Positions 1-61,711 of a stretch of DNA of 61,711 nt are shown here, in pieces. Source of the DNA: Bacillus multifaciens (lineage in GTDB: Bacteria; Bacillota; Bacilli; Bacillales; Bacillaceae_G); the NCBI RefSeq assembly GCF_030756675.1, contig NZ_JAVBXD010000031.1, positions 1 to 61,711 on the forward strand. The letters run 5' to 3'. Below the pieces are notes generated by a model that was not told the DNA's origin, did no database searches, and saw nothing but the letters and a program-made list of their open reading frames with translations. The position numbers were made by a program, and so were the translations under genes. Positions within the stretch are counted from its first letter, which is position 1; each line of letters opens with the position of its first letter.

Positions 1-14
1 CTACTTCTTAGTGA

Positions 15-140
15 TTAGAATGTAGAAGAACTTGAAATAATTGTTGTACAAGTACAACGAGCAGCCATCGGCTCGAATAGATGTTGCCCTTCTCCGTGTA
101 CGCTAACAGTTAAAGCAGTTGGTACTGTGATTTTAGTCAT
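15..140 (-). CDS. pznA: plantazolicin-type precursor peptide
   Basis: This short gene encodes a 41-residue peptide, or 42 if the preceding ATG at 141-143 is used. The leader runs TKITVPTALTVSVHGEGQ and on to FEPMAA, and the core is RCTCTTIISSSSTF. From memory this core is identical to that of plantazolicin from Bacillus velezensis FZB42, while the first third of the leader differs at several positions. In the known pathway the two Cys and most of the Ser/Thr residues become thiazoles and (methyl)oxazoles, the leader is removed, and the exposed Arg is N-dimethylated. The second ATG is preferred because a run of six G lies about six bases before it and because it gives the known 41-residue length. 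The gene diverges from the operon at 549-7633. Identity of the product class is very likely; the chemistry is inferred. Confidence 0.93.
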   Translation of the reverse strand: MTKITVPTALTVSVHGEGQHLFEPMAARCTCTTIISSSSTF

Positions 141-170
141 CATTTTCCCCCCTATGTAGATTTTATCGAC

Positions 171-224
171 AGAATATTTAGTCGATATGTCAAATATTCT
201 GAAATAAGTATCCTAAAATGTCAA
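171..224 (-). promoter_or_regulatory. candidate pznA promoter with overlapping operator-like dyad
   Basis: Reading the minus strand, TTGACA at 224-219 is followed after 17 bases by CAGAAT at 201-196, a plausible vegetative promoter for pznA. A second TTGACA lies at 193-188 with only a poor -10. Positions 171-200 form a dyad: AGAATATTT, twelve bases, then AAATATTCT. A smaller inverted pair (TCGAC / GTCGA) overlaps it at about 166-185. A protein bound here would cover the -10 and start region. Known plantazolicin clusters carry an ArsR-type regulator (PznK), which would be a natural ligand, but no such gene is inside this window. Confidence 0.45.
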
Positions 225-548
225 CCTTTTTTTGGAAAAAAATTTGTGGCGTAATCAAAATGTTTGATTAGGAGATTCATTCCTCTGAATCTAAATTTTA
301 AAGTTTTAAGAAACGTATAATTATTAATTTAAACAATCAACGAACCTTTTGTATGGTTTACGTTTAAATTCTTTATGACATTTTTCACCATATCCTCCAC
401 ACATTGTCTGAATATGCTTTTATAAAGACTTGATTAGTTAAGCCTTGTTCTGTAGCGGTATGTTTTCTTGAATCTCTAATATTTGAAAAAAAATAATTTT
501 CTAAAAATAAATATTGATAAGATAACTTCTGTATGTTTTAATACATTT
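225..548. other. divergent intergenic region upstream of the export operon
   Basis: No gene is seen here. A second dyad lies at 327-369 (ATTTAAAC ... GTTTAAAT, with AACC / GGTT nearer the centre), without a T-run, so it is more likely an operator or mRNA structure than a terminator. I could not pick a convincing promoter for the rightward operon. Confidence 0.4.
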
Positions 549-1451
549 ATGGGAAAAAACAACGAAATTGTAAAAATAAGTAATTTGAGTAAGAGTTTTG
601 GCGATAAATCAGTTTTATCTAGTATTAATCTAACCGTTAAAAGGGGGGAGTCAATTGGCTTAGTCGGGCCTAACGGAGCTGGAAAAACAACTCTCTTGTC
701 GATTATACAGGGAATAAAAAAACCAAATTCTGGTGTAGTGGAGCTTTTTGGGGATATCCCAAATAAGCCAATTCAACGAGTAAAGTTGGGGATTTCACCG
801 CAGTCAATCAGCTTACCAGATACTTTTAAGGCAGGAGAATTAATAGAGTTCGTCCGGAATCACTATCCTAACAAAGCGGGATTTAAAAGTTTGATTGAGG
901 AGTTCCATTTGACAAACATAGTAAATTACAAAGTGGGAGGGCTATCAGGTGGACAAAAAAGATTGTTGTCGACATGTTTGGCTTTTTCAGGTAATCCAGA
1001 ACTCGTCTTATTAGATGAACCTACAACAGGTTTAGATGTTCATACACGAGATTTGCTATGGAGTGTCATCAAAAACAGAAATTCTAAGGGGACCACAATT
1101 ATCGTGACAAGTCATTACTTAGAAGACATAGAAAATTTAACTCAAAGGATTGTGAAGATTGACAAGGGTCATATACATATTGACGATGAATTAAGCCGAA
1201 TAAGAAGTACTATTCAAAGAAAAAATGTGGTGTTGAAAACAGATAAAATAAGTGCTTTCATTCATTTACCAAGTGTCGAGTCTTATAAAATCAAAGGTGA
1301 ATATATCATTTTAAGAACTTTAAGCTCTGAAGAATTGATTAAGGAGATTGTTATGACGATGGAGCATTTTGAGGATCTACGTGTTTTTGAAGATCGTTTG
1401 GATCACTATTTTATGTCTAGCGCCGAAGAAGTAAGGAAGGTAACTCAGTGA
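549..1451 (+). CDS. pznG: ABC transporter ATP-binding protein (plantazolicin export)
   Basis: This is the ATPase half of an ABC exporter, probably moving the mature peptide out of the cell and perhaps giving self-protection. Visible motifs are Walker A GPNGAGKTT, signature LSGGQKR, Walker B LVLLDEP and the H-loop TSHY. The C-terminal ~90 residues are the usual extension of drug/bacteriocin exporters of this type. The frame is open further upstream to a TTG at 483, but the domain begins right after the ATG at 549 (GKNNEIVKISNLSKSF). Neither start has a good ribosome site, so the start is uncertain. It overlaps the permease gene by four bases, so the two are translationally coupled. The symbol follows the FZB42 naming. 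Confidence 0.8.
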   Translation: MGKNNEIVKISNLSKSFGDKSVLSSINLTVKRGESIGLVGPNGAGKTTLLSIIQGIKKPNSGVVELFGDIPNKPIQRVKLGISPQSISLPDTFKAGELIEFVRNHYPNKAGFKSLIEEFHLTNIVNYKVGGLSGGQKRLLSTCLAFSGNPELVLLDEPTTGLDVHTRDLLWSVIKNRNSKGTTIIVTSHYLEDIENLTQRIVKIDKGHIHIDDELSRIRSTIQRKNVVLKTDKISAFIHLPSVESYKIKGEYIILRTLSSEELIKEIVMTMEHFEDLRVFEDRLDHYFMSSAEEVRKVTQ

Positions 1452-2203
1452 AAAGTATAGTATATTTAGCTTCACTACATGCCAAGTTTCAGTTGTTAGA
1501 AGCCTTTCGCATACCTATCAGTATTGTCATGAGTCTGATATCCCCTACTATTGGTCTATTGTTTTTCGTATTACCTCAACAATCTGCAGGGGCCTCTTCA
1601 GATGCCATTACTAAATCGGTTATTGCACTTGTGATTTTTGGAGTAATGGTCAACTCATTGTTTCACTTTGCCGTAGAAATCTCTCAAGCAAGAGAAAGAC
1701 CATGGGGGTCTTATACACGATCTTTACCCGTAGGACAGGGAGCGATACTTCTATCTTATTTATTTTCTTCTGGTGTTTTATCTCTGATTTCAGTAATACC
1801 TTTGTTACTAATGGCAATTATCTTAACAGATGCAAGTATGGGTGTGATAAATTTGATTATTGGTGTCATTTCACTCGTTATGACTTGTATACCATTTATG
1901 CTACTTGGAATTGCTATTGGTTACTTTTCCGTTCCAAAAGCTGCAGTAGCTATCGTACAAGTATTGATGCTGATTTTGGCTTTTGGTGGAGGGTTGTTTA
2001 TACCACCTGACACTTTTAATGAACTTTTCAATAATTTATCTTACATGCTCCCATCACGTTCTTCGTTGGAAATTGTGTCGTGGGGAACTGGGATTAATAA
2101 TGATTTTCCTCTTAAAGGATTGATTGGCTGGATAACCTGGACCTTATTGCTGTTAGTTATCATTATTCTAAAAATAAAGAATGAAGTAGATCGGGAGTAT
2201 TAA
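1448..2203 (+). CDS. pznH: ABC-2 type permease (plantazolicin export)
   Basis: A 251-residue integral membrane protein with about six hydrophobic segments, the standard size and layout of an ABC-2 permease. It starts with GTG inside the stop codon of the ATPase gene, so the two are made together. The charged RERPWGSYTRSLPVG loop after the second segment is typical of antibiotic and bacteriocin exporter permeases. It should form the membrane channel of the exporter with PznG. The next gene follows after 20 bases with a GGAGG site. Assignment as PznH rests on position and family, not on an alignment. Confidence 0.78.
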   Translation: MKSIVYLASLHAKFQLLEAFRIPISIVMSLISPTIGLLFFVLPQQSAGASSDAITKSVIALVIFGVMVNSLFHFAVEISQARERPWGSYTRSLPVGQGAILLSYLFSSGVLSLISVIPLLLMAIILTDASMGVINLIIGVISLVMTCIPFMLLGIAIGYFSVPKAAVAIVQVLMLILAFGGGLFIPPDTFNELFNNLSYMLPSRSSLEIVSWGTGINNDFPLKGLIGWITWTLLLLVIIILKIKNEVDREY

Positions 2204-2223
2204 ATAAGGAGGTACTTCTTTAT

Positions 2224-2928
2224 ATGAGTATTCATTATGTTGGTATTCGAGAGCCGTTAAAAAAAATTTTAGATGAAATTGAGATAGGACATCAAGATCA
2301 TCCTATGCAAATTATTGATCTCGGTGGAGCAATTAATTATAACATTGATTTTTTTACAAATGCTACCGATTTGGAAGCAGAAACTATCTTGTTATCTAAT
2401 AGAAGGCATAATGTTGATGATGAGCTTGGTTCCTTGGAAACTGAACTATTACAAGTATATAAAAATAGTATTCTTTATAGAACCTCGCCACTTGATATAA
2501 ATATTGAGCTTTATAGGGGATGGGCAGGTGCGACAGGGATATTATTAACCGCATTCTCCCCTAAAGGTGTCAATTGGGTTAATACAAAAGATATCGCTCA
2601 TGCATGTTTAATTTCTAAACAAGATGTAAGGGCACGAGCTGGCAAAGCTTTTGAGTTAACGGGTCCTGAGTTAATTAGTATGAGCAGACTTAGAGATATC
2701 TTTGAAGAAGATTTAGAGATGAAAATTGATTTACAGTGCAAAAGTAAAAAAGAAGTTATTGATATTCTTATGCAAAATAAAATGCCTTTAGATTTAGTGG
2801 AATGGTTAGTTGAGTTCCAGGATCAATCTTCAGATAATCGACTACAGTTTACTACAAAAACACTTGAACAAATAATTGGGCATCCACCCAGTGCAGCTCA
2901 GTTATTTAAAAATAAAAAGTTAGTTTAG
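2224..2928 (+). CDS. pznJ: PznJ-like protein, degenerate NmrA-type Rossmann fold
   Basis: A 234-residue protein at the position of pznJ, whose role is not established. The C-terminal half resembles the end of NmrA-like NAD(P)-binding proteins: residues around GKAFELTGPELISMSRL match the usual Y-x-L-T-G-P-E stretch, and the tail IIGHPPSAAQLFKN matches the usual G-R-P-P-x-S-x-x-x-F ending. The N-terminal half is shorter than in true family members and I see no clear GxxGxxG nucleotide loop. A catalytically dead Rossmann protein acting as a scaffold is therefore possible. It has a strong ribosome site (AAGGAGG). The NmrA link is my own reading of motifs and needs a profile search. Confidence 0.6.
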   Translation: MSIHYVGIREPLKKILDEIEIGHQDHPMQIIDLGGAINYNIDFFTNATDLEAETILLSNRRHNVDDELGSLETELLQVYKNSILYRTSPLDINIELYRGWAGATGILLTAFSPKGVNWVNTKDIAHACLISKQDVRARAGKAFELTGPELISMSRLRDIFEEDLEMKIDLQCKSKKEVIDILMQNKMPLDLVEWLVEFQDQSSDNRLQFTTKTLEQIIGHPPSAAQLFKNKKLV

Positions 2929-2950
2929 TTATTAAAAGGAGGAAACAAGT

Positions 2951-3940
2951 ATGCCTGTCCAAGAACAAATTTCTCAAAAAACTGCAAGGTACAAATTAGC
3001 TCCTCATATTACGTTAGGTAATTTACAGGGCAGTCTGATTGGCTTTAAAGCACAATCAATAACAAAAATTGATGGTGAAGGAGTAGTTGAGTTTATCGAA
3101 GGAATCTCGGAATATCTTGTTGGAGATAATGGGGTTTCAATCGAAGAATTAGAGAAGAATTTTGATGTTGAGAGTGGTCAGTTAAAAAATGTCTTAGAAT
3201 TTTTAGTTACCAATGGAATGTGTGTTAAGTCTGACTTTGACTTTAATTTAATTGCTTTTTTAGCTTATGAAAGAGCTGGCGGTCAAGTATCAGTAGAAGA
3301 TATTCTACATAAAATCCAGACGAGTGTAGTGGAAGTCATTGCTCGTGAAAATAATGCAGTAGCTAAGGCATTAATTGCTAATTTGCGGGAATCTGGATTA
3401 AACGTTGTACTTAAAGGTGAATCAGATGAGAAGCCAAGCATTAGAATAGCAGTCGGTACATCACATTTAGATCCACTTTTAGAAGAAGTAAATGATATTG
3501 CATTAGAAGATCATATTCCTTGGTTAAGCGTTGTACCTTATGATGGTCAGACGGCATGGGTTGGTCCATTCTTTATTCCTCATCAGTCGGCTTGTTTACA
3601 TTGCTATAACTTAAGAAAATCAGCGAATTTTGCTGATGATGTATTCCGTTCAGAACTAATGAAAATCAAACCTGTAAATTCGGACAAGCAACCTGTTTAC
3701 AATCAGCCTATTAATTTAGTTCAAAATGGAATTGCTAGTAACTTAATTACAGAATGGGTTGCATTAAGGGATTACGCTTCAAGTGCGATACCTGGTGGAT
3801 TCACAACAATTAATTTAGATGATAGAGGTATCTCATTTAATAATCATCGTGTTTATAGAGTACCTAGATGTCCCAAATGTTCTCCTGCAGCAGATACAGG
3901 TTTTCCTCAAGTTTGGTATCACGGAGAGGTGAATAAATAA
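2951..3940 (+). CDS. pznC: azoline cyclodehydratase C protein (E1/ThiF-like)
   Basis: This 329-residue protein has the features of the partner protein that binds the leader peptide and presents the core to the YcaO enzyme. The N-terminal ~90 residues look like the winged-helix peptide-binding region. The rest is E1/ThiF-like with a structural zinc site formed by C215-x2-C218 and C307-x2-C310. As in other C proteins, the ATP-binding residues of true E1 enzymes are not evident. It has an excellent ribosome site (AAGGAGG) and ends two bases before the YcaO gene, as expected for a stoichiometric complex. The set of C, D and B together is diagnostic of a thiazole/oxazole peptide pathway. Confidence 0.88.
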   Translation: MPVQEQISQKTARYKLAPHITLGNLQGSLIGFKAQSITKIDGEGVVEFIEGISEYLVGDNGVSIEELEKNFDVESGQLKNVLEFLVTNGMCVKSDFDFNLIAFLAYERAGGQVSVEDILHKIQTSVVEVIARENNAVAKALIANLRESGLNVVLKGESDEKPSIRIAVGTSHLDPLLEEVNDIALEDHIPWLSVVPYDGQTAWVGPFFIPHQSACLHCYNLRKSANFADDVFRSELMKIKPVNSDKQPVYNQPINLVQNGIASNLITEWVALRDYASSAIPGGFTTINLDDRGISFNNHRVYRVPRCPKCSPAADTGFPQVWYHGEVNK

Positions 3941-3942
3941 TC

Positions 3943-5289
3943 ATGGTAAACAAATGGACAACGTTAGAAAAATCTTGGAAAGTGTTAGATAGTTTGGCAG
4001 ATCCATATGTTGGAATTGTCCGGAGGGAATACAGAAAGCTCAGAGATGTAGATGATGTATGGGGACACTCATATGGAGCTCATGGTACAGATAGTGAAAT
4101 TTTATTTGGAATACCATCTAATTCTTATAATGGTGGAGGCTCTGATAATCCAGCTGCAGCAAGATTGGCTGCTATAGGGGAAACCGTAGAAAGATATAGT
4201 GCAGCTTATTTACCGTTAAACTCTAATGTAGTACATTTCGGTTCTCAAAAGCAACTAATCAATGAAGGTAAACAGGTAATTGGTTTTGATAAATGGGAAC
4301 TTTACTCTCAGAAACAATATGAGGATCCTGCTTTTCCTCATGGTGTTTGGGATGAAGATACAGAGTTATGGTGGCGACAAGGACAATATGCTGATAATAA
4401 TGAAGAAGTTTGGGCACCTGCACAATTAACTCATATTGCAAACTATACTGAATGGCCAGGGGATTCAAATATTGGCCATGCAACTAGTAATGGATTAGCT
4501 TGTGGTATAACTTATCAAGAAGCAGCGATTTCGGGACTATTTGAAACAGTTGAACGAGATGCATTTATGCTAACTTGGTACAATAAATTAAGTTTACCGA
4601 GAATTGATATCAATTCTTCTCCTAGATTAAAGCGTTTTTATGAAAGATATATTAAGCCAACGTCACTTGATTTGCATTTAATCGACATGACAGTATTTTC
4701 AGGTATCCCTTCTATTCTAGCAGTAATTAGAAATCCATATACAGATTTAGCACCGTTTGCAATAGGAGCAGCTTCCGCTCATTCAATTGAAAGAGCTTGT
4801 GAGAAAGCTGCAATAGAGGGTATGTATACGAGAACTTGGGCGAAAACGGAGCAACGATTAGGGAACGCTTTAGTAGATGTTGATTTTAATAAAGACATAA
4901 ATAGCTTTGAAGATCATATTAAACTTTACGCTGGAACAGAACTAGTTCAAGAAGCAGATTTTCTAACCGAAAATGAAAAATTAGTTGATGTTAATGATTA
5001 TAAGCCATTTGATGATAGTTCTCCCGAAGTCTTATGGAATAGTCTCGTGAGTCATTTATCAAAACAGGGATTTAAGGTTGCAACTTTTGATCTAACTAGC
5101 CCTGATATTAAAGATGCTGGAGCATATGTAGTTAAATCAATTATTCCGGGTTATAAGCCAATTGATGTTCTTTACAGAGGTAGAATGTTAGGTGGAGAAC
5201 GAATTTTAAAACATTCTTATAACCTAGGTTTGGTTGATAAACCGTTTAATTTAGAAGATCTTAACCCGATCCCTCATCCATTCCCTTAA
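3943..5289 (+). CDS. pznD: YcaO-type cyclodehydratase (D protein)
   Basis: A 448-residue YcaO protein, the ATP-using enzyme that activates backbone amides so that Cys, Ser and Thr side chains cyclise to azolines. YcaO hallmarks are visible: ARLAAIGETVERYSA near residue 80, SGLFETVERDAF in the middle, and ERACEKAAIEGMYTR further on, which supply the ATP and magnesium ligands in this family. The C-terminus ends PIPHPFP, the proline-rich tail that inserts into the active site of peptide-modifying YcaO proteins. Length is normal and the frame is intact. It acts with the preceding C protein; the azolines are then oxidised by the next gene product. Confidence 0.92.
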   Translation: MVNKWTTLEKSWKVLDSLADPYVGIVRREYRKLRDVDDVWGHSYGAHGTDSEILFGIPSNSYNGGGSDNPAAARLAAIGETVERYSAAYLPLNSNVVHFGSQKQLINEGKQVIGFDKWELYSQKQYEDPAFPHGVWDEDTELWWRQGQYADNNEEVWAPAQLTHIANYTEWPGDSNIGHATSNGLACGITYQEAAISGLFETVERDAFMLTWYNKLSLPRIDINSSPRLKRFYERYIKPTSLDLHLIDMTVFSGIPSILAVIRNPYTDLAPFAIGAASAHSIERACEKAAIEGMYTRTWAKTEQRLGNALVDVDFNKDINSFEDHIKLYAGTELVQEADFLTENEKLVDVNDYKPFDDSSPEVLWNSLVSHLSKQGFKVATFDLTSPDIKDAGAYVVKSIIPGYKPIDVLYRGRMLGGERILKHSYNLGLVDKPFNLEDLNPIPHPFP

Positions 5290-5317
5290 AAAAGCAGTAG
5301 AAAGGTGATTGATATAT

Positions 5318-6127
5318 ATGGAAAATATTGAAAGACACGCCACCAACTTGGTAGATGTTGTATATGGTAACGAAAGATTACAGTTTGATGATCCATCTGA
5401 AAATTGGTTTGAAGCAACAAAAGTCTATCGAAGCTCAATGGCTTGGGATGCACCCGGAGTGGCGGGTTTAAGTCGATCTGAAACTTTGCAAAAGATTGCT
5501 AGACATGCAAGTAAAAGATTTGATGACTTACCATTGATTCCATTACCAACTCCGTTAAACACCAACGTATCACTAGATGATGCAATTAATGAACGGAGAA
5601 GTGTGGAAAATTTTAAAGGTAGAAGTGTTTCATTAGAAAAACTATCCACTATTTTACAAAAAAGTTATGGGCTGGTAGAACGTCCGGAAGGACCTAGACG
5701 TCCAATACCATCTGGTGGCGCGCTCTATCCTCTAGATCTGTTTGTTGTGGTTAATAAAGTAGATAGTTTAGAAAAAGGTATTTATCATTTTGACCCCTAT
5801 CGAAGAGGTTTGGTAAAGTTAGGTGAATATTCGGAAGAAAAATTTATGAAAATCATGTTGCAAGAAGAGTCTGTTCAAGATTTTGCATTTGCTGTAGTGG
5901 TTTCTGCAAATTTTTGGCGTTCGCGGTTTAAGTACGGGCATCGGTCTTATCGGTTTATTTTTATGGAGGCAGGACATGTAATGCAAAACATGATTTTGTT
6001 ATCTACGGCACAAAAGATTAACAGCCGACCTTACGGTGGATTTATCGATGATGAGTTAATGGAAATGATCGGTGGCTATAATGGCGTAGATGATGCGCCA
6101 ATCTACACATTAGTTGCTGGTATTTAA
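5318..6127 (+). CDS. pznB: FMN-dependent azoline dehydrogenase (SagB-type)
   Basis: A nitroreductase-fold SagB-type oxidase that converts azolines to aromatic azoles. The family opening is seen as AINERRSVENFKG, followed by the PSGGALYPLDLFVVV stretch that shapes the FMN and active site, and EAGHVMQNMILL towards the C-terminus. The frame is open from a TTG at 5309, but the ATG at 5318 is preceded by GAAAGGTGAT at a better distance. It follows the YcaO gene closely. Nine of the ten azole rings in plantazolicin need this step, the tenth ring remaining an azoline; that count is from memory of the published structure. Confidence 0.88.
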   Translation: MENIERHATNLVDVVYGNERLQFDDPSENWFEATKVYRSSMAWDAPGVAGLSRSETLQKIARHASKRFDDLPLIPLPTPLNTNVSLDDAINERRSVENFKGRSVSLEKLSTILQKSYGLVERPEGPRRPIPSGGALYPLDLFVVVNKVDSLEKGIYHFDPYRRGLVKLGEYSEEKFMKIMLQEESVQDFAFAVVVSANFWRSRFKYGHRSYRFIFMEAGHVMQNMILLSTAQKINSRPYGGFIDDELMEMIGGYNGVDDAPIYTLVAGI

Positions 6128-6131
6128 ATGA

Positions 6132-6803
6132 ATGATATTAATTGTATCAGCTTTAGGGATCCTAATTCATTTTTTGGGTCCCTTTAATTCTAAAATGATA
6201 GTCAAAATCATGAATGATAAACCATCTGTCCATCGAAAGTTCTTTAAATATATTACACCCCAACGAAGTTATGATATTACGACGATTACTGCAGCGCTGA
6301 TTTGCTGTAGTGTCATTTTTCGAGAGCTTTTTTCAGATATTTCAAATGATAATAATATCTATGGTATTTTGTTTTTTTGTTTATTAGGAGCTCTTTTTCC
6401 ATTGGTAATATGGAAAATAAAAAAAAGGGTGGTTGTGTTTAATGGAAAGCACTCAATTAACATTGATTCATTGGTATTTCTTCCATTAGCTGCTTTATCA
6501 GAGGAAGTAATTTGGCGTTTTTGCCTCCCTTTTTTGCTACTATACCTATTGGATTCTCTTACATTATCTATTCTTATTAGTTCAATTGGTTTTATTATAC
6601 TACATTTACCGTTAGGTGGATTTAAATCAATTGCTTATATGTCACTTTTTACGATTCTTGTCGTTCTATCATTTCTAGCTTTCGGTATTTTAGCTTCTAT
6701 AGCTTTTCACATTACTCATAATTTAGCAATTCAATTTTTCCGTCCAGTAAGGAAAAAAACATTCAAAACGAAAAATCCCACTTTATCTCAAACTGAGTGG
6801 TAA
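6132..6803 (+). CDS. pznE: CPBP (CAAX-type) intramembrane protease, putative leader peptidase
   Basis: A 223-residue membrane protein with about six hydrophobic segments. The three motifs of CPBP/Abi intramembrane glutamate proteases are present: EEVIWR (EExxxR), FIILH (FxxxH) and HITHN (HxxxN). In the plantazolicin cluster a protease of this family is thought to remove the leader peptide before methylation; relatives elsewhere give bacteriocin immunity, so a protective role is also possible. It starts two bases after the dehydrogenase stop codon, with a second ATG at 6128 in another frame. It is followed by the methyltransferase gene. Confidence 0.82.
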   Translation: MILIVSALGILIHFLGPFNSKMIVKIMNDKPSVHRKFFKYITPQRSYDITTITAALICCSVIFRELFSDISNDNNIYGILFFCLLGALFPLVIWKIKKRVVVFNGKHSINIDSLVFLPLAALSEEVIWRFCLPFLLLYLLDSLTLSILISSIGFIILHLPLGGFKSIAYMSLFTILVVLSFLAFGILASIAFHITHNLAIQFFRPVRKKTFKTKNPTLSQTEW

Positions 6804-6826
6804 AGTTTTTAAAGGTGGTCTACTGT

Positions 6827-7633
6827 ATGCAAATACAAAAAAGAATAAAAGAGCTTGAAGAAAAAAGAGCTCAAGCCCAGTCCTGGTTTGTTGACCCAGG
6901 GAAAAGAAAAATAAGTTCAAATTACGACAATAGAGAGACTTCAACTGTCAGAATCCTATCTGTGGAAACTTTTATTACTTTTTATGAAGTAACGTTTAAT
7001 AGGAAACCTGATTCTATCTTAGATATAGGTTGTGGTCAAGGGCAGGTACTAAAATATTTATCCGAAAAATTACCTCGTGCAGTATTGATGGGTATCGATT
7101 CATCAAAAGATGCGATTAATTCTGCAAATCAACTTAATATAGATGCTGATTTTATATGCACAGAAATCGAGAGTCTACCATTGGATATTTCAGGGGAAAA
7201 GTATGATGTAATTTTTATTCACTTATGTTTTGGATTGTTCAAATATCCTTTAGAGGTGTTAGAGCGTTTAGTTCCTTATATGTCAAATGAATCTCTTATT
7301 TATATAGTAGATTTAAATAGAGACAGTATAGAAGAAGGAATTAGTTCTTCGCAGTCGAAAGATGAAGAATTTTATCTTTGTGATCAGTATAATGCTTCGT
7401 TTACATTATCCGAGTTCAAACATTTATTAATGCATATTACTGAACAAAGAAATGAATTGTCTTTTAAAATTGGAACCTCTGCCATTGGAGGGTTTAATCA
7501 ATTTAGCGCGGACTTTTTATCATTAATTGGAAATAAAAGATTGCAACAAGCTTTAAGGATGATTTCTGAAGAAGAAAATGATCAGAAGCACTCAATGCCA
7601 GAACTTTTACATGCATGGCTTATTAAAACGTAA
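6827..7633 (+). CDS. pznL: SAM-dependent N-methyltransferase (plantazolicin N-alpha dimethylation)
   Basis: A class I methyltransferase with motif I SILDIGCGQGQVLKYL and an acidic residue (GIDSS) at the end of the second strand. The characterised plantazolicin methyltransferase dimethylates the N-terminal Arg of the processed peptide, and the precursor here exposes Arg at the same place. I chose the ATG at 6827 because AAAGGTGG lies eight bases before it; the frame stays open back to a GTG at 6797. It is the last gene of the operon. No clear terminator hairpin follows within 200 bases, though a dispersed repeat and a hairpin at 8062 lie further on. Confidence 0.85.
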   Translation: MQIQKRIKELEEKRAQAQSWFVDPGKRKISSNYDNRETSTVRILSVETFITFYEVTFNRKPDSILDIGCGQGQVLKYLSEKLPRAVLMGIDSSKDAINSANQLNIDADFICTEIESLPLDISGEKYDVIFIHLCFGLFKYPLEVLERLVPYMSNESLIYIVDLNRDSIEEGISSSQSKDEEFYLCDQYNASFTLSEFKHLLMHITEQRNELSFKIGTSAIGGFNQFSADFLSLIGNKRLQQALRMISEEENDQKHSMPELLHAWLIKT

Positions 7634-7634
7634 T

Positions 7635-7766
7635 TTAAAAATCTAAAAGCCACGCTGAAACAGAAAAAATATGAACAAAAATCTCACTGTAGAGCAAAAG
7701 TTTTTTTGTAACAATTATTATTATATCTTTATAAGTATCTTCTGAAATATGGTCAGTTATATACAA
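7635..7766 (-). CDS. possible small ORF, 43 residues
   Basis: Antisense to and just past the end of the methyltransferase gene is a 43-codon frame starting with TTG. A textbook AGGAGGTGA stands seven bases before it, which is what makes the frame worth listing. The predicted peptide begins YITDHISEDTYKD and continues with a hydrophobic, aromatic-rich C-terminal half. I do not recognise it. The ribosome site could instead belong to a lost gene. Confidence 0.3.
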   Translation of the reverse strand: MYITDHISEDTYKDIIIIVTKKLLLYSEIFVHIFSVSAWLLDF

Positions 7767-7888
7767 ACAATTCACCTCCTATTTATATAATATTATATAG
7801 AACTACATAAGGGACAAGAAAAAATTGCGTGTATGTAAGAACTAGAATATGAGGGTAAAAAAGTAGAGTGGGATATGGACACTAGGAA

Positions 7889-8013
7889 GCCTCTTTTTGT
7901 ATGACGAAATTTGTCGGAAGGTCTTTATTCCATGTCGAAGCGCCGATATATTCTAAAGAACGGTCGATATATGTTAAAAATTGCCGATATATTTGAAAGA
8001 ACAATCAATATCT
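7889..8013. repeat. dispersed repeat, copy 1
   Basis: About 125 bases beginning CCTCTTTTT, then GACGAAATTTGTCGGA and GTCTTTATT, followed by roughly 21-base units built on GCCGATATAT or GGTCGATATAT. A second copy at 19471-19596 keeps the same order with scattered differences. The alternating units read like a tandem array of near-palindromic half-sites. This kind of dispersed repeat is characteristic of the B. cereus group; I cannot give its family name with certainty. This copy lies at the right border of the plantazolicin cluster. Confidence 0.6.
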
Positions 8014-8061
8014 CATTATCGATTGATGGAGATAGGGTATGAGAATGTTAATCAACATGAC

Positions 8062-8090
8062 AAAAGGACTGCCTAAGGGTCAGTCCTTTT
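8062..8090. terminator. terminator hairpin, probably bidirectional
   Basis: Stem AAAAGGACTG / CAGTCCTTTT with a nine-base loop, flanked by A- and T-runs. It lies between the end of the plantazolicin region and the leftward gene ending at 8130, and can serve both strands. Confidence 0.75.
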
Positions 8091-8129
8091 AAATATGTTC
8101 ATCAGCTTGATCTAGCAGATTCACCAGTA

Positions 8130-8432
8130 TCATGCTATTCTGTCGGCATCGTACTGTACAATATCGTCATACTCAAACAGTTCAAAGGATTCACCAAATT
8201 CTCGTTCCATGAAGTTGACAAATTCCTTTATGTTTTCTCCTATTTCTTGATTACGGCGAAACTCCATCATAATTGCTCTAAATCGGTGGGGCGGTATTTC
8301 GCATTTAATGTGGTACGATTTGCTGATGCCAAAAGAATCTTTTGTATCGTATAAGACGTATGTATACAACAGAGAGTCATCTCCTTCCTTATATGATGTG
8401 TATATTGTTCCATGATTGGATGAAATATTCAT
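8130..8432 (-). CDS. hypothetical protein, 100 residues
   Basis: An acidic soluble protein with many aromatic residues and no recognised domain (it begins MNISSNHGTIYTSYKEG). It lies six bases after the stop of the small membrane-protein gene at 8439-8588 on the same strand. It has no good ribosome site of its own, so it is probably translated by coupling to that gene. It is followed by the hairpin at 8062. I cannot suggest a function. Confidence 0.55.
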   Translation of the reverse strand: MNISSNHGTIYTSYKEGDDSLLYTYVLYDTKDSFGISKSYHIKCEIPPHRFRAIMMEFRRNQEIGENIKEFVNFMEREFGESFELFEYDDIVQYDADRIA

Positions 8433-8438
8433 TGGTTA

Positions 8439-8588
8439 TTAAAAAAGAGTCACTACTATGCCGTAAACTGATAATCCAATGAAAGCCGGAATACCGACAA
8501 TAACAATTTGTTTCACATTTTCATACGCTTTCGGTTCTACAAGTGGCAAATCTTTTTCCTCCATTTGCCGATATTGTTCTCGTTTCAT
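8439..8588 (-). CDS. small single-span membrane protein, 49 residues
   Basis: This frame encodes MKREQYRQMEEKDLPLVEPK, a short charged stretch, and then one hydrophobic segment (IVIVGIPAFIGLSVYGIVV) reaching the C-terminus. A clear AGGCGGG ribosome site lies before the ATG. It is the first gene of a two-gene leftward unit with the 100-residue protein. The topology suggests a cytoplasmic N-terminus and a membrane anchor. The function is unknown. Confidence 0.6.
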   Translation of the reverse strand: MKREQYRQMEEKDLPLVEPKAYENVKQIVIVGIPAFIGLSVYGIVVTLF

Positions 8589-8942
8589 ATTATCCCGCCT
8601 TTATGGTTGTGTGGATAACATATTCAACCAAAAGGGTTTATGTTACAAATAGTTAACTGAATTTAAAATAAATGTTGAATATTCAGTATATTTGTATTAT
8701 TATTAGTTTATTATCGGATGACAGTGATTAGCCTCCCTGCAAGCCCGAATATTGCTCTGTTGAATTGAATAGTTAATAATTGGCTTCTTTCCACTTGAAC
8801 TTCCTTAGCAGGAAGACGAGCCATCGGGATAGAGACAGTAAAATTCAGTGTAATTCTTTACATTGTTTTTCTGGCTCTTTTTATGTTTCTATAAATGGGG
8901 TTTTTGGAAAGCGTTATCAATACTTATAGGTTGGTGATCTTT
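8589..8942 (+). promoter_or_regulatory. gabP upstream region with hairpin leader
   Basis: No gene is seen. A small hairpin (CTTCC, six-base loop, GGAAG) at 8800-8815 is followed at 8818-8883 by a stem GAGCCA / TGGCTC ending in TTTTT, a terminator layout in the leader of gabP. The order of a small hairpin then a GAGCCA-type terminator resembles the leaders at 13606, 14568 and 17087. Outside the stems the primary sequence is not alike, so I treat it as a separate, weaker case. Confidence 0.45.
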
Positions 8943-10367
8943 TTGGCTAAAGAAAAAAATGAATTGCAAAAAGACTTGAAAACCAGGCATATAACAATGA
9001 TTTCAATTGGTGGGGTTATCGGAGCGGGATTATTTGTAGGGAGCGGGACGATTATTCAATCAACGGGACCGGCAGCGATTTTGTCCTATATTATCGGGGC
9101 GTTAATGGTTGTACTTGTGATGCGGATGTTAGGGGAGATGGCTGCGGTTAATCCTGACAGCGGTTCTTTTGCAACGTATGCTCATAAGGCGATTGGGCCG
9201 TGGGCGGGGTATACAATTGGCTGGTTATATTGGTTTAACTGGGTCATTATTATCGCAATTGAAGCGGTATTGTTAGGGGCGATGGTCAATAATTGGTTCC
9301 CTTCGATACCAGCGTGGATTGCTAGTCTTTTCATGATTATTTTGATGACGATTACGAATATTTATTCTGTAAAGCTATATGGTGAGTTTGAGTATTGGTT
9401 AGCGTTTATTAAGGTCGCGGCGATTCTTATCTTTTTAGGGTTAGGAATTGCGATGATTTTTGGATTTGTTCCTGGTGTGGACAGGCCGAGTTTTTCGGCG
9501 ATCGCTGAAAACGGCGGCTTTTTTCCGAAAGGGATTGTACCTGTATTGCTGAGTGTTGTCTTTATTTCTTTCTCATTATCAGGAAGTGAAGTAGCGGCGA
9601 TTGCGGCGGGAGAATCGGAAAATCCAGAGAAGAATGTCATTAAAGCCATTAATAGTGTTGTTTGGCGTCTGATGCTGTTCTTCGTAGGTTCTGTCACGAT
9701 TTTGGTCATTTTTATGCCATGGAATAATGCGGAGTTATTGAAGCTTCCTTATGCAAGTTTATTCCGGATGGCAGGAGTTCCTGCTGCTGCGGAAATTATG
9801 AACGGAGTTGTGTTCCTGTCGTTGCTGTCTGTTTTAAATTCAGGGTTATACACAAGTTCGCGCATGTTATTTTCGCTTTCGAAAAAGGGAGATGCTCCTC
9901 CTATTTTTTCAAAATTAAACAGTAGAGGTGCACCAATTTGGGCGATCGTGGCAAGTGTTGTATTCGCATTCATTTGCGCAATGCTGAAGGTTATATCTCC
10001 TGATAAACTATTTGCCTTTCTAGCGAACAGCTCGGGCGGCGTTACGATGCTTATGTATATGTTTGTTGCGGTGTCTCATATTCGTTTGAGACGAGAAGCA
10101 GAAAGGGAAGATCCAGGGAAATTAAAAGTGAAAATGTGGTTATTCCCTTATCTCACATACGCAACGCTTCTGATGATTGTTACGATATTCGTTTCGCAAG
10201 CATTTATCGCGGATATGCGCATGCAATTTTATTTGACGATTTTAGCTGCTGCTGTGGTGATCGCATCCTATTTTCTAAGAGTTAGAAAGAGACCAGCAGT
10301 TGTCAAAGATGATCAGGCAGGATTTCCAATTTTAAAAGGTTCAGAGATTGGTATAGAGAAGGACTAA
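8943..10367 (+). CDS. gabP: amino-acid permease, GABA-permease type
   Basis: A 474-residue APC-superfamily transporter with about twelve membrane segments. The family signature near the N-terminus is seen as LKTRHITMISIGGVIGAGLFVG. As the first gene before a 4-aminobutyrate transaminase and a semialdehyde dehydrogenase, it most likely imports GABA, possibly also 5-aminovalerate. I use the TTG at 8943, which is preceded by GGTTGGTGAT and gives the usual N-terminus; an ATG at 8895 in the same frame lacks a ribosome site. A leader with a terminator-like stem precedes it. Confidence 0.82.
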   Translation: MAKEKNELQKDLKTRHITMISIGGVIGAGLFVGSGTIIQSTGPAAILSYIIGALMVVLVMRMLGEMAAVNPDSGSFATYAHKAIGPWAGYTIGWLYWFNWVIIIAIEAVLLGAMVNNWFPSIPAWIASLFMIILMTITNIYSVKLYGEFEYWLAFIKVAAILIFLGLGIAMIFGFVPGVDRPSFSAIAENGGFFPKGIVPVLLSVVFISFSLSGSEVAAIAAGESENPEKNVIKAINSVVWRLMLFFVGSVTILVIFMPWNNAELLKLPYASLFRMAGVPAAAEIMNGVVFLSLLSVLNSGLYTSSRMLFSLSKKGDAPPIFSKLNSRGAPIWAIVASVVFAFICAMLKVISPDKLFAFLANSSGGVTMLMYMFVAVSHIRLRREAEREDPGKLKVKMWLFPYLTYATLLMIVTIFVSQAFIADMRMQFYLTILAAAVVIASYFLRVRKRPAVVKDDQAGFPILKGSEIGIEKD

Positions 10368-10401
10368 ATTGCAAAATAAAAAATGAAAAAGGGGTATTCC
10401 A

Positions 10402-11724
10402 ATGTTAAAAGATAATATTGTCACTACAAAATCTACTATTTTACATGAGAGAAGAAAAAATGCGGTGCCTGCGGGTCCATATAATATTACGAATTTATAT
10501 GTTCAATCAGCAAAAGGAGCCATTATTACGGATATAGATGGTAATGAATTAATCGATTTTGCAGGCGGGATTGGGATGCAAAATGTTGGGCATTGCCACC
10601 CAAAGGTAGTAAAAGCAATTCAAGAGCAAGTCGAATCTTCTATTCATACTTGCTTTCATGTAGCGCCATATGAAAGTTATGTTGCGTTAGCTGAAAGATT
10701 GAATGAATTAACGCCAGGCGATTTTAAGAAAAAAACAATGTTTGCCAATAGCGGAGCGGAAGCAGTTGAAAATGCTGTGAAAATTGCTCGAAAAGCGACG
10801 GGGCGCAGCGCGATTGTTTCGTTTGAGCGTGCTTATCACGGACGGACATTAATGACAATGTCTCTTACTAGTAAAGTAAGACCTTATAAACATGGATTTG
10901 GTCCGTTTGCACCAGATGTGTACAAGCTGCCTTATCCGTACTATTACCGCGCAGAAGACGGGATGACGACAGAGGAAGTGGATGGACAAATTTTAGCGTA
11001 TTTCGAACGTTTTATGTTAGAGGAAGTGGCAAGTGATAACATTGCAGCTATTATTTTGGAGCCGCTTCAAGGTGAAGGTGGGTTTATTGTCCCATCGGCT
11101 GCGTTTATACAAGGAGTCAGAGATCTTTGTGATAAATATGGAATCATCATGATTGCAGATGAAATTCAAACTGGCTTTGCTCGTACAGGAAACTTGTTCG
11201 TGATGGATCATTTTGGGGTAGCTCCTGATTTAATGACATTTTCAAAATCAATTGCTGCCGGTATGCCACTTAGCGCCGTGACAGGAAAAGCGGAACTAAT
11301 GGATGCACCTGGTCCAGGACAACTTGGCGGTACGTTTTCAGGAAGCCCGGTTGCTTGCGCGGCAGCTCTAGCTGTTTTAGATGTTATTGAAGAAGAAAAC
11401 TTAGTGAAACGTGCCCGTGTAATCGGTGATCGTATGATGGAAGTGTTCAATAGCTGGAAGGATAAATATGAATTAATTGGTGATGTGAGAGGCCTTGGAG
11501 CGATGACAGCTATGGAACTTGTTAAGGATCGAAATACGAAAGAGCCGGCAACAGAAGAAGTGAAAGCAATTATGCAGGAAACACACAATAAAGGTTTAAT
11601 TACAATAAGTGCGGGCATTTACAGCAGTGTACTTCGTTTCTTACCGCCGCTTGTGATTACAGATGAACAGCTTGAAGAAGGACTCGTGATTCTTGAAGCG
11701 GCAATTGCTAGGGTATCCAAATAA
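10402..11724 (+). CDS. gabT: 4-aminobutyrate (5-aminovalerate) aminotransferase
   Basis: A class III PLP-dependent aminotransferase of 440 residues. The PLP lysine is K282 in MTFSKSIAAG, preceded by the IIADEIQTGFARTG stretch that holds the pyridine-binding Asp. It transfers the amino group of GABA to 2-oxoglutarate, giving succinate semialdehyde; enzymes of this group also accept 5-aminovalerate, giving glutarate semialdehyde. The nearby csiD-lhgO pair makes that second activity plausible. Ribosome site AAAGGGG precedes the ATG. It is followed after 24 bases by the dehydrogenase gene. Confidence 0.88.
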   Translation: MLKDNIVTTKSTILHERRKNAVPAGPYNITNLYVQSAKGAIITDIDGNELIDFAGGIGMQNVGHCHPKVVKAIQEQVESSIHTCFHVAPYESYVALAERLNELTPGDFKKKTMFANSGAEAVENAVKIARKATGRSAIVSFERAYHGRTLMTMSLTSKVRPYKHGFGPFAPDVYKLPYPYYYRAEDGMTTEEVDGQILAYFERFMLEEVASDNIAAIILEPLQGEGGFIVPSAAFIQGVRDLCDKYGIIMIADEIQTGFARTGNLFVMDHFGVAPDLMTFSKSIAAGMPLSAVTGKAELMDAPGPGQLGGTFSGSPVACAAALAVLDVIEEENLVKRARVIGDRMMEVFNSWKDKYELIGDVRGLGAMTAMELVKDRNTKEPATEEVKAIMQETHNKGLITISAGIYSSVLRFLPPLVITDEQLEEGLVILEAAIARVSK

Positions 11725-11748
11725 GAAGAAGCAGTTGGGGGTAGGAGA

Positions 11749-13191
11749 ATGAAGTTTTTCAATTATATAAATGGGCAGTGGAAAGAGCCATCTACTCAGC
11801 AATATTCAAAAAACTATAACCCGCATAATGGAGAAGGATTAGGAGAATTTCCATTAAGCTCAGCCGAAGATACGCAAGCAGCTATCGCTTCTGCGAAAGA
11901 AGCCTTTCATAATTGGCAAAGGTTATCGTTTCAAGAGCGGGCAAGTTATTTATGGAAAGCAGCAGCGATTTTAAAAGAACGAGTGACAGAAATCGGTCAT
12001 GACCTGACGAGTGAAGAAGGAAAAACACTCGCTGAAGGGATCGGAGAGACGAAGCGGGCCATTAGCATTCTCGAATACTATGCAGGAGAAGCGAATCAGC
12101 CGGTGGGAGAAATCATCCCGTCGGCTAATCCGAACACGATGCTCTACAGCAAACGGGTAGCAGTTGGCCCGGTCGGATTAATTACGCCGTGGAATTTCCC
12201 AATTGCCATTCCAACATGGAAAATGGCGCCGGCACTTATTTACGGTAATACTGTTGTCATCAAGCCTGCAGAAGTGACGCCAAAATCCGTATACCACCTC
12301 GTAAATGCGTTTCACGAGGCAGGAATTCCTGCTGGCGTTATCAATTGTGTCTTTGGAAAAGGTTCAGTAGTCGGAACAGAATTAACAGAAAATCCGGATA
12401 TAAAAGCAATATCTTTTACTGGTTCGAATAACGTTGGAAGAACAATTCAGCAAACGGCGATTGCAAGCGGAAAAAAAGTGCAATTAGAAATGGGCGGGAA
12501 AAACCCACTCGTTGTATTAAAGGATGCTGATATTCACAAGGCAGTAGAGATTGCGATCAAAGGAGCATTTATGTCAACAGGACAAAAATGTACCGCGACA
12601 AGTAGAATTATCGTGGAAGAGGAAGTTTATGAGGAATTTCGCAATCAACTTGTGCAGCGCAGCGAGGCTCTTAAAGTTGGCAATCCATTAGAACAGGATA
12701 CATTTATGGGCCCGTGTGCATCTGAAAACCAGCAGCAATCCGTTTTATCAATGATTGAAGCAGGTAAGAACGCTGCCACGCTGCTTTGCGGAGGCAGCGT
12801 ACCAAAAGAAGAGGAGTTACAACAAGGATTTTATGTGCTGCCGACTATTTTTAAAGACGTACCTCACGATGCACGCATTGCGAAAGAAGAAATTTTCGGT
12901 CCTGTTATTTGTTTGTTTAAAGTGAAGAGTTACAAAGAAGCAATTCACCTAGCGAATGATACAGAATATGGGCTGAGCGCATCCATTTGCACAAATAACT
13001 TAAGCCTTGCCCAGCAATTTATTGATGATATGGAAGTTGGAATGGTTCACGTTAACTCAGAAACAGCAGGAGCTGAGCCGCAAGTTCCATTTGGCGGAAT
13101 GAAGCATTCCAGCGCTGGGCCGCGTGAACAAGGGAAAGCAGCTGCAGAATTTTATACAAGAATCAAAACAGTATATGTAGATCAAGTATGA
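11749..13191 (+). CDS. gabD: succinate / glutarate semialdehyde dehydrogenase
   Basis: An aldehyde dehydrogenase of 480 residues with general base E247 in LEMGGKNP and catalytic thiol C281 in [11 protein letters not shown]. It oxidises the semialdehyde from GabT to succinate, or to glutarate if the substrate began as 5-aminovalerate. NAD versus NADP preference cannot be told from motifs here. Ribosome site GTAGGAG lies before the ATG. The C-terminal [18 protein letters not shown] is typical of the semialdehyde group rather than of betaine-aldehyde enzymes. It is the third gene of the gab operon. Confidence 0.86.
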
Positions 13192-13217
13192 TGACAACAT
13201 AATAATGGGGGATGAAC

Positions 13218-13577
13218 ATGCGTAAAGGAACTTTTTTCATGGCAGGACATGCGAGACTTCCGAAGGGGATGGCTGTGCGCAGTGTCTATGAAACACTAAC
13301 AATTACAATAGAGGCAGATCACAAATATCATGTAATCATCGAATCGTCATGTACCCTTGCGACAGGACACGGGCGGGATTTCATTTCGCAAATTTTAAGA
13401 GGATATAGTTTACAAGATGGTATCGAAGACATCATCGAAGAAATATCCTATCACTATCAAGGAAAAGCGCAAAACGCAATTGTTAGCGCCTTAAAGGACT
13501 TGTACCGCCAATATACAAGTTATGTAAACGGCGAAAAACCGCCGGAGGAGTATGAGGAAATAGGTACGATAAAATAG
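13218..13577 (+). CDS. DUF3870 domain protein
   Basis: A 119-residue protein that I read as DUF3870 (MAGHARLPKGMAVRSVYETL opening, TLATGHGRDFISQILRGYSL in the middle). No activity is known to me for this family; the small size and tight placement after gabD suggest an accessory or regulatory role in the pathway. The frame is open from an ATG at 13212, but the GGGGG run at 13206 fits the ATG at 13218. It is followed by the structured leader at 13606. Confidence 0.75.
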   Translation: MRKGTFFMAGHARLPKGMAVRSVYETLTITIEADHKYHVIIESSCTLATGHGRDFISQILRGYSLQDGIEDIIEEISYHYQGKAQNAIVSALKDLYRQYTSYVNGEKPPEEYEEIGTIK

Positions 13578-13605
13578 TCTTTTCATATATGAAACTGTCG
13601 AGTTT

Positions 13606-13699
13606 ATTGCACTTTACTATGTAAAGAGCGTTCGTAAACGAGAGCCAGTTGTATTCCCGCTTATTTGCTGAGCGGAATATAACTGGCTCTTTTCTTTTC
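13606..13699 (+). ncRNA. structured leader with terminator, family member 1
   Basis: It begins ATTGCACTTTACTATGTAAAG, in which CTTTAC / GTAAAG can form a small hairpin, then TCGTAA, then the stem AGAGCCAGTT / AACTGGCTCT followed by TTTTCTTTT. Relatives at 14568 and 17087 keep the order and most bases, and the small hairpin has compensating changes (CTTTAA / TTAAAG there). It precedes the small Cys-rich ORF at 13721. It could be an attenuator, riboswitch or protein-bound antiterminator; the ligand is unknown. Confidence 0.55.
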
Positions 13700-13720
13700 A
13701 TAAAATAAGGGGGCAGGAAC

Positions 13721-13849
13721 ATGTCAAAATTGAGTGAAGAAAAGCGTGTAGAGGAAAAAGGGAAATGTGTACAAACTACGAAATTATGTAAAATGTGTAA
13801 AGCGTGTAGTCGTAATAAAATTAAGGGGAATAAATCTGTGTACAAATAA
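13721..13849 (+). CDS. small Cys-rich protein, 42 residues
   Basis: It starts MSKLSEEKRVEEKGKC and contains the metal-binding-like stretch CKMCKACSRNK, then a basic tail. A strong ribosome site (GGGGGCAGGA) precedes it, and a good terminator (13881-13920) follows, so it appears to be an expressed single-gene unit under the leader at 13606. The last third is repeated as a decayed fragment at 16901-16943. I do not recognise the family; a small zinc-binding or RNA-binding protein is possible. Confidence 0.6.
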   Translation: MSKLSEEKRVEEKGKCVQTTKLCKMCKACSRNKIKGNKSVYK

Positions 13850-13880
13850 TAAAGTCCTTTAACAAATACAATAGTTATTT

Positions 13881-13920
13881 AAAAAGATGATATGAAATTG
13901 GGTATTCATATCATCTTTTT
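13881..13920 (+). terminator. rho-independent terminator
   Basis: Perfect stem AAAAAGATGATATGAA / TTCATATCATCTTTTT with an eight-base loop, directly after the small Cys-rich gene. Confidence 0.85.
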
Positions 13921-14054
13921 ATGTTATCTAGTATACTGAATGTAATTTTTTTGTATTTTGTATTATTTTGTAATTTATTACAAAATAAGAGTGTATAATA
14001 CATCCTCAAATGATAGAATTATTAACATGTTGCAAAATGAAAGAGGTAAAAATA

Positions 14055-14567
14055 ATGGAGACTTGTGCAGATGTTTTAATTGTTATCGATTTACAAAATG
14101 GCGTATGTTACAGTGGAGATCATTTATTTGATTTACAAAATTTACTCACTAAAGTAAATAATAGAATTGCTTTATATAGAGAATTACATAAACCAATCAT
14201 TTTTGTTCAACACTGTGATGAAGAGTTAGTACCTGAAGAAGAACCATGGGCTATTCATGCCAATATAGATGTTCAAGAGCAAGATTATTTTGTAAGGAAA
14301 ATACATGCAAATTCTTTTTACAAAACGAACTTAAAAAATCTTTTAGACCAATTAGCTGTACATCGTATTGAATTTTGCGGTGCCCAAACAGAATACTGTA
14401 TGGATGCTACGATTAAATTTGCTCATGGATTGGGATACGAAAACTTCATGGTACAGAAAGCAACCTCTACTTTGAATAATCCATTTATGTCTGCAAAAGA
14501 GACGATTGATTTTTATGAAAATATATGGAACCATAGATTTTTAAAATTGATAGGAGATGAATCTTAG
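14055..14567 (+). CDS. isochorismatase-family cysteine hydrolase
   Basis: A 170-residue cysteine hydrolase-like protein. The catalytic Asp is in LIVIDLQNGV near the N-terminus, a Lys lies in VRKIHANSFYKTNL, and the nucleophile is the Cys in FCGAQTEYCMDATIKFA. Relatives cleave amides or vinyl ethers of small molecules such as nicotinamide; the substrate here is not known. I use the ATG at 14055, preceded by AAGAGG. The 99-base leader-like element starts at the very next base after its stop codon. It lies between two parts of a duplicated region and may be a later arrival. Confidence 0.75.
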   Translation: METCADVLIVIDLQNGVCYSGDHLFDLQNLLTKVNNRIALYRELHKPIIFVQHCDEELVPEEEPWAIHANIDVQEQDYFVRKIHANSFYKTNLKNLLDQLAVHRIEFCGAQTEYCMDATIKFAHGLGYENFMVQKATSTLNNPFMSAKETIDFYENIWNHRFLKLIGDES

Positions 14568-14666
14568 ATTGTACTTTAAGAGATTAAAGAACACTCGTAA
14601 TTTGAAGCCAGTTGTACGTTTCGACAATGGAGACATTGTGGATGCGTATGACTGGCTTTTTAGTTT
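14568..14666 (+). ncRNA. structured leader with terminator, family member 2
   Basis: A 99-base element differing at one base from 17087-17185. It forms CTTTAA / TTAAAG, then TCGTAA, then the terminator stem AGCCAGT / ACTGGCT with an inner stem ACAATG / CATTGT, followed by TTTTT. No gene follows in this orientation, so here it may act only as a terminator for the isochorismatase gene, or be the orphaned half of a duplication. Confidence 0.55.
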
Positions 14667-14776
14667 ATCCCGCTATTCGCGGGCAGTAAGACCCCCACCT
14701 CAAGATTTAGAGAGAAGCAAAGATGAAGGTGGGGACAACTGTCCGTAAAAGCCCGATTGGTGAGGGCTAACCATTT
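14664..14776. repeat. structured repeat, bcr1-like
   Basis: After TTTAT come three hairpins in a row: CCCGC / GCGGG, CCCCCACCT / AGGTGGGG with a long loop, and AGCCC / GGGCT. The dense stem-loops and the flanking TTTAT recall the bcr1 repeat of the B. cereus group, known to me for insertion next to TTTAT. The matching copy of TTTAT on the right is not evident, so the naming is tentative. It lies between the leader element and the convergent anti-sigma gene. Confidence 0.45.
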
Positions 14777-14789
14777 GTTCCTATCATTT

Positions 14790-16223
14790 TTACTTTTGAC
14801 GAATATCAATCCACCAACGATCTTTCGCATTCATATTTTCAGTGCCACTAAACCCACTGTAATGGAAAGCATCAAGGAAGATTGAATCTAGCTTATCCTC
14901 ATCTACAAAATAACCTAAGTTAACCTTCATCGTTTGTCCTGGTGGGATACTGCCAATATTGTAAAAGCTTTTTCCGTTTCCGTGAGGTTCTAGATAATCA
15001 ACTTCGCTCGTCATAGTACTTTTTTCGGCAATTCCATCTTCTTCAGCATAGTTCCATGCATTATTCTCAGATTTAAGCACTTTTAGGGATGGATGCATAT
15101 AGATTTCTTGTGTCGCCTGTTTACCAATGTTTTTCACTGTTGTTGTCAGGTAGACAAATTTAGGAGTAATTAATTTCGACTCTACTAATTTGTCAATTGA
15201 ATCTTTACCATCTCCAACTTTATATACATCCCGTTTGTACGGTATCAATTTATTCGTCTGATCTAAAGCTTTATTCTCGCTTAGTATTTCTAGTCCCAAA
15301 TTATTAAAGTTCTCTTGTTTAAAATCTTTGATTGAATCAAAGACTTCAACTTTTTCGATAACATATTCAAGTTTGCTGTTATCCATGCCAAGACTTACGG
15401 TTACTGGAACCTTTTGACCTACGCTAAATAGTTGTTTGCTGTCTTTTTTCAAAGGAATAACGCTAGGTTTTGTTGGTTTTTTCGCTTTGCTAAAACGATC
15501 TTTATCATAATCTGCTATATCTGATGCCTTTTCTTTTGATGTAGGCTCAAGTGAAATGTTCCCTAAGACCTTCATCATTTGTTCTTCATTTACATCGGAT
15601 CCAATAAAACTTTCTAACATAATCCCCTCTTCCTCAAAAAAGAGAAAGACTTGTCTGTCAAACGGTAAATTGTTGCTTCCGGTGTCTCTATGGACAATCA
15701 CTGCTTTCCTGCCATTTATCTCTTTTTCTTCGTAGCTTTTTGAGTACAGCGTTTGAAAATCTGCATTTTTTCCTAATCTACAAAGAAGAAATGAAAACCC
15801 ACCCTTTGCGTAGTTATCTTTAAATGAATATTTCATAGCATCGTGATCGTCTGCTGCCATATTTTCTGGTAAATAGCCGACTTTCAACTTATACCAATTG
15901 TCAGTCTTTTTTGGGGCCTTATTTGTTACCGAAACATTTACTTCATAATTTTGTTTTTTGACAATCATATCATGGATTTTTACTGCGCCAAAAACGGTTG
16001 TCGGCATGCCGATCAATAAGCAGGCAGCGGCGATTAAAATACGATTCTTTTTCCGCTTGGCCTGTGGTTGCCCGCCTTTCATCTTAATTTCCTCCATAAA
16101 CAACTTCTTTTTGTGCGTGTAGGTATCTGAAAATTCATGCTGTTCATCCAGTTTATCAAAATCATCTAAAGCAATTTTTTCGGCAAAGTCATACATTTCT
16201 TTGGAGTTCTTTGAATTCGTCAT
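14790..16223 (-). CDS. anti-sigma factor, membrane-anchored
   Basis: A 477-residue protein with a cytoplasmic N-terminal ~65 residues, one membrane segment (ILIAAACLLIGMPTTVFGAV) and a large extracellular part. Its gene overlaps the end of the ECF sigma gene by about 35 bases. This order and topology are the usual arrangement of an ECF sigma factor and its membrane-bound inhibitor. The outer region contains a DUF4367/DUF4179-like part by general appearance, with beta-rich segments and no catalytic motif I can name. The likely role is to hold the sigma factor inactive until an envelope signal arrives. Confidence 0.75.
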   Translation of the reverse strand: MTNSKNSKEMYDFAEKIALDDFDKLDEQHEFSDTYTHKKKLFMEEIKMKGGQPQAKRKKNRILIAAACLLIGMPTTVFGAVKIHDMIVKKQNYEVNVSVTNKAPKKTDNWYKLKVGYLPENMAADDHDAMKYSFKDNYAKGGFSFLLCRLGKNADFQTLYSKSYEEKEINGRKAVIVHRDTGSNNLPFDRQVFLFFEEEGIMLESFIGSDVNEEQMMKVLGNISLEPTSKEKASDIADYDKDRFSKAKKPTKPSVIPLKKDSKQLFSVGQKVPVTVSLGMDNSKLEYVIEKVEVFDSIKDFKQENFNNLGLEILSENKALDQTNKLIPYKRDVYKVGDGKDSIDKLVESKLITPKFVYLTTTVKNIGKQATQEIYMHPSLKVLKSENNAWNYAEEDGIAEKSTMTSEVDYLEPHGNGKSFYNIGSIPPGQTMKVNLGYFVDEDKLDSIFLDAFHYSGFSGTENMNAKDRWWIDIRQK

Positions 16224-16746
16224 TTTCTATACCTCCTATCATATTATGTACTCGTTTTCGAGCGCGTTCAAATTGCTTGCGGACATTGACCTCAGTTATC
16301 CCCATTAGATTTGAAATTTCCTGATAAGTTAAGTTATAGAAGACTTTGTACTTAAAAACCTGTCTGTAAGACTCACTTAACTCTTTTAGCAATGTATCGA
16401 TTTGAACCTCAGACATGAAACGCTGTTCCCACTCTTCAATATTTTCATCTGCTACTTCTAGTGACTCTCTTTGATAGTCTTCTAAGAATATTTCATGTCG
16501 TTTATTTTTCCGGTAGCTATCAATCGCTTTGTTTTTCGCAATTCTTAAAATGTATCGTTTAAGCTCTTGCGTGTTCAAGTTTTGGAGCTTTTCCAGATTC
16601 TGATAAAGAGTAATAAACGTCTCTTGAACTGCATCTTCAGCCTGCTGAATATTATTTAAAATAGAATAAGCTACATAATAAATTTTTTGTTCATACAACT
16701 CGTATAGCTCTTCCATCTTTTCATAATCCTTGTTTGTAACTTTCAT
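16189..16746 (-). CDS. ECF-type RNA polymerase sigma factor
   Basis: A 185-residue sigma-70-family protein with region 2 (YYVAYSILNNIQQAEDAVQE, then YILRIAKNKAIDSYRK) and region 4 (LTYQEISNLMGITEVNVRKQ, then FERARKRV). Length is typical for the ECF group. The ATG has the ribosome site GAGAGGAGGGA. It is the first gene of a two-gene leftward operon with its anti-sigma factor, and a likely autoregulated promoter lies just upstream. Confidence 0.88.
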   Translation of the reverse strand: MKVTNKDYEKMEELYELYEQKIYYVAYSILNNIQQAEDAVQETFITLYQNLEKLQNLNTQELKRYILRIAKNKAIDSYRKNKRHEIFLEDYQRESLEVADENIEEWEQRFMSEVQIDTLLKELSESYRQVFKYKVFYNLTYQEISNLMGITEVNVRKQFERARKRVHNMIGGIENDEFKELQRNV

Positions 16747-16768
16747 ATAATCCCTCCTCTCACTCTAT

Positions 16769-16798
16769 ATAACGAATGGGCGTTTATATTTTGTGACA
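16769..16798 (-). promoter_or_regulatory. candidate autoregulated ECF promoter
   Basis: On the minus strand TGTCAC (16798-16793) and CGTTAT (16774-16769) are 18 bases apart, about 20 bases before the sigma-gene ribosome site. The C-rich -35 and CGT-type -10 fit ECF promoters in bacilli, which are commonly self-activated. Confidence 0.45.
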
Positions 16799-16900
16799 CT
16801 TCCTCCAAATATTTGAAAGCTATCCTACATAAGTAATAAAAATATCATTATCATGAATTTCTATTTTTTCATAGTGGTGTTGGTGACACTGAAGGTATGA

Positions 16901-16943
16901 ATGTGTAAAGTGTGTAGTCGCAATAAAAATAAGGAAAATAAAT
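16901..16943 (+). pseudogene. decayed fragment of the small Cys-rich gene
   Basis: The 43 bases match 13793-13835 except for a few substitutions (starting ATGTGTAAAG, then TGTGTAGTCG). They correspond to the MCKACSRNK end of the small protein. No start or upstream part survives. Together with the duplicated leader at 17087 it marks the second half of a segmental duplication. Confidence 0.6.
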
Positions 16944-17086
16944 AATGAAACACATTGACATTCAGAAAATTTTGAATTAATATTTATTTATAAAGTGATA
17001 AGATCCATACGAGAAATAAGCCTTCTCTACATCCGATCTTCACTTTCTGATTTGCACATAGTTGAATAAAAAAACTGTCTAATATT

Positions 17087-17185
17087 ATTGTACTTTAAGA
17101 GATTAAAGAGCACTCGTAATTTGAAGCCAGTTGTACGTTTCGACAATGGAGACATTGTGGATGCGTATGACTGGCTTTTTAGTTT
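17087..17185 (+). ncRNA. structured leader with terminator, family member 3 (csiD leader)
   Basis: This is the 99-base near-identical copy of 14568-14666, here in front of csiD, whose ribosome site begins about ten bases later. It has the small CTTTAA / TTAAAG hairpin, TCGTAA, and the AGCCAGT / ACTGGCT terminator with TTTTT. Because it ends in a terminator ahead of the gene, expression of csiD-lhgO should require readthrough or antitermination. Confidence 0.6.
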
Positions 17186-17210
17186 TTTAAGACTAAGGAG
17201 GAAGATGTAG

Positions 17211-18146
17211 ATGATTACGGAACAAGAAAAGAAAATGAAATTTGCGAAGAAATATGAGGGATATGAAATTATGCCTCATCCAGATCATAAACGCTTGTAT
17301 CATATTGCACTAAATCAGCAATTGCTTAGACAGTTTTTCCAAGAGGTAAAAGAACATTCTGAGCAATCATTGCAATATATTCCTTATTCTCGCTTTATTC
17401 TTGCTGATCAAATGAGAAAGATCTTCGGGGCATCTTTTATGGAAAATGTTCGCGGGATTATTCATGACCGCGAAACGGGTGGATTTACAATTGGTGTACA
17501 GGGTGAAACAACAGCGGCAGAAGACTATGTGAAATTTGCGACGGCATTAACGCATTTAATTGGTACACCTAACTTTGACGCTATGACAGGGACGTATTAT
17601 GCTAGATTTAACGTGAAAGATACAGACAGCAGTGACTCTTATTTGCGCCAAGCGTATCGTTTATTCACACTTCATACAGACGGAACATTTGTTGACGAAC
17701 CGACAGATTGGCTGCTTATGATGAAGATTGAAGAACAGAATGCAGTAGGCGGCGAATCGCGTTTACTTCATTTAGATGACTGGGAAGAACTTGACAAGTT
17801 TCGAAACCATTCACTCGCATCTGTCAAAATCACATACAAAGCACCGCCAAGTAAAAATGCACAAGAAATCGTACACCGTGAAACGTTTTTTGATATCAAT
17901 AATGCACCGTGCATTTGTTTTATCGATCAATTTGCTTACCCTGATAACATTGAACAAGCAAACTATCTAAAAGAACTATCACACTCTGTTGAAAACTCTC
18001 CAGCAACGCATGCATTAAAATTACCAGTCGGCGATTTAGTTCTATTAAATAACCTATTTTGGATGCACGGGCGCGCTTCTTTTGAAAAAAATAAAGATTT
18101 ATATAGAGAGCTCATGCGCCAACGCGGCTGCTTTTCCAAATCATAA
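17211..18146 (+). CDS. csiD: glutarate 2-hydroxylase (CsiD/GlaH family)
   Basis: A 311-residue Fe(II)/2-oxoglutarate dioxygenase. The iron ligands fit H157 and D159 in LHTDGTF and H286 in WMHGR, whose Arg would bind 2-oxoglutarate. CsiD converts glutarate to L-2-hydroxyglutarate with use of 2-oxoglutarate and oxygen. The next gene is the oxidase that removes the product, the same pairing as in E. coli. Ribosome site AAGGAGGAAG precedes the ATG. A weak inverted repeat (GGCGGGTCTT / AAGGCCTGCC) lies between this gene and lhgO. Confidence 0.85.
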   Translation: MITEQEKKMKFAKKYEGYEIMPHPDHKRLYHIALNQQLLRQFFQEVKEHSEQSLQYIPYSRFILADQMRKIFGASFMENVRGIIHDRETGGFTIGVQGETTAAEDYVKFATALTHLIGTPNFDAMTGTYYARFNVKDTDSSDSYLRQAYRLFTLHTDGTFVDEPTDWLLMMKIEEQNAVGGESRLLHLDDWEELDKFRNHSLASVKITYKAPPSKNAQEIVHRETFFDINNAPCICFIDQFAYPDNIEQANYLKELSHSVENSPATHALKLPVGDLVLLNNLFWMHGRASFEKNKDLYRELMRQRGCFSKS

Positions 18147-18222
18147 TCGATGCGGCGGGTCTTGAAATAAGGCCTGCCTTTCATGATATACATAGATATT
18201 TTTTAAAAAGGGAGCGAGCAAC

Positions 18223-19443
18223 ATGTATGATTTTATTATTATCGGCGGAGGAATTGTCGGGCTTTCAACAGGGGTAGCTTTAACGAAAAAATTCCCTCAT
18301 GCCAAAATCGCAATCATTGAAAAAGAAAACGAACTGGCCCATCACCAAACGGGACATAATAGCGGTGTCATCCATTCCGGCATTTACTATAAACCAGGCA
18401 GCTTCAAAGCAAAATTCGCAAAAGAAGGAAATGCTGCCATGGTGCAGTTCTGTAAAGAAAACGGAATCGCCTATGACATGTGCGGAAAGGTCATCGTCGC
18501 GACAGAAAAAGAAGAGATTCCGCTTCTGCAAAATCTCTATGATAGAGGCTTGCAAAACGGCTTAGAAATCGCAAAAATTAGTCCAGAAGAACTATCGGAA
18601 ATAGAGCCGCATGTCAAAGGACTAGGCGCAATTCGCGTTCCATCCTGCGGCATTGCCGATTACAAAGGAGTCAGCCATGCCTTTGCTCGCTTCATTGAAA
18701 AAAACGGCGGAGAAGTGCACCTAGGCACAAAAGCAGAACAAATCTTTGAAAAAAAAGACGTTGTCACAATCGAAACAAACCAAGGCGTATTCGTAACGAA
18801 ATTTCTCATTAACTGCGCCGGCCTACACAGCGACCGAATCGCCAAAAAAGCAGGAATACTAACAGACATGAAAATCGTCCCGTTCCGCGGCGAATATTAC
18901 GAACTCATCCCAGAACGACGCCATCTCGTAAAACACTTAATCTACCCAGTCCCAAATCCGGACTTTCCGTTCTTAGGTGTGCATTTCACAAGAATGATAA
19001 ACGGTGACGTACACGCAGGACCAAACGCCGTCCTAAGCTTCAAACGAGAAGGCTACACAAAAAAAGACTTTAACCTAAAAGACTTCATGGAAACAATGAC
19101 CTACACCGGCTTCTGGAAAATGGCCATGCCCAACATGAAAGAGGGAATGAAAGAAATGATCCGCTCATTCAGCAAACAATCATTCCTCAAAAGCTTACAG
19201 CGCCTCATTCCAGAACTCACAGAAAAAGACATCGTCCCAACTCACGCTGGCGTAAGAGCACAGGCGATTCTCTCCAACGGAAACATGGTTGATGACTTTT
19301 GCATTATCCCAGGTATCAACTCGATGCATATTTGTAACGCTCCGTCTCCGGCTGCGACGGCTAGTTTGAAAATCGGGGAGGCGATTGCGGAGAAAGTTCC
19401 GGACGGAGTGGCTTCGGTGGGATTGTTTCGTGTGAAAGCTTAG
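18223..19443 (+). CDS. lhgO: L-2-hydroxyglutarate oxidase
   Basis: A 406-residue FAD-dependent oxidase of the DAO family. The dinucleotide motif is FIIIGGGIVGLSTGVAL at the N-terminus, followed by the HHQTGHNSGVIHSGIYY stretch characteristic of LhgO. It oxidises L-2-hydroxyglutarate to 2-oxoglutarate, closing the cycle begun by CsiD and passing electrons to the membrane quinone pool. GAGCGAG serves as a modest ribosome site. The C-terminus matches the family (THAGVRAQAI). A strong terminator follows. Confidence 0.85.
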   Translation: MYDFIIIGGGIVGLSTGVALTKKFPHAKIAIIEKENELAHHQTGHNSGVIHSGIYYKPGSFKAKFAKEGNAAMVQFCKENGIAYDMCGKVIVATEKEEIPLLQNLYDRGLQNGLEIAKISPEELSEIEPHVKGLGAIRVPSCGIADYKGVSHAFARFIEKNGGEVHLGTKAEQIFEKKDVVTIETNQGVFVTKFLINCAGLHSDRIAKKAGILTDMKIVPFRGEYYELIPERRHLVKHLIYPVPNPDFPFLGVHFTRMINGDVHAGPNAVLSFKREGYTKKDFNLKDFMETMTYTGFWKMAMPNMKEGMKEMIRSFSKQSFLKSLQRLIPELTEKDIVPTHAGVRAQAILSNGNMVDDFCIIPGINSMHICNAPSPAATASLKIGEAIAEKVPDGVASVGLFRVKA

Positions 19444-19451
19444 TTAGATGA

Positions 19452-19478
19452 AGGCTATCCGCTGGGGATAGCCTCTTT
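19452..19478 (+). terminator. rho-independent terminator of csiD-lhgO
   Basis: Perfect nine-base stem AGGCTATCC / GGATAGCCT with a five-base loop, followed by CTTT. Confidence 0.8.
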
Positions 19479-19596
19479 CGTTTGACGAAATTTGTCGGAG
19501 GGTCTTTATTTTGTGTCGAAGCGCCGATATATTTTAAAAAGCGGTCGATATATTTGGAAAAGCGCTGATATATTGGTAAAAGTGGTCGATATCGTT
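19471..19596. repeat. dispersed repeat, copy 2
   Basis: Second copy of the repeat at 7889-8013, starting CCTCTTTCG, then GACGAAATTTGTCGGA, then units on GCCGATATATT, GGTCGATATATT and GCTGATATATT. It begins within the 3' side of the lhgO terminator, as the first copy begins with CCTCTTTTT, suggesting the terminator arm is part of the element or of its preferred site. Confidence 0.6.
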
Positions 19597-19780
19597 TTAT
19601 TGGTTGTCCACGTTATCGGGTTATAAGTCCTACTCGATAATCGTAATTTCCAACAAACATCATAAGCCTCAAGTGGTAGAGACATGGAAGTCAACTTTAT
19701 TAGTGAGAATTGGCTTTTTTGTTTAAAAATGTAATAATATATTATATGAATAAAAGGATTTTTAATGAAAGGAAGAAGTA

Positions 19781-19975
19781 ATGAATTTCAATGTAGAACT
19801 ACCACAATCACTAAAAGACATGCTTTGGAATGCATGGATACTATTAGGTGTCGTATTTGTTGTATGTATTGTACTTGCAATCATTAGATCGCGTATACCA
19901 GATAGCATCCTGCCCATAATTAAAGGATTTATTGCCCTGGTTATTTTAGGAATCATATTTTATATAGTCTATTAA
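19781..19975 (+). CDS. small membrane protein, 64 residues
   Basis: The protein has two hydrophobic segments (ILLGVVFVVCIVLAII and FIALVILGIIFYIVY) separated by a short loop with RSRIPDS. GAAAGGAAG serves as the ribosome site. It lies 36 bases ahead of the membrane-anchored Mrr-like nuclease gene and probably shares its transcript. The function is unknown. Confidence 0.6.
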   Translation: MNFNVELPQSLKDMLWNAWILLGVVFVVCIVLAIIRSRIPDSILPIIKGFIALVILGIIFYIVY

Positions 19976-20011
19976 ACTTAGTTATTTTGAAAAAAGAACG
20001 GAGGTGAGACA

Positions 20012-20563
20012 ATGGCAAAACGAAAGCAAGATGATTCTATATTAGGTTCCCTGCTAGCTATGACAGTTGTTGCAATACTGTGGAAACGTGAGTTTTTGAT
20101 ACCGATCGTAATGGTATCAGCAGCTATTATATTGTTATATATTTATGTGCACGTTAAGAAACTAAGAGAACTAAGGCAATCAAAAATCTGTGATATTGAT
20201 AAAATGAACGGCCATCAATTTGAAGAATACTTAGGTATTTTGTTTCAAAAACTCGGCTATCAAACACAAGTTACGAAGGCATCTGGTGATTTTGGAGCAG
20301 ATTTAATTTTACGAAAAAATAACAAAAAGATTATTGTGCAAGCAAAACGTTATAAGAAGAATGTAGGAATTAGTTCCGTTCAAGAAATTGTTGGGGCAAA
20401 AGAATTCTATAAAGCGGATGAAACGTGGGTTGTAACGAATAGCAACTTCACATCCGCGGCACGCAAATTGGCTACTGTGAATCGCGTGGTACTAATAGAT
20501 CGCGAGAGATTAATTCAATTAAGCACGCGGGTTAATCAAAGAAAAGTTAAAGCAACTGTGTAA
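20012..20563 (+). CDS. membrane-anchored Mrr-like nuclease domain protein
   Basis: A 183-residue protein with two N-terminal hydrophobic segments (residues ~8-50) and a C-terminal Mrr-type PD-(D/E)xK domain. The domain begins at MNGHQFEEYLGILFQKLGY; the catalytic core is SGDFGADLIL ... VQAKRY with the usual Gln-x-Lys in place of Glu-x-Lys. It ends with the KEFYKADETWVVTNSNFTSAARKLA stretch typical of the family. Relatives include the Mrr restriction enzyme and housekeeping membrane proteins of unknown role in bacilli. Whether it restricts DNA is not known. Confidence 0.75.
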   Translation: MAKRKQDDSILGSLLAMTVVAILWKREFLIPIVMVSAAIILLYIYVHVKKLRELRQSKICDIDKMNGHQFEEYLGILFQKLGYQTQVTKASGDFGADLILRKNNKKIIVQAKRYKKNVGISSVQEIVGAKEFYKADETWVVTNSNFTSAARKLATVNRVVLIDRERLIQLSTRVNQRKVKATV

Positions 20564-20582
20564 ATATAAGATTAAAGTAAAA

Positions 20583-20606
20583 AGCACTCTCATGAGTGTT
20601 TTTTTG
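20583..20606 (+). terminator. terminator hairpin
   Basis: Short stem CACTC / GAGTG with a TCAT loop, followed by eight T. It lies right after the Mrr-like gene. Confidence 0.65.
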
Positions 20607-20639
20607 CTTTGGTATGAAATATTAGAAGCATTATTGTGA

Positions 20640-20670
20640 TTGACTTTGCCCTTAGGGTAAGCTGTATAAA
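20640..20670 (+). promoter_or_regulatory. MerR-type promoter, 19-bp spacer
   Basis: TTGACT and TATAAA are separated by 19 bases, the overlong spacing diagnostic of MerR-activated promoters. Within the spacer sits the dyad TTGCCCTTAGGGTAA. It lies 55 bases before the MerR-family gene at 20726, so that protein most likely controls its own operon. Confidence 0.65.
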
Positions 20671-20725
20671 AGAATAGAACGAAACATTTAGTCCCTATAA
20701 AAATAGGAAGAATGGAGGTAATCTT

Positions 20726-21550
20726 TTGCTATCGATTGGAGAGTTCTCAAAGATATGTGGAGTATCTACAAAAACGCTTCGATATTATGATGAAATTGGA
20801 TTAATTTATCCCGGTGAGATTAATCCTGAAAATGGTTATAGGTATTATTCCATCGAGCAACTAAAAAAGATGCTTTTTATCAACCGCTTGAAGTCTTATC
20901 ATTTTTCTCTGGAAGAAATCAAGGCCATTTTGGAATTGGAAGAGGATCAGTCAGAAGAGAAATTGTTTTCTACTCTTAATCGCAAAAGAAAGGAAATACA
21001 GGAAAAACTAAATGCTCTTGAGTATACCTTAAATCAAATGAGCAATCACATTCTCAATTTAGAGAAGGGCATACCGATTATGTCATACCTTGAAGATATA
21101 GAAGTACAACTTGTTGAAACAAAGCCGATGAATATCCTTTCTATGCGTCAGATGATGAGTAGCGATGACTATGCTGCAGGATATGGAAAATATTTTAGTA
21201 GACTATATGAAAAGATTGCGACTGAAAAACTCACCTTGCTTGGTATGCCAATGACGATTTACTACAGCCCTGAGTACAACCCTGCCGGCAATGATACAGA
21301 GTTTGCCATTCCGATAGAAGAAGCGGTCAAAGGAACGAGAGAGTTGCCTGGATACCTTTGTGCGAAGTCTGTTTTAAAGGGACCATACCCAGAATTGACA
21401 TCGGTATATGCTAACTTGATGGAATGGGTTGAAAAGGAAGGATATGAATTGATAAACCCACCGTATGAAGTATATATAACCGAACCCAATCAAGCTACCG
21501 ATCCTGAGGATATAGTTACCGAGGTATATTTTCCTGTAAAGAAAAGATAG
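20726..21550 (+). CDS. MerR-family regulator with GyrI-like effector domain
   Basis: A 274-residue regulator that starts with TTG after GGAGGT. Residues 1-70 are the MerR winged helix (LSIGEFSKICGVSTKTLRYY, then DEIGLIYP), followed by a helical linker. The C-terminal ~150 residues form a GyrI-like small-molecule-binding domain (PMTIYYSPEYNPAGNDTEF ... AKSVLKGPYPEL). This is the layout of BmrR/BltR-type multidrug sensors. It lies 48 bases upstream of a serine hydrolase gene and likely controls both through the promoter at 20640. The ligand is unknown. Confidence 0.82.
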   Translation: MLSIGEFSKICGVSTKTLRYYDEIGLIYPGEINPENGYRYYSIEQLKKMLFINRLKSYHFSLEEIKAILELEEDQSEEKLFSTLNRKRKEIQEKLNALEYTLNQMSNHILNLEKGIPIMSYLEDIEVQLVETKPMNILSMRQMMSSDDYAAGYGKYFSRLYEKIATEKLTLLGMPMTIYYSPEYNPAGNDTEFAIPIEEAVKGTRELPGYLCAKSVLKGPYPELTSVYANLMEWVEKEGYELINPPYEVYITEPNQATDPEDIVTEVYFPVKKR

Positions 21551-21598
21551 AAGTGTTCGCTAAGCAAAACAAAATACACCTTATCGGAGGTATCTATC

Positions 21599-22600
21599 AT
21601 GCAAAGAAATGACTGGCAAGCTGCAGACCCAAAAGCTTTGAAAATGGACTCTGAAAAACTTTCAGAGCTTGAGACTACGATAAAATCCGATTACAGCAAT
21701 ATTAACGGCATCGTTGTTGTGAGAAAAGGATATATTGCTCACGAAAGTTATTACAATGGTTACGGCCCAGATGATACGCATCATGTGGCGTCTGTAACGA
21801 AAAGTATCATTTCTGCCCTTATTGGTATTGCGATAGACGCAGGATATATTACAAATGTAGATCAGAGGGTACTAGATTTTTTCCCCGAATATGTTTCCGA
21901 TGCTGCCCAAAAGCAGGAAATCACCATACGCCATCTTCTCACCATGACAGCGCCATATCCATTCGAGGACTGGCATGAACCATTAGACAAACTGTGCCAA
22001 CAACCAGACTGGGTAACCTACACCCTTGATATGCTAGGCGAACAAGGAAAACTTGGCGTTTTTAAATATTCCACCGCAGGAGCACATCTGCTTTCAGCTA
22101 TCATCACTCGCAGCACAGGCAAAAGCGCCCGTGAGTTTGCAAACGAACGCTTATTTAAACCAATCGGCATGAAAGAAGTCCCGGATCATGAAATGAAATC
22201 ATTTGGATTTGAGGACTTATTCGGGAAAAATGTGAAAGGATGGGTGAAAGATCCAAACGGTAACTCCACTGGAGGATGGGGACTTACGCTAACTCCTCGT
22301 GATATGGCACGTTTTGGTTTTCTATATTTGAACCGGGGTATTTGGAACAACAATCAGGTTGTTTCTAAGATATGGATTGACGAATCAACAATGATAAACC
22401 CGAATCACTACGGTTATTTATGGTGGGTACATGAGGAGGACGGAATTTTTGCGTACTTAGCACGAGGTGATGGTGGGAATGTTATTTGTTGTATTCCAGA
22501 AAAAGATCTCGTTGTGGCGATTGCGTCAGAGTTCATCATGAACCCTCGGGATAGGTGGGGGTTGATTAAGGAATGTGTTATTCCGGCTGTAATAGATTGA
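21599..22600 (+). CDS. serine hydrolase, beta-lactamase class C / esterase family
   Basis: A 333-residue penicillin-binding-protein-like hydrolase. The nucleophile lies in the SxxK motif SVTK (HVASVTKSIISALIG), the second motif is YSTAGAHLL (YxS/YxN position), and GDGGN near the end takes the place of KTG. No signal peptide is visible, so it is probably cytoplasmic. Ribosome site GGAGGT precedes the ATG. It is in an operon with the MerR regulator, suggesting ligand-induced hydrolysis of a drug-like ester or amide. A hairpin lies ~170 bases downstream. Confidence 0.78.
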   Translation: MQRNDWQAADPKALKMDSEKLSELETTIKSDYSNINGIVVVRKGYIAHESYYNGYGPDDTHHVASVTKSIISALIGIAIDAGYITNVDQRVLDFFPEYVSDAAQKQEITIRHLLTMTAPYPFEDWHEPLDKLCQQPDWVTYTLDMLGEQGKLGVFKYSTAGAHLLSAIITRSTGKSAREFANERLFKPIGMKEVPDHEMKSFGFEDLFGKNVKGWVKDPNGNSTGGWGLTLTPRDMARFGFLYLNRGIWNNNQVVSKIWIDESTMINPNHYGYLWWVHEEDGIFAYLARGDGGNVICCIPEKDLVVAIASEFIMNPRDRWGLIKECVIPAVID

Positions 22601-23054
22601 ACTTATGACCATCCAACTTGAAAAAGGATAATTAGCACTTTGAATATATCGCTGATTCCACAGTAGTGTGAAAAGGTGAAATTCTATTTTTTCCCCTCAA
22701 CAAAATGGCATTTTTATTTCTCAACATCAATACTATCAAACATATGATAATATAAATTTGTTAATTTCTAACACCTCCATTCTAACCTATGGGGGGTGTT
22801 TTATATAATATATTAAAATTTCACGTACTATAAATGACAGAACTGACTTCTTTAGCAAACAGCAGAAGAGGGAAAAGAAGCGGACACTTCCCTACGCACC
22901 CTATCTTCCTTAATACATAACACTTTCCCGAGAAAACTTTACGTGGATATATTTATATATATTGTTATAATTTAGATTAAAAGAAATTGGGTTTTATTGT
23001 CTTTTGAAATAAACATATATAGAACGTACACGATATGGGAAAGAGGGAATTTTT
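22601..23054. other. intergenic region
   Basis: It contains the hairpin at 22770-22804. No other gene-like frame with a ribosome site is seen before the NERD-helicase gene. Confidence 0.4.
22770..22804 (+). terminator. terminator hairpin
   Basis: Stem AACACCTCC / GGGGGGTGTT with a loop of about twelve bases, followed by TTTATAT. It lies 170 bases after the serine hydrolase gene. Confidence 0.55.
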
Positions 23055-24827
23055 GTGGGTTTACACATTATACCGACTGATTTGCCAAGTCTGACTTCAG
23101 GTGAAAGAAAAGTTCTTGAAAAAATTCGAGCCTTATATAAAAACATAGAGAGAGAAGCATATTTATATATTCAACCAAGAATTAGGCATTTAGAACCAGA
23201 TTTCATTCTAATTGATTCGCAAAAAGGTGTAACGATTTTAGAAGTAAAGGACTGGGATATTTCTTATATTCACAGAGCTGATCGAAGAAAGATAGATTTA
23301 GCAGATGGAAGAAAGGTAGATAATCCCCTTTGTAAAACAAATGGATATTATAATGCTGCAAAAGGATTATTTAGATTGCAAGATGTTTTACGAGATGATC
23401 AGGCAGAATTAAAATTTAAGCTGCATGCTAGTGTTATATTTCCCAACCTCCATTCTAATGAAATTGAAGAGAATAGATTGGACCAAATATTTAACCAGCC
23501 ACCAGCTAATTATATTTCATCAGATGTTTTAGGAAAGGTGAATATAAATCAGCTTTTTGAAAATGAATCATGCTTATTAGAAGAAGAGGAAATGATTACG
23601 ATACGAACACTGTTATTTCCAGAAATTAAGGTTAGTAGCACGAAAACCACAAGCCCAGCAAATGCAAAAGATTTAATTACAGCGTTAGATGCAGAACAAG
23701 AACGTTTTGCGAAGCGTGTACCATATGGACACTATATGGTAACTGGAGTTCCTGGGAGTGGGAAAACTGTTTTGCTACTTGCACGTGCCATTCATTTAGT
23801 ACGTGAACATCCGGATTGGAAAATAAAAATCTTAACATATAATAAGTCATTAAAAGCGAAGATCGAAAACAAATTAAATGCAATAGCAGCAGAGCTTGCT
23901 TTTGCAAATATTCGTTTAGAAAATATTGATATTAGTACATTTCATAAGTTTGCATTAGATATGGCAAGTATAAGTGTGCCTAAAAATGCGAAGCAAGAGT
24001 GGTGGAATGACGAATTACCTAAAATCGCAACCGAACGAGCACATTCAACATGTGATGCGATTTTAGTTGATGAGTACCAAGACTTCCTCGACGATTGGAT
24101 TCGACTATGTGTAAAATCATGTAAAGAACATACATATATCAACAATAAAAAAGAAACAGTTACAGGAATAAATTTATTTCTAGCAGGAGACCGATTACAA
24201 AGTATTTACAATAATGCAGATCACAGCTGGAGAAGCTTAGGAATCGACATGCGTGGAAGAAGTACATTACTAAAAAAATCATATCGTTCCGGCAGCCAAC
24301 ATATTAACTTAGCCCTTAACTTTTTAAAGCAGGAAAAGAAATTAGAAGAAGAAGTAAATAAATTTTACTGTCCTATGAATGAATTATCATTTGAGAACCA
24401 GATAAAAGATGGAGTTAGCTTTATTGAAGGGGCATATAAAGAGATTAGCGACACAATTTATAACCTTATTTACAAAGAGAGCTATAAACCAGAGGATATT
24501 TTAATCTTATGCCGAGAACGGAACGAATGTAATAAATTAAAAAAGGAATTAGATTATAAGATACGTCAGCAAACAGAGATTCAAAAAGATATTACTGAAG
24601 GTCGTCTCATTATCACAACATATCACTCTTCAAAAGGCCTTGAGGCACCAATCGTCTTCTTAGTTGATGTTGATAGATTCGAAGAGAAGCAGCTCGTACA
24701 AAATGATATGCAATTACGAAAACTATTGTATGTAGGTATGACACGTTCTTCTGAACGTTTATATATTCATGCGAATAGTTATAGTAAGCCTTCTTTTGGG
24801 AAGGTGCTTCGGGAGGGTACGGCTTAA
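23055..24827 (+). CDS. NERD-domain UvrD-like helicase
   Basis: A 590-residue protein starting with GTG after AAGAGGGAA. Residues ~15-130 form a NERD nuclease-related domain (PDFILIDSQKGVTILEVKDW with the D...E-x-K pattern). A superfamily 1 helicase follows: Walker A GVPGSGKTVLL, Walker B ILVDEYQDF, motif III LFLAGDRLQSIY, motif V TYHSSKGLEAPIVFLVDVD and motif VI LLYVGMTRSSERLYI. Proteins of this build occur in defence islands and in DNA repair. It stands alone at the left side of the island, with no partner gene on the same transcript. Confidence 0.82.
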   Translation: MGLHIIPTDLPSLTSGERKVLEKIRALYKNIEREAYLYIQPRIRHLEPDFILIDSQKGVTILEVKDWDISYIHRADRRKIDLADGRKVDNPLCKTNGYYNAAKGLFRLQDVLRDDQAELKFKLHASVIFPNLHSNEIEENRLDQIFNQPPANYISSDVLGKVNINQLFENESCLLEEEEMITIRTLLFPEIKVSSTKTTSPANAKDLITALDAEQERFAKRVPYGHYMVTGVPGSGKTVLLLARAIHLVREHPDWKIKILTYNKSLKAKIENKLNAIAAELAFANIRLENIDISTFHKFALDMASISVPKNAKQEWWNDELPKIATERAHSTCDAILVDEYQDFLDDWIRLCVKSCKEHTYINNKKETVTGINLFLAGDRLQSIYNNADHSWRSLGIDMRGRSTLLKKSYRSGSQHINLALNFLKQEKKLEEEVNKFYCPMNELSFENQIKDGVSFIEGAYKEISDTIYNLIYKESYKPEDILILCRERNECNKLKKELDYKIRQQTEIQKDITEGRLIITTYHSSKGLEAPIVFLVDVDRFEEKQLVQNDMQLRKLLYVGMTRSSERLYIHANSYSKPSFGKVLREGTA

Positions 24828-25274
24828 TAAGTTATATTATAGTGGGAAAATCTCAATGAAATTGAAATGTCTACAGTAGAAGAAAACCTAGATTTTTAGA
24901 ATTTTTTTATGAGAGTTAATTTAAAATTGTTTATGAGGCAATTAAACGAAGTGAAATTAACATTATGGATGATCAAATAATAGGTAGGGATTTTATAAGA
25001 GGAGATTTCTTACTTAGCAATTTTTTATAGAAAAATAAAACATAATAATCTAATATTTTATAGTTTACTGTCAAGTTTCACCATTTTTTCGGATTTTCTT
25101 AATAACATTTTCTTTAAAGATATTGAATTATAAGGGATAATCATATAACATAGCCCTTGATAGTGATTTATTTACATCTTTGTAGTATGGATTTTAGAAG
25201 AATTACCTACAAATGAAGGTAAGATTTATTTTATAATCATTATATAGTTGTATCTTTGGGAGGAGGTGAATGGC
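24828..25274. other. intergenic region with a possible gene remnant
   Basis: There is no intact gene. An open stretch at about 24930-25030 reads VYEAIKRSEINIMDDQIIG and on to DFLLSN, with no start or ribosome site, and looks like the tail of a decayed gene. A TATAAT lies at 25232 upstream of HU, without a matching -35. Confidence 0.35.
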
Positions 25275-25547
25275 ATGAACAAGACAGATTTAATCAATGC
25301 TGTTGCAGAAGCAAGTTCCCTTTCTAAAAAGGACGCAACAAAAGCAGTTGACGCAGTTTTTGATTCCATCTTAGAAGCTTTAAAGCAAGGTGATAAAGTA
25401 CAACTTATCGGATTTGGTAACTTCGAAGTTCGTGAGCGTGCGGCTCGTAAAGGACGCAACCCACAAACTGGTGAGGAAATTGAAATCGCGGCAAGCAAAG
25501 TACCTGCATTCAAACCTGGTAAAGCGTTAAAAGATGCGGTTAAATAA
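25275..25547 (+). CDS. hup: DNA-binding protein HU
   Basis: A 90-residue histone-like protein beginning [20 protein letters not shown], with the DNA-binding arm [20 protein letters not shown] and the family end [15 protein letters not shown]. From memory it is close to HU of the B. cereus group. The ATG at 25275 is preceded by GGAGGAGGTGA. HU bends and compacts DNA and is usually a core gene; here it marks the edge of the defence island and may serve as an insertion boundary, or be an extra copy. Confidence 0.9.
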
Positions 25548-25569
25548 TCCCTTACATATTTAAGGAGAA

Positions 25570-25600
25570 GAAGAGTTTTCGTATTGAAAACTCTTCTTTT
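25570..25600 (+). terminator. rho-independent terminator of HU
   Basis: Perfect stem AAGAGTTTTC / GAAAACTCTT with a five-base loop, followed by CTTTTTTT. Confidence 0.85.
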
Positions 25601-25896
25601 TTTATCTGAAAATACAAGAAGGTTCTTAGGTTTTATTCGTAAGATCTGATTTTAGAGTAATATCTAGTTAGACTTATTTTGTAAATGGTCCAAATTGTGA
25701 AGGGTTACTAGGTATACTACTATATGTTTTTCTATGTAAGAATTGGTGGATTATCACTGGGTGTTCCAAATTTAAAAATTAAATACATAAATAGTTATAC
25801 ATTTTAATAGTCTATTATGGTAGATTTTTGAATGTTTTTGTAGAATATTACGTAGATAGAAAATATAGTTTTTGTTCTGGATGAAGGGAGAATATT
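25601..25896. other. intergenic region before the restriction enzyme gene
   Basis: A/T-rich; I see no gene or clear hairpin. The restriction gene begins after GAAGGGAGA. Confidence 0.4.
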
Positions 25897-26814
25897 ATGG
25901 CTGTTAATGTATTAAATGCACTTATGAATTTAGGAACCTATTTAAATAATGACATTAAAGATATATACTCAGGATCAAATCGGATGAATAGTCAGGGAAC
26001 TGCGCTAGAATTTTATGTTAAAGATGCATACTGTAATGCATTTGATACAGAAAACATTGAAGAGAAAATAAAAATACATGAGCAATACTTTTCATATTTA
26101 GGTAATGATTCTAATCCACCTGATTTTGTTATTAAAGATGGTGAAGGTGTAGAAGTGAAAAAATTAGAATCCCTCACAGGACAACTGCAATTGAATAGTT
26201 CATATCCTAAAAATAAACTCAGACAGAGTGATTCGCGTATTTCTAACGAGTGTCGTACTTGTGATGGTGGAAAGTGGATTGAAAAGGATATGATGTATTC
26301 TATTGGTTTTATTCCAAAAAATAGTAATGAAATCAAGTTATTATGGTTTGTAGATGGTGAAGTTTATGCTGCAGATGATATAGTTTATAAAAATGTATTT
26401 GAACGTTTATCTAGTATTATTGAAACTGAATTTAAAGGATTAACATCAAAAACTAATGAATTAGCTAGATTTAATAAAATAGATAGTAGGGGATTAACTG
26501 ATTTACGCGTTCGTTCGATGTGGCTATTACAAAATCCAATCAAAGCATTTAAGGACATTATCCTTTTTGATAAGGAGAATGAGTTTTCAGTAATTGCTAT
26601 TATAAAGAAGGAAAAGTATGAAACATACGCCAATAAAGAAGAGTTTGAACAGTTTGTTCAAAATAGTTCTTATGTAGAAATAGAGAATGTTACGATTCCG
26701 CATCCAACTAATGCTAATGTAGAGGAACAGGTTGTTGTTATACATATGGCATATAAATCTTTAGAAGAAGCTCGAGAAGTTTCACAAAGTACAGAGCGTT
26801 TATCACTATTTTAA
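25897..26814 (+). CDS. type II restriction endonuclease, NgoPII-like
   Basis: A 305-residue protein that looks like the NgoPII restriction enzyme family (GGCC cutters, from memory). The catalytic PD-(D/E)xK core is P75-D76 in NPPDFVIKDG, then E86-V87-K88. The stretch GQLQLNSSYPKNKLRQSD and a Cys-x2-Cys (ECRTCDGGKW) are also characteristic. It sits directly before a C5-cytosine methylase on the same strand, as a type II pair should. The recognition sequence is inferred from family likeness only. A terminator-like hairpin separates the two genes. Confidence 0.72.
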   Translation: MAVNVLNALMNLGTYLNNDIKDIYSGSNRMNSQGTALEFYVKDAYCNAFDTENIEEKIKIHEQYFSYLGNDSNPPDFVIKDGEGVEVKKLESLTGQLQLNSSYPKNKLRQSDSRISNECRTCDGGKWIEKDMMYSIGFIPKNSNEIKLLWFVDGEVYAADDIVYKNVFERLSSIIETEFKGLTSKTNELARFNKIDSRGLTDLRVRSMWLLQNPIKAFKDIILFDKENEFSVIAIIKKEKYETYANKEEFEQFVQNSSYVEIENVTIPHPTNANVEEQVVVIHMAYKSLEEAREVSQSTERLSLF

Positions 26815-26838
26815 AAAACATAAAATTTTTAATTAATT

Positions 26839-26868
26839 AAGATCACCTAGATTGGGTGGTCTTTCTTA
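26839..26868 (+). terminator. terminator hairpin between restriction and methylase genes
   Basis: Stem AAGATCACC / GGGTGGTCTT (one G-T pair) followed by TCTTATT. It implies that the methylase has, at least partly, its own transcript, useful for protecting the host before the nuclease appears. Confidence 0.6.
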
Positions 26869-26929
26869 TTGATAATTTTTCTTTAAAAACGTAAACTAAT
26901 TGATAGAAATATCGAAGGGAGCATGTAAA

Positions 26930-28189
26930 ATGGTAAAGTTAGATGAACGAGGTCGAGGGAAATTTAAACCAGCTCCTGATTATAGCTTGGAGGAAGTTAG
27001 GGAAACCTTATTACAAAAAATTGAAGAAGAACGACAAAAAGAGGTAGATACACGCAGTGATTTTGATGAAAATGATCTGAGCTATAACGAGAATAAATAT
27101 AATGTTATAAGTTTATTTTGTGGAGCCGGGGGATTAGACTTAGGAATTGAGTTAGCTGGGTTAGAAGCTGTTCTAGGAACAGAGCGAGCAATGGAAGCTT
27201 TTCAAAATAAAGAAACTTACAATGCTATTCGTCATGAAAGTATTTTTCATAAAACATATGCTAATGACTTTTTTAGAGAAGCATTGCAAACATATAGAAA
27301 TAATTTTTCTCAAGATGTGTATTTGCACAATAAGGATATAAGAAAAGTTCATACGTTTCCAAATGCAGACCTTGTATTAGGGGGATTTCCGTGTCCGGGT
27401 TTCAGTGAAGCTGGTCCACGACTGGTTGATGATGAACGTAACTTTTTATATTTACATTTTATTAGGTGCTTAATGCAGACCCAACCGAAATTCTTTGTTG
27501 CGGAAAATGTTAAAGGTATGCTTACACTAGGAAAAGGAGAAGTGTTTAAGCAAATTGTTCAGGATTTCGAAGCTGCGGGGTACCGCGTATATACCAAATT
27601 GGTAAATTCTCGTGATTATGGAGTTCCACAATTAAGAGAACGTGTATTTTTAGTTGGTGTGAGAAACGATTTAGAGTTTGTTTATGAATTTCCTGAGCCG
27701 ACTCATGGTGAAGGTGAGGGGTTACTACCATATGTTACTTTAAAACAAGCAATTGGGGATTTGGAAAGTGATCCAGGACCTTACTTTACTGGTTCTTATT
27801 CGACAATATTTATGAGTCGTAATCGTAAGAAAAATTGGGATCAACAAAGTTTTACAATTCAAGCAAGTGGTAGACAAGCTCCGATCCATCCAGGCGGACT
27901 ACCAATGGAGAATGTTGATAAAAACAAATGGATTTTTTCCGATGGGGAAGAGAATAATCGTCGCTTGTCGGTGAAAGAGATTGCTCGCATTCAAACATTC
28001 CCGGATTGGTATGAATTTAGCGATGGTGCTAACCAAAAAATGAGTGTGAATGGTCGATTAGACAAGATTTATAAGCAAATTGGCAATGCAGTTCCTGTTT
28101 TATTAGCTCGTGCAATTGTTAAACCGATTGCTGAATACGCGGTGAGTCAGCCGATAAATAGGGAAGATCAATTGATTTTTAATATATAA
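26930..28189 (+). CDS. DNA (cytosine-5-)-methyltransferase
   Basis: A C5-methylase of 419 residues: motif I ISLFCGAGGLDLGIELAG, motif IV GGFPCPGFSEAG with catalytic Cys near residue 155, motif VI VAENVKG, motif VIII DYGVPQLRERVFLVG and motif X QIGNAVPVLLARAI. Motif IV has Pro where Gln is most common (PCPGFS), which is a known variant. The ATG at 26930 is preceded by GAAGGGAGC; the frame is open from a TTG at 26900. It should protect the site cut by the preceding enzyme. The ~55-residue charged N-terminal extension precedes motif I. Confidence 0.85.
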   Translation: MVKLDERGRGKFKPAPDYSLEEVRETLLQKIEEERQKEVDTRSDFDENDLSYNENKYNVISLFCGAGGLDLGIELAGLEAVLGTERAMEAFQNKETYNAIRHESIFHKTYANDFFREALQTYRNNFSQDVYLHNKDIRKVHTFPNADLVLGGFPCPGFSEAGPRLVDDERNFLYLHFIRCLMQTQPKFFVAENVKGMLTLGKGEVFKQIVQDFEAAGYRVYTKLVNSRDYGVPQLRERVFLVGVRNDLEFVYEFPEPTHGEGEGLLPYVTLKQAIGDLESDPGPYFTGSYSTIFMSRNRKKNWDQQSFTIQASGRQAPIHPGGLPMENVDKNKWIFSDGEENNRRLSVKEIARIQTFPDWYEFSDGANQKMSVNGRLDKIYKQIGNAVPVLLARAIVKPIAEYAVSQPINREDQLIFNI

Positions 28190-28393
28190 TATATATCTAC
28201 AGTAAGGGTATATAAGAAATGATTTTTATATAATTAAGTTTCTTTGTTTTAAAAGAGTTAGAAGGATAAGTCCAAGCGAAGAAATTTTAAGGATCTATGA
28301 CGGTAATTATGTAGATAATATTCTATATAATATCGTCTTTTTTCGTTTTAAAAGTTAAAATGGTAGTAAAGACTTTTAGTAAAGGATGTTTTT
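28190..28393. other. intergenic region
   Basis: A/T-rich, with no gene seen. A weak inverted repeat (AAAACGA / TCGTTTT-like) occurs around 28330-28350. The next gene has AAAGGATG before its ATG. Confidence 0.3.
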
Positions 28394-29566
28394 ATGGCTG
28401 TTTCATTTGCTAATTTAGATAAAGCAAATTTAATATTGGATGAAGTGTATTTAAGTGGTAGCAATGGAAATATGTCTGATGAGGTTTTAAGTAAATTAAT
28501 GTATGTAGAGAATTCAGGAGGATTTAGAGCGAGGGGAACTAAAAAGGAATTTGATTTGAAATATGTTGTATTATTCACAACTGGAGAAGATGTTGATTGG
28601 GTAGATGAAATTGATGTGGAGAGCGGTAAGTTTATTTATTATGGGGATAATAAAAAACCGGGAAGAACCCTTCATGATGAAAGAAATAAAAAAATGGGAA
28701 ATATTATTTTAAGGGAGTGTTTTAATCGTCTACATAGTGGTGACAGAAGTGAAATACCACCATTTTTTGTCTTTTCTAAAGAAAAAGGTAGAGATGTAAG
28801 GTTCAGAGGAATTGCTGTGCCTGGATATGAGGGTATGTGCGCTAATGAGGATTTGATAGCGATGTGGAGTATAAAAGATGGTTGTAGATTCCAAAATTAT
28901 AAATCAACATTTACAATTCTAGATGTAAGTGAAATAGAAAGAAAATGGATTCATGATTTACTAATTGATAAAGGGATAGAAAGTAGGCATGCACCAAAAG
29001 CATGGAAAGATTGGATATTGAAAGGTTGCTATACGCCACTTAAGGCAAAAAAATCTAAGAAATATAGAAATAAACAAGAGCAATTACCTAATTCTAATAG
29101 TGATTTAGAGATTATAGATACAATATACAGTTATTTTAAAACAGGGCAAGCTTTTGAACCATGTGCTGGTAGAATAGCACAATTAATGGATTCAAATATA
29201 ATTGGTTATGACGTTACAAAGAAATCACGAGATGGTGGAAGAGATATAGTTGGTAAATACAGAATTGGTGTTGAATCAAGCTCAATTTTAGTTGATTTTT
29301 CTTTAGAAGCTAAGCGATATGAGATGAAAAATGGTGTAGGTGTTAAAGATACATCCCGTCTAATATCAAGATTACGTCATAGGCAATTGGGTATCTTAGT
29401 TACAACGTCTTATGTAGGTATGCAAACGTATAAAGAAATTATTGATGATGAACATCCGGTAGTGATTATTTCTGCTGTTGAAATTGTTTTAATATTAAAG
29501 CGTGCTGGATATAAAAATAAAGAAGAAGTTTTAACGTGGCTTAAATCAAACTTTAAAAGAGAATAA
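28394..29566 (+). CDS. modification-dependent restriction endonuclease (AspBHI-N plus Mrr)
   Basis: A 390-residue protein. Residues ~30-200 resemble the N-terminal modified-base-reading domain of AspBHI-type enzymes (GRTLHDERNKKMGNIILREC, then PPFFVFSK and GRDVRFRGIAVPG). Residues ~235-385 are an Mrr-type nuclease with DGGRDIVG ... EAKRYE as the catalytic D...E-x-K, and RLRHRQLGILVTTSYVG after it. The enzymes known from this group cut DNA containing 5-methylcytosine. Placed beside a C5-methylase, its reading context must avoid the methylated host sites. Domain naming is by eye; no specificity is claimed. Confidence 0.7.
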   Translation: MAVSFANLDKANLILDEVYLSGSNGNMSDEVLSKLMYVENSGGFRARGTKKEFDLKYVVLFTTGEDVDWVDEIDVESGKFIYYGDNKKPGRTLHDERNKKMGNIILRECFNRLHSGDRSEIPPFFVFSKEKGRDVRFRGIAVPGYEGMCANEDLIAMWSIKDGCRFQNYKSTFTILDVSEIERKWIHDLLIDKGIESRHAPKAWKDWILKGCYTPLKAKKSKKYRNKQEQLPNSNSDLEIIDTIYSYFKTGQAFEPCAGRIAQLMDSNIIGYDVTKKSRDGGRDIVGKYRIGVESSSILVDFSLEAKRYEMKNGVGVKDTSRLISRLRHRQLGILVTTSYVGMQTYKEIIDDEHPVVIISAVEIVLILKRAGYKNKEEVLTWLKSNFKRE

Positions 29567-29569
29567 GAG

Positions 29570-29607
29570 ATAAATAAAAAACTAGCTAATGCTAGTTTTT
29601 TATTTAT
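29570..29607. terminator. bidirectional terminator between convergent genes
   Basis: A perfect 17-base inverted repeat (arm ATAAATAAAAAACTAGC) around TAAT. It serves both the gene ending at 29566 and the leftward gene ending at 29607. Confidence 0.85.
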
Positions 29608-30434
29608 CATTTTTTTCTAGGAATTACAATATTAAAATCACTTTGTAAGCTGTTTAGAATATGGTTATGATTTAACCTATTTGGTTTAACAGGAATAAAC
29701 TCACCTAGTTTGGATAATTCTTGTGCAGAAGTGATAGTAGTTAACGAATTAAGAGGATGAAAAGGTTTAAATTCTGTATATACATTTTTCCCTCTATTTG
29801 TGCCTTCTGTCATTGGATTAATAGGTCTACAAGCAATCATAAATTCCCCTACAGCTTGGGAAATTGTTTCATGATTAATAGGGCGTAAGTTATGTACTAA
29901 ATCATCAATAGAGTTTGGTGGTGTGTTACTAATATACATACAGTTAGCGGTAGCATCTGTTTCTTCACCATATCCTCTAACTACAGAAATAACATCCTCT
30001 GGGGTAAAAATATCTAAAAAACGAATGGCTGTATTTCCGCTTCTTCTACCAAAACAAATACTAACACCAACAAATGGAGAAGCATTTGACTGTGTAATCC
30101 ACCAATTTGCCCATTCGGTAATAGTATGGCTTAATCTATCAAACGTTTCTTCCCCAAATTCTTCTAAGAATCTTAAATGACCGTACCAATTTCCAAAATA
30201 ATCAGCCGAAGATAGCTTGGCTGAGATTTTTAGATTAACTGAATCACTTAATTGAATAAGCACATCTGTTTTGTTATTTCTATCTTTAGAACCAATTCTA
30301 TTTGATGAAATAATAGTTGAATTAGGTACAATACCTAATTCATTCATCCAATCAGGTAAGTGAGTTGGAATTTTTGTTTCAAGAGTAGCACAATCTGCAA
30401 TTCTTTGTTCGAATAAATCTGTAGCTCTAGACAA
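29607..30434 (-). CDS. unrecognised protein, possible nuclease of the defence island
   Basis: A 275-residue protein starting with TTG after GGGGGAAA. The only motif I can point to is NKTDVLIQLSDSVNLKISAK, which has an Asp, about a dozen residues, and then S-A-K, a spacing compatible with a degenerate PD-(D/E)xK nuclease. SSADYFGNWYGHLRFLEEF follows. No membrane segment or signal peptide is present. It converges on the modification-dependent nuclease gene and sits inside the island, so a restriction role is a reasonable guess and no more. Confidence 0.55.
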   Translation of the reverse strand: MSRATDLFEQRIADCATLETKIPTHLPDWMNELGIVPNSTIISSNRIGSKDRNNKTDVLIQLSDSVNLKISAKLSSADYFGNWYGHLRFLEEFGEETFDRLSHTITEWANWWITQSNASPFVGVSICFGRRSGNTAIRFLDIFTPEDVISVVRGYGEETDATANCMYISNTPPNSIDDLVHNLRPINHETISQAVGEFMIACRPINPMTEGTNRGKNVYTEFKPFHPLNSLTTITSAQELSKLGEFIPVKPNRLNHNHILNSLQSDFNIVIPRKK

Positions 30435-30639
30435 AGTATTTCCCCCTTTTTGTAAAATATATACATAAATAATTATACACTATATGGTTATATAATTATA
30501 TTATAATGCAAGCGTTAGTAGAAGGAGAAAACATGCAAGATAAATACACAGGATTAAATAAGAAATATGATCTTTTATGTGAAGTTAGAAGCACGAAGAA
30601 AAGAACTTCTCATACCCTATTAGGAACAAGCTAAGTCCC

Positions 30640-30964
30640 CTCTTTTAATTACTGGAATAGTGGGTGCAGTTGCCGGCACTATCGTGGAAATTGGAATGGA
30701 TATGAGGTAATTTCCTTCCGCTACGTATTTTGCATCTTGGGCAGGCTGTCACCAGGGAATCATGAAGGTACAGGCAAAAAGATTACCCTAACGATGAAAG
30801 GAAAGTCCCACACCAAGTTAACGTTTTGGGTTGTTTCTCAGACAAGTCATACTTGGTCAGCTGCAAGGAATTGGTTACTAGCTGTATATCGAGGGAAGAA
30901 AAAAGCGCTCCTTGCCATCGCTCATAAAATGATAAAAATCGTTCATCATATCTTAGAACAGTGA
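30640..30964 (+). pseudogene. IS110-family transposase remnant
   Basis: The decayed reading frame gives ITGIVGAVAGTIVEIGMDM, a stop, then FPSATYFASWAGCHQGN, and after a frame change SPGNHEGTGKKITLTMKGKS, KKKALLAIAHKMIKIVHHIL. This is the C-terminal part of an IS110 transposase (the P-G-N-x-x-S/T-G-K stretch and the A-x-A-H-x-x-I ending are typical). At least one stop and one frameshift disrupt it. The upstream part is lost. It lies just left of the four-gene operon and marks past mobility. Confidence 0.75.
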
Positions 30965-31587
30965 ACTCGATTTGTGGAGTATGAAAAATTACCAGCATAA
31001 CCACGATTTTAACTTCAGATATGTAGGTTGCTAAAAAAAGCAATTATATCAGTAGCGTTCTTATTGTCTTTTACTTGTTTTACATGAAAAAACAAGATCT
31101 CAAACCCATTCTTAAGTCCATTGGATAGAGCTGTAAATAAAGTTTTTCTCACAGAAAATATATCTGTCCCTATGTACGATTTACTTAACGATTTAATCTT
31201 ACTATTCTATATTTCATCTATCACTGTTCTCATATTGTTAAACAACATATTGTGTAAAATATTGAATAACATAGCGGTTTAACGGGAAAAATATTATGAG
31301 TTTTTACTTTTTTTAGGTAAAGTGGACAAATGGTGTTGAATGTAAAATTAGGTAATTATATTTAGTGCGATATTGAAGAATAAAATAAAAAAGATACATC
31401 TCATATTTAATTCCAAATGGATTATTTTGGTTTGTATGAAAATCTATTATAATTAAGATAAGGACATCTGTAATTTTTGATATAAAACGGATGTGATTTT
31501 CACTTGTACAAATGTTTATAAAGTTATAGCGTGTCTGTAGACAGAACTCCTGTCACAATGTAACCATTAAGGATGTGTGTGGACATT
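30965..31587. other. intergenic region upstream of the four-gene operon
   Basis: Over 600 bases with no intact gene. It has the look of decayed DNA, with short frames on both strands and no ribosome sites. The operon promoter should lie in the last ~150 bases but I cannot choose one with confidence. Confidence 0.4.
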
Positions 31588-33621
31588 ATGTCATATTTAA
31601 AGTGGAATGACTTAATTGCCAGTTACTTCTTTAATGAAGAGATGGCTGGTCAAGAGGTTTTACTATTTATAGATAAGAGTTTAATTAAGCAATTAGGGAA
31701 AAAAATTGGTGAGAATTTAGATGATTTTATTTCTTCCCTCATTGAGGGACCGCACTGGATAAGAGCGAGCAGCAACTCTGGGATTTGTCAAAAGGCTCTC
31801 TTGGCTGCAGACAAGTGGAGGGGCAGAAAATTAGAGTATCCGCCTTATATCGGCTATTTAGCCCTTTTTGTTCTAGCCGGATATGTACAAGACGAGAATT
31901 TTTCTCAAATTGCCTATTATCCAAAACTGCGTAATTTGCTTGGAGAGGAGAAAGGATCTGGACAGTATCCTTCTTTTGATAGAATGGAAAGTTTATGGAA
32001 GGATCTTGAGAAATGGAGTACAGAGGATAAATTTGAGGAGTATGGGCGCTTCAAAGTTAGGATTAGAGGAAGGTATAGGCACGTTGGGTTACCTTTATCA
32101 CAGACTATTATATCTAGTAGGGAGAGAAAGAGGCTCCCTTTAATTTTTAACAAGGTGGGTATCACTTTCTATGATTCTCCAGACAGTGAAACTGTACGAA
32201 AAATACTTCTTGATCATGGAGAGGAACACTTTACTAAAAAGACAATGAGGCTTTTAAAGGGAGAAGAAGAGAACAGTGAACTATTACAAGCCTTACTCGA
32301 TCTTGCTGGTGACACATTAGTGGAGTGGGATGGTATTATACCAGGAGATTTAATAGATTCTAATAGCTTTGTCCATGCAAAGCTAAGACTGTGTTTATCG
32401 TTAAACAAGCTGACCGAGAAAGCCGCATTTACTCTTAGAATAAACACTCAAAATGAATTTCCTGATGAACCGTTAACGTTTCGAAGAAAAATGGTTGTAG
32501 ATACCGTTAGATGCATAAGAATCACAAATGGATGGTCTACAGAACTTAAGGATAATCAGAATGTAAGGTTGGATGCAACTAGACTTAACTGGATACAAGG
32601 GGAACAGTTTGAGGACTTAGAAAATAGATGGAAAGTTTCGTTGCCTGGTGCTCCTGTACGTGTTTTTATGCTGGGGAGGGAGTATGGTTTGTACAATTTG
32701 GTGGAAGTCCCTCGCATTAAATTTGACTCTAAGTTTATGGTGCTATGTTCTTCTTCCCATATTGGTAGGGTAAGAGAGTGGCTGGAATATTCATGTCAAG
32801 GGGTTGGAGAACTTCAATATACGGGATTGCCACAAGGTTGGTCATTATTTCATGCAACTAATCCTAGGGAGCCTTGTTTAGGTATTCCGGCTTTAACGCT
32901 CGTAGAGGAGACTAAAGTTCGCTTTATTGATGGAATACGTTTAGGGAATGGAAACACCTTTCTGAGTACGTTATTACCAAGAATTATGCTTGAGAATAAC
33001 AAAGAGGGAGCTATTGTAACATTAGGTGATACAGTACTTGAGCAGGAACATGAGTCTAAATATTGGAAGTTACCTGGAAATCTGCCGGTTGATAAAAAAC
33101 TAATTATACATATTTTATACCAAGGCACAAGTGTTAAAAAGGTGACTTTTAAAGTTATTAAGCCTACTGTAGCGATATCTAGCACTAAAGAGTTTGTAAG
33201 AGAAAAGGGCTTATGTTTAGATAGAGAAGAGAAAGTAAATATTGGAGTAGTTTCCCTTGGTGCTACCACTTTAACACGTAATTTGCAGCGTCCGTTACCA
33301 ACACACTTGTCAAATGAGATTATTTTTATTGGGCAAAAGCTAGGTGAGATATACCATTGGCATGGGAGAAATAAAGTGGAGTTGGAATGGGAACCTATTT
33401 GGGCTATATGGAAAGCTGGGCGAAAGAAATGGAAAGTACAATTTTGCTCTACACGGCCTTTAAATAAATGTGAGTTAGAAAGCCAGATAGTTAGCAAAAA
33501 AGACATGAAACACTGGAAATCAGTCATGTGCAAAATGAGAAAAACTATAGAGAAACCGAAATTTCAAGTTTTACATGAACTTTGGAATAGATATTTAGAG
33601 GTGGCGAAAAGTGTCCAATGA
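31588..33621 (+). CDS. unrecognised 677-residue protein, first gene of DruE-like operon
   Basis: I do not recognise this protein. It starts MSYLKWNDLIASYFF at 31588; the frame is open to an ATG at 31573, and neither start has a strong ribosome site. The N-terminal ~250 residues are helical and charged (IGYLALFVLAGYVQDENFSQ, then RIRGRYRHVGLPLSQ). The C-terminal ~400 residues look beta-rich, as in multi-domain scaffold or DNA-binding proteins. No nuclease, kinase or NTPase motif is visible, and there is no signal peptide. It overlaps the next gene by 11 bases, so it belongs to one functional unit with the helicase. A role as target-recognition or adaptor subunit would fit but is a guess. Confidence 0.7.
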   Translation: MSYLKWNDLIASYFFNEEMAGQEVLLFIDKSLIKQLGKKIGENLDDFISSLIEGPHWIRASSNSGICQKALLAADKWRGRKLEYPPYIGYLALFVLAGYVQDENFSQIAYYPKLRNLLGEEKGSGQYPSFDRMESLWKDLEKWSTEDKFEEYGRFKVRIRGRYRHVGLPLSQTIISSRERKRLPLIFNKVGITFYDSPDSETVRKILLDHGEEHFTKKTMRLLKGEEENSELLQALLDLAGDTLVEWDGIIPGDLIDSNSFVHAKLRLCLSLNKLTEKAAFTLRINTQNEFPDEPLTFRRKMVVDTVRCIRITNGWSTELKDNQNVRLDATRLNWIQGEQFEDLENRWKVSLPGAPVRVFMLGREYGLYNLVEVPRIKFDSKFMVLCSSSHIGRVREWLEYSCQGVGELQYTGLPQGWSLFHATNPREPCLGIPALTLVEETKVRFIDGIRLGNGNTFLSTLLPRIMLENNKEGAIVTLGDTVLEQEHESKYWKLPGNLPVDKKLIIHILYQGTSVKKVTFKVIKPTVAISSTKEFVREKGLCLDREEKVNIGVVSLGATTLTRNLQRPLPTHLSNEIIFIGQKLGEIYHWHGRNKVELEWEPIWAIWKAGRKKWKVQFCSTRPLNKCELESQIVSKKDMKHWKSVMCKMRKTIEKPKFQVLHELWNRYLEVAKSVQ

Positions 33622-34591
33622 CATTCTAAGTATTTTAAGTGCATTAGGTAAAATTAATATAGAGAAATTTAAGAAGATCTATGACATTCTTTTAAGGCAA
33701 GAATTTGGTGAAGATGAGGAAGAACGTCTCGACTACCCTTATTTTAACGTGTTAAATGACTTAGAGATGCTAGGGCACTGTGAAATTGACTATATAAGTA
33801 GGGAAATATACGTTTGTCCTCCTTCTTTTGCTCTATTGCCTAGTAGGGGGATACCAAAAGTAGTGTTGGCTGGAGGAAGAAGTGAAAAGGTGATAGACCA
33901 TTTATATAGGCTATTAAAAAAAAATCCTGACAAGCTAAGTGTAACTACAGTAGACTCAGCTTATGCTAAAAATACAGTTTTCCCCTCGACAATTTACATT
34001 GAGGCTAAAAATCAACGTATTTTAGAAAGAATTGCTGAAATTATAGGAGCTGAGGGGAATTTTAGTGTTCCTGCTTGTTGGACATTATTAGCTGCAGTGC
34101 CTAGTATACAGGAAGTTATGGACTCTCTTAAATATAATGTAGAAGCTGAATTAAACTGGAAAAAAAATATTTTTTGTAATATCCAGTTACAATTTAGACA
34201 ATTCCACTGTTCTGACAAAGTTAAGCTGATTAATTATACAAATCCGATATCGCAACAACAGCAAACTTGGATTTGGAATGGGAAGCAGGCAGCAAAGATC
34301 GATAGAAACTGGGGGAGATATGTCTTATTAGCTCATTATAAGATAAGGGTACTTTTATTTGATGAAATAAATCAAAGCTTGGCAGTACCTACTACTGTTC
34401 CATTGCCTAAGGAATTGGCAAAAGCTTCTGCCCTTTGTTCAGGTTATCTACCACGAGACAAAGCACTCATTAAACAAGTAGGAAAGCTTAATAAAGGAAT
34501 AAGAGTTACTGTATATGAAGGAATATCAAATGAAATGGCTGTAGAGATATCTAAAAAGCTAGGACAAAATCTCGTAGAATGTCATTTATAA
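33611..34591 (+). CDS. unrecognised 326-residue protein, second gene of DruE-like operon
   Basis: It begins with GTG inside the end of the preceding gene. The first ~80 residues (ILSALGKINIEKFKKIYDIL ... LNDLEMLGHCEIDY, REIYVCPP) look like a winged-helix domain. The rest has mixed alpha/beta character without catalytic motifs I can name; PKVVLAGGRSEKVIDHLYRL could be the start of a Rossmann-like subdomain. It ends 14 bases before the helicase gene. It probably acts as a DNA- or protein-binding subunit of the same system. No family name can be supported. Confidence 0.7.
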   Translation: MSNDILSILSALGKINIEKFKKIYDILLRQEFGEDEEERLDYPYFNVLNDLEMLGHCEIDYISREIYVCPPSFALLPSRGIPKVVLAGGRSEKVIDHLYRLLKKNPDKLSVTTVDSAYAKNTVFPSTIYIEAKNQRILERIAEIIGAEGNFSVPACWTLLAAVPSIQEVMDSLKYNVEAELNWKKNIFCNIQLQFRQFHCSDKVKLINYTNPISQQQQTWIWNGKQAAKIDRNWGRYVLLAHYKIRVLLFDEINQSLAVPTTVPLPKELAKASALCSGYLPRDKALIKQVGKLNKGIRVTVYEGISNEMAVEISKKLGQNLVECHL

Positions 34592-34605
34592 AGGGAGGAA
34601 GATAG

Positions 34606-37600
34606 ATGAAAAGTCCAATAGAAGCTTTTGAAGAGATACGTGATGGTTTTATTCGATATGTAAGGACCGCATTTGGTACTAGGTATCCTTCTCTTGAGTT
34701 AGAGAGGGAAAATCTTCTATTACAATCAGGTGTTTTGTCGCAGCAACCATTTATTGAACCGCTGCCAAGATATAAGAGCTCTAATAAGAAGATAATGGAA
34801 CTGAACGAGTATGATCTTCCAGGGCTAGATGCTCAGCAATTAGATTTATTTAGAAGACTTGCTAGCTCAGGTCTTTTTAGCACTAGGTATCCTTTGTATA
34901 GCCATCAGTTAGAGATGTTAAATAAAGCTCTATCTTCTAAGCATTCTGTCATTACTTCAGGCACTGGTTCTGGTAAGACAGAATCTTTTCTATTGCCATT
35001 ATTTGCGTATCTTGCAAAGGAATCACAGAATTGGAAGAGACCGGGGGCGTCGAACGCACGTGTGAATGATTGGTGGAAAAACGAAGAGTGGCACAATGAA
35101 TGTAATCCAGTAGTTGGAAAGAAACATAGTATGAAAAAATCATATAGGATCCCGCAACGGGAGCATGAGTGTAGAAAAGCAGGGGTTCGCGCAATAATTT
35201 TGTATCCAATGAATGCGCTTGTAGAAGATCAATTAACACGTCTACGTAAGGCTTTAGATTCGGAGGAAGCGAGAGAGTTTTATAATTCACACCTGAAGGG
35301 AAATAAGATTTATTTTGGTAGATATAATGGTACAGTACCGGTCGCAGGAAATGAGTATAAAAAATCTGGCAAGCCTAACAGAGAGAAAATTCAGGAATTA
35401 GCTGACCATATGAAAAAGTTGGAACAAACAAGTATTGCGGCACTAGAGTATGCTAATGAAACAGAAAAAGATGAAATACCATACTTTTTTCCAAAGTTAG
35501 GTGGTTCGGAAATGCACTCTAGATGGGACATGCAAGATGCTCCTCCGGATATTCTAATAACCAACTATTCTATGCTTAGCATAATGATGATGAGAGAAGT
35601 CGATAATGGTATATTTGAACAAACGAGGGAGTGGCTTCAGGAAAGTAATGAGCATATCTTTCATCTAATTATTGATGAGCTGCACTTGTATCGAGGTACA
35701 TCTGGAGCAGAAGTATCCTTATTGCTTAAGTTATTGTTAAAGCGCCTAGGATTATCGCCTGAGCACCCTCAGCTGAGAATCCTTGCTTCCAGTGCATCTT
35801 TAGATTCTGAAGATGAGGACAGTCGTAAGTTTTTGGAGGATTTCTTTGGAGTAAATGGGAGGAAATTTGAGATTATAGAAGGTTTCCCAGAGCATGTCCC
35901 TACTGATGAGACACGCCTGCTGCCTGTTCATCCTTTTGTGGAATTTAATGAAATGTGCCGCGCAAATCTTACAGAAGCCGTAGAGTATTTACTATCTAGT
36001 CTTGATTATCAAGGTCAAGAAACTGGGCTAGATGCATTGAAAGGGATGCTTGAATCAGATAAGTTGGACTTAACTAACACCTTGCTGAATGCTTGTAAAG
36101 TTGATGGGAGAATCCGAGCTGTGTCAATTGATTCTTTTTCAAAAAAGGTATTTGGAGATAAAGTTGACGTTCCTCAACGAGATAGTGCCCTCAGTGGATT
36201 ATTTAAAGCAAGGGAGTTATGTGATACAGAAAATTCTAATAGTAGCCTGCCATCTTTCCGCTTTCATTGGTTCTTCCGTAATATAGAAGGACTGTGGGCA
36301 TCGACGCAAATAGATCAATCGAAGGGAAGACCTGTTGGTAGGTTGTACTCACAACCAGAAATCGTAGATGAAAACGGTAGACGTATTCTGGAGCTTCTTT
36401 ACTGTGAACAATGTGGGACAGCCTTCTATGGTGGCAATCGCATGGAGTTCTCAGATGGTGAATTTGAAATGTTAGTCACTTCACCAGATATAGAGGGTAT
36501 ACCAGATAAGAGTAAGAAGAGTCTAGTAAGTCAAAGGAATTATGGGGAATATTCTGTATTCTGGCCTACTCTTGATGGGGAGACGCTCCACAAAGAGGCA
36601 AGACCTTGGGAGCAGTTTCAAGGAAGAGGAGAAAAACGAAGAGGAAAAGGTGAATGGAAAGAAGCTAGTATGAGCTCAGCGACAGGAAGAGTCAAATTAT
36701 CGTATGGGCCTGCTTTGGAGGATCCGTCAAATAATATTAAAGGTTATAGCTTTTGTATAGAAGTACAAGACAAAGAGAGATTTAGTGCTTTGCCTTCAGT
36801 ATGCCCATGCTGTGGCGTAAACTATTCAAAGAGAAAATACTTGAAGAGTCCTATTCGGGGATTCCGTACGGGATTTTCCAAAGTAAGCCAAGTCTTGTCC
36901 AAAGAATTATTTCATCAATTGTCGGTTTCACGTGACAAGAAGCTAGTTATTTTTTCTGACAGTCGTGAGGATGCAGCACAAGTTTCTAATGGTATTGAAC
37001 GTAATCATTATAAGGATATTCTGCGCGAGATATTGGTTAAAGAGCTGAGATTAGCAACAAACGGCATGGCTCAGCTTCTAGAAGATCTTGAGTCAGATAA
37101 TTCTTTATCCCCATTATCGAAGGAATACCGAGATGCATATCCAAATTCAGAAGATCACATTAGAAGATTAATTGATGAAACTAGAGAGGAACCGCCTGTA
37201 ACATCTAGATATCGCAGATATTATGAGGAAGCATTGAAAGAAGTGGAACGTATAAGAAAGAAGAAAGAAGAGCAAATAGTCTCGTGTAAAGAGCTAATTC
37301 ATTCGGTTTCAAACGAAGATTGCGGAAGGTTGATAGCCCAATTAATTGGTTTAGGAATTAATCCCGCTGGTAATGACCTTGAGTATCAATCATTTCAGTG
37401 GATAGGAAAAACTCATCGCTGGACAGAGCTGTTCGATTTTGAAAAAAGAACTTGGGCTCAGGATTTGCCTCCTGAGGCAGATATGTATAAAAACCGTATT
37501 CGTGAAAAGGTGCGAAAAGAACTATATGACCTTTTATTCAGCAGACTGTATTTTGGATTTGAGTCCTCTGGTCTTGGGTATGTACGTTTAAGTATTAGCA

Positions 37601-40311
37601 ATTTAATCATTGAGGAAAATGCAAAAGCACTTTCGATGGAGCCAGCTATCTTTGAGCAAATTTGTAACTCTACGGTAAGAATTTTAGGTGATCTTTATAG
37701 ACATGAGGGATCAGATTACACACAAGATCATTGGAGTGAATATAAGGATGCTCGTAGTAATTTGAAAAAATATATTGGTCAAGTTTGCAGCAGATTAGGA
37801 TTTACTTCAAATAAAGAAAACGTTATGGGAGAACGGGTATTTCAAGTGCTGAAGAATGCTGGGCACAACGGGGCTGTGTTATTAATAGATAAGTTAGATA
37901 TTAAAGTTGCCTCACCCAAAACTCATTTCTGGGAGTGTCCGAACTGCATGAGACCTCATTTACATCATTCGGCGGGAATTTGTACAAATTGCGCAACCGA
38001 GCTAACTCCAGAACCAACCGATATATGTGAAGCTTTAATGAAGAAGAACTATTTAGCTCACATGGCCTTAGATTATAGAATACCGGTCCGTTTACATGCA
38101 GAGGAGCTTACAGCTCAAACGGATAATCAAGCAGAACGTCAAAGGCTATTTCGTGGAATTTTGATGAATACAGTGGAAAGTCGTAATATTAAACAGGTTG
38201 ATGAAATTGATATTCTCAGTGTGACCACGACCATGGAAGTGGGAGTAGATATAGGCGATCTCCAGGCTGTTATGTTGGCTAATATGCCCCCAATGCGATT
38301 TAACTATCAGCAGCGCGTTGGGCGTGCCGGAAGAAGAGGGCAACCCTTTTCCTATGTACTTACGCTTTGTCGCGGAGGTAGAAGCCATGATGATCATTAT
38401 TTTAAGAACCCAAGCTCAATTACTGGTGACCCACCACCTGTACCATTTATTACAGTAAATCAGCCTCTTATTATGAGAAGGCTCTTGGTAAAAGAATGTT
38501 TAAGGCAAGCCTTTAAGGATATTGGTGTTCGCTGGTGGGATGGTCCCAAAAGACCACCAGACAGTCATGGAGAGTTTGGCTCGAAGAGGGATTGGGATGG
38601 TCGCAGAAATAACATTCGTGATTGGATACAGACAAACACTCAAGAGATTCTTACAACTATAAAAGCATTGCTTCCACTAGAGTATAATACGACACAATTA
38701 AGTGAATTTCTTGCATATATACAGAATGATTTAATATATGAGATTGATTCTTGTGTTAATAATCCGGAATTGCTGGGAGAAGGATTGGCTGAATGCCTTG
38801 CAGAGGGGGCAAGATTACCTATGTTTGGCATGCCTACTAGAACAAGAAACTTATATCATGGTTCTAGAAAAGCTCCATACGACATTTTCAGTATTGATCG
38901 GGACATTGAACTTGCAATTAGCGAGTTTGCACCAAGAGCACAAAAGACAAAAGATAAGGCGATCCACACTGCAATTGGATTTACCGCTCCACTAATGAAA
39001 CGTACCCTAAATAAATGGATAAGTATAAGTAATAACCCTTTACCAGATCTGAATCGGCATTTGATTGCTCGCTGTAGCAATTGTGGTTATATGAAGGTAG
39101 ATGAACAGACAGAGGAGTGTAAAAATTGCGGAATGCCTGAAGGAGGGAACTTTAAAGCTTATAGGGTAGCTATTCCTCTTGCATTTAGAACAGACTTATC
39201 TGAAGGAGTGAATGCTAAGGAAGAGGACTGGACTTTTACTGGTACACCATCGAGTATTGCGGAAGGAAAAATATGTTCTTTCAAAAGTGTGAATAACTCT
39301 AATACACAGGTCAGCTTGAGTGAAGACGGGCGCGTATGGAGAATTAATGATAATGGTGGAAAACTATTTACAGGAGGGATTGTCACAACTAACAAGACGA
39401 AAAAGTCAGATGGTTCTTTTCGAAAATCAGTTGAGTTAGAAGGACAGTGGATATTGGAGGAATATAGCTATGTTAGTGAGGAATCATTCACTGAAAAAGA
39501 ATCTATAGGTATAGCGTCTTCAAAAACCACAGATTTATTGAGAATTAGACCAGCTTCAACAAATAAAGGGCTAAATTTTGATCCTGTTGATGTAACAGGA
39601 AGATCAGCACTATTCTCAGCGGCTTTCTTGCTACGCTCAGTGGTTGCAGAGCGGTTGGATATTGACGCTGATGAGATTGAAATTTCACAGTATCTAAGAT
39701 CGAAAGTAAGTGATGACAGCCATGTAGGTGAGATTATTCTTAGCGACTGTTTGCCGAATGGTGCAGGTTTCGTAAGTTGGTTAGAGTCTAAGTGGGAAAA
39801 AGTAATAAATGAGATACTTTCTCCAGTAAAACAGTATTCGTTTTCAAAGTATATTATCAGCGATGCACATAAATGTGAAGCTGCGTGCTATAGCTGTTTA
39901 ATGAATTATAGAAATATGTCGTACCATGGAATTTTAGACTGGCGTTTAGGCTTGGCATATCTAAGGGCAATGCAAAACAGAGATTATCAGTGTGGCCTAG
40001 ATGGGGATTTTAACTATCCTGAAATCAGAACATGGAAAGAATCTGCGGAAATACTGGCACAACAATTTGCTGCATATTTCGACTATGAGTTCGTCAGTTG
40101 GGCAGGTATTCCTGGAATTAAGGCGGGAAATCAAAATATTATTATTGTGCATCCTCTTTGGTCTCAAAAGAATCCTGTTGGTATATTAGCGGATGCAATT
40201 GTTGAAGCTGGTGGGCAAGCAGAATTTATTGATACTTTTAATCTACTAAGACGTCCCGGATGGTGTCATGAAGAATTAAGTACAAGAAAAACAGAGGAAA
40301 CTTGGTGGTGA
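34606..40311 (+). CDS. DruE-like giant DEAD/DEAH helicase with DUF1998 region
   Basis: A 1901-residue superfamily 2 helicase. Walker A is GTGSGKTE at ~119, the DExH box is D357-E-L-H in [15 protein letters not shown], and motif VI is Q1235-RVGRAGRRG. Zinc-binding Cys pairs lie near 601 (CEQCG), 735 (CPCCG), 1111 (CPNC) and 1490 (CSNCG, CKNCG). The C-terminus carries the DUF1998-type cluster from C1757 ([14 protein letters not shown]). Size and build match DruE of Druantia systems, and more distantly DrmA/DrmB of DISARM and MrfA. The partners seen here are not the ones I know from Druantia. It has AAAGGGAGGAAG before the ATG and overlaps the nuclease gene by one base. Confidence 0.85.
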
Positions 40312-41390
40312 TGTTAAAGGAACTGCGACCCCTAAAGAGAATTGCACCGAGCCGTTTTGTAAATATGAAGCGTTGTAGGCTGCGGGAAGTACTAGTTCAA
40401 TCGGATGTGGGAACATTTCTCCCGTCTCCACCTAATACTTATTTTGGTGTTATCGCACATCAACTACTAGCTAAAGCCGTGACTGGAATTATACCTAGTA
40501 TTGATATAATTGAGAGAGAATGGGAGACCTTGATAGCAGATTTTGAAAAGCAACTTACCAAATCTGATTTTGAGCGACACCTAGCACCTCTATCTAATAC
40601 GGTGAAAAGCTATGAGGTACGGAAAAGGATGTTATTTAAAGCTGCGGCTAAGCTTATTCCACGAGGAGAACATTTCCCTAGCTCTATTAGTAGTGCTGAA
40701 AAGTGGATTGAAACTAGCGATAGGATTCTCGGGGGATACATTGACAGAATAAAATTTACAAACGGAAACTACGAGATAATTGATTTCAAGACGGGTACTG
40801 TCGTGGACCCCAGCACTAACGAGATAAAAGAGGAGTACAAATGTCAAATGATGCTCTACGCAGCGATTTTGTTTGAAAATCTTGGAGCATGTCCTGCATC
40901 ATTGAGGATACAGGAATTAGAAGGAAAATGTTTTGATATAAACTTTAAAATCGACGATTGTTTGGAACTTAAAGAACAAGCAAAGCAGCTTTTTAAGGAA
41001 ACAAATGATATAATTGAACAGGCAGATGGAATAGAGGAATTGCAGTATGCTTTAGCAAATCCTGCTGATGAGAATTGTTTATATTGTAGTTTTAGACCGG
41101 TGTGCAATCCTTATTGGAAAAAGAAAGTTGGAGCTTCTAGTCACAGTGGGGCTTGTGATATTAGAGGGAAACTAGTAAGTCTTCAGTTACTAGGCAACGG
41201 AACCTACCTAATTAAAATAGAAGGTTTAAAGAACACCTATAGGGTAAGGGGGATACATCCTCATCGTCATCACATTACTGTTGGTGATTATATAAGTATT
41301 TATAATTTGCGCTCAGATAAGGTTGAAAACTGCTTTTCAGAAGGTCTTTTAACAACAGTTTACATCCATAAAAAAGATAAGAAGTTTTAA
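40311..41390 (+). CDS. Cas4/AddB-like PD-(D/E)xK nuclease with Fe-S cysteines
   Basis: A 359-residue RecB-family nuclease. The catalytic set is D145 in GGYIDRI, D158 and K160 in IIDFKTG, and a QMMLYA motif after it. Four cysteines in the Cas4/AddB arrangement should hold an Fe-S cluster: C22 near the N-terminus and C256, C259 and C265 in CLYCSFRPVC. The last ~80 residues (GTYLIKIEGLKNTYRVRGIH ... VGDYISIYN) look like an OB-type beta domain not present in plain Cas4. The ATG at 40311 overlaps the helicase stop (TGATG). It is presumably the DNA-cutting member of the operon. Confidence 0.82.
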   Translation: MLKELRPLKRIAPSRFVNMKRCRLREVLVQSDVGTFLPSPPNTYFGVIAHQLLAKAVTGIIPSIDIIEREWETLIADFEKQLTKSDFERHLAPLSNTVKSYEVRKRMLFKAAAKLIPRGEHFPSSISSAEKWIETSDRILGGYIDRIKFTNGNYEIIDFKTGTVVDPSTNEIKEEYKCQMMLYAAILFENLGACPASLRIQELEGKCFDINFKIDDCLELKEQAKQLFKETNDIIEQADGIEELQYALANPADENCLYCSFRPVCNPYWKKKVGASSHSGACDIRGKLVSLQLLGNGTYLIKIEGLKNTYRVRGIHPHRHHITVGDYISIYNLRSDKVENCFSEGLLTTVYIHKKDKKF

Positions 41391-41799
41391 AAATGAGAAG
41401 ACAGTGATTGCATAAATGATGTGAATTGACCCAAAAATGTTAGATATGGTATTTCATTAGACAACCTATTTGGCATGAGTTTGGTACTGTACCTAGCTCA
41501 TGCCTTTTAATTGTATCTTAATTCTTTTGTTATTATAGTATTCAACATATTTCGTTAATCTCTCTTTAAACTGCTTAACACTTTCCAATTCCTTTAAATA
41601 AAAAAATCTAGATTACACAATGCAAGGTCCCGTAAAAGAATTAAATTTAATAAAAAAACAGTTTGTAATAGAGAAGATGGAAAAAGTCCAAATAGTTTGA
41701 AGAGGTAAAGACTTCCTCTGCTTTTATGTAAAATAGTATAATTAGTTCTAGTTGGTATTTCGAACGATACGTATATACACATAAAATAGCCACTAATAG
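41391..41799. other. intergenic region after the DruE-like operon
   Basis: It contains the hairpin at 41472-41510. The rest shows no gene; short leftward frames here are the decayed tail of the yolD-like gene. Confidence 0.4.
41472..41510 (+). terminator. terminator hairpin, shared with 51694
   Basis: Stem GGCATGAG / CTCATGCC with an inner GGTAC / GTACC pair, followed by TTTT. It ends the DruE-like operon. Nearly the same sequence occurs at 51694-51730. Confidence 0.75.
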
Positions 41800-42097
41800 A
41801 TTCTGATCAACACCTACAATATCACCAAATTTCAACCGCAATGTAAACTCAAACAAGTCTTGAAAAATTGGCATGCAATTGCTTTTGTAACGATTGTCTC
41901 ATGGAGAATTTGTCCGCCTTGGCAATAAGAAATCATAATCATTTTTTGTAATTTCATGGACTCAAGTAGTGCTCTTTCAGTTTCTTCGTTCATATCCTGT
42001 GCAACTATAGGGCGTGGTAATTTTATTTGATCTTCAATGTGTTGTTTATACCGATAAATTGTTCTGGCATACTCGCAAATGGCTGCCATTTTACCAT
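41800..42097 (-). pseudogene. YolD-like gene, frameshifted
   Basis: The start reads MVKWQPFASMPEQFIGI, a typical YolD-like opening. A frameshift then leads to EDQIKLPRPIVAQDMNEETE, RALLESMKLQKMIMISY and CQGGQI, and a second frameshift to QDLFEFTLRLKFGDIVGV. At least two frame changes make it inactive. YolD-like genes normally stand directly before a UvrX-type Y-family polymerase gene; the polymerase here is also broken. Confidence 0.7.
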
Positions 42098-42172
42098 TCC
42101 TTAACCTTTTGTTTTAGGTACTCCTATATTATTCATGCTTTGTGTCTTTCGATCAGTGTGTTTCTATATCTT

Positions 42173-43292
42173 CTAGCAGTGGTAGGGAAGTAGGATACTG
42201 TTTTTGCCGAAACGTGTTCTAATTTCATCCATCATTTTTGCAAGGCTGATTTGTTCTTCGCTCTCATTTACTAAATTCGTTAGTGCGATACTTACTGTGC
42301 GGATCGGTTTGCCGTACGTTTTAATGTACCTGTTTTTTTGAAATCTCCAGGAGGGTTCTTTTTATAACTAATAGAAAATTGTATAGTCCGCGCTAGTTTG
42401 TGTTTGCTGCGCAATCTGTAGCAAACTTCTTCTGTATGTTCTAATAGAATTGGCTGAACCTCATGTATTTCATAATCGCGTAATAGGATTTGGCTTTTAC
42501 AAATAGACGTTTCATGCGGTACATAATTTTCAGAAATACGGCTAAAGTCGATGCCGTTGCTATGTAAGTGAAGTTCCTCGCCGATTATTCCAAAGCTTTC
42601 TTTTAAGTAATGCAATGGATAATGCGCTAAATCATCGATAGTAGCAATCCCTTTCCGATTTAGTTTTGCTTCTGTTCTGTGAGAGATGCTCCAAATTTGA
42701 TTTAGTGGTTGTATTGACCAAAGATTTTCTGGTACATCGCTATAAACCCAATAAGCAATTCCGTTTTTGTTTTCTTAGCTTCTACGTCCAAAGCAACTTT
42801 ACTCATTAATAAGTTCGGCCCAATGCCGATCGTACTGTGGATGCGAGTATGTTTGTATATCTCTCTCTTGAAATTCAGCGCAAATTCATACGGATAATCC
42901 GCAAACAAATGTAGACTTGTGGTTACATCCATGAAAAACTCGTCAATGGAATATTGGTGAAAATCCTCTATAGACACGTATTGTAGCGCTAATTTTGTTA
43001 TGTAATTTGAACATCTTATATATGTTTTCATAATCGGGTTAACAATTAGTATGCCTGGTCGTTTTGGGATATCTTATAGCCGACTCATCTTTTTGACCCC
43101 TAAGTCTTTAAACGGAGGAGTGGCAGTTAACACAATCGAGCCTTGTCTATTCACATCGCCAACAACGGCTAGTTTCGTACGTAATGGATCGAGTCCCATT
43201 TTCAAGCAGGATACACTAGCGTAAAAGCTTTGAAAGTCTACGCATAAGATGTATCGGTTCGGTAATAGGGAATAGTCATACAAAGTAATCAC
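42173..43292 (-). pseudogene. UvrX-like Y-family DNA polymerase, broken
   Basis: The frames in order are YILCVDFQSFYASVSCLKMG (first catalytic Asp), a stop after KKMSRL, DIPKRPGILIVNP, SIDEFFMDVT (second acidic pair), HSTIGIGPNLLMSKVALD, a frameshift, GIATIDDLAHYPLHYLKESF, and a last frameshift before TVSIALTNLVNESEEQISLA. One in-frame stop and at least two frameshifts rule out a full polymerase. UvrX-type enzymes do translesion synthesis and are often on mobile DNA. With yolD it forms a dead cassette between two defence modules. Confidence 0.78.
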
Positions 43293-43481
43293 TACTATAT
43301 GCAGGAATTTATGTTCTGTTAGAAGTTTTAATTTTGTTTATTTTCCACTAGACGATATATAAAAGGTAAATTTAACTATTGTTAATAGGAAATTTATACT
43401 TTATTTACATTTTGTTAACTTTTGGGTGCTAAAATTTTTACATGTAGAAGATAGACGAATTACTCTAAAGGAGAGAGGAAA

Positions 43482-43856
43482 ATGAAACAGTTGGAGAAGT
43501 ACAAAGTATCTGTATCAGAAGGGCAGAGGGTAATAAGGTATATTGCAGAAGTGAAGCGTGGTCACAATACATATTATTTTGAAATTAATAAGGCAATTGA
43601 TTTCATGTCAGTATATTTTATCGATGGGATAAAGCGTAGGTTCTCAATCGCTAGTGTCGAGGAAGTGCTCAAGATCATAGTTAACGAGATAGAAAGGAAA
43701 CGGTATCGGAATATCATAGGTGATGCGAGTTGGTTATTACTAAATGGAATACATGATTTTCGGGGTATGACGAAAGAAGAGCAAGCTGCATTTCTTTATT
43801 TGAAAGAAAATGTATTAGATGACATGGAAGTGGAGTTAGAGGAAGTAAATGTATGA
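43482..43856 (+). CDS. hypothetical protein, 124 residues
   Basis: The protein begins MKQLEKYKVSVSEGQRVIRY and is basic in the first half and acidic at the end (DDMEVELEEVNV). AAAGGAGAGAGG before the ATG is a strong ribosome site, and a terminator hairpin follows, so it appears to be a functional single-gene unit. No domain is recognised. It is divergent from the broken polymerase gene. Confidence 0.6.
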   Translation: MKQLEKYKVSVSEGQRVIRYIAEVKRGHNTYYFEINKAIDFMSVYFIDGIKRRFSIASVEEVLKIIVNEIERKRYRNIIGDASWLLLNGIHDFRGMTKEEQAAFLYLKENVLDDMEVELEEVNV

Positions 43857-43865
43857 GTATAAAGT

Positions 43866-43892
43866 AAAACCGTCTATAATGGCGGTTTTATT
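43866..43892 (+). terminator. terminator hairpin
   Basis: Stem AAAACCG / CGGTTTT with a ten-base loop, followed by ATTTCT, just after the 124-residue gene. Confidence 0.6.
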
Positions 43893-44339
43893 TCTATAAA
43901 TAATAGGAATATAGATTTTCCTGCCTATTTTTACCCCAAAAGTGCCGTTTCATTCATTCAGTGCTATACATATAAACCTTTCCTTGAATATTAATGGATT
44001 TCATTATGATCCCGACTGTGTTCGAGCCAGCGACCTCCACTCTATCAACATAGAGTTTGTATTTTCAATCATCTCTCTCTATTTCTCCAACTTATTCTTC
44101 TTATAATAATTAATTTCAAGCTTTTTTAACTCATATACGTATCGACTTTTTGATCAGTAATATATACAAGTATTCTCCTTTTAGATTTTTAATAATATAT
44201 GTATGAGCATGAAAAGTACAGCTTGTCTTATCTATGAAGAACGTGAATTTTACTCTATCCATTACACGCTCATTTCAAGAAAAATAGCAAATTCTGTGTG
44301 ATATAATAAAATCAAAATAGAAGTATTGGAGGAATCACA
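43893..44339. other. intergenic region with a tRNA-3'-like scrap
   Basis: No gene is seen. On the minus strand, 44042-44008 reads like the T-arm and acceptor end of a tRNA (GTCGCTGGCTCGAACACAG, then CGGGATCA), but no other arm exists and the T-stem has mismatches. It may be chance or a decayed integration scar. Confidence 0.3.
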
Positions 44340-44666
44340 ATGCCAACTTACAACAAACTAGTACGAGATCGCATCCCACAAATCATCGAAAACAACGGGA
44401 AAACATTCACAACAAGAATCCTAGATGAAAAAGAATACATAGAAGAAGTATGCAAAAAAACACAAGAAGAACTAGCAGAATATAGAGAAGCAGAAACTCC
44501 AGAACATAAAGTAGAAGAATTAGCCGATTTACTGGAACTTGTAAATGCACTAGCACAGTATGAAGGTGTAACGCTTGAAGATGTAGAGAAAGTGCGTAAA
44601 CAAAAAGCAGAAAAACGCGGCGGATTTCAAGAGCGAATCTTTTTAATTGAGGTAAATGATGACTAA
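44340..44666 (+). CDS. MazG-like / phosphoribosyl-ATP pyrophosphohydrolase-like protein
   Basis: A 108-residue protein of the all-alpha NTP pyrophosphohydrolase type (PTYNKLVRDRIPQIIENNGK opening, EELAEYREAETPEHKVEELA with the E-E-x2-E ... E-E-x2-D metal-binding pattern, DLLELVNAL). Such proteins hydrolyse nucleotides or nucleotide-like molecules. The gene overlaps the start of the following helicase gene, a tight coupling that suggests joint function, perhaps nucleotide depletion or signal clearance in defence. Ribosome site GGAGGAATC. Confidence 0.75.
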   Translation: MPTYNKLVRDRIPQIIENNGKTFTTRILDEKEYIEEVCKKTQEELAEYREAETPEHKVEELADLLELVNALAQYEGVTLEDVEKVRKQKAEKRGGFQERIFLIEVNDD

Positions 44667-47100
44667 TGTTCAGCTTATTACGAGCAATTTATTACATAAG
44701 TTAGAGAAGTATATAGATGAAGCGAAAGCAATCTATATTTTAACTTCATTTGTAATGAAGTCGGGTGTGAATGTTTTGGCAGATCCATTGCGAAAAGCAG
44801 CGGAGCAGGGCGTTGATATTAAAATTTGTACGGGTGACTATTTGTATATTACACAGCCCGATGCACTAGAGAAGTTATATGAAATTCACCCGAGTATTGA
44901 AATTCGTTTGTGGAAAAGTGCAGGGAAGTCCTTTCATCCGAAGGCATATTTGTTTGAGCATGAGACAGACGGTGTGATGATTGTTGGATCTTCGAATATG
45001 TCGAAGTCGGCATTAACTAGCGGTGTGGAATGGAGTTTACTTGTAAGAGAAAGTGTAGATGAGGATACATTTTCAGAGGCAATTGATCAATTTTTACATG
45101 TTCATACGCATGAATCTACGATTGCGGTGAATGTAGAAACGATTAAACAGTATAGACAGGAATATGAGGGATTTCATCAAAAGCATCCGGATTTAGTTCG
45201 AACATGGACGAAGCAAGAGGAGATTGAGATGACGATTCCTTCTGCTGGAGAAGATTATAGTGTTAATTCAGGAGCAGCAGTTGAAAAAGAATCTATAGCT
45301 TCATATGAAACAGCAATCGCACCGCGCTTTGCGCAAGTTCCCGCTTTAGAGCAATTAGAAAATATGCTTGAAGAAGGTTATAACAAGGCGATGGTTGTAA
45401 TGGCAACTGGTCTTGGGAAAACGTATTTGGCTGCTTTTTTCGCGCAGCGTTTTAAACGGGTTTTATTTATTGCACATTTGGAAGAGATTTTGAATCAAGC
45501 AGAAAAATCTTTCCAACGTGTGATCCAAGATAAGACAACTGGTATTTATAACGGGAGAAAAAAAGAAGGAGAACGAGACGTCGTTTTTGCATCCATTCAA
45601 ACGTTAAGCAGAAAGCGTCATTTAGAAAACTTTTCTCCTGATGATTTTGACCTGATTATTGTCGATGAGTTCCATCATGCTGCAGCAAATAGTTATCAAA
45701 AGGTGTTAGATTACTTTACTCCTAACTTTTTATTAGGGATAACTGCTACACCAGATCGGAATGATTTCCGTGATATTTATTCAATTTGTGATGGGAACGT
45801 TGCGTATCGAATTGATTTTATGGAAGCAATTCAGCGTGGGTGGCTGTCTCCGTTTCATTATTACGGCGTATACGATGATACAGATTATTCAGATGTGCGC
45901 TGGCTTGGTAATAAATATGATAGTGAAGAGTTAGCACAAATCCAGTTAAAAGAAGAGTTAGCTGACAATATTTTAGAAGCATGGAAGAAATACAAGAAAA
46001 CGAGAACGATCGTGTTCTGTTCTAGTATTCGTCAAGCTGATTTCCTATCATCATATTTTAGTCGTAATGACTACCAAACAATTTCTCTTCATTCAGGAGC
46101 TAAAGATGTATCAAGAGAAGGTGCGATAGCTTTACTAGATAATGGAGAACTTGATGCAATCTTTACGGTTGATTTATTTAATGAAGGTGTTGATATTCCT
46201 TCTGTAGATACGCTTTTATTCGTTCGCCCGACGGAGTCATTAACAATCTTTACGCAGCAAATTGGCCGTGGATTACGATTACATGACAATAAAGAGTATT
46301 GTGTCGTGATCGATTTAATTGCCAATTACCGAAATGCAGATGTAAAAATGCAAATGCTTCGTGTTGATGGAGGCATGACTAAGGGTGGCGGTTCAGAAAA
46401 CATATTTCCGGATGGTTGTGTAGTAGAGTTTGAGTTAGAGGCAAAACAGCTATTAGATGAGTTGATGAAAAAAAGAATGCCGCGAAAAGAAAAACTGTTG
46501 CATAGCTATCAAACGGTAAAAACGGAATTGGGACGCAGACCAACGTATTTAGAATTACATAAGCTTGGTACAGAAGAGAGTAAAGAGTACCGTCAAGAGT
46601 TTAAGTCATACGTAGGATTTCTAGCTTGGAGCGATGAGTTAACAGAGCAAGAAAAAGAAGTATTCATGCGATATGAAACATGGCTACAAGAAGTAGAAAA
46701 AACAGGTATGGCAAAAAGTTATAAAATGCTATTGCTGTCAGCGATGCTACAACGAGGAGAAGAGAAGTGGTATCATCCAATTTCACCGCAAGAAGTAGCT
46801 CCGTTTTTCCATCATTTCTTAATGGAAAAAGAATATCGCAAGCGTATTGATTTTAGCGATAAGCAAGCGCAGCGTATGTGGGAATACGATGAAGAGAAAG
46901 TTAGTAAATTAATTGCCACAATGCCAATGACAAAGTGGAGTGGCAGTTCAAAAGGATTACTATCATTTGATGAAACTTCTTTTTCTTTAAATATGGATAT
47001 TCGAAAAGAAGATGAGGATCTTTTATTTAGGTGGACAAAGGAAATTTGTGATTACCGTCTTCATACATATTTTGAAAGAAAAACAGCAATGCCGAAATAG
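44659..47100 (+). CDS. PLD-nuclease / DEAD-DEAH helicase fusion
   Basis: An 813-residue protein. Residues ~5-165 are a phospholipase-D-type nuclease domain with H-P-K near 93 and GSSNMSKSAL. A superfamily 2 helicase follows: Walker A ATGLGKTYLAAFF, DEFH box IIVDEFHHAAA, and motif VI QQIGRGLRLHD. The C-terminal ~200 residues are of the sort seen in DUF3427-like helicases. One PLD domain suggests action as a dimer. I use the second of two consecutive ATGs (ribosome site GAGGT). The last ~320 bases have a degenerate second copy at 51356-51675. Confidence 0.82.
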   Translation: MTNVQLITSNLLHKLEKYIDEAKAIYILTSFVMKSGVNVLADPLRKAAEQGVDIKICTGDYLYITQPDALEKLYEIHPSIEIRLWKSAGKSFHPKAYLFEHETDGVMIVGSSNMSKSALTSGVEWSLLVRESVDEDTFSEAIDQFLHVHTHESTIAVNVETIKQYRQEYEGFHQKHPDLVRTWTKQEEIEMTIPSAGEDYSVNSGAAVEKESIASYETAIAPRFAQVPALEQLENMLEEGYNKAMVVMATGLGKTYLAAFFAQRFKRVLFIAHLEEILNQAEKSFQRVIQDKTTGIYNGRKKEGERDVVFASIQTLSRKRHLENFSPDDFDLIIVDEFHHAAANSYQKVLDYFTPNFLLGITATPDRNDFRDIYSICDGNVAYRIDFMEAIQRGWLSPFHYYGVYDDTDYSDVRWLGNKYDSEELAQIQLKEELADNILEAWKKYKKTRTIVFCSSIRQADFLSSYFSRNDYQTISLHSGAKDVSREGAIALLDNGELDAIFTVDLFNEGVDIPSVDTLLFVRPTESLTIFTQQIGRGLRLHDNKEYCVVIDLIANYRNADVKMQMLRVDGGMTKGGGSENIFPDGCVVEFELEAKQLLDELMKKRMPRKEKLLHSYQTVKTELGRRPTYLELHKLGTEESKEYRQEFKSYVGFLAWSDELTEQEKEVFMRYETWLQEVEKTGMAKSYKMLLLSAMLQRGEEKWYHPISPQEVAPFFHHFLMEKEYRKRIDFSDKQAQRMWEYDEEKVSKLIATMPMTKWSGSSKGLLSFDETSFSLNMDIRKEDEDLLFRWTKEICDYRLHTYFERKTAMPK

Positions 47101-47539
47101 GTGTTGCTTTTTTTGAAGGAATTCTAAAACTAAGCGGATGTTTAGTATATAGGAAAGCTTTATATGTTATCTAAGATTTCATCATTGTGCTTAGAATTAT
47201 TGATTAACTAACTTGATAATTTTGATGGGAAATGAAAAATCTCAAATTCTTTGGTATAGTGAGATAAAATAGAAAAAGATCCAAAATGGAAAGATATACA
47301 CTAATTGTATCATTGCGGAAAAAATTATAACTTTGAGTAATGCCAAATAGGTAAACAGTATTAAGAATTATGTGAAAGAATACACAAAACGGGGGGAGCA
47401 GTTAATTAGTACTCTTCAAGCTGTTTTAAAACACATAAAATAATGAATTCAAAGCCAAATTGAAAATTGGCTTTTAGCCTTCCTGCTTATATTAAAAGTT
47501 ATTTTCGAAAGTTGAATAATGTTTATTGGGGGAAATAGT
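47101..47539. other. intergenic region before mcrB
   Basis: A/T-rich. It contains the hairpin at 47451-47477 and no gene with a ribosome site. It marks the left edge of the mcrBC insertion. Confidence 0.4.
47451..47477 (+). terminator. terminator hairpin
   Basis: Stem AAAGCCAAAT / ATTGGCTTTT with a loop of about six bases, ahead of mcrB. Confidence 0.55.
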
Positions 47540-50020
47540 ATGCGTAGTTTACGAGAAAAAATCATGGAATATTCTGATACGCCTAAGGTTCGAAAAGAGA
47601 TTGAAGATGCGAAGGAGTTACATAAAGAGTTTCTACAAGCTTTTCCATTAGAAGAACTTCCAAATATGTCTGTAGATCAATATGCTTTGGGGCGCACGAA
47701 AAAAGGTTCATTTGGATGGTGGTTAGAATATAATTCGATTCCGCTTGGAAGTATCAAGGGAGGCAGTGCGGCAAAGCATATTATTTATTTTCGGAAAAAA
47801 GATAATCAATGGCAATATCCAGTTCAATTTTCTAATGTTGAGTCAGCTTGGGAGCAGTTAAGAAAGGATATGTTAGCACTCATACATTCTTTTGATGGGA
47901 ATTCCTACAAAGGAATTGAAGAAGATAATCTATTGTATCGTGCTAATATGCTGAAAGGAAAGATTCTTTACTTATATCATCCCGACAAATTTGTCACAAT
48001 CTACAATGAGAACCATTTAAAGAAGTTTCTGAAAGAACTAGGGGTACAGGAGTCAGAATTAAAAAGTAAAGATTCTATTGAATTAAACATTTTATTAAGA
48101 GAGACTATTGAAAAAAATGATGATTTAAAAGAATTTGATCCGATACTAGTTGCTATGTTTCTTTATTATGAGTTTATGCGCGAGGAACAATATTTAAAAA
48201 TTGCGCCAGGTAGAGATGCGATGTACTGGAAAGAGTGCTTTGAAGGCGGGTACATCTCAATGGGATGGGATGAAATAGGTGATTTAACGGACTATAATGA
48301 TTACGATGAATTTAAGACAGCCTTCCATAGTCATGGTTTTCAAGCATCCGCGCAGAAGAATACAGAAAAGGCAAATGAACTATGGGAGTTTTATCAGCTT
48401 AAACTAGGGGATAAGGTTATTGTAAATAAAGGTAAATCTCAAATACTAGCCATTGGAACGGTTATAGAGAAAGGTTATGAATATCGGGAGGACTTTGCCA
48501 ATCATAAGCACGTTGTCTATGTGAATTGGGATACTGTGTTTAATCCACCTTTGGAAATCCCTAAGCAAGAATATTGGGGGTATAAAACGGTTGCAAAAGT
48601 AGGAAAGAAACAAGTGTTTGAATGGCTCCAAAAGAAAGAGCAAGATGTAACGAATGAGGATTATACACCGGAAGAAGAACGTTTTTTTGAAATGGTGGAG
48701 CAAGCGTTAAATCGAAAAGGGCAAGTGATATTTTATGGACCACCAGGTACGGGTAAAACGTATATGGCCCGGAAATTTGTTTCATGGAAAAATAAAAAAG
48801 ATGAATTGTTCAAAGGGATAGATAAAAATGCTTCAAAGACATGGTTAATGGTAGCGTCTGAAAAAGCTAATTCCTTTCGCTGGGAAAATATCTTAGATGG
48901 GAAAACGCAAAAATGGGATGCGCGAGCGGTTCATCGAAACTTCAAAAATGCGAAAAAGGGTGAAAAAATCCTATGTTATCGTGGTGGAAGCTCTTCAAAT
49001 GCACTAATTGGAATTGGTGAAGTAGTAGAGGAGTTCAAGGACGATGGTATTGTTGTGAAGGGGATACAAGCTTTTAAATATGAAATAGCTTATGAAGAGT
49101 ATAAGGAAACGATGGAATACAAATCTACCCAAGCAGGAAAAATGGGGAATCGCGGGACGATGTTTGAAGTAAATGAAGAGTTCGTAAACTGGGTGAAAGA
49201 AACATTAGTGGAGTATGGAGACAAAGAAAGCGCGAATATTTTAGGAAATGTCATGAATCAAAATAACTTGGAGATGTGCACATTTCATCCATCTTACCAG
49301 TACGAGGATTTTATTGAAGGCTTTAGACCTATTCAATCAGATAATGGTACCATTGCCTTTAAACTAGAAAAAGGAATATTCCAACGTTTTGTTGACAAAG
49401 CTTATGAAAATGAGAATGTGCCATTCTATTTTATTATTGATGAGTTAAATAGAGGAAATGTACCAAAGATATTTGGAGAGATGATTACTTTGTTAGAAAT
49501 GGATAAGCGTGAAGTCGAGGTTCGTCTTCCGCAGTCAAAGGATACATTTAGTATTCCAAAAAATCTATTTTTGATTGGTACAATGAATACGTCTGACCGT
49601 AGTATTAAAATGATGGATGCCGCTTTAAAACGAAGATTTGCTTTTATTGAGTGTATGCCAAATTATGATCTTATTCATCATCCAGTGGATTTATTAAGTA
49701 TTACTCCTGCTGATATTTTACGATCGATTAATGAAAAGCTAGTCCACCTACAAGGAAGAGATAAGCAGATTGGTCATGCTTATTTTATGAAGGATGGTGA
49801 ACAAGTTACTTCGATTGCAGAAATTAAAGAAATATTCACATTTGAAATGATTCCGCTTATGCAAGAATATTGCTTTGATGATTATGCTCAGTTAGCTGAA
49901 ATTATTGGAGAAGATTTTGTGAATATAAATGGAATGGATATTAATACGGAGCTTTTAAACGGAACTGATGATGCATTCATCCAAGCATTGGAAAAGCAAT
50001 TCAAGGGAATGGTATTATGA
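47540..50020 (+). CDS. mcrB: McrB-like AAA+ GTPase with an inserted EVE-like domain
   Basis: An 826-residue NTPase of the McrBC modification-dependent restriction system. The N-terminal ~210 residues carry the region typical of Gram-positive McrB proteins (GNSYKGIEEDNLLYRANMLK). Residues ~220-370 look like a PUA/EVE-type module (YWKECFEGGYISMGWDE). The AAA+ core starts with Walker A GPPGTGKT at ~400. Before it resumes at CTFHPSYQYEDFIEGFRP, residues ~431-570 form a second EVE-like domain (TWLMVASEKANSFRWENI ... ILCYRGGSSSNALIGIGEV). Walker B is FIIDELNRG (~631) and the McrB motif is MNTSDRS (~682). The ATG at 47540 has GGGGGAAA before it. Confidence 0.85.
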   Translation: MRSLREKIMEYSDTPKVRKEIEDAKELHKEFLQAFPLEELPNMSVDQYALGRTKKGSFGWWLEYNSIPLGSIKGGSAAKHIIYFRKKDNQWQYPVQFSNVESAWEQLRKDMLALIHSFDGNSYKGIEEDNLLYRANMLKGKILYLYHPDKFVTIYNENHLKKFLKELGVQESELKSKDSIELNILLRETIEKNDDLKEFDPILVAMFLYYEFMREEQYLKIAPGRDAMYWKECFEGGYISMGWDEIGDLTDYNDYDEFKTAFHSHGFQASAQKNTEKANELWEFYQLKLGDKVIVNKGKSQILAIGTVIEKGYEYREDFANHKHVVYVNWDTVFNPPLEIPKQEYWGYKTVAKVGKKQVFEWLQKKEQDVTNEDYTPEEERFFEMVEQALNRKGQVIFYGPPGTGKTYMARKFVSWKNKKDELFKGIDKNASKTWLMVASEKANSFRWENILDGKTQKWDARAVHRNFKNAKKGEKILCYRGGSSSNALIGIGEVVEEFKDDGIVVKGIQAFKYEIAYEEYKETMEYKSTQAGKMGNRGTMFEVNEEFVNWVKETLVEYGDKESANILGNVMNQNNLEMCTFHPSYQYEDFIEGFRPIQSDNGTIAFKLEKGIFQRFVDKAYENENVPFYFIIDELNRGNVPKIFGEMITLLEMDKREVEVRLPQSKDTFSIPKNLFLIGTMNTSDRSIKMMDAALKRRFAFIECMPNYDLIHHPVDLLSITPADILRSINEKLVHLQGRDKQIGHAYFMKDGEQVTSIAEIKEIFTFEMIPLMQEYCFDDYAQLAEIIGEDFVNINGMDINTELLNGTDDAFIQALEKQFKGMVL

Positions 50021-51309
50021 AGCAACAATTTGTCTTAAGTGAATATTCGGATGAATTTCTTCTTCCTGGTTATGAATTGTCTCGTGAAGAAAGAGAATAT
50101 TTAACAAAGACATCTATTATTCACGAATCAAGGCCATGGGAAAGACGATTTTATTTCGATGAGCTAAGAAGCGGAGTTCGAATTAAGACACAGAGCTGGG
50201 TAGGTGTTATAGAACTTGAAAAAGTTCGAATCATCATTCAACCAAAATTTAATAAAGGGTTCACTTCTCTTATTGATATGATTTCTTTTATTGAAGATCT
50301 TCCTATTTATCAATGGGAAGATACTTCAGGTACGATAGATAAAACAAATTTCTTAGAGATACTTGTTCGACTTTTCTTAAAGGAGGTTGAACAAGTACTT
50401 CAATTAGGTTTAGTTAAGGAATACATTACGGAGTCTGACAATCTAACAACTTTACGCGGAAGAGTCAATTTTCGTGAAAATTTAAGGCGAAATTTTAATC
50501 TTCCAACAAAAGTGTTTTGCAATTACGATGAACTCGTGACAAATGTAAAGGAAAACCAAATATTACTATCTGTTCTAGTGAAAATATCATCTTTTAACTT
50601 ACAGTTGAAAACGAAGCAGCATTTGAACATAATTCGATCACAGATGGAGTTATTGTGTAATGAATATCGTGGAACAGAGTGGCCGACTTTCCATTATCAT
50701 CGTTTAAATGCTCACTATGAGCGTGCTCATAAAATTGGTCAGTATTTATGGAATAGTACTTCGGCTACTTCTTTTTTTACAAAGCAAAATTTTTATTATT
50801 CATTCTTAATCGACATGAATAATCTATTCGAAAAATTTGTTGTACAATTGCTATATAAGTACTTGCCAAAAGGATTTAAGGTAATCGCGGGTAAAAGAAT
50901 AACAGATGCTATTACTTTAGAAGGGAAGAGCTTTAGACACATCATCCCTGACATTTTAGTAGAAAATAAGATAACAAAAGAAATTCAAGTGCTCGATGTA
51001 AAGTACAAGCAGTACGGAAAGAAACGTGTCAACACAGAAGATGTCTATCAGCTTGCATTTTATGCTCAAAATAAAACACAAGAACAAGTAAAATACTACG
51101 ATGCTTCTATTATTTATCCAAGATTTTTCGATGAAACGGAAATAAGGGATAAAAAAATTAATCTTAATATCTATTCTAGTTATCCAGGTGTGTTGACCCT
51201 GAAACCAATAAGTATAGAACAAATTTTAAAAGCATCACGTGATCAAGAGAAAGATTACCTAAGGGAGCAAGCTATGAGGCTTGTTTCAAAGGAGTCTTCT
51301 TACGTATAG
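50017..51309 (+). CDS. mcrC: McrC-like nuclease subunit
   Basis: A 430-residue partner of McrB; its ATG overlaps the McrB stop by four bases. The N-terminal half is the McrC-type bridging region (WERRFYFDELRSGVRIKTQS, GVIELEKVRIIIQPKF). The nuclease part has D312 in IPDILVEN and D327-V-K-Y-K, the McrC PD-(D/E)xK core, then EDVYQLAFYAQ. With McrB it should cut DNA carrying modified cytosines. The frame is intact and both catalytic acids are present. Confidence 0.87.
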   Translation: MKQQFVLSEYSDEFLLPGYELSREEREYLTKTSIIHESRPWERRFYFDELRSGVRIKTQSWVGVIELEKVRIIIQPKFNKGFTSLIDMISFIEDLPIYQWEDTSGTIDKTNFLEILVRLFLKEVEQVLQLGLVKEYITESDNLTTLRGRVNFRENLRRNFNLPTKVFCNYDELVTNVKENQILLSVLVKISSFNLQLKTKQHLNIIRSQMELLCNEYRGTEWPTFHYHRLNAHYERAHKIGQYLWNSTSATSFFTKQNFYYSFLIDMNNLFEKFVVQLLYKYLPKGFKVIAGKRITDAITLEGKSFRHIIPDILVENKITKEIQVLDVKYKQYGKKRVNTEDVYQLAFYAQNKTQEQVKYYDASIIYPRFFDETEIRDKKINLNIYSSYPGVLTLKPISIEQILKASRDQEKDYLREQAMRLVSKESSYV

Positions 51310-51355
51310 ATTGTGTCTCAGGGGAGTTAGAAATTGCTATCGCTAATGTTACAGT

Positions 51356-51675
51356 GAGGAAAAGAAAGGTGGTATCTCTCAATTCCACTGAAAGAAGCAG
51401 CATCATTTCTGCACTGTTTCTTAATAGAAAAAGCATTTCGCAAGCACAGCGTATATGGGAATATGATGAAAAAGGTTAGTAAATTAATTGCCACAATGCC
51501 GATGACAAAATGGAGCGGCAGTTCAAAAGGATTGTTATCATTTAATGAAACTTCTTTTTCTGTAAATGTGGATATTCGTAAAGAAGGTGAAGATCTCTTA
51601 TTTAATTGGACGAAGGAAATTTGTGATTACCGTCTTCATACATATTTTGAAAGAAAAACAGCAACGGTGAAATGA
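51356..51675 (+). pseudogene. degenerate copy of the PLD-helicase 3' end
   Basis: This stretch matches 46756-47100 at many positions. The last ~210 bases read KLIATMPMTKWSGSSKGLLS and RLHTYFERKTA as in the intact gene. The first ~110 bases are frameshifted and partly lost (HHFC / LHCFLIEKAF). No upstream part is present. Together with the intact copy it brackets the mcrBC module. Confidence 0.8.
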
Positions 51676-52037
51676 AGTAGTTCAAAATCGTTAGGCATGA
51701 GTTCGGTACTGTACCGGTCTCATGCCTTTTGGTTTTATTTTAATCTTTTTGTAATTGAGTCAATTTCATAAATGGTTTTCGATGTAATAAAAATAAATGA
51801 AACTGAAAATGAACCTAATTTAATTGAGAAAAAATGTTGAATGCGAATTTCATAACAGAAAATCAATTCATTATTCGGTTTTGCTATGCATGTTAGACAA
51901 TCACCCAATTATGCATAGACAATCAACTAGAAAGTATACAGCTAAATATAATATCGAGAAAAAGTTGATTCATAACAGGAGGAATATACTTTGTATGTGA
52001 TGCATTACCTGGTGACAATGGGGAGGGAGTAACAATA
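51676..52037. other. intergenic region
   Basis: It begins with the terminator at 51694-51730. The remainder is A/T-rich with no gene; it precedes the DUF1036-like gene. Confidence 0.4.
51694..51730 (+). terminator. terminator hairpin, shared with 41472
   Basis: Stem GGCATGAG / CTCATGCC with inner GGTAC / GTACC, then TTTTGG. Nearly identical to the hairpin at 41472-41510. Confidence 0.75.
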
Positions 52038-52394
52038 ATGCCACTTAAATTTAAGAACGACACTAATTTAACCTTGTGGTTAGCCGTCGCCTACCCGGAT
52101 CAAAGTTGTAGAGATAACAAATGGAGAAAAGAAGGCTGGTGGAGAATGAACCCCGGGCAGACAGTAACGGTGTGGACCGGAGCGACCAAGAATAGAAATT
52201 TTTTATACTTCGCTAGGGACACAAATGAAAATATCAAATGGGAAGAAAATTACTACACTGACCTCCCTTTGGGACCGATGGGATTAGATTACTATTTCTC
52301 TCAGTGCTGGGACCAACGCGGTGGGATAAATCGTGGGATGAAGCTTATTACGCCCACAGTAGAGGACGCCACACTCGAGCTTTTTCTTAGATAG
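52038..52394 (+). CDS. DUF1036-like small protein
   Basis: A 118-residue protein with the tryptophan- and glycine-rich pattern of DUF1036 (FKNDTNLTLWLAVAYP ... KEGWWRMNPGQTVTVW ... FLYFARDTN). No signal peptide is seen. Ribosome site GGGGAGGGAG precedes the ATG. The function is not known; the fold is probably a small beta sandwich. Its stop codon lies exactly at the candidate left end of the Tn3-family element. Confidence 0.6.
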   Translation: MPLKFKNDTNLTLWLAVAYPDQSCRDNKWRKEGWWRMNPGQTVTVWTGATKNRNFLYFARDTNENIKWEENYYTDLPLGPMGLDYYFSQCWDQRGGINRGMKLITPTVEDATLELFLR

Positions 52395-52419
52395 GCAAAT
52401 CGCCAACATTATACGGATT

Positions 52420-52535
52420 TTGTACACTAAGAACTCCACGGCTTGAAAAATAAGTGTTTATCGTACGCTAAGTAATGTCCACTAATATAGCCTGTACAAT
52501 TCGAAATCTATGTCCGATAAGGCTTAACGTACAAT
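52420..52535. other. array of TnpI-like recombinase sites (candidate resolution site)
   Basis: Five related 12-mers occur: TTGTACACTAAG (52420), TCGTACGCTAAG (52461), ATGTCCACTAAT (52475), ATGTCCGATAAG (52510) and, inverted, TTGTACGTTAAG (52534-52523). The last two face each other across two to three bases, like a crossover core, and the others are direct accessory copies. ATGTCCACTAAT fits the TnpI-binding consensus ATGTCCRCTAAY that I recall for Tn5401. The layout is that of a TnpI internal resolution site. Confidence 0.5.
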
Positions 52536-52743
52536 TTCCGTATTTGGCTGTTGATAACCCATATGTAGTAAAGGGAAAATTAAATAAGGAGGAATATCCT
52601 TGGCAACATTATGGTGGATGACCAGCCTCGGCAATGAAGGTGTATTGTATGGAGACTTTAACCGATTACAACGACAAAAACAAAGAATTGCAGAGGAATT
52701 GACGAGACGAGGGTTTTCTAATGTACGTGTTAGTGGTGTAGAT

Positions 52744-53994
52744 CAGGCGTGTTGATTAACCAAAAATAGGCAGACCTCTCCCCTGGGAATCTCGGACTCG
52801 TTTGAGTATAATTGCAACCGCACCTTTCCAGTCCACTGACAAGGTATGAGAAAGAAGTTTGCGAGTAAAGGACGCAAACGAACAAGAAGTGAGTGCATAC
52901 GGTTTTGCTTGTTGATAGAGCCATTTTAATAAAATATACGCAATGAGCGCTGAGTATAGCTGATTAAACACCGCGTTTTCCGTTGTGCCAAATAACACAG
53001 GTACATTGAGATGTTGTTTGATCCAGCGAAAGAACGTCTCGATTTGCCAACGCATCTTATAGATGTCGGCAATTTGTTCCGCTGACACATGCATGATGTT
53101 GGTAACAACACGCATCTCCTTTCCATTTGCATCTTGAAACATGACAACGCGATACCGATTTTTTGTACGTGTATCTCGATTACCGAGCTGACAAGTGATG
53201 TCTCGTACGACAGGAGAATTCACTTGTCGCAAGCGTTGGATTGCCTTTGGACGATGCAAGATAATAATATCTTTTAAACGGATTACAAAGAGTTGTCCTT
53301 CTTTCTGAAAGTGATCCAAGCGCTTCATTTTTGCATATGCACGATCTTCTACTAATATAAAATCGGGATTGACTAACTGTTCTCCTACAGGTCCATCGTG
53401 CGCTACGGCGCGTGTTCCCACTGCGTCAAAAGGCATATCTGTACTAGGCGTATAAGCGACATGAAGCTTGATACCAGAGCGTGAATTTTGATACAGTGCC
53501 CATGGTAATCGCTCTTTTCCTACGGTCATGGTGGTAGAGTCTATGAGTAATAACGGTTTTGGAAACTTCAACGTCCGCTTCAAGGCACGATTACACTTTT
53601 TTACGATGGTTTGGAACACTCGTTTTAAAACGGAAAATGGAACGACACTTGTTTTTTTAGAAAATGTAGAATAGTGCACAGGTGGAAGGCCCTGTTGTTC
53701 CGCCACATCCGCGCCATGCCGGAAACTTTTCCACTCTGAAAAAGCTGCCATGACGAGATATTGAATAAGCATATGTGTATCTAACTTGCGTGATGGATCC
53801 TCATAATTTAATTCTTTTGTAATGGCTTGAGCTTCTTCTTTAGAAAGAAGATTTTGAAGTAAATTCAGGAATGTGGTAGACTGTTTCATAGAGAACACCT
53901 CTTCTTGAGTTTGTTGGGTCGCACTTACATTCTACAAGAAAGGTGTTCTTTTTTGTATTTATTTTTGGTTTTTACTGGATAATCAACACGCCTG
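52744..53994 (-). mobile_element. IS4-family insertion sequence, 1251 bp, complete
   Basis: Terminal inverted repeats begin CAGGCGTGTTGATTA at both ends. The flanking sequence GGTGTAGAT is present on both sides (52735-52743 and 53995-54003), a 9-bp target duplication. One intact transposase gene fills the element. Clean ends, an intact gene and a perfect duplication point to a recent, probably active copy. Confidence 0.92.
52756..53889 (-). CDS. IS4-family transposase
   Basis: A 377-residue DDE transposase. The first catalytic Asp lies in LLLIDSTTMTV, the second in FILVEDRAYAK, and the Glu in the Y-(2)-R-(3)-E-(6)-K signature IYKMRWQIETFFRWIKQHLN, which defines the IS4 family. The ATG at 53889 is preceded by AGAGGTGTT; a GTG nine bases upstream is in frame. 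The frame is complete. It would catalyse cut-and-paste movement of the element at 52744-53994. Confidence 0.92.
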   Translation of the reverse strand: MKQSTTFLNLLQNLLSKEEAQAITKELNYEDPSRKLDTHMLIQYLVMAAFSEWKSFRHGADVAEQQGLPPVHYSTFSKKTSVVPFSVLKRVFQTIVKKCNRALKRTLKFPKPLLLIDSTTMTVGKERLPWALYQNSRSGIKLHVAYTPSTDMPFDAVGTRAVAHDGPVGEQLVNPDFILVEDRAYAKMKRLDHFQKEGQLFVIRLKDIIILHRPKAIQRLRQVNSPVVRDITCQLGNRDTRTKNRYRVVMFQDANGKEMRVVTNIMHVSAEQIADIYKMRWQIETFFRWIKQHLNVPVLFGTTENAVFNQLYSALIAYILLKWLYQQAKPYALTSCSFASFTRKLLSHTLSVDWKGAVAIILKRVRDSQGRGLPIFG

Positions 53995-54168
53995 GGTGTA
54001 GATATTTCAGGTTCAAAAAACGGGTGTACGATTTCCATTGCTCATCTTTCGCATCCTAGTCCTAATAGATGGTGGGAAGTTATAATGTGTAGTTGCGACG
54101 GTAACAATGTTGAATTGGCTCAAACTGTAGTTAATCAAGCTTATAATGCAATTCGTTTTACGTGGTGA

Positions 54169-54860
54169 TAAGTGTCAAATAAAGCACACCTATCCAAAGG
54201 ATGATGGGCAAATGTATGCCACTGATTGAATACAGGATAAGTAAGGGGGAGGGAAGGAAACCAAAGGAAGGAATGGATTCAGCTTCTTCAGTCCGTATGA
54301 ATACACCAATACCAAGTAAATGCCAACAAGAAGAAATCCCCATTGCAAACATTCTCTTTCAGGGATAGAGAGAGCTAAGCGACGATATACCACAAAGTAG
54401 TATACAAAATCTCTATGTTTTATTCAGTCTCAAAGAATCGAATTGGCAAGCAATAATAGGGAGTATACTCCAAAAAACTAAAACGGGCCATAACATGGAA
54501 AATAAACTCAGTCCATGTCATGACCCATTTTTATACGTATAGGCTAACTCTTCAAATTATTTCTCACTTAATGATTGGAACATCTGTTTTTATATGAATC
54601 CATTTTAATTTTCCGACATATAGATTGCTGCTATGCAGAAAAAAAGGAGCTTCCACTCGCTTTCTCTCTTTGTTTAAACTTCGCCTGTGGCAGGAAAAGG
54701 CACTGACCGCTTCTATGCATGGCCAGATGCTCTCGCCCGCCTAAAAAAGATGGTTTTATGTCGTTTTTTAAATTTGGATTTATATAGTTCTTCAAAGTTA
54801 TATGATTCATTATCAATTTTCCAGAAGAATCATAGGTAGTCCATATGAATTTATACTTTC
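54169..54860. other. intergenic region
   Basis: It contains the hairpin at 54485-54532. Two leftward frames at 54158-54393 are hydrophobic (LQWGFLLVGIYLVLVYSYGL), overlap in different frames and have no ribosome site; together they may be the tail of a decayed membrane-protein gene. Nothing else can be supported. Confidence 0.35.
54485..54532. terminator. long hairpin terminator
   Basis: Arms GGGCCATAACATGG and CCATGTCATGACCC around a 20-base loop, with ATTTTT on the right. Confidence 0.65.
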
Positions 54861-57056
54861 TTACATTTTATGTCCCCACTGGTCAAAGTGATAATCTTTA
54901 CCGTCGATTTTAAACCAACCGTCTGAATAAAGTGAACCATCTTCTCTAGCACAATACCAAAGATATCCGTATGCAAGTGGAATAGGTCTATATCCACCAC
55001 CAACTTGGAACCATCCTGTTTTAGCTGCCCCATTTTCATCGAAGTAATAATATTTATTATCGATAGTTTGCCAGCCCGTTTGTGCTACGCCGTTATTGTC
55101 AAAATGGTATAGCTTACCATCGATTTTTTCAAATCCTGCTCGGTTAACTGATCCGTCTTCATGAAAATAATATTTTTTTCCGTCAATGTTTTTATAATCA
55201 TTGAACGTATCATTGAGGCCATTTGTGAAATAGTATCTTTTACCGTCTATCATTTTCCAACCAGTATAGGAAACGCCATCTTCTAAACTATAATATGCCA
55301 GTGTGTTATCGATTTTGTTGACTCCTGTTTTCAAAATCGAACCGTCTTTATTAAATGCTAATATTTTGTTGTCAAACTTAACATTAATAATGCTGTTTAT
55401 AGCTTCTCCATTTAGATTAGAAACTCTCTCAAGCACACCTTTATCAGAAAAGTGAAGAATGATATTTTGATCTTCTAAACGTATTTCATTTTTATTTACA
55501 TTGTAATTTTGGAAGTAATAAATTTTACCATCGATGTCTCGTAGACCTTTTTCAACTTCTGCTCCTGAAGCATCAGAATAGTGTAGACCATGTTGGTCTT
55601 CCGTCCATGTTGAACGTTTTACAGAACCGTCATCGTTGAAACTGTAATACTTTCCATCAATCTTAGTTCCACTTGTATTGATTAATCCTATAACCTCTTT
55701 AAAGTAATACCTCTTTCCTTCAATGTCTTGCCATCCCGTCATGAAAATCCCATCAGCATCTGCAAAAAAGTACTGATCACCTCGGTTTACCCAACTGTTC
55801 TTTATCACGTTTCCAGAGGAATCTTTTGCACTCCATTTAGTAGGGTCCTTTTCATCGGTTATAATCTCTATTCCGTCATACTTCTGTTTCTCATTTTCTT
55901 TACCCGGGTACCATTCTCTTAACCAATTGTCAATTTCATTGTTGCTTTTTCCAATGAAACGAATGTTGTCCTTCTCATTAGTGGAGAATATTTTATCCTG
56001 CCCAGTATAAGCCAAATATGCCCCATTCTTGTTTATTAAATGGAATTGGAATTCATTGTTTACATTATTTTCAATTTGGACAAGTTCAAATATCTCGTTA
56101 TCACCAATTGAATCTGAATATTGGAGTGATTCTCCTTCTTTCCCTGAAAGATATTTTGAGCCTGTTTTTAAAATTACTTTCTTGCTTCCTTTTTCACACG
56201 GTATAATTTGGAAAGGCGTATCATTCTTCAATCCAACGTAGCTTACTACAATAGGGGTTTTGAAGATCAGATTCGTATCAGCAAACATACTTGCTGATCG
56301 ATCATGAAAATCTGCAAGAGCTTTAGAATCGCTTGTGAGATAATTCCAAAGAACATCTTTGGATACTGGCTTTGAAGTCAGTGTTGATATTTGTTTTTCC
56401 TCTTCTGATAACTCATTAAATAGGGCATCTGTACCTCTAGCAAATGACCATTCAGAAGTATATGATGGGTATCTTTTCTTATGAAATGGAATAACAAGTC
56501 TTGGGTTTTTACCAGATGTTTTTTCTACGAATGCTGTTTGACCTTGATTCATTACAACTCCGGTCTTTCCTTCGTCTAATTGTGCTTGTGTAATGTAAAG
56601 AAGATCGTGTTCTGAGACAGATTTTGCATCAGGGTTTAGATCTATAATTGTACCCGCTTCAGTAATTTTAAGCTGCTGCCCAGATCTTAATTTATGAATT
56701 TCAATTTTTCCATTTGGATAGAGTACTTTAACTGATTTAGTAAAATTTGAATCATCTGCTGTATGATGCATGGAAATATTAAATTCCCCAGATGTAAAAT
56801 TAGGAGCCCTGTAAGTTATATTTTCTGCATATACATCAATGTGAGTGCCTGGTCCTGCATCCTCTGGAGATATTCCAAGTCCCTCATAAATGTCTTTTAC
56901 AATACCTAATGAAGTAATAGTTACATCTAGTATCGTACCTATTCCTGCGCTAGCCTTATTTTCTGCAATAGGTGCCATAGAAAAAAGAATACCTAATGCT
57001 GCTGTTGCAGGGATTACCTTCTTTCCAATTCCTGTTGTTTTAAATTTCTTTTTCAT
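54861..57056 (-). CDS. secreted protein with cell-wall-binding repeats
   Basis: A 731-residue protein with a signal peptide of ~37 residues ending NKASA. Residues ~60-270 form a region I do not recognise. Residues ~280-385 (VILKTGSKYLSGKEGE ... FHLINKNGAYLAYTG) have the look of a beta-trefoil lectin. From ~430 to the end there are roughly a dozen ~20-residue cell-wall/choline-binding repeats (e.g. GWQTIDNKYYYFDENGAAKT, GWKMIDGKRYYFTNG), like those in autolysins and the receptor-binding end of clostridial toxins. Ribosome site GAGAGGAGAAC. It probably binds surface glycans; whether it is a toxin, adhesin or enzyme is open. It is a passenger of the Tn3-like element. Confidence 0.8.
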   Translation of the reverse strand: MKKKFKTTGIGKKVIPATAALGILFSMAPIAENKASAGIGTILDVTITSLGIVKDIYEGLGISPEDAGPGTHIDVYAENITYRAPNFTSGEFNISMHHTADDSNFTKSVKVLYPNGKIEIHKLRSGQQLKITEAGTIIDLNPDAKSVSEHDLLYITQAQLDEGKTGVVMNQGQTAFVEKTSGKNPRLVIPFHKKRYPSYTSEWSFARGTDALFNELSEEEKQISTLTSKPVSKDVLWNYLTSDSKALADFHDRSASMFADTNLIFKTPIVVSYVGLKNDTPFQIIPCEKGSKKVILKTGSKYLSGKEGESLQYSDSIGDNEIFELVQIENNVNNEFQFHLINKNGAYLAYTGQDKIFSTNEKDNIRFIGKSNNEIDNWLREWYPGKENEKQKYDGIEIITDEKDPTKWSAKDSSGNVIKNSWVNRGDQYFFADADGIFMTGWQDIEGKRYYFKEVIGLINTSGTKIDGKYYSFNDDGSVKRSTWTEDQHGLHYSDASGAEVEKGLRDIDGKIYYFQNYNVNKNEIRLEDQNIILHFSDKGVLERVSNLNGEAINSIINVKFDNKILAFNKDGSILKTGVNKIDNTLAYYSLEDGVSYTGWKMIDGKRYYFTNGLNDTFNDYKNIDGKKYYFHEDGSVNRAGFEKIDGKLYHFDNNGVAQTGWQTIDNKYYYFDENGAAKTGWFQVGGGYRPIPLAYGYLWYCAREDGSLYSDGWFKIDGKDYHFDQWGHKM

Positions 57057-57146
57057 TCCGTTCTCCTCTCTTTGTGAAAAAATTTACTTTTAAATTTATA
57101 TTTCAAAGTTCATCTTAATTTAATTACCTTTCAAATTTCTTGCATA

Positions 57147-57168
57147 AGTGTTACAAAAGTCTTTCATA
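57147..57168 (-). repeat. operator-like repeat, inverted copy
   Basis: On the minus strand it reads GAAAGACTTTTGTAACACTTA, one of three copies around the upstream region of the secreted protein gene. It lies about 100 bases before that gene's start. Confidence 0.55.
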
Positions 57169-57479
57169 AAATTCTAAAAAATGATAATCTCTGGTAACTT
57201 TTTCAATATCAAACACTATTTATTTCCTTTATTAACTAATAAATAGGGGACTTACCTATTATCACCAGTCTAATAATTGGAAGTAATTGTGTATTTCCCT
57301 ACATTCTCCATACTAACTTCTTTCCTACAATCAATTTGATATCGTTCATTGTATATCGTTAGAAACCCTTACAAAATACAGAAATCCAAGTACAGAAAAG
57401 GTACACATGTTATTGTTAGCGTGAGGTAGAGAATAAAATAATTCTGTTATTCATCTTGGCCAAGCGTCTTTAAACCAAA

Positions 57480-57523
57480 GAAAGACTTTTGTAACACTTA
57501 CGAAAGACTTTTGTAATATTTAC
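57480..57523 (+). repeat. two tandem 22-base repeats
   Basis: Two adjacent copies of a 22-base unit beginning GAAAGACTTTTGTAA, the second with two changes. A weaker third follows (GAAAGTGATTTGAAAGAC). They are inverted relative to the copy at 57147. They may be binding sites for a regulator of the secreted protein, or iteron-like. Confidence 0.55.
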
Positions 57524-57774
57524 GAAAGTGATTTGAAAGACATTTAAAGTAAGATAAGTTTATCCCTAATATATATGTAAAAAACTCTATATTTTATTTT
57601 TCTAATACAATAAGAATGTCATTTGATATGAAATCATTTCTTGAATTTTAAGCAATTTATGAGTTCCAAAGTACATTTGGTACAAGCAGCTCACTAAGTG
57701 AAGAATAAATCGTTCAGATGTGTTAGAAAAATAAAATTGATCAAACCGAGCTTCCCAAAAGCTTCTTTGAAATA

Positions 57775-57818
57775 AACAAAACCCACAGAAAACATTCTTG
57801 TTCTCTGTGGGTTTTGTT
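57775..57818. terminator. long perfect terminator hairpin
   Basis: Fifteen-base arms AACAAAACCCACAGA / TCTGTGGGTTTTGTT with a 14-base loop. It lies ahead of the transposase gene and would block transcription entering from the left. Confidence 0.8.
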
Positions 57819-57942
57819 ATATTTTATGTTTTTTCTTGAAACAAGTGTTGTTTTATCATAGAAGTAAGTGAGATTTTTGGGGGTTACATGATAAGACAAT
57901 TGTTCCATTCAATAAAAAATAATACATAAAGGAGATAGGAAG

Positions 57943-60871
57943 TTGAAAACAAGAGAACTTCTTACTGCAGAACAAAGGGAATATTTTTATGAAATTCCCA
58001 ATCATATGGATGAGAGGGAAATTCTACGCTATTACACAATATCTGATGAAGAGTTGCAAATTATAAATAAGCAACGCGGTGCTGCCAATCGATTAGGTTT
58101 TGCTATACAAATCGCTTACTTACGTTTTCCTGGGAGACCATTATCTGCAAGTGAAAAAGTTCCAGATTTTATTGTACATACGATTGCTAAACAATTAGGG
58201 GTTTTTCCTTCAGCTATACAAAACTATGCACGTGGTCGTGATACAACTCGACGAGAGCATTTAATTAAAATTAGAAATACATTAGGATTTCGGACTTTTA
58301 CTTTAAAAGCATATCGAGAGCTCGCACGTTGGCTTCTCCCTATAGCAATGAAAACAGATCAAGGTCATCTTTTAGTAGAAGCACTTATTATAGAAATGAG
58401 AAAAAGAAAAATCATTCTACCAGCTATGTATGCAATCGAACATTTGGCATGGGCTGTACGTGAACGAGCACATAGAAAGATTTTTAAACAATTAACAAGA
58501 AATCTTACTTCTTCTCAATGTAAGCAACTAGACAAGTTATTAAGTGTAGGAAAAGGATACAAGTTTTCGTATTTATCATGGCTTCGACAACCTCCAGGTG
58601 TCATTTCGGTTAAAAACTTTCATAAGATTATGGATCGAATAGAATTTATCCAAAAATTAAACTTACCGTTAGATAACGGTAGAGAGGTGCATCAAAATAG
58701 ATTGCTACAGATGGCACGTGAAGGTTCACGCTATTCCAATCAACATTTATCCAGGTTTCATGAGCTCAAACGACATGCGACTTTTATGGCCTTTCTCATT
58801 CATATATATGCTTTTTTAATAGATCAAGGAATAGAGATGCTCGAGAAACTAATGGGTAGAATGTTTAATCGTGGTGAAAAGAAACATAAGGAACATTTCC
58901 AAAAGGACGGAAAAGCGATTAATGAAAAAGTTCGTTTATACGCAAAAGTTGGAAAGGCTTTAATTGAAGCAAAAGAATTAGAACAGGACCCATTTGAATC
59001 TTTACAATCTATTATTTCATGGGAACAATTTGTAGAATCAGTGAAACATGCTGAAGAACTAGCTAGACCAGCAGAATTTGACTATTTAGATCTACTAGAT
59101 AATCATTATGGACATTTTCGGAAGTTTGCACCTAGATTATTAAGAATGTATGTCTTTAAAGCCTCTAAAGCGAGCCATACTTTATTTCAGGCCCTAGAAA
59201 TGTTGAAAGAAATAAACCAAACAGGAAAAAGAAAAATCCCTGAAACAGCTCCGATGGACTTTCTCAAATCGAAATGGTTCAAGCATGTGATGAAAGAAAA
59301 TGGTATTGATCGCCATTATTATGAGTTCGGTATCTTTTCAGAATTATGTAATCATCTTCGTTCTGGGGACATGTGGGTCGTAGGAAGTAGACAATATAAG
59401 GATTTTGAAGAGTATCTTTTATCCCAAGAAAAATGGAAAGAATTAAAGGAGGAAAAACAAATTCCACTAACAATTCCAACCAATATCGATCAGTATTTAC
59501 AGGAACGATTTAAGTTAATGGACGAGCAACTCTCTCATGTAAATCATTTAATTCAAAATCAATTGTTGCCAGATGTTGAAATCTATGCGAATAAAATACA
59601 AATTTCACCTTTAAAGAAAATAATTCCAGATGAGATTGAAGATCTAACTAGACTTATTTACAGTGTATTACCACGTGTTAAGTTAACGGAACTATTGGTA
59701 GAAGTAGATAGTTGGACACATTTTAGCAAACACTTTGTTCATCTTCATACCCAAACTGAGCCAAAGGATAAATCTGTATTATTCGCAGCTATTTTGGCTG
59801 ATGGAATTAATCTAGGTCTCTCAAAAATGGCAGATGCTTGTCCCAATATATCTTATACACAATTAGCTTGGATGTCAGATTGGTATATACGGGATGAAAG
59901 TTATTCCAAAGCTCTTGGGGCAATCACTGATTTTCAGCATAAATACCCGTTCTCTTCTCATTGGGGAGATGGTTCGACTTCATCTTCTGATGGACAATTC
60001 TTTAGAGCTGGTGGTCAGTCTAGTCCGTTGGCACAAGTAAATGCAAAACATGGTAGGGATCCAGGATTAAGTTTTTATACACATATCTCAGATCAATACG
60101 CCACATATTATTGATGGTCTACTGTACCATGAAACAGATTTGAAAATTGAAGAACATTATACGGATGCAGCAGGCTTTGTAGATCATGTTTTTGCCATGT
60201 GTCATATGTTAGGGTTTCGATTTGCTCCTAGAATTAAAACGTTTAGTAAAAATAAAATTTATACTTTTGAAAAGCCCGTAAATCAACCGCATCTAGAATT
60301 TATGATTGGTGGAACAATTCATACAAAGAAAATAAAAGAAAATTGGGATGACTTATTACGATTAACTAGCTCTGTGCGTAATGGAACAGTCACAGCTTCT
60401 CTTATTCTCAAAAAGCTTGCGGCCTATCCAAGGCAGAATAGCTTATCTGTAACTTTGCGTGAGATAGGAAGAATTGAAAGAACTTTATATACATTAGAAT
60501 GGTTGCAAAGTCCTGAGCTTAGAAGACGTGTACAGGTTGGTTTAAATAAAGGTGAAGCAAAACATGCTCTCGCTCGAGCTGTATTTTTCAATCGACTAGG
60601 AGAAATTCGTGATCGTTCTTATGAAGATCAATTGCATAGAGCGAGCGGTTTACAACTTCTTATTTCAGCAATTGTATTATGGAATACGGTATATATATCA
60701 CGTGCAGTAGATGCTTTACGTGCAAAAGGCGTGAACATCCCAGAGGACTATTTACAACATATATCGCCACTTGGATGGGAACACATTACGTTAACAGGTG
60801 ATTATGTGTGGAATTTAAACCAAAAAACAAATTTTAATAATTTACGACCATTACGGGGAAAAACTCAGTAA
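57943..60871 (+). pseudogene. tnpA: Tn3-family transposase, broken by an internal deletion
   Basis: The first 723 codons (TTG start after AAGGAGATAGG) are intact up to FYTHISDQYA and include the first catalytic Asp in LADGINLGL. The frame then shifts; in the new frame the family sequence resumes at HIIDGLLYHETDLKIEEHYT (second Asp) and runs to the end with the catalytic Glu in LGEIRDRSYE. The usual ~15-20 residues between QYA and HIIDG are missing, so DNA has been deleted as well as shifted. Total length (~970) fits the family. The enzyme should be inactive. Confidence 0.88.
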
Positions 60872-60888
60872 AAAAGCAATAAAATGAA

Positions 60889-60921
60889 TAACCGGTTCCT
60901 TAGCGTACAAGGTACCGGTTA
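60889..60921 (+). terminator. terminator-like hairpin after the transposase gene
   Basis: Stem TAACCGGT / ACCGGTTA with an inner CCTT / AAGG pair; the loop carries one of the recombinase-type sites. There is no strong T-run, so it may be a protein site instead. Confidence 0.5.
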
Positions 60922-60977
60922 ATTTGTGTCTAAAATGTGTCTAAGTGTACAATTTTCTTTTTTTGATATGGTGACCC
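60899..60977 (-). other. right end of the Tn3-family element
   Basis: Reading inward on the minus strand from the IS231 edge: GGGTCACCATATC, an A-rich tract, TTGTACACTTAG (60952-60941), then TTGTACGCTAAG (60910-60899). A 38-base end beginning with G-runs and closing with CTTAG fits Tn3-family terminal repeats. Confidence 0.5.
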
Positions 60978-61711
60978 CATGCCCATCAACTTAAGAGTGT
61001 AACCAAACTGAACTTTTGTTCAGCCGGGTTAAAACATTCTTAAAATAGAAGTATATTCTTAAAAATGCGAATACCAAATAAACCCTAACGGGTTTCACTT
61101 TTTTAATTATACAATTTTCTTTTGTTTTCTCAATCCATTATACTCATAGACAACACCCATAATATCAAAGACAGTCTTCTTCTCATATCTGTGAGATTTT
61201 CGTCCATTCTTCTGTAAAAGATGGAACAGGCGGATTAAAATCTTTGTTATTTCTCGGGTGTTTTGCTGTATAGCTTGATAAAGAATGTATAGATGGTCTT
61301 GAATCATTCCAATGGCTTTATATTCGCTTAATTCTCTTTTCTTCTTTTGTAAAATTAATTGTCGCATCTTAAACATAGTAGAAGAACATAGAAAAATAGC
61401 GATGAGTTTTCCATAAATGTGGCATTCTAATCGCTCTCGTTTGATATTGTGCCAATCATGAATTTGAAATAAGGATTTCCAAGTTTTAAAGATAATTTCA
61501 ATCTGCCAGCGGAGGGAATAAAAATCATGTATTTGTTCCATCGGAACCCATTCCAAAGGTGTATTGGTAACATAAATGTTCATACCAGCTAATCGTTTGC
61601 TGTTTTTTGCAAGCAGAAAGTGCAGAGGCTTGCAGTTCTCTTTTTTCTTAAAGATTCATGTCTAAATTTGCAGAAGAAAGGGCGTGTCTCAAACGATAAC
61701 TTTCTCCTGTA
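60978..61711 (-). mobile_element. IS231 element, partial (continues beyond window)
   Basis: The terminal repeat CATGCCCATCAACTTAAG at 60978-60995 is that of IS231 from B. thuringiensis, as I recall it. A leftward IS231-type transposase frame follows. The element abuts the G-run of the Tn3-family end; IS231A is known for a preference for the ends of Tn4430. Confidence 0.88.
61107..61711 (-). pseudogene. IS231 transposase, C-terminal part with a frameshift
   Basis: The frame from about 61640 to 61107 reads [40 protein letters not shown] and the IS4-family signature [20 protein letters not shown]. Upstream, [15 protein letters not shown] lies in a different frame, with the change in an A-rich run near 61650. 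The gene is thus frameshifted as well as cut by the window end. An ATG at 61583 would give only the last 158 residues. Confidence 0.8.

What the first reader, a model, noticed from the sequence alone, without database searches (positions are those of the whole stretch)
15..7633. Plantazolicin cluster in a Bacillus cereus-group background
The precursor core RCTCTTIISSSSTF and the G-H-J-C-D-B-E-L gene set are seen directly. Plantazolicin is known from B. velezensis, with relatives in B. pumilus and some actinobacteria, and is noted for killing B. anthracis almost selectively. A copy in a genome whose other genes look like the B. cereus group, the target's own clade, would be unusual and ecologically interesting: a member of the group would be making an antibiotic against its closest kin.
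Basis: partly seen in the sequence, partly recalled or inferred. Interest (0 to 1): 0.85.

Follow-up and report, generated by a model that had tools for sequence, protein, structure and literature searches.

The report
Plantazolicin antibiotic cluster, host not cereus
The DNA holds most of a known gene cluster for the antibiotic plantazolicin, nearly the same as one in Priestia flexa, and nothing found here supports the idea that its owner belongs to the anthrax bacterium's own group.

Summary
The window's left end carries a real, open plantazolicin (PZN) cluster. The precursor (15-143, minus strand) has the PZN core and matches the curated PZN family (E 5e-25). J, C, D, B, E and L follow intact; L is closest to the crystallised PZN methyltransferases BpumL and BamL. 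Positions 1-7628 are 96.4% identical to a Priestia flexa NBRC 15715 contig, and the match stops at the end of pznL. The product should be plantazolicin A ([M+H]+ 1336.48 computed).

The "G-H" pair is not pznG/H but an extra ABC transporter between A and J, shared with P. flexa and B. badius; genes in the F-K-G-H-I positions would lie off the left edge. And nothing supports a Bacillus cereus-group host: HU protein is 92-96% identical in nine aligned genomes, so not diagnostic, and HU plus upstream DNA is best matched in an unnamed family. The exclusion is indirect: no cereus-group genome could be recognised for comparison. Recent transfer of a known cluster between bacilli is the likely story.

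The parts
15..143 (-). pznA precursor, 42 aa; leader ...GEGQHLFEPMAA, core RCTCTTIISSSSTF
   Evidence: TIGR04218 87.1 bits, E 5.3e-25; 98% identical to P. flexa, 90% to B. safensis, 88% to B. badius, 62% to L004
549..1451 (+). ATPase of an extra ('inner') ABC transporter, not in the pznG position
   Evidence: ABC_tran; 94.7% to the P. flexa inner ATPase, 67% to B. badius, 41% to L004, 37% to the B. safensis outer ATPase
1448..2203 (+). permease of the same inner ABC transporter (GTG start), not in the pznH position
   Evidence: ABC2_membrane; 99.6% to P. flexa, 80.5% to B. badius, 53.6% to L004, no significant match in B. safensis L003
2224..2928 (+). pznJ, role unproven
   Evidence: 96% to P. 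flexa, 71% to B. badius and B. safensis, 39% to L004; only a weak family match, TIGR03649 E 0.0049, far under its cut-off
2951..3940 (+). pznC, leader-binding partner of the cyclodehydratase
   Evidence: TIGR03882 57.4 bits, cut-off 36.9; 94% to P. flexa
3943..5289 (+). pznD, YcaO cyclodehydratase
   Evidence: TIGR03604 345.7 bits, PF02624 210.8 bits; 97% P. flexa, 86% B. safensis, 85% B. badius, 56% L004
5318..6127 (+). pznB, SagB-type azoline dehydrogenase
   Evidence: TIGR03605 122.5 bits, cut-off 78.4; 97.8% to P. flexa
6132..6803 (+). pznE, CAAX/Rce1-type membrane protease, likely leader peptidase
   Evidence: PF02517 35 bits, cut-off 22.4; 95% to P. flexa
6827..7633 (+). pznL, N-terminal Arg dimethyltransferase
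   Evidence: PDB BpumL 4kwc 366 bits and BamL 4kvz 290 bits; 93.6% to P. flexa
144..548 (.). divergent intergenic stretch between pznA and the inner ABC/J-L genes; presumed to hold both promoters
   Evidence: position only; no promoter scan was run

Best explanation
This is a plantazolicin biosynthesis cluster, cut at its left side by the window's end, of the kind found in Priestia flexa and B. badius that carries a second ABC transporter between A and J. PznC holds the leader of the 42-aa precursor, PznD cyclises all ten Cys/Ser/Thr of the core, and PznB oxidises nine rings. PznE probably removes the leader after ...MAA, and PznL dimethylates the N-terminal Arg, giving plantazolicin A. The outer transporter (off the window) and the inner one probably export the product and/or protect the producer. 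The host is an unnamed bacillus that probably gained the cluster by recent horizontal transfer shared with P. flexa; nothing indicates the B. cereus group. Shown here: homology, gene order, open frames, core identical to that of P. flexa and B. safensis. Inferred: chemistry, leader cleavage, transport and immunity roles, the missing left genes, and transfer.
For: Precursor and enzyme families. PZN methyltransferase structures as best hits. 96.4% DNA identity to L001 over 1-7628, ending there, with dS 0.089 and dN 0.016 over six concatenated genes (inner ABC pair, J, C, D, B; A, E and L left out). Core identical to that of P. flexa and B. safensis. The core has exactly ten cyclisable residues and a computed [M+H]+ of 1336.478, against 1336 reported for PZN (PMC4517070 passages). 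Genes in the FKGHI positions lie just left of A in L001, L002 and L003, and homology to L001 runs to window base 1. Transfer: in the P. flexa genome the 15,067 bases beyond the cluster find one match only, gabT at 67%, and HU DNA is 85.7%.
Against: Genes in the F, K, G, H and I positions are not in the window, so completeness is assumed. No expression or mass data. The P. flexa contig is short (17,649 bases) and could be foreign to that assembly, which would weaken the transfer argument. HU and gabT in P. flexa may not be true orthologues. In pznC dN (0.028) is not far under dS (0.046). G+C of the cluster (34.6%) is lower than the next 17 kb (37.8%) but close to the rest of the window (35.4-35.8%). 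No named B. cereus-group genome could be compared.
Confidence: 0.88

Rival explanations
1. One reading: the host is a member of the B. cereus group that makes plantazolicin against its closest kin.
For: A transposase stretch near the right edge is 84% identical to one on a Bacillus arachidis plasmid, and a 62-base piece is 97% identical to a second plasmid of that species; I recall, without a call, that this species is near the cereus group. The host's genome is not held, so it is not excluded outright. The 16S of G133 is the nearest to the recalled cereus signature of the four tested.
Against: HU with its upstream DNA is best matched in an unnamed family whose one assembled 16S among six members tested differs at 6 of 37 positions from the recalled cereus signature. 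Flanking genes have no close relative in the searched genomes. Megablast of window 1-24500 and 37000-61711 against 72,556 plasmids gave only those two B. arachidis pieces, one Niallia taxi gene and one Bacillaceae record (24501-36999 was not searched). YcaO relatives on plasmids are all under 60% identical (88 records).
Confidence: 0.06
2. The cluster is a decayed or silent remnant carried among mobile elements and makes no product.
For: The right part of the window holds transposase and defence genes, and the left half of the cluster is not visible.
Against: All nine reading frames are open. Over six genes dN (0.016) is well under dS (0.089) against P. flexa, and core and leader are conserved.
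Confidence: 0.07
3. The cluster makes a different azole peptide of the streptolysin S or heterocycloanthracin kind.
For: C, D and B belong to the wider SagBCD families.
Against: Core identical to that of P. flexa and of B. safensis FO-36b; in another B. safensis strain, APC 4099, PZN was detected by mass spectrometry (PMC7617318 passages). PZN-type methyltransferase.
Confidence: 0.02

Closest known systems
Plantazolicin-type cluster on a contig of Priestia flexa NBRC 15715 (L001)
   Same: 96.4% DNA identity over window 1-7628, same gene order, same core, same inner ABC pair
   Different: Right flank unrelated beyond pznL; genes in the F-K-G-H-I positions visible on the left in L001, off the edge in the window
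Plantazolicin-type locus of Bacillus badius NBRC 15713 (L002)
   Same: Same order including the inner ABC pair; D 85%, B 86%
   Different: Core RCTTTTIISSSSTL; pznE (43%) and pznL (50%) diverged, with about 1.8 kb between them
Plantazolicin-type cluster of Bacillus safensis FO-36b (L003), and of B. velezensis FZB42, pznFKGHIAJCDBEL (order from PMC4517070)
   Same: Same core in L003; J, C, D, B, E, L collinear
   Different: L003 has no ABC pair between A and J; the FZB42 sequence itself was not compared, only its published gene order
PZN-like cluster on a contig binned as a Spirochaetia MAG (L004)
   Same: A, inner ABC pair, J, C, D, B, E, L in the same order
   Different: D only 56%; core RCTTTTIISSSSCF; left of A a K-like gene (35-38%) and a gene in the F position without significant similarity, no outer ABC pair recognised; the bin's taxonomy is doubtful

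Membership tests
Plantazolicin (linear azol(in)e-containing peptide) cluster | Short precursor with core starting at Arg, about five cyclisable residues, two nonpolar residues, then five to six more | tested here: met
   Core RCTCTTIISSSSTF, ten C/S/T; TIGR04218 over cut-off; definition from PMC4603692 section 13 passages
Plantazolicin (linear azol(in)e-containing peptide) cluster | Separate C, D and B proteins (cyclodehydratase and dehydrogenase) | tested here: met
   TIGR03882, TIGR03604 and TIGR03605 over cut-off
Plantazolicin (linear azol(in)e-containing peptide) cluster | PZN-specific N-terminal Arg methyltransferase | tested here: met
   Best PDB hits BpumL and BamL, 288-366 bits over six distinct chain sequences; the next hit 25 bits
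Plantazolicin (linear azol(in)e-containing peptide) cluster | Leader protease E | tested here: met
   Rce1-like family over cut-off, collinear between B and L; leader cleavage itself not tested
Plantazolicin (linear azol(in)e-containing peptide) cluster | F-K-G-H-I genes next to A | tested here: inconclusive
   Not within the window, which starts 14 bases beyond the stop of A; genes in these positions lie left of A in L001, L002 and L003
Plantazolicin (linear azol(in)e-containing peptide) cluster | Product of 1336 Da with selective activity | not testable with these tools
   Mass computed only
Bacillus cereus group (as host) | Marker genes closest to the group | tested here: inconclusive
   HU with upstream DNA best matched in another, unnamed family, but no cereus-group genome could be recognised for comparison

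The most novel reading that the evidence does not exclude
A transferable form of the plantazolicin cluster exists that carries a second, dedicated ABC transporter between precursor and maturation genes. This transporter supplies self-protection or extra export and lets new bacillus hosts take up the cluster without poisoning themselves, and it explains why near-identical clusters sit in unrelated genera.
Probability: 0.25. Interest if true: 0.5.

Novelty: new member of a known kind. Interest (0 to 1): 0.27.

Why it matters
It adds an unnamed bacillus to the likely producers of an unusually selective antibiotic and shows a form of the cluster with an extra transporter. A scan of the GTDB r220 species genomes for close relatives of pznD gave four loci. 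The window's cluster is nearly identical to one of them while its surroundings are not, which points to horizontal spread. The host claim that would have made it striking is not supported. The self-immunity of plantazolicin producers, which I recall as unresolved, could be approached through the inner transporter.

Tried and rejected
Host by whole genome: not held. Host by plasmids: one Niallia taxi match (476 bases, 81%) for window 1-24500 and three records with transposase-region or short matches for 37000-61711; 24501-36999 was not searched. gabT relatives on plasmids are all under 60% (2004 records). pznD has no relative in phages nor in viral contigs (10 stretches matched a pattern, none confirmed). 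Host by csiD-lhgO: 113 of 397 genomes match, best E at 71%, best 74% over 684 bases; 27 of 43 in the family of the best one; LhgO protein 76% in G215 and 64% in G002, 11 of 13 genomes matching at E 0.001 but the other matches at 41% or less. Host by HU: 395 of 397 match, protein uninformative. Recognising cereus-group genomes by a recalled 16S signature: 0 of 20, but of 12 of these tested for 16S only 4 have one, so absence means little. By the exosporium leader family: 0 of 397 at E 0.001, with 0 of 14 controls ringing; at E 5, 14 of 30 weak hits, none over cut-off, and 3 of 14 unrelated controls ring too: uninformative. HU in PDB: closest 1hue (165 bits); 3rhi, which I recall as B. anthracis, scores 116, but I recall several HU copies in that group and draw nothing from it. 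GabT in PDB told nothing about the host.

Papers (passages only, unless said otherwise): PMC8470653 (cereus-group endophytes) speaks of an unassigned azole-peptide cluster, not plantazolicin. PMC8866423 names plantazolicin for some B. amyloliquefaciens and B. velezensis genomes. PMC12241182 reports it in 15% of B. velezensis genomes. PMC6937992 mentions B. amyloliquefaciens and B. pumilus. PMC4464531 mentions activity on B. anthracis. Of the six papers listed two (PMC12045831, PMC12029370) were seen as listing only; of the seven two were opened; of 186, 40 were listed. No paper found joins plantazolicin with Priestia flexa or Bacillus flexus, or, in a four-term search, with Bacillus badius. 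The name badiazolicin is recalled; none of the six papers listed holds it.
Full report
OBSERVATION. The ORF at 15-143 (minus strand) encodes a 42-aa peptide ending in RCTCTTIISSSSTF and is a clear member of the curated plantazolicin precursor family TIGR04218 (E 5.3e-25). On the plus strand follow an ABC ATPase (549-1451), an ABC permease (1448-2203), J (2224-2928), C (2951-3940), D/YcaO (3943-5289), B/SagB (5318-6127), E/Rce1-like (6132-6803) and L (6827-7633), with families as listed. None of these nine frames has an internal stop. L finds as its best solved structures BpumL and BamL, the plantazolicin methyltransferases (366 and 290 bits; the first hit outside these two scores 25 bits).

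RELATIVES. A pattern scan of the GTDB r220 species genomes with pznD gave 25 candidate stretches, of which four encode a relative: Priestia flexa NBRC 15715 (97%), B. badius NBRC 15713 (85%), B. safensis FO-36b (86%) and a contig binned as a Spirochaetia MAG (56%). The method finds close relatives only and the collection holds one genome per species, so strain-level carriers can be missed. In an even sample of 397 genomes of the order, 2 have a pznD at E 1e-100 or better, both already. No relative was found in phages or viral contigs, and plasmid relatives are all under 60% identical (88 records).

GENE ORDER CORRECTED. The published FZB42 order is pznFKGHIAJCDBEL (PMC4517070 passages). B. safensis L003 shows genes in these positions: F 3920, K 4506, G 4821, H 5948, I 6764, then A on the minus strand at 7748-7873 and J from 8296. 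The letters F to I are given by position; no FZB42 protein was compared. The gene in the I position carries pentapeptide repeats in L001, the only copy tested. In the window the ABC pair lies between A and J. Its ATPase is 94.7% identical to the corresponding inner gene of P. flexa and 67% to that of B. badius, but 37% to the outer ATPase of B. safensis; its permease has no significant match in B. safensis. P. flexa and B. badius have both pairs, L003 the outer one only, and on the 11-kb L004 contig only the inner one was recognised. Homology to P. flexa runs unbroken to base 1, which makes their presence likely but not shown.

MECHANISM. By the established plantazolicin pathway (PMC5100339 passages; PMC4603692 section 13 passages) PznBCD makes ten cyclodehydrations and nine dehydrogenations, PznE cuts the leader and PznL dimethylates the N-terminal Arg. 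The window's core has exactly ten Cys/Ser/Thr, and the computed [M+H]+ is 1336.478, against 1336 in print. The product should be plantazolicin A itself. What the inner transporter does is inference: export or self-protection.

HOST. The source genome is not held. HU with its upstream DNA scores best in G402 (84%), then G379, G401, G278, G070 and G133 (79-81%), all of one unnamed 19-genome family. Over the gene alone several genomes outside it are closer in identity, up to 88%, so the placement rests on the upstream DNA. A second gene beside the cluster (8089-8433) matches G401 of that family at 78%. The 16S of G133 differs at 6 of 37 positions from the B. cereus-group signature that I recalled; three other 16S genes differ at 10, 16 and 17, so G133 is the nearest of the four. 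In matches longer than 200 bases that are listed, gabP, gabT, gabD, csiD and lhgO are at most 74% identical in DNA to any searched genome. My attempts to identify cereus-group genomes for comparison failed, so the group is made unlikely, not excluded.

TRANSFER. Window 1-7628 is 96.4% identical to P. flexa and the match ends at the end of pznL; dS over six concatenated genes is 0.089, whereas pznD alone has dS 1.08 against B. safensis. Beyond it, 15,067 bases of the window find a single match in the P. flexa genome, gabT at 67%; HU DNA is 85.7%. G+C is 34.6% in the cluster, 37.8% in 7634-24900 and 35.4-35.8% further right, so composition adds little. Recent transfer, directly or from a common donor, is the simplest reading. 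The caveat is that the P. flexa contig is only 17,649 bases long and might be a contaminant.

VERDICT. A new carrier of a known antibiotic cluster, with a corrected gene map. The ecological claim about a producer inside the target's own clade is not supported. Interest is modest.

Noticed in passing
window 26930-40311: Druantia-like defence genes: DruE 34606-40311 (1964 bits), DruF 31573-33621 (826 bits), DruL 33611-34591 (392 bits), DruM-like methylase 26930-28189 (433 bits); best models mix types II and IV.
   Followed up: partly
window 44656-51309: A helicase/restriction-like protein (PADLOC mREase_IV, 285 bits), then two proteins that I take from memory for McrB-like (47519-50020; PADLOC best PD-T4-1, 107 bits) and McrC-like (50017-51309; no PADLOC match); a defence island next to Druantia.
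   Followed up: no
L004:2485-10948: A plantazolicin-like cluster with core RCTTTTIISSSSCF on a contig binned as a Spirochaetia MAG; could be a mis-binned actinobacterium, or a spirochaete case.
   Followed up: partly
L001:13824-13933 and window 61428-61537: A short stretch just right of the P. flexa cluster is 74.5% identical over 110 bases to a DDE transposase gene at the window's far right end.
   Followed up: no
window 54861-57056: 731-aa protein with, by eye, a signal region and C-terminal choline-binding/cell-wall-binding repeats; its N-terminal part has no Pfam family.
   Followed up: no
window 8895-19443: gabP-gabT-gabD followed by csiD and lhgO genes (names mostly from my reading of the sequence), a GABA/glutarate-type catabolic neighbourhood without a close relative in the searched genomes.
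   Followed up: partly
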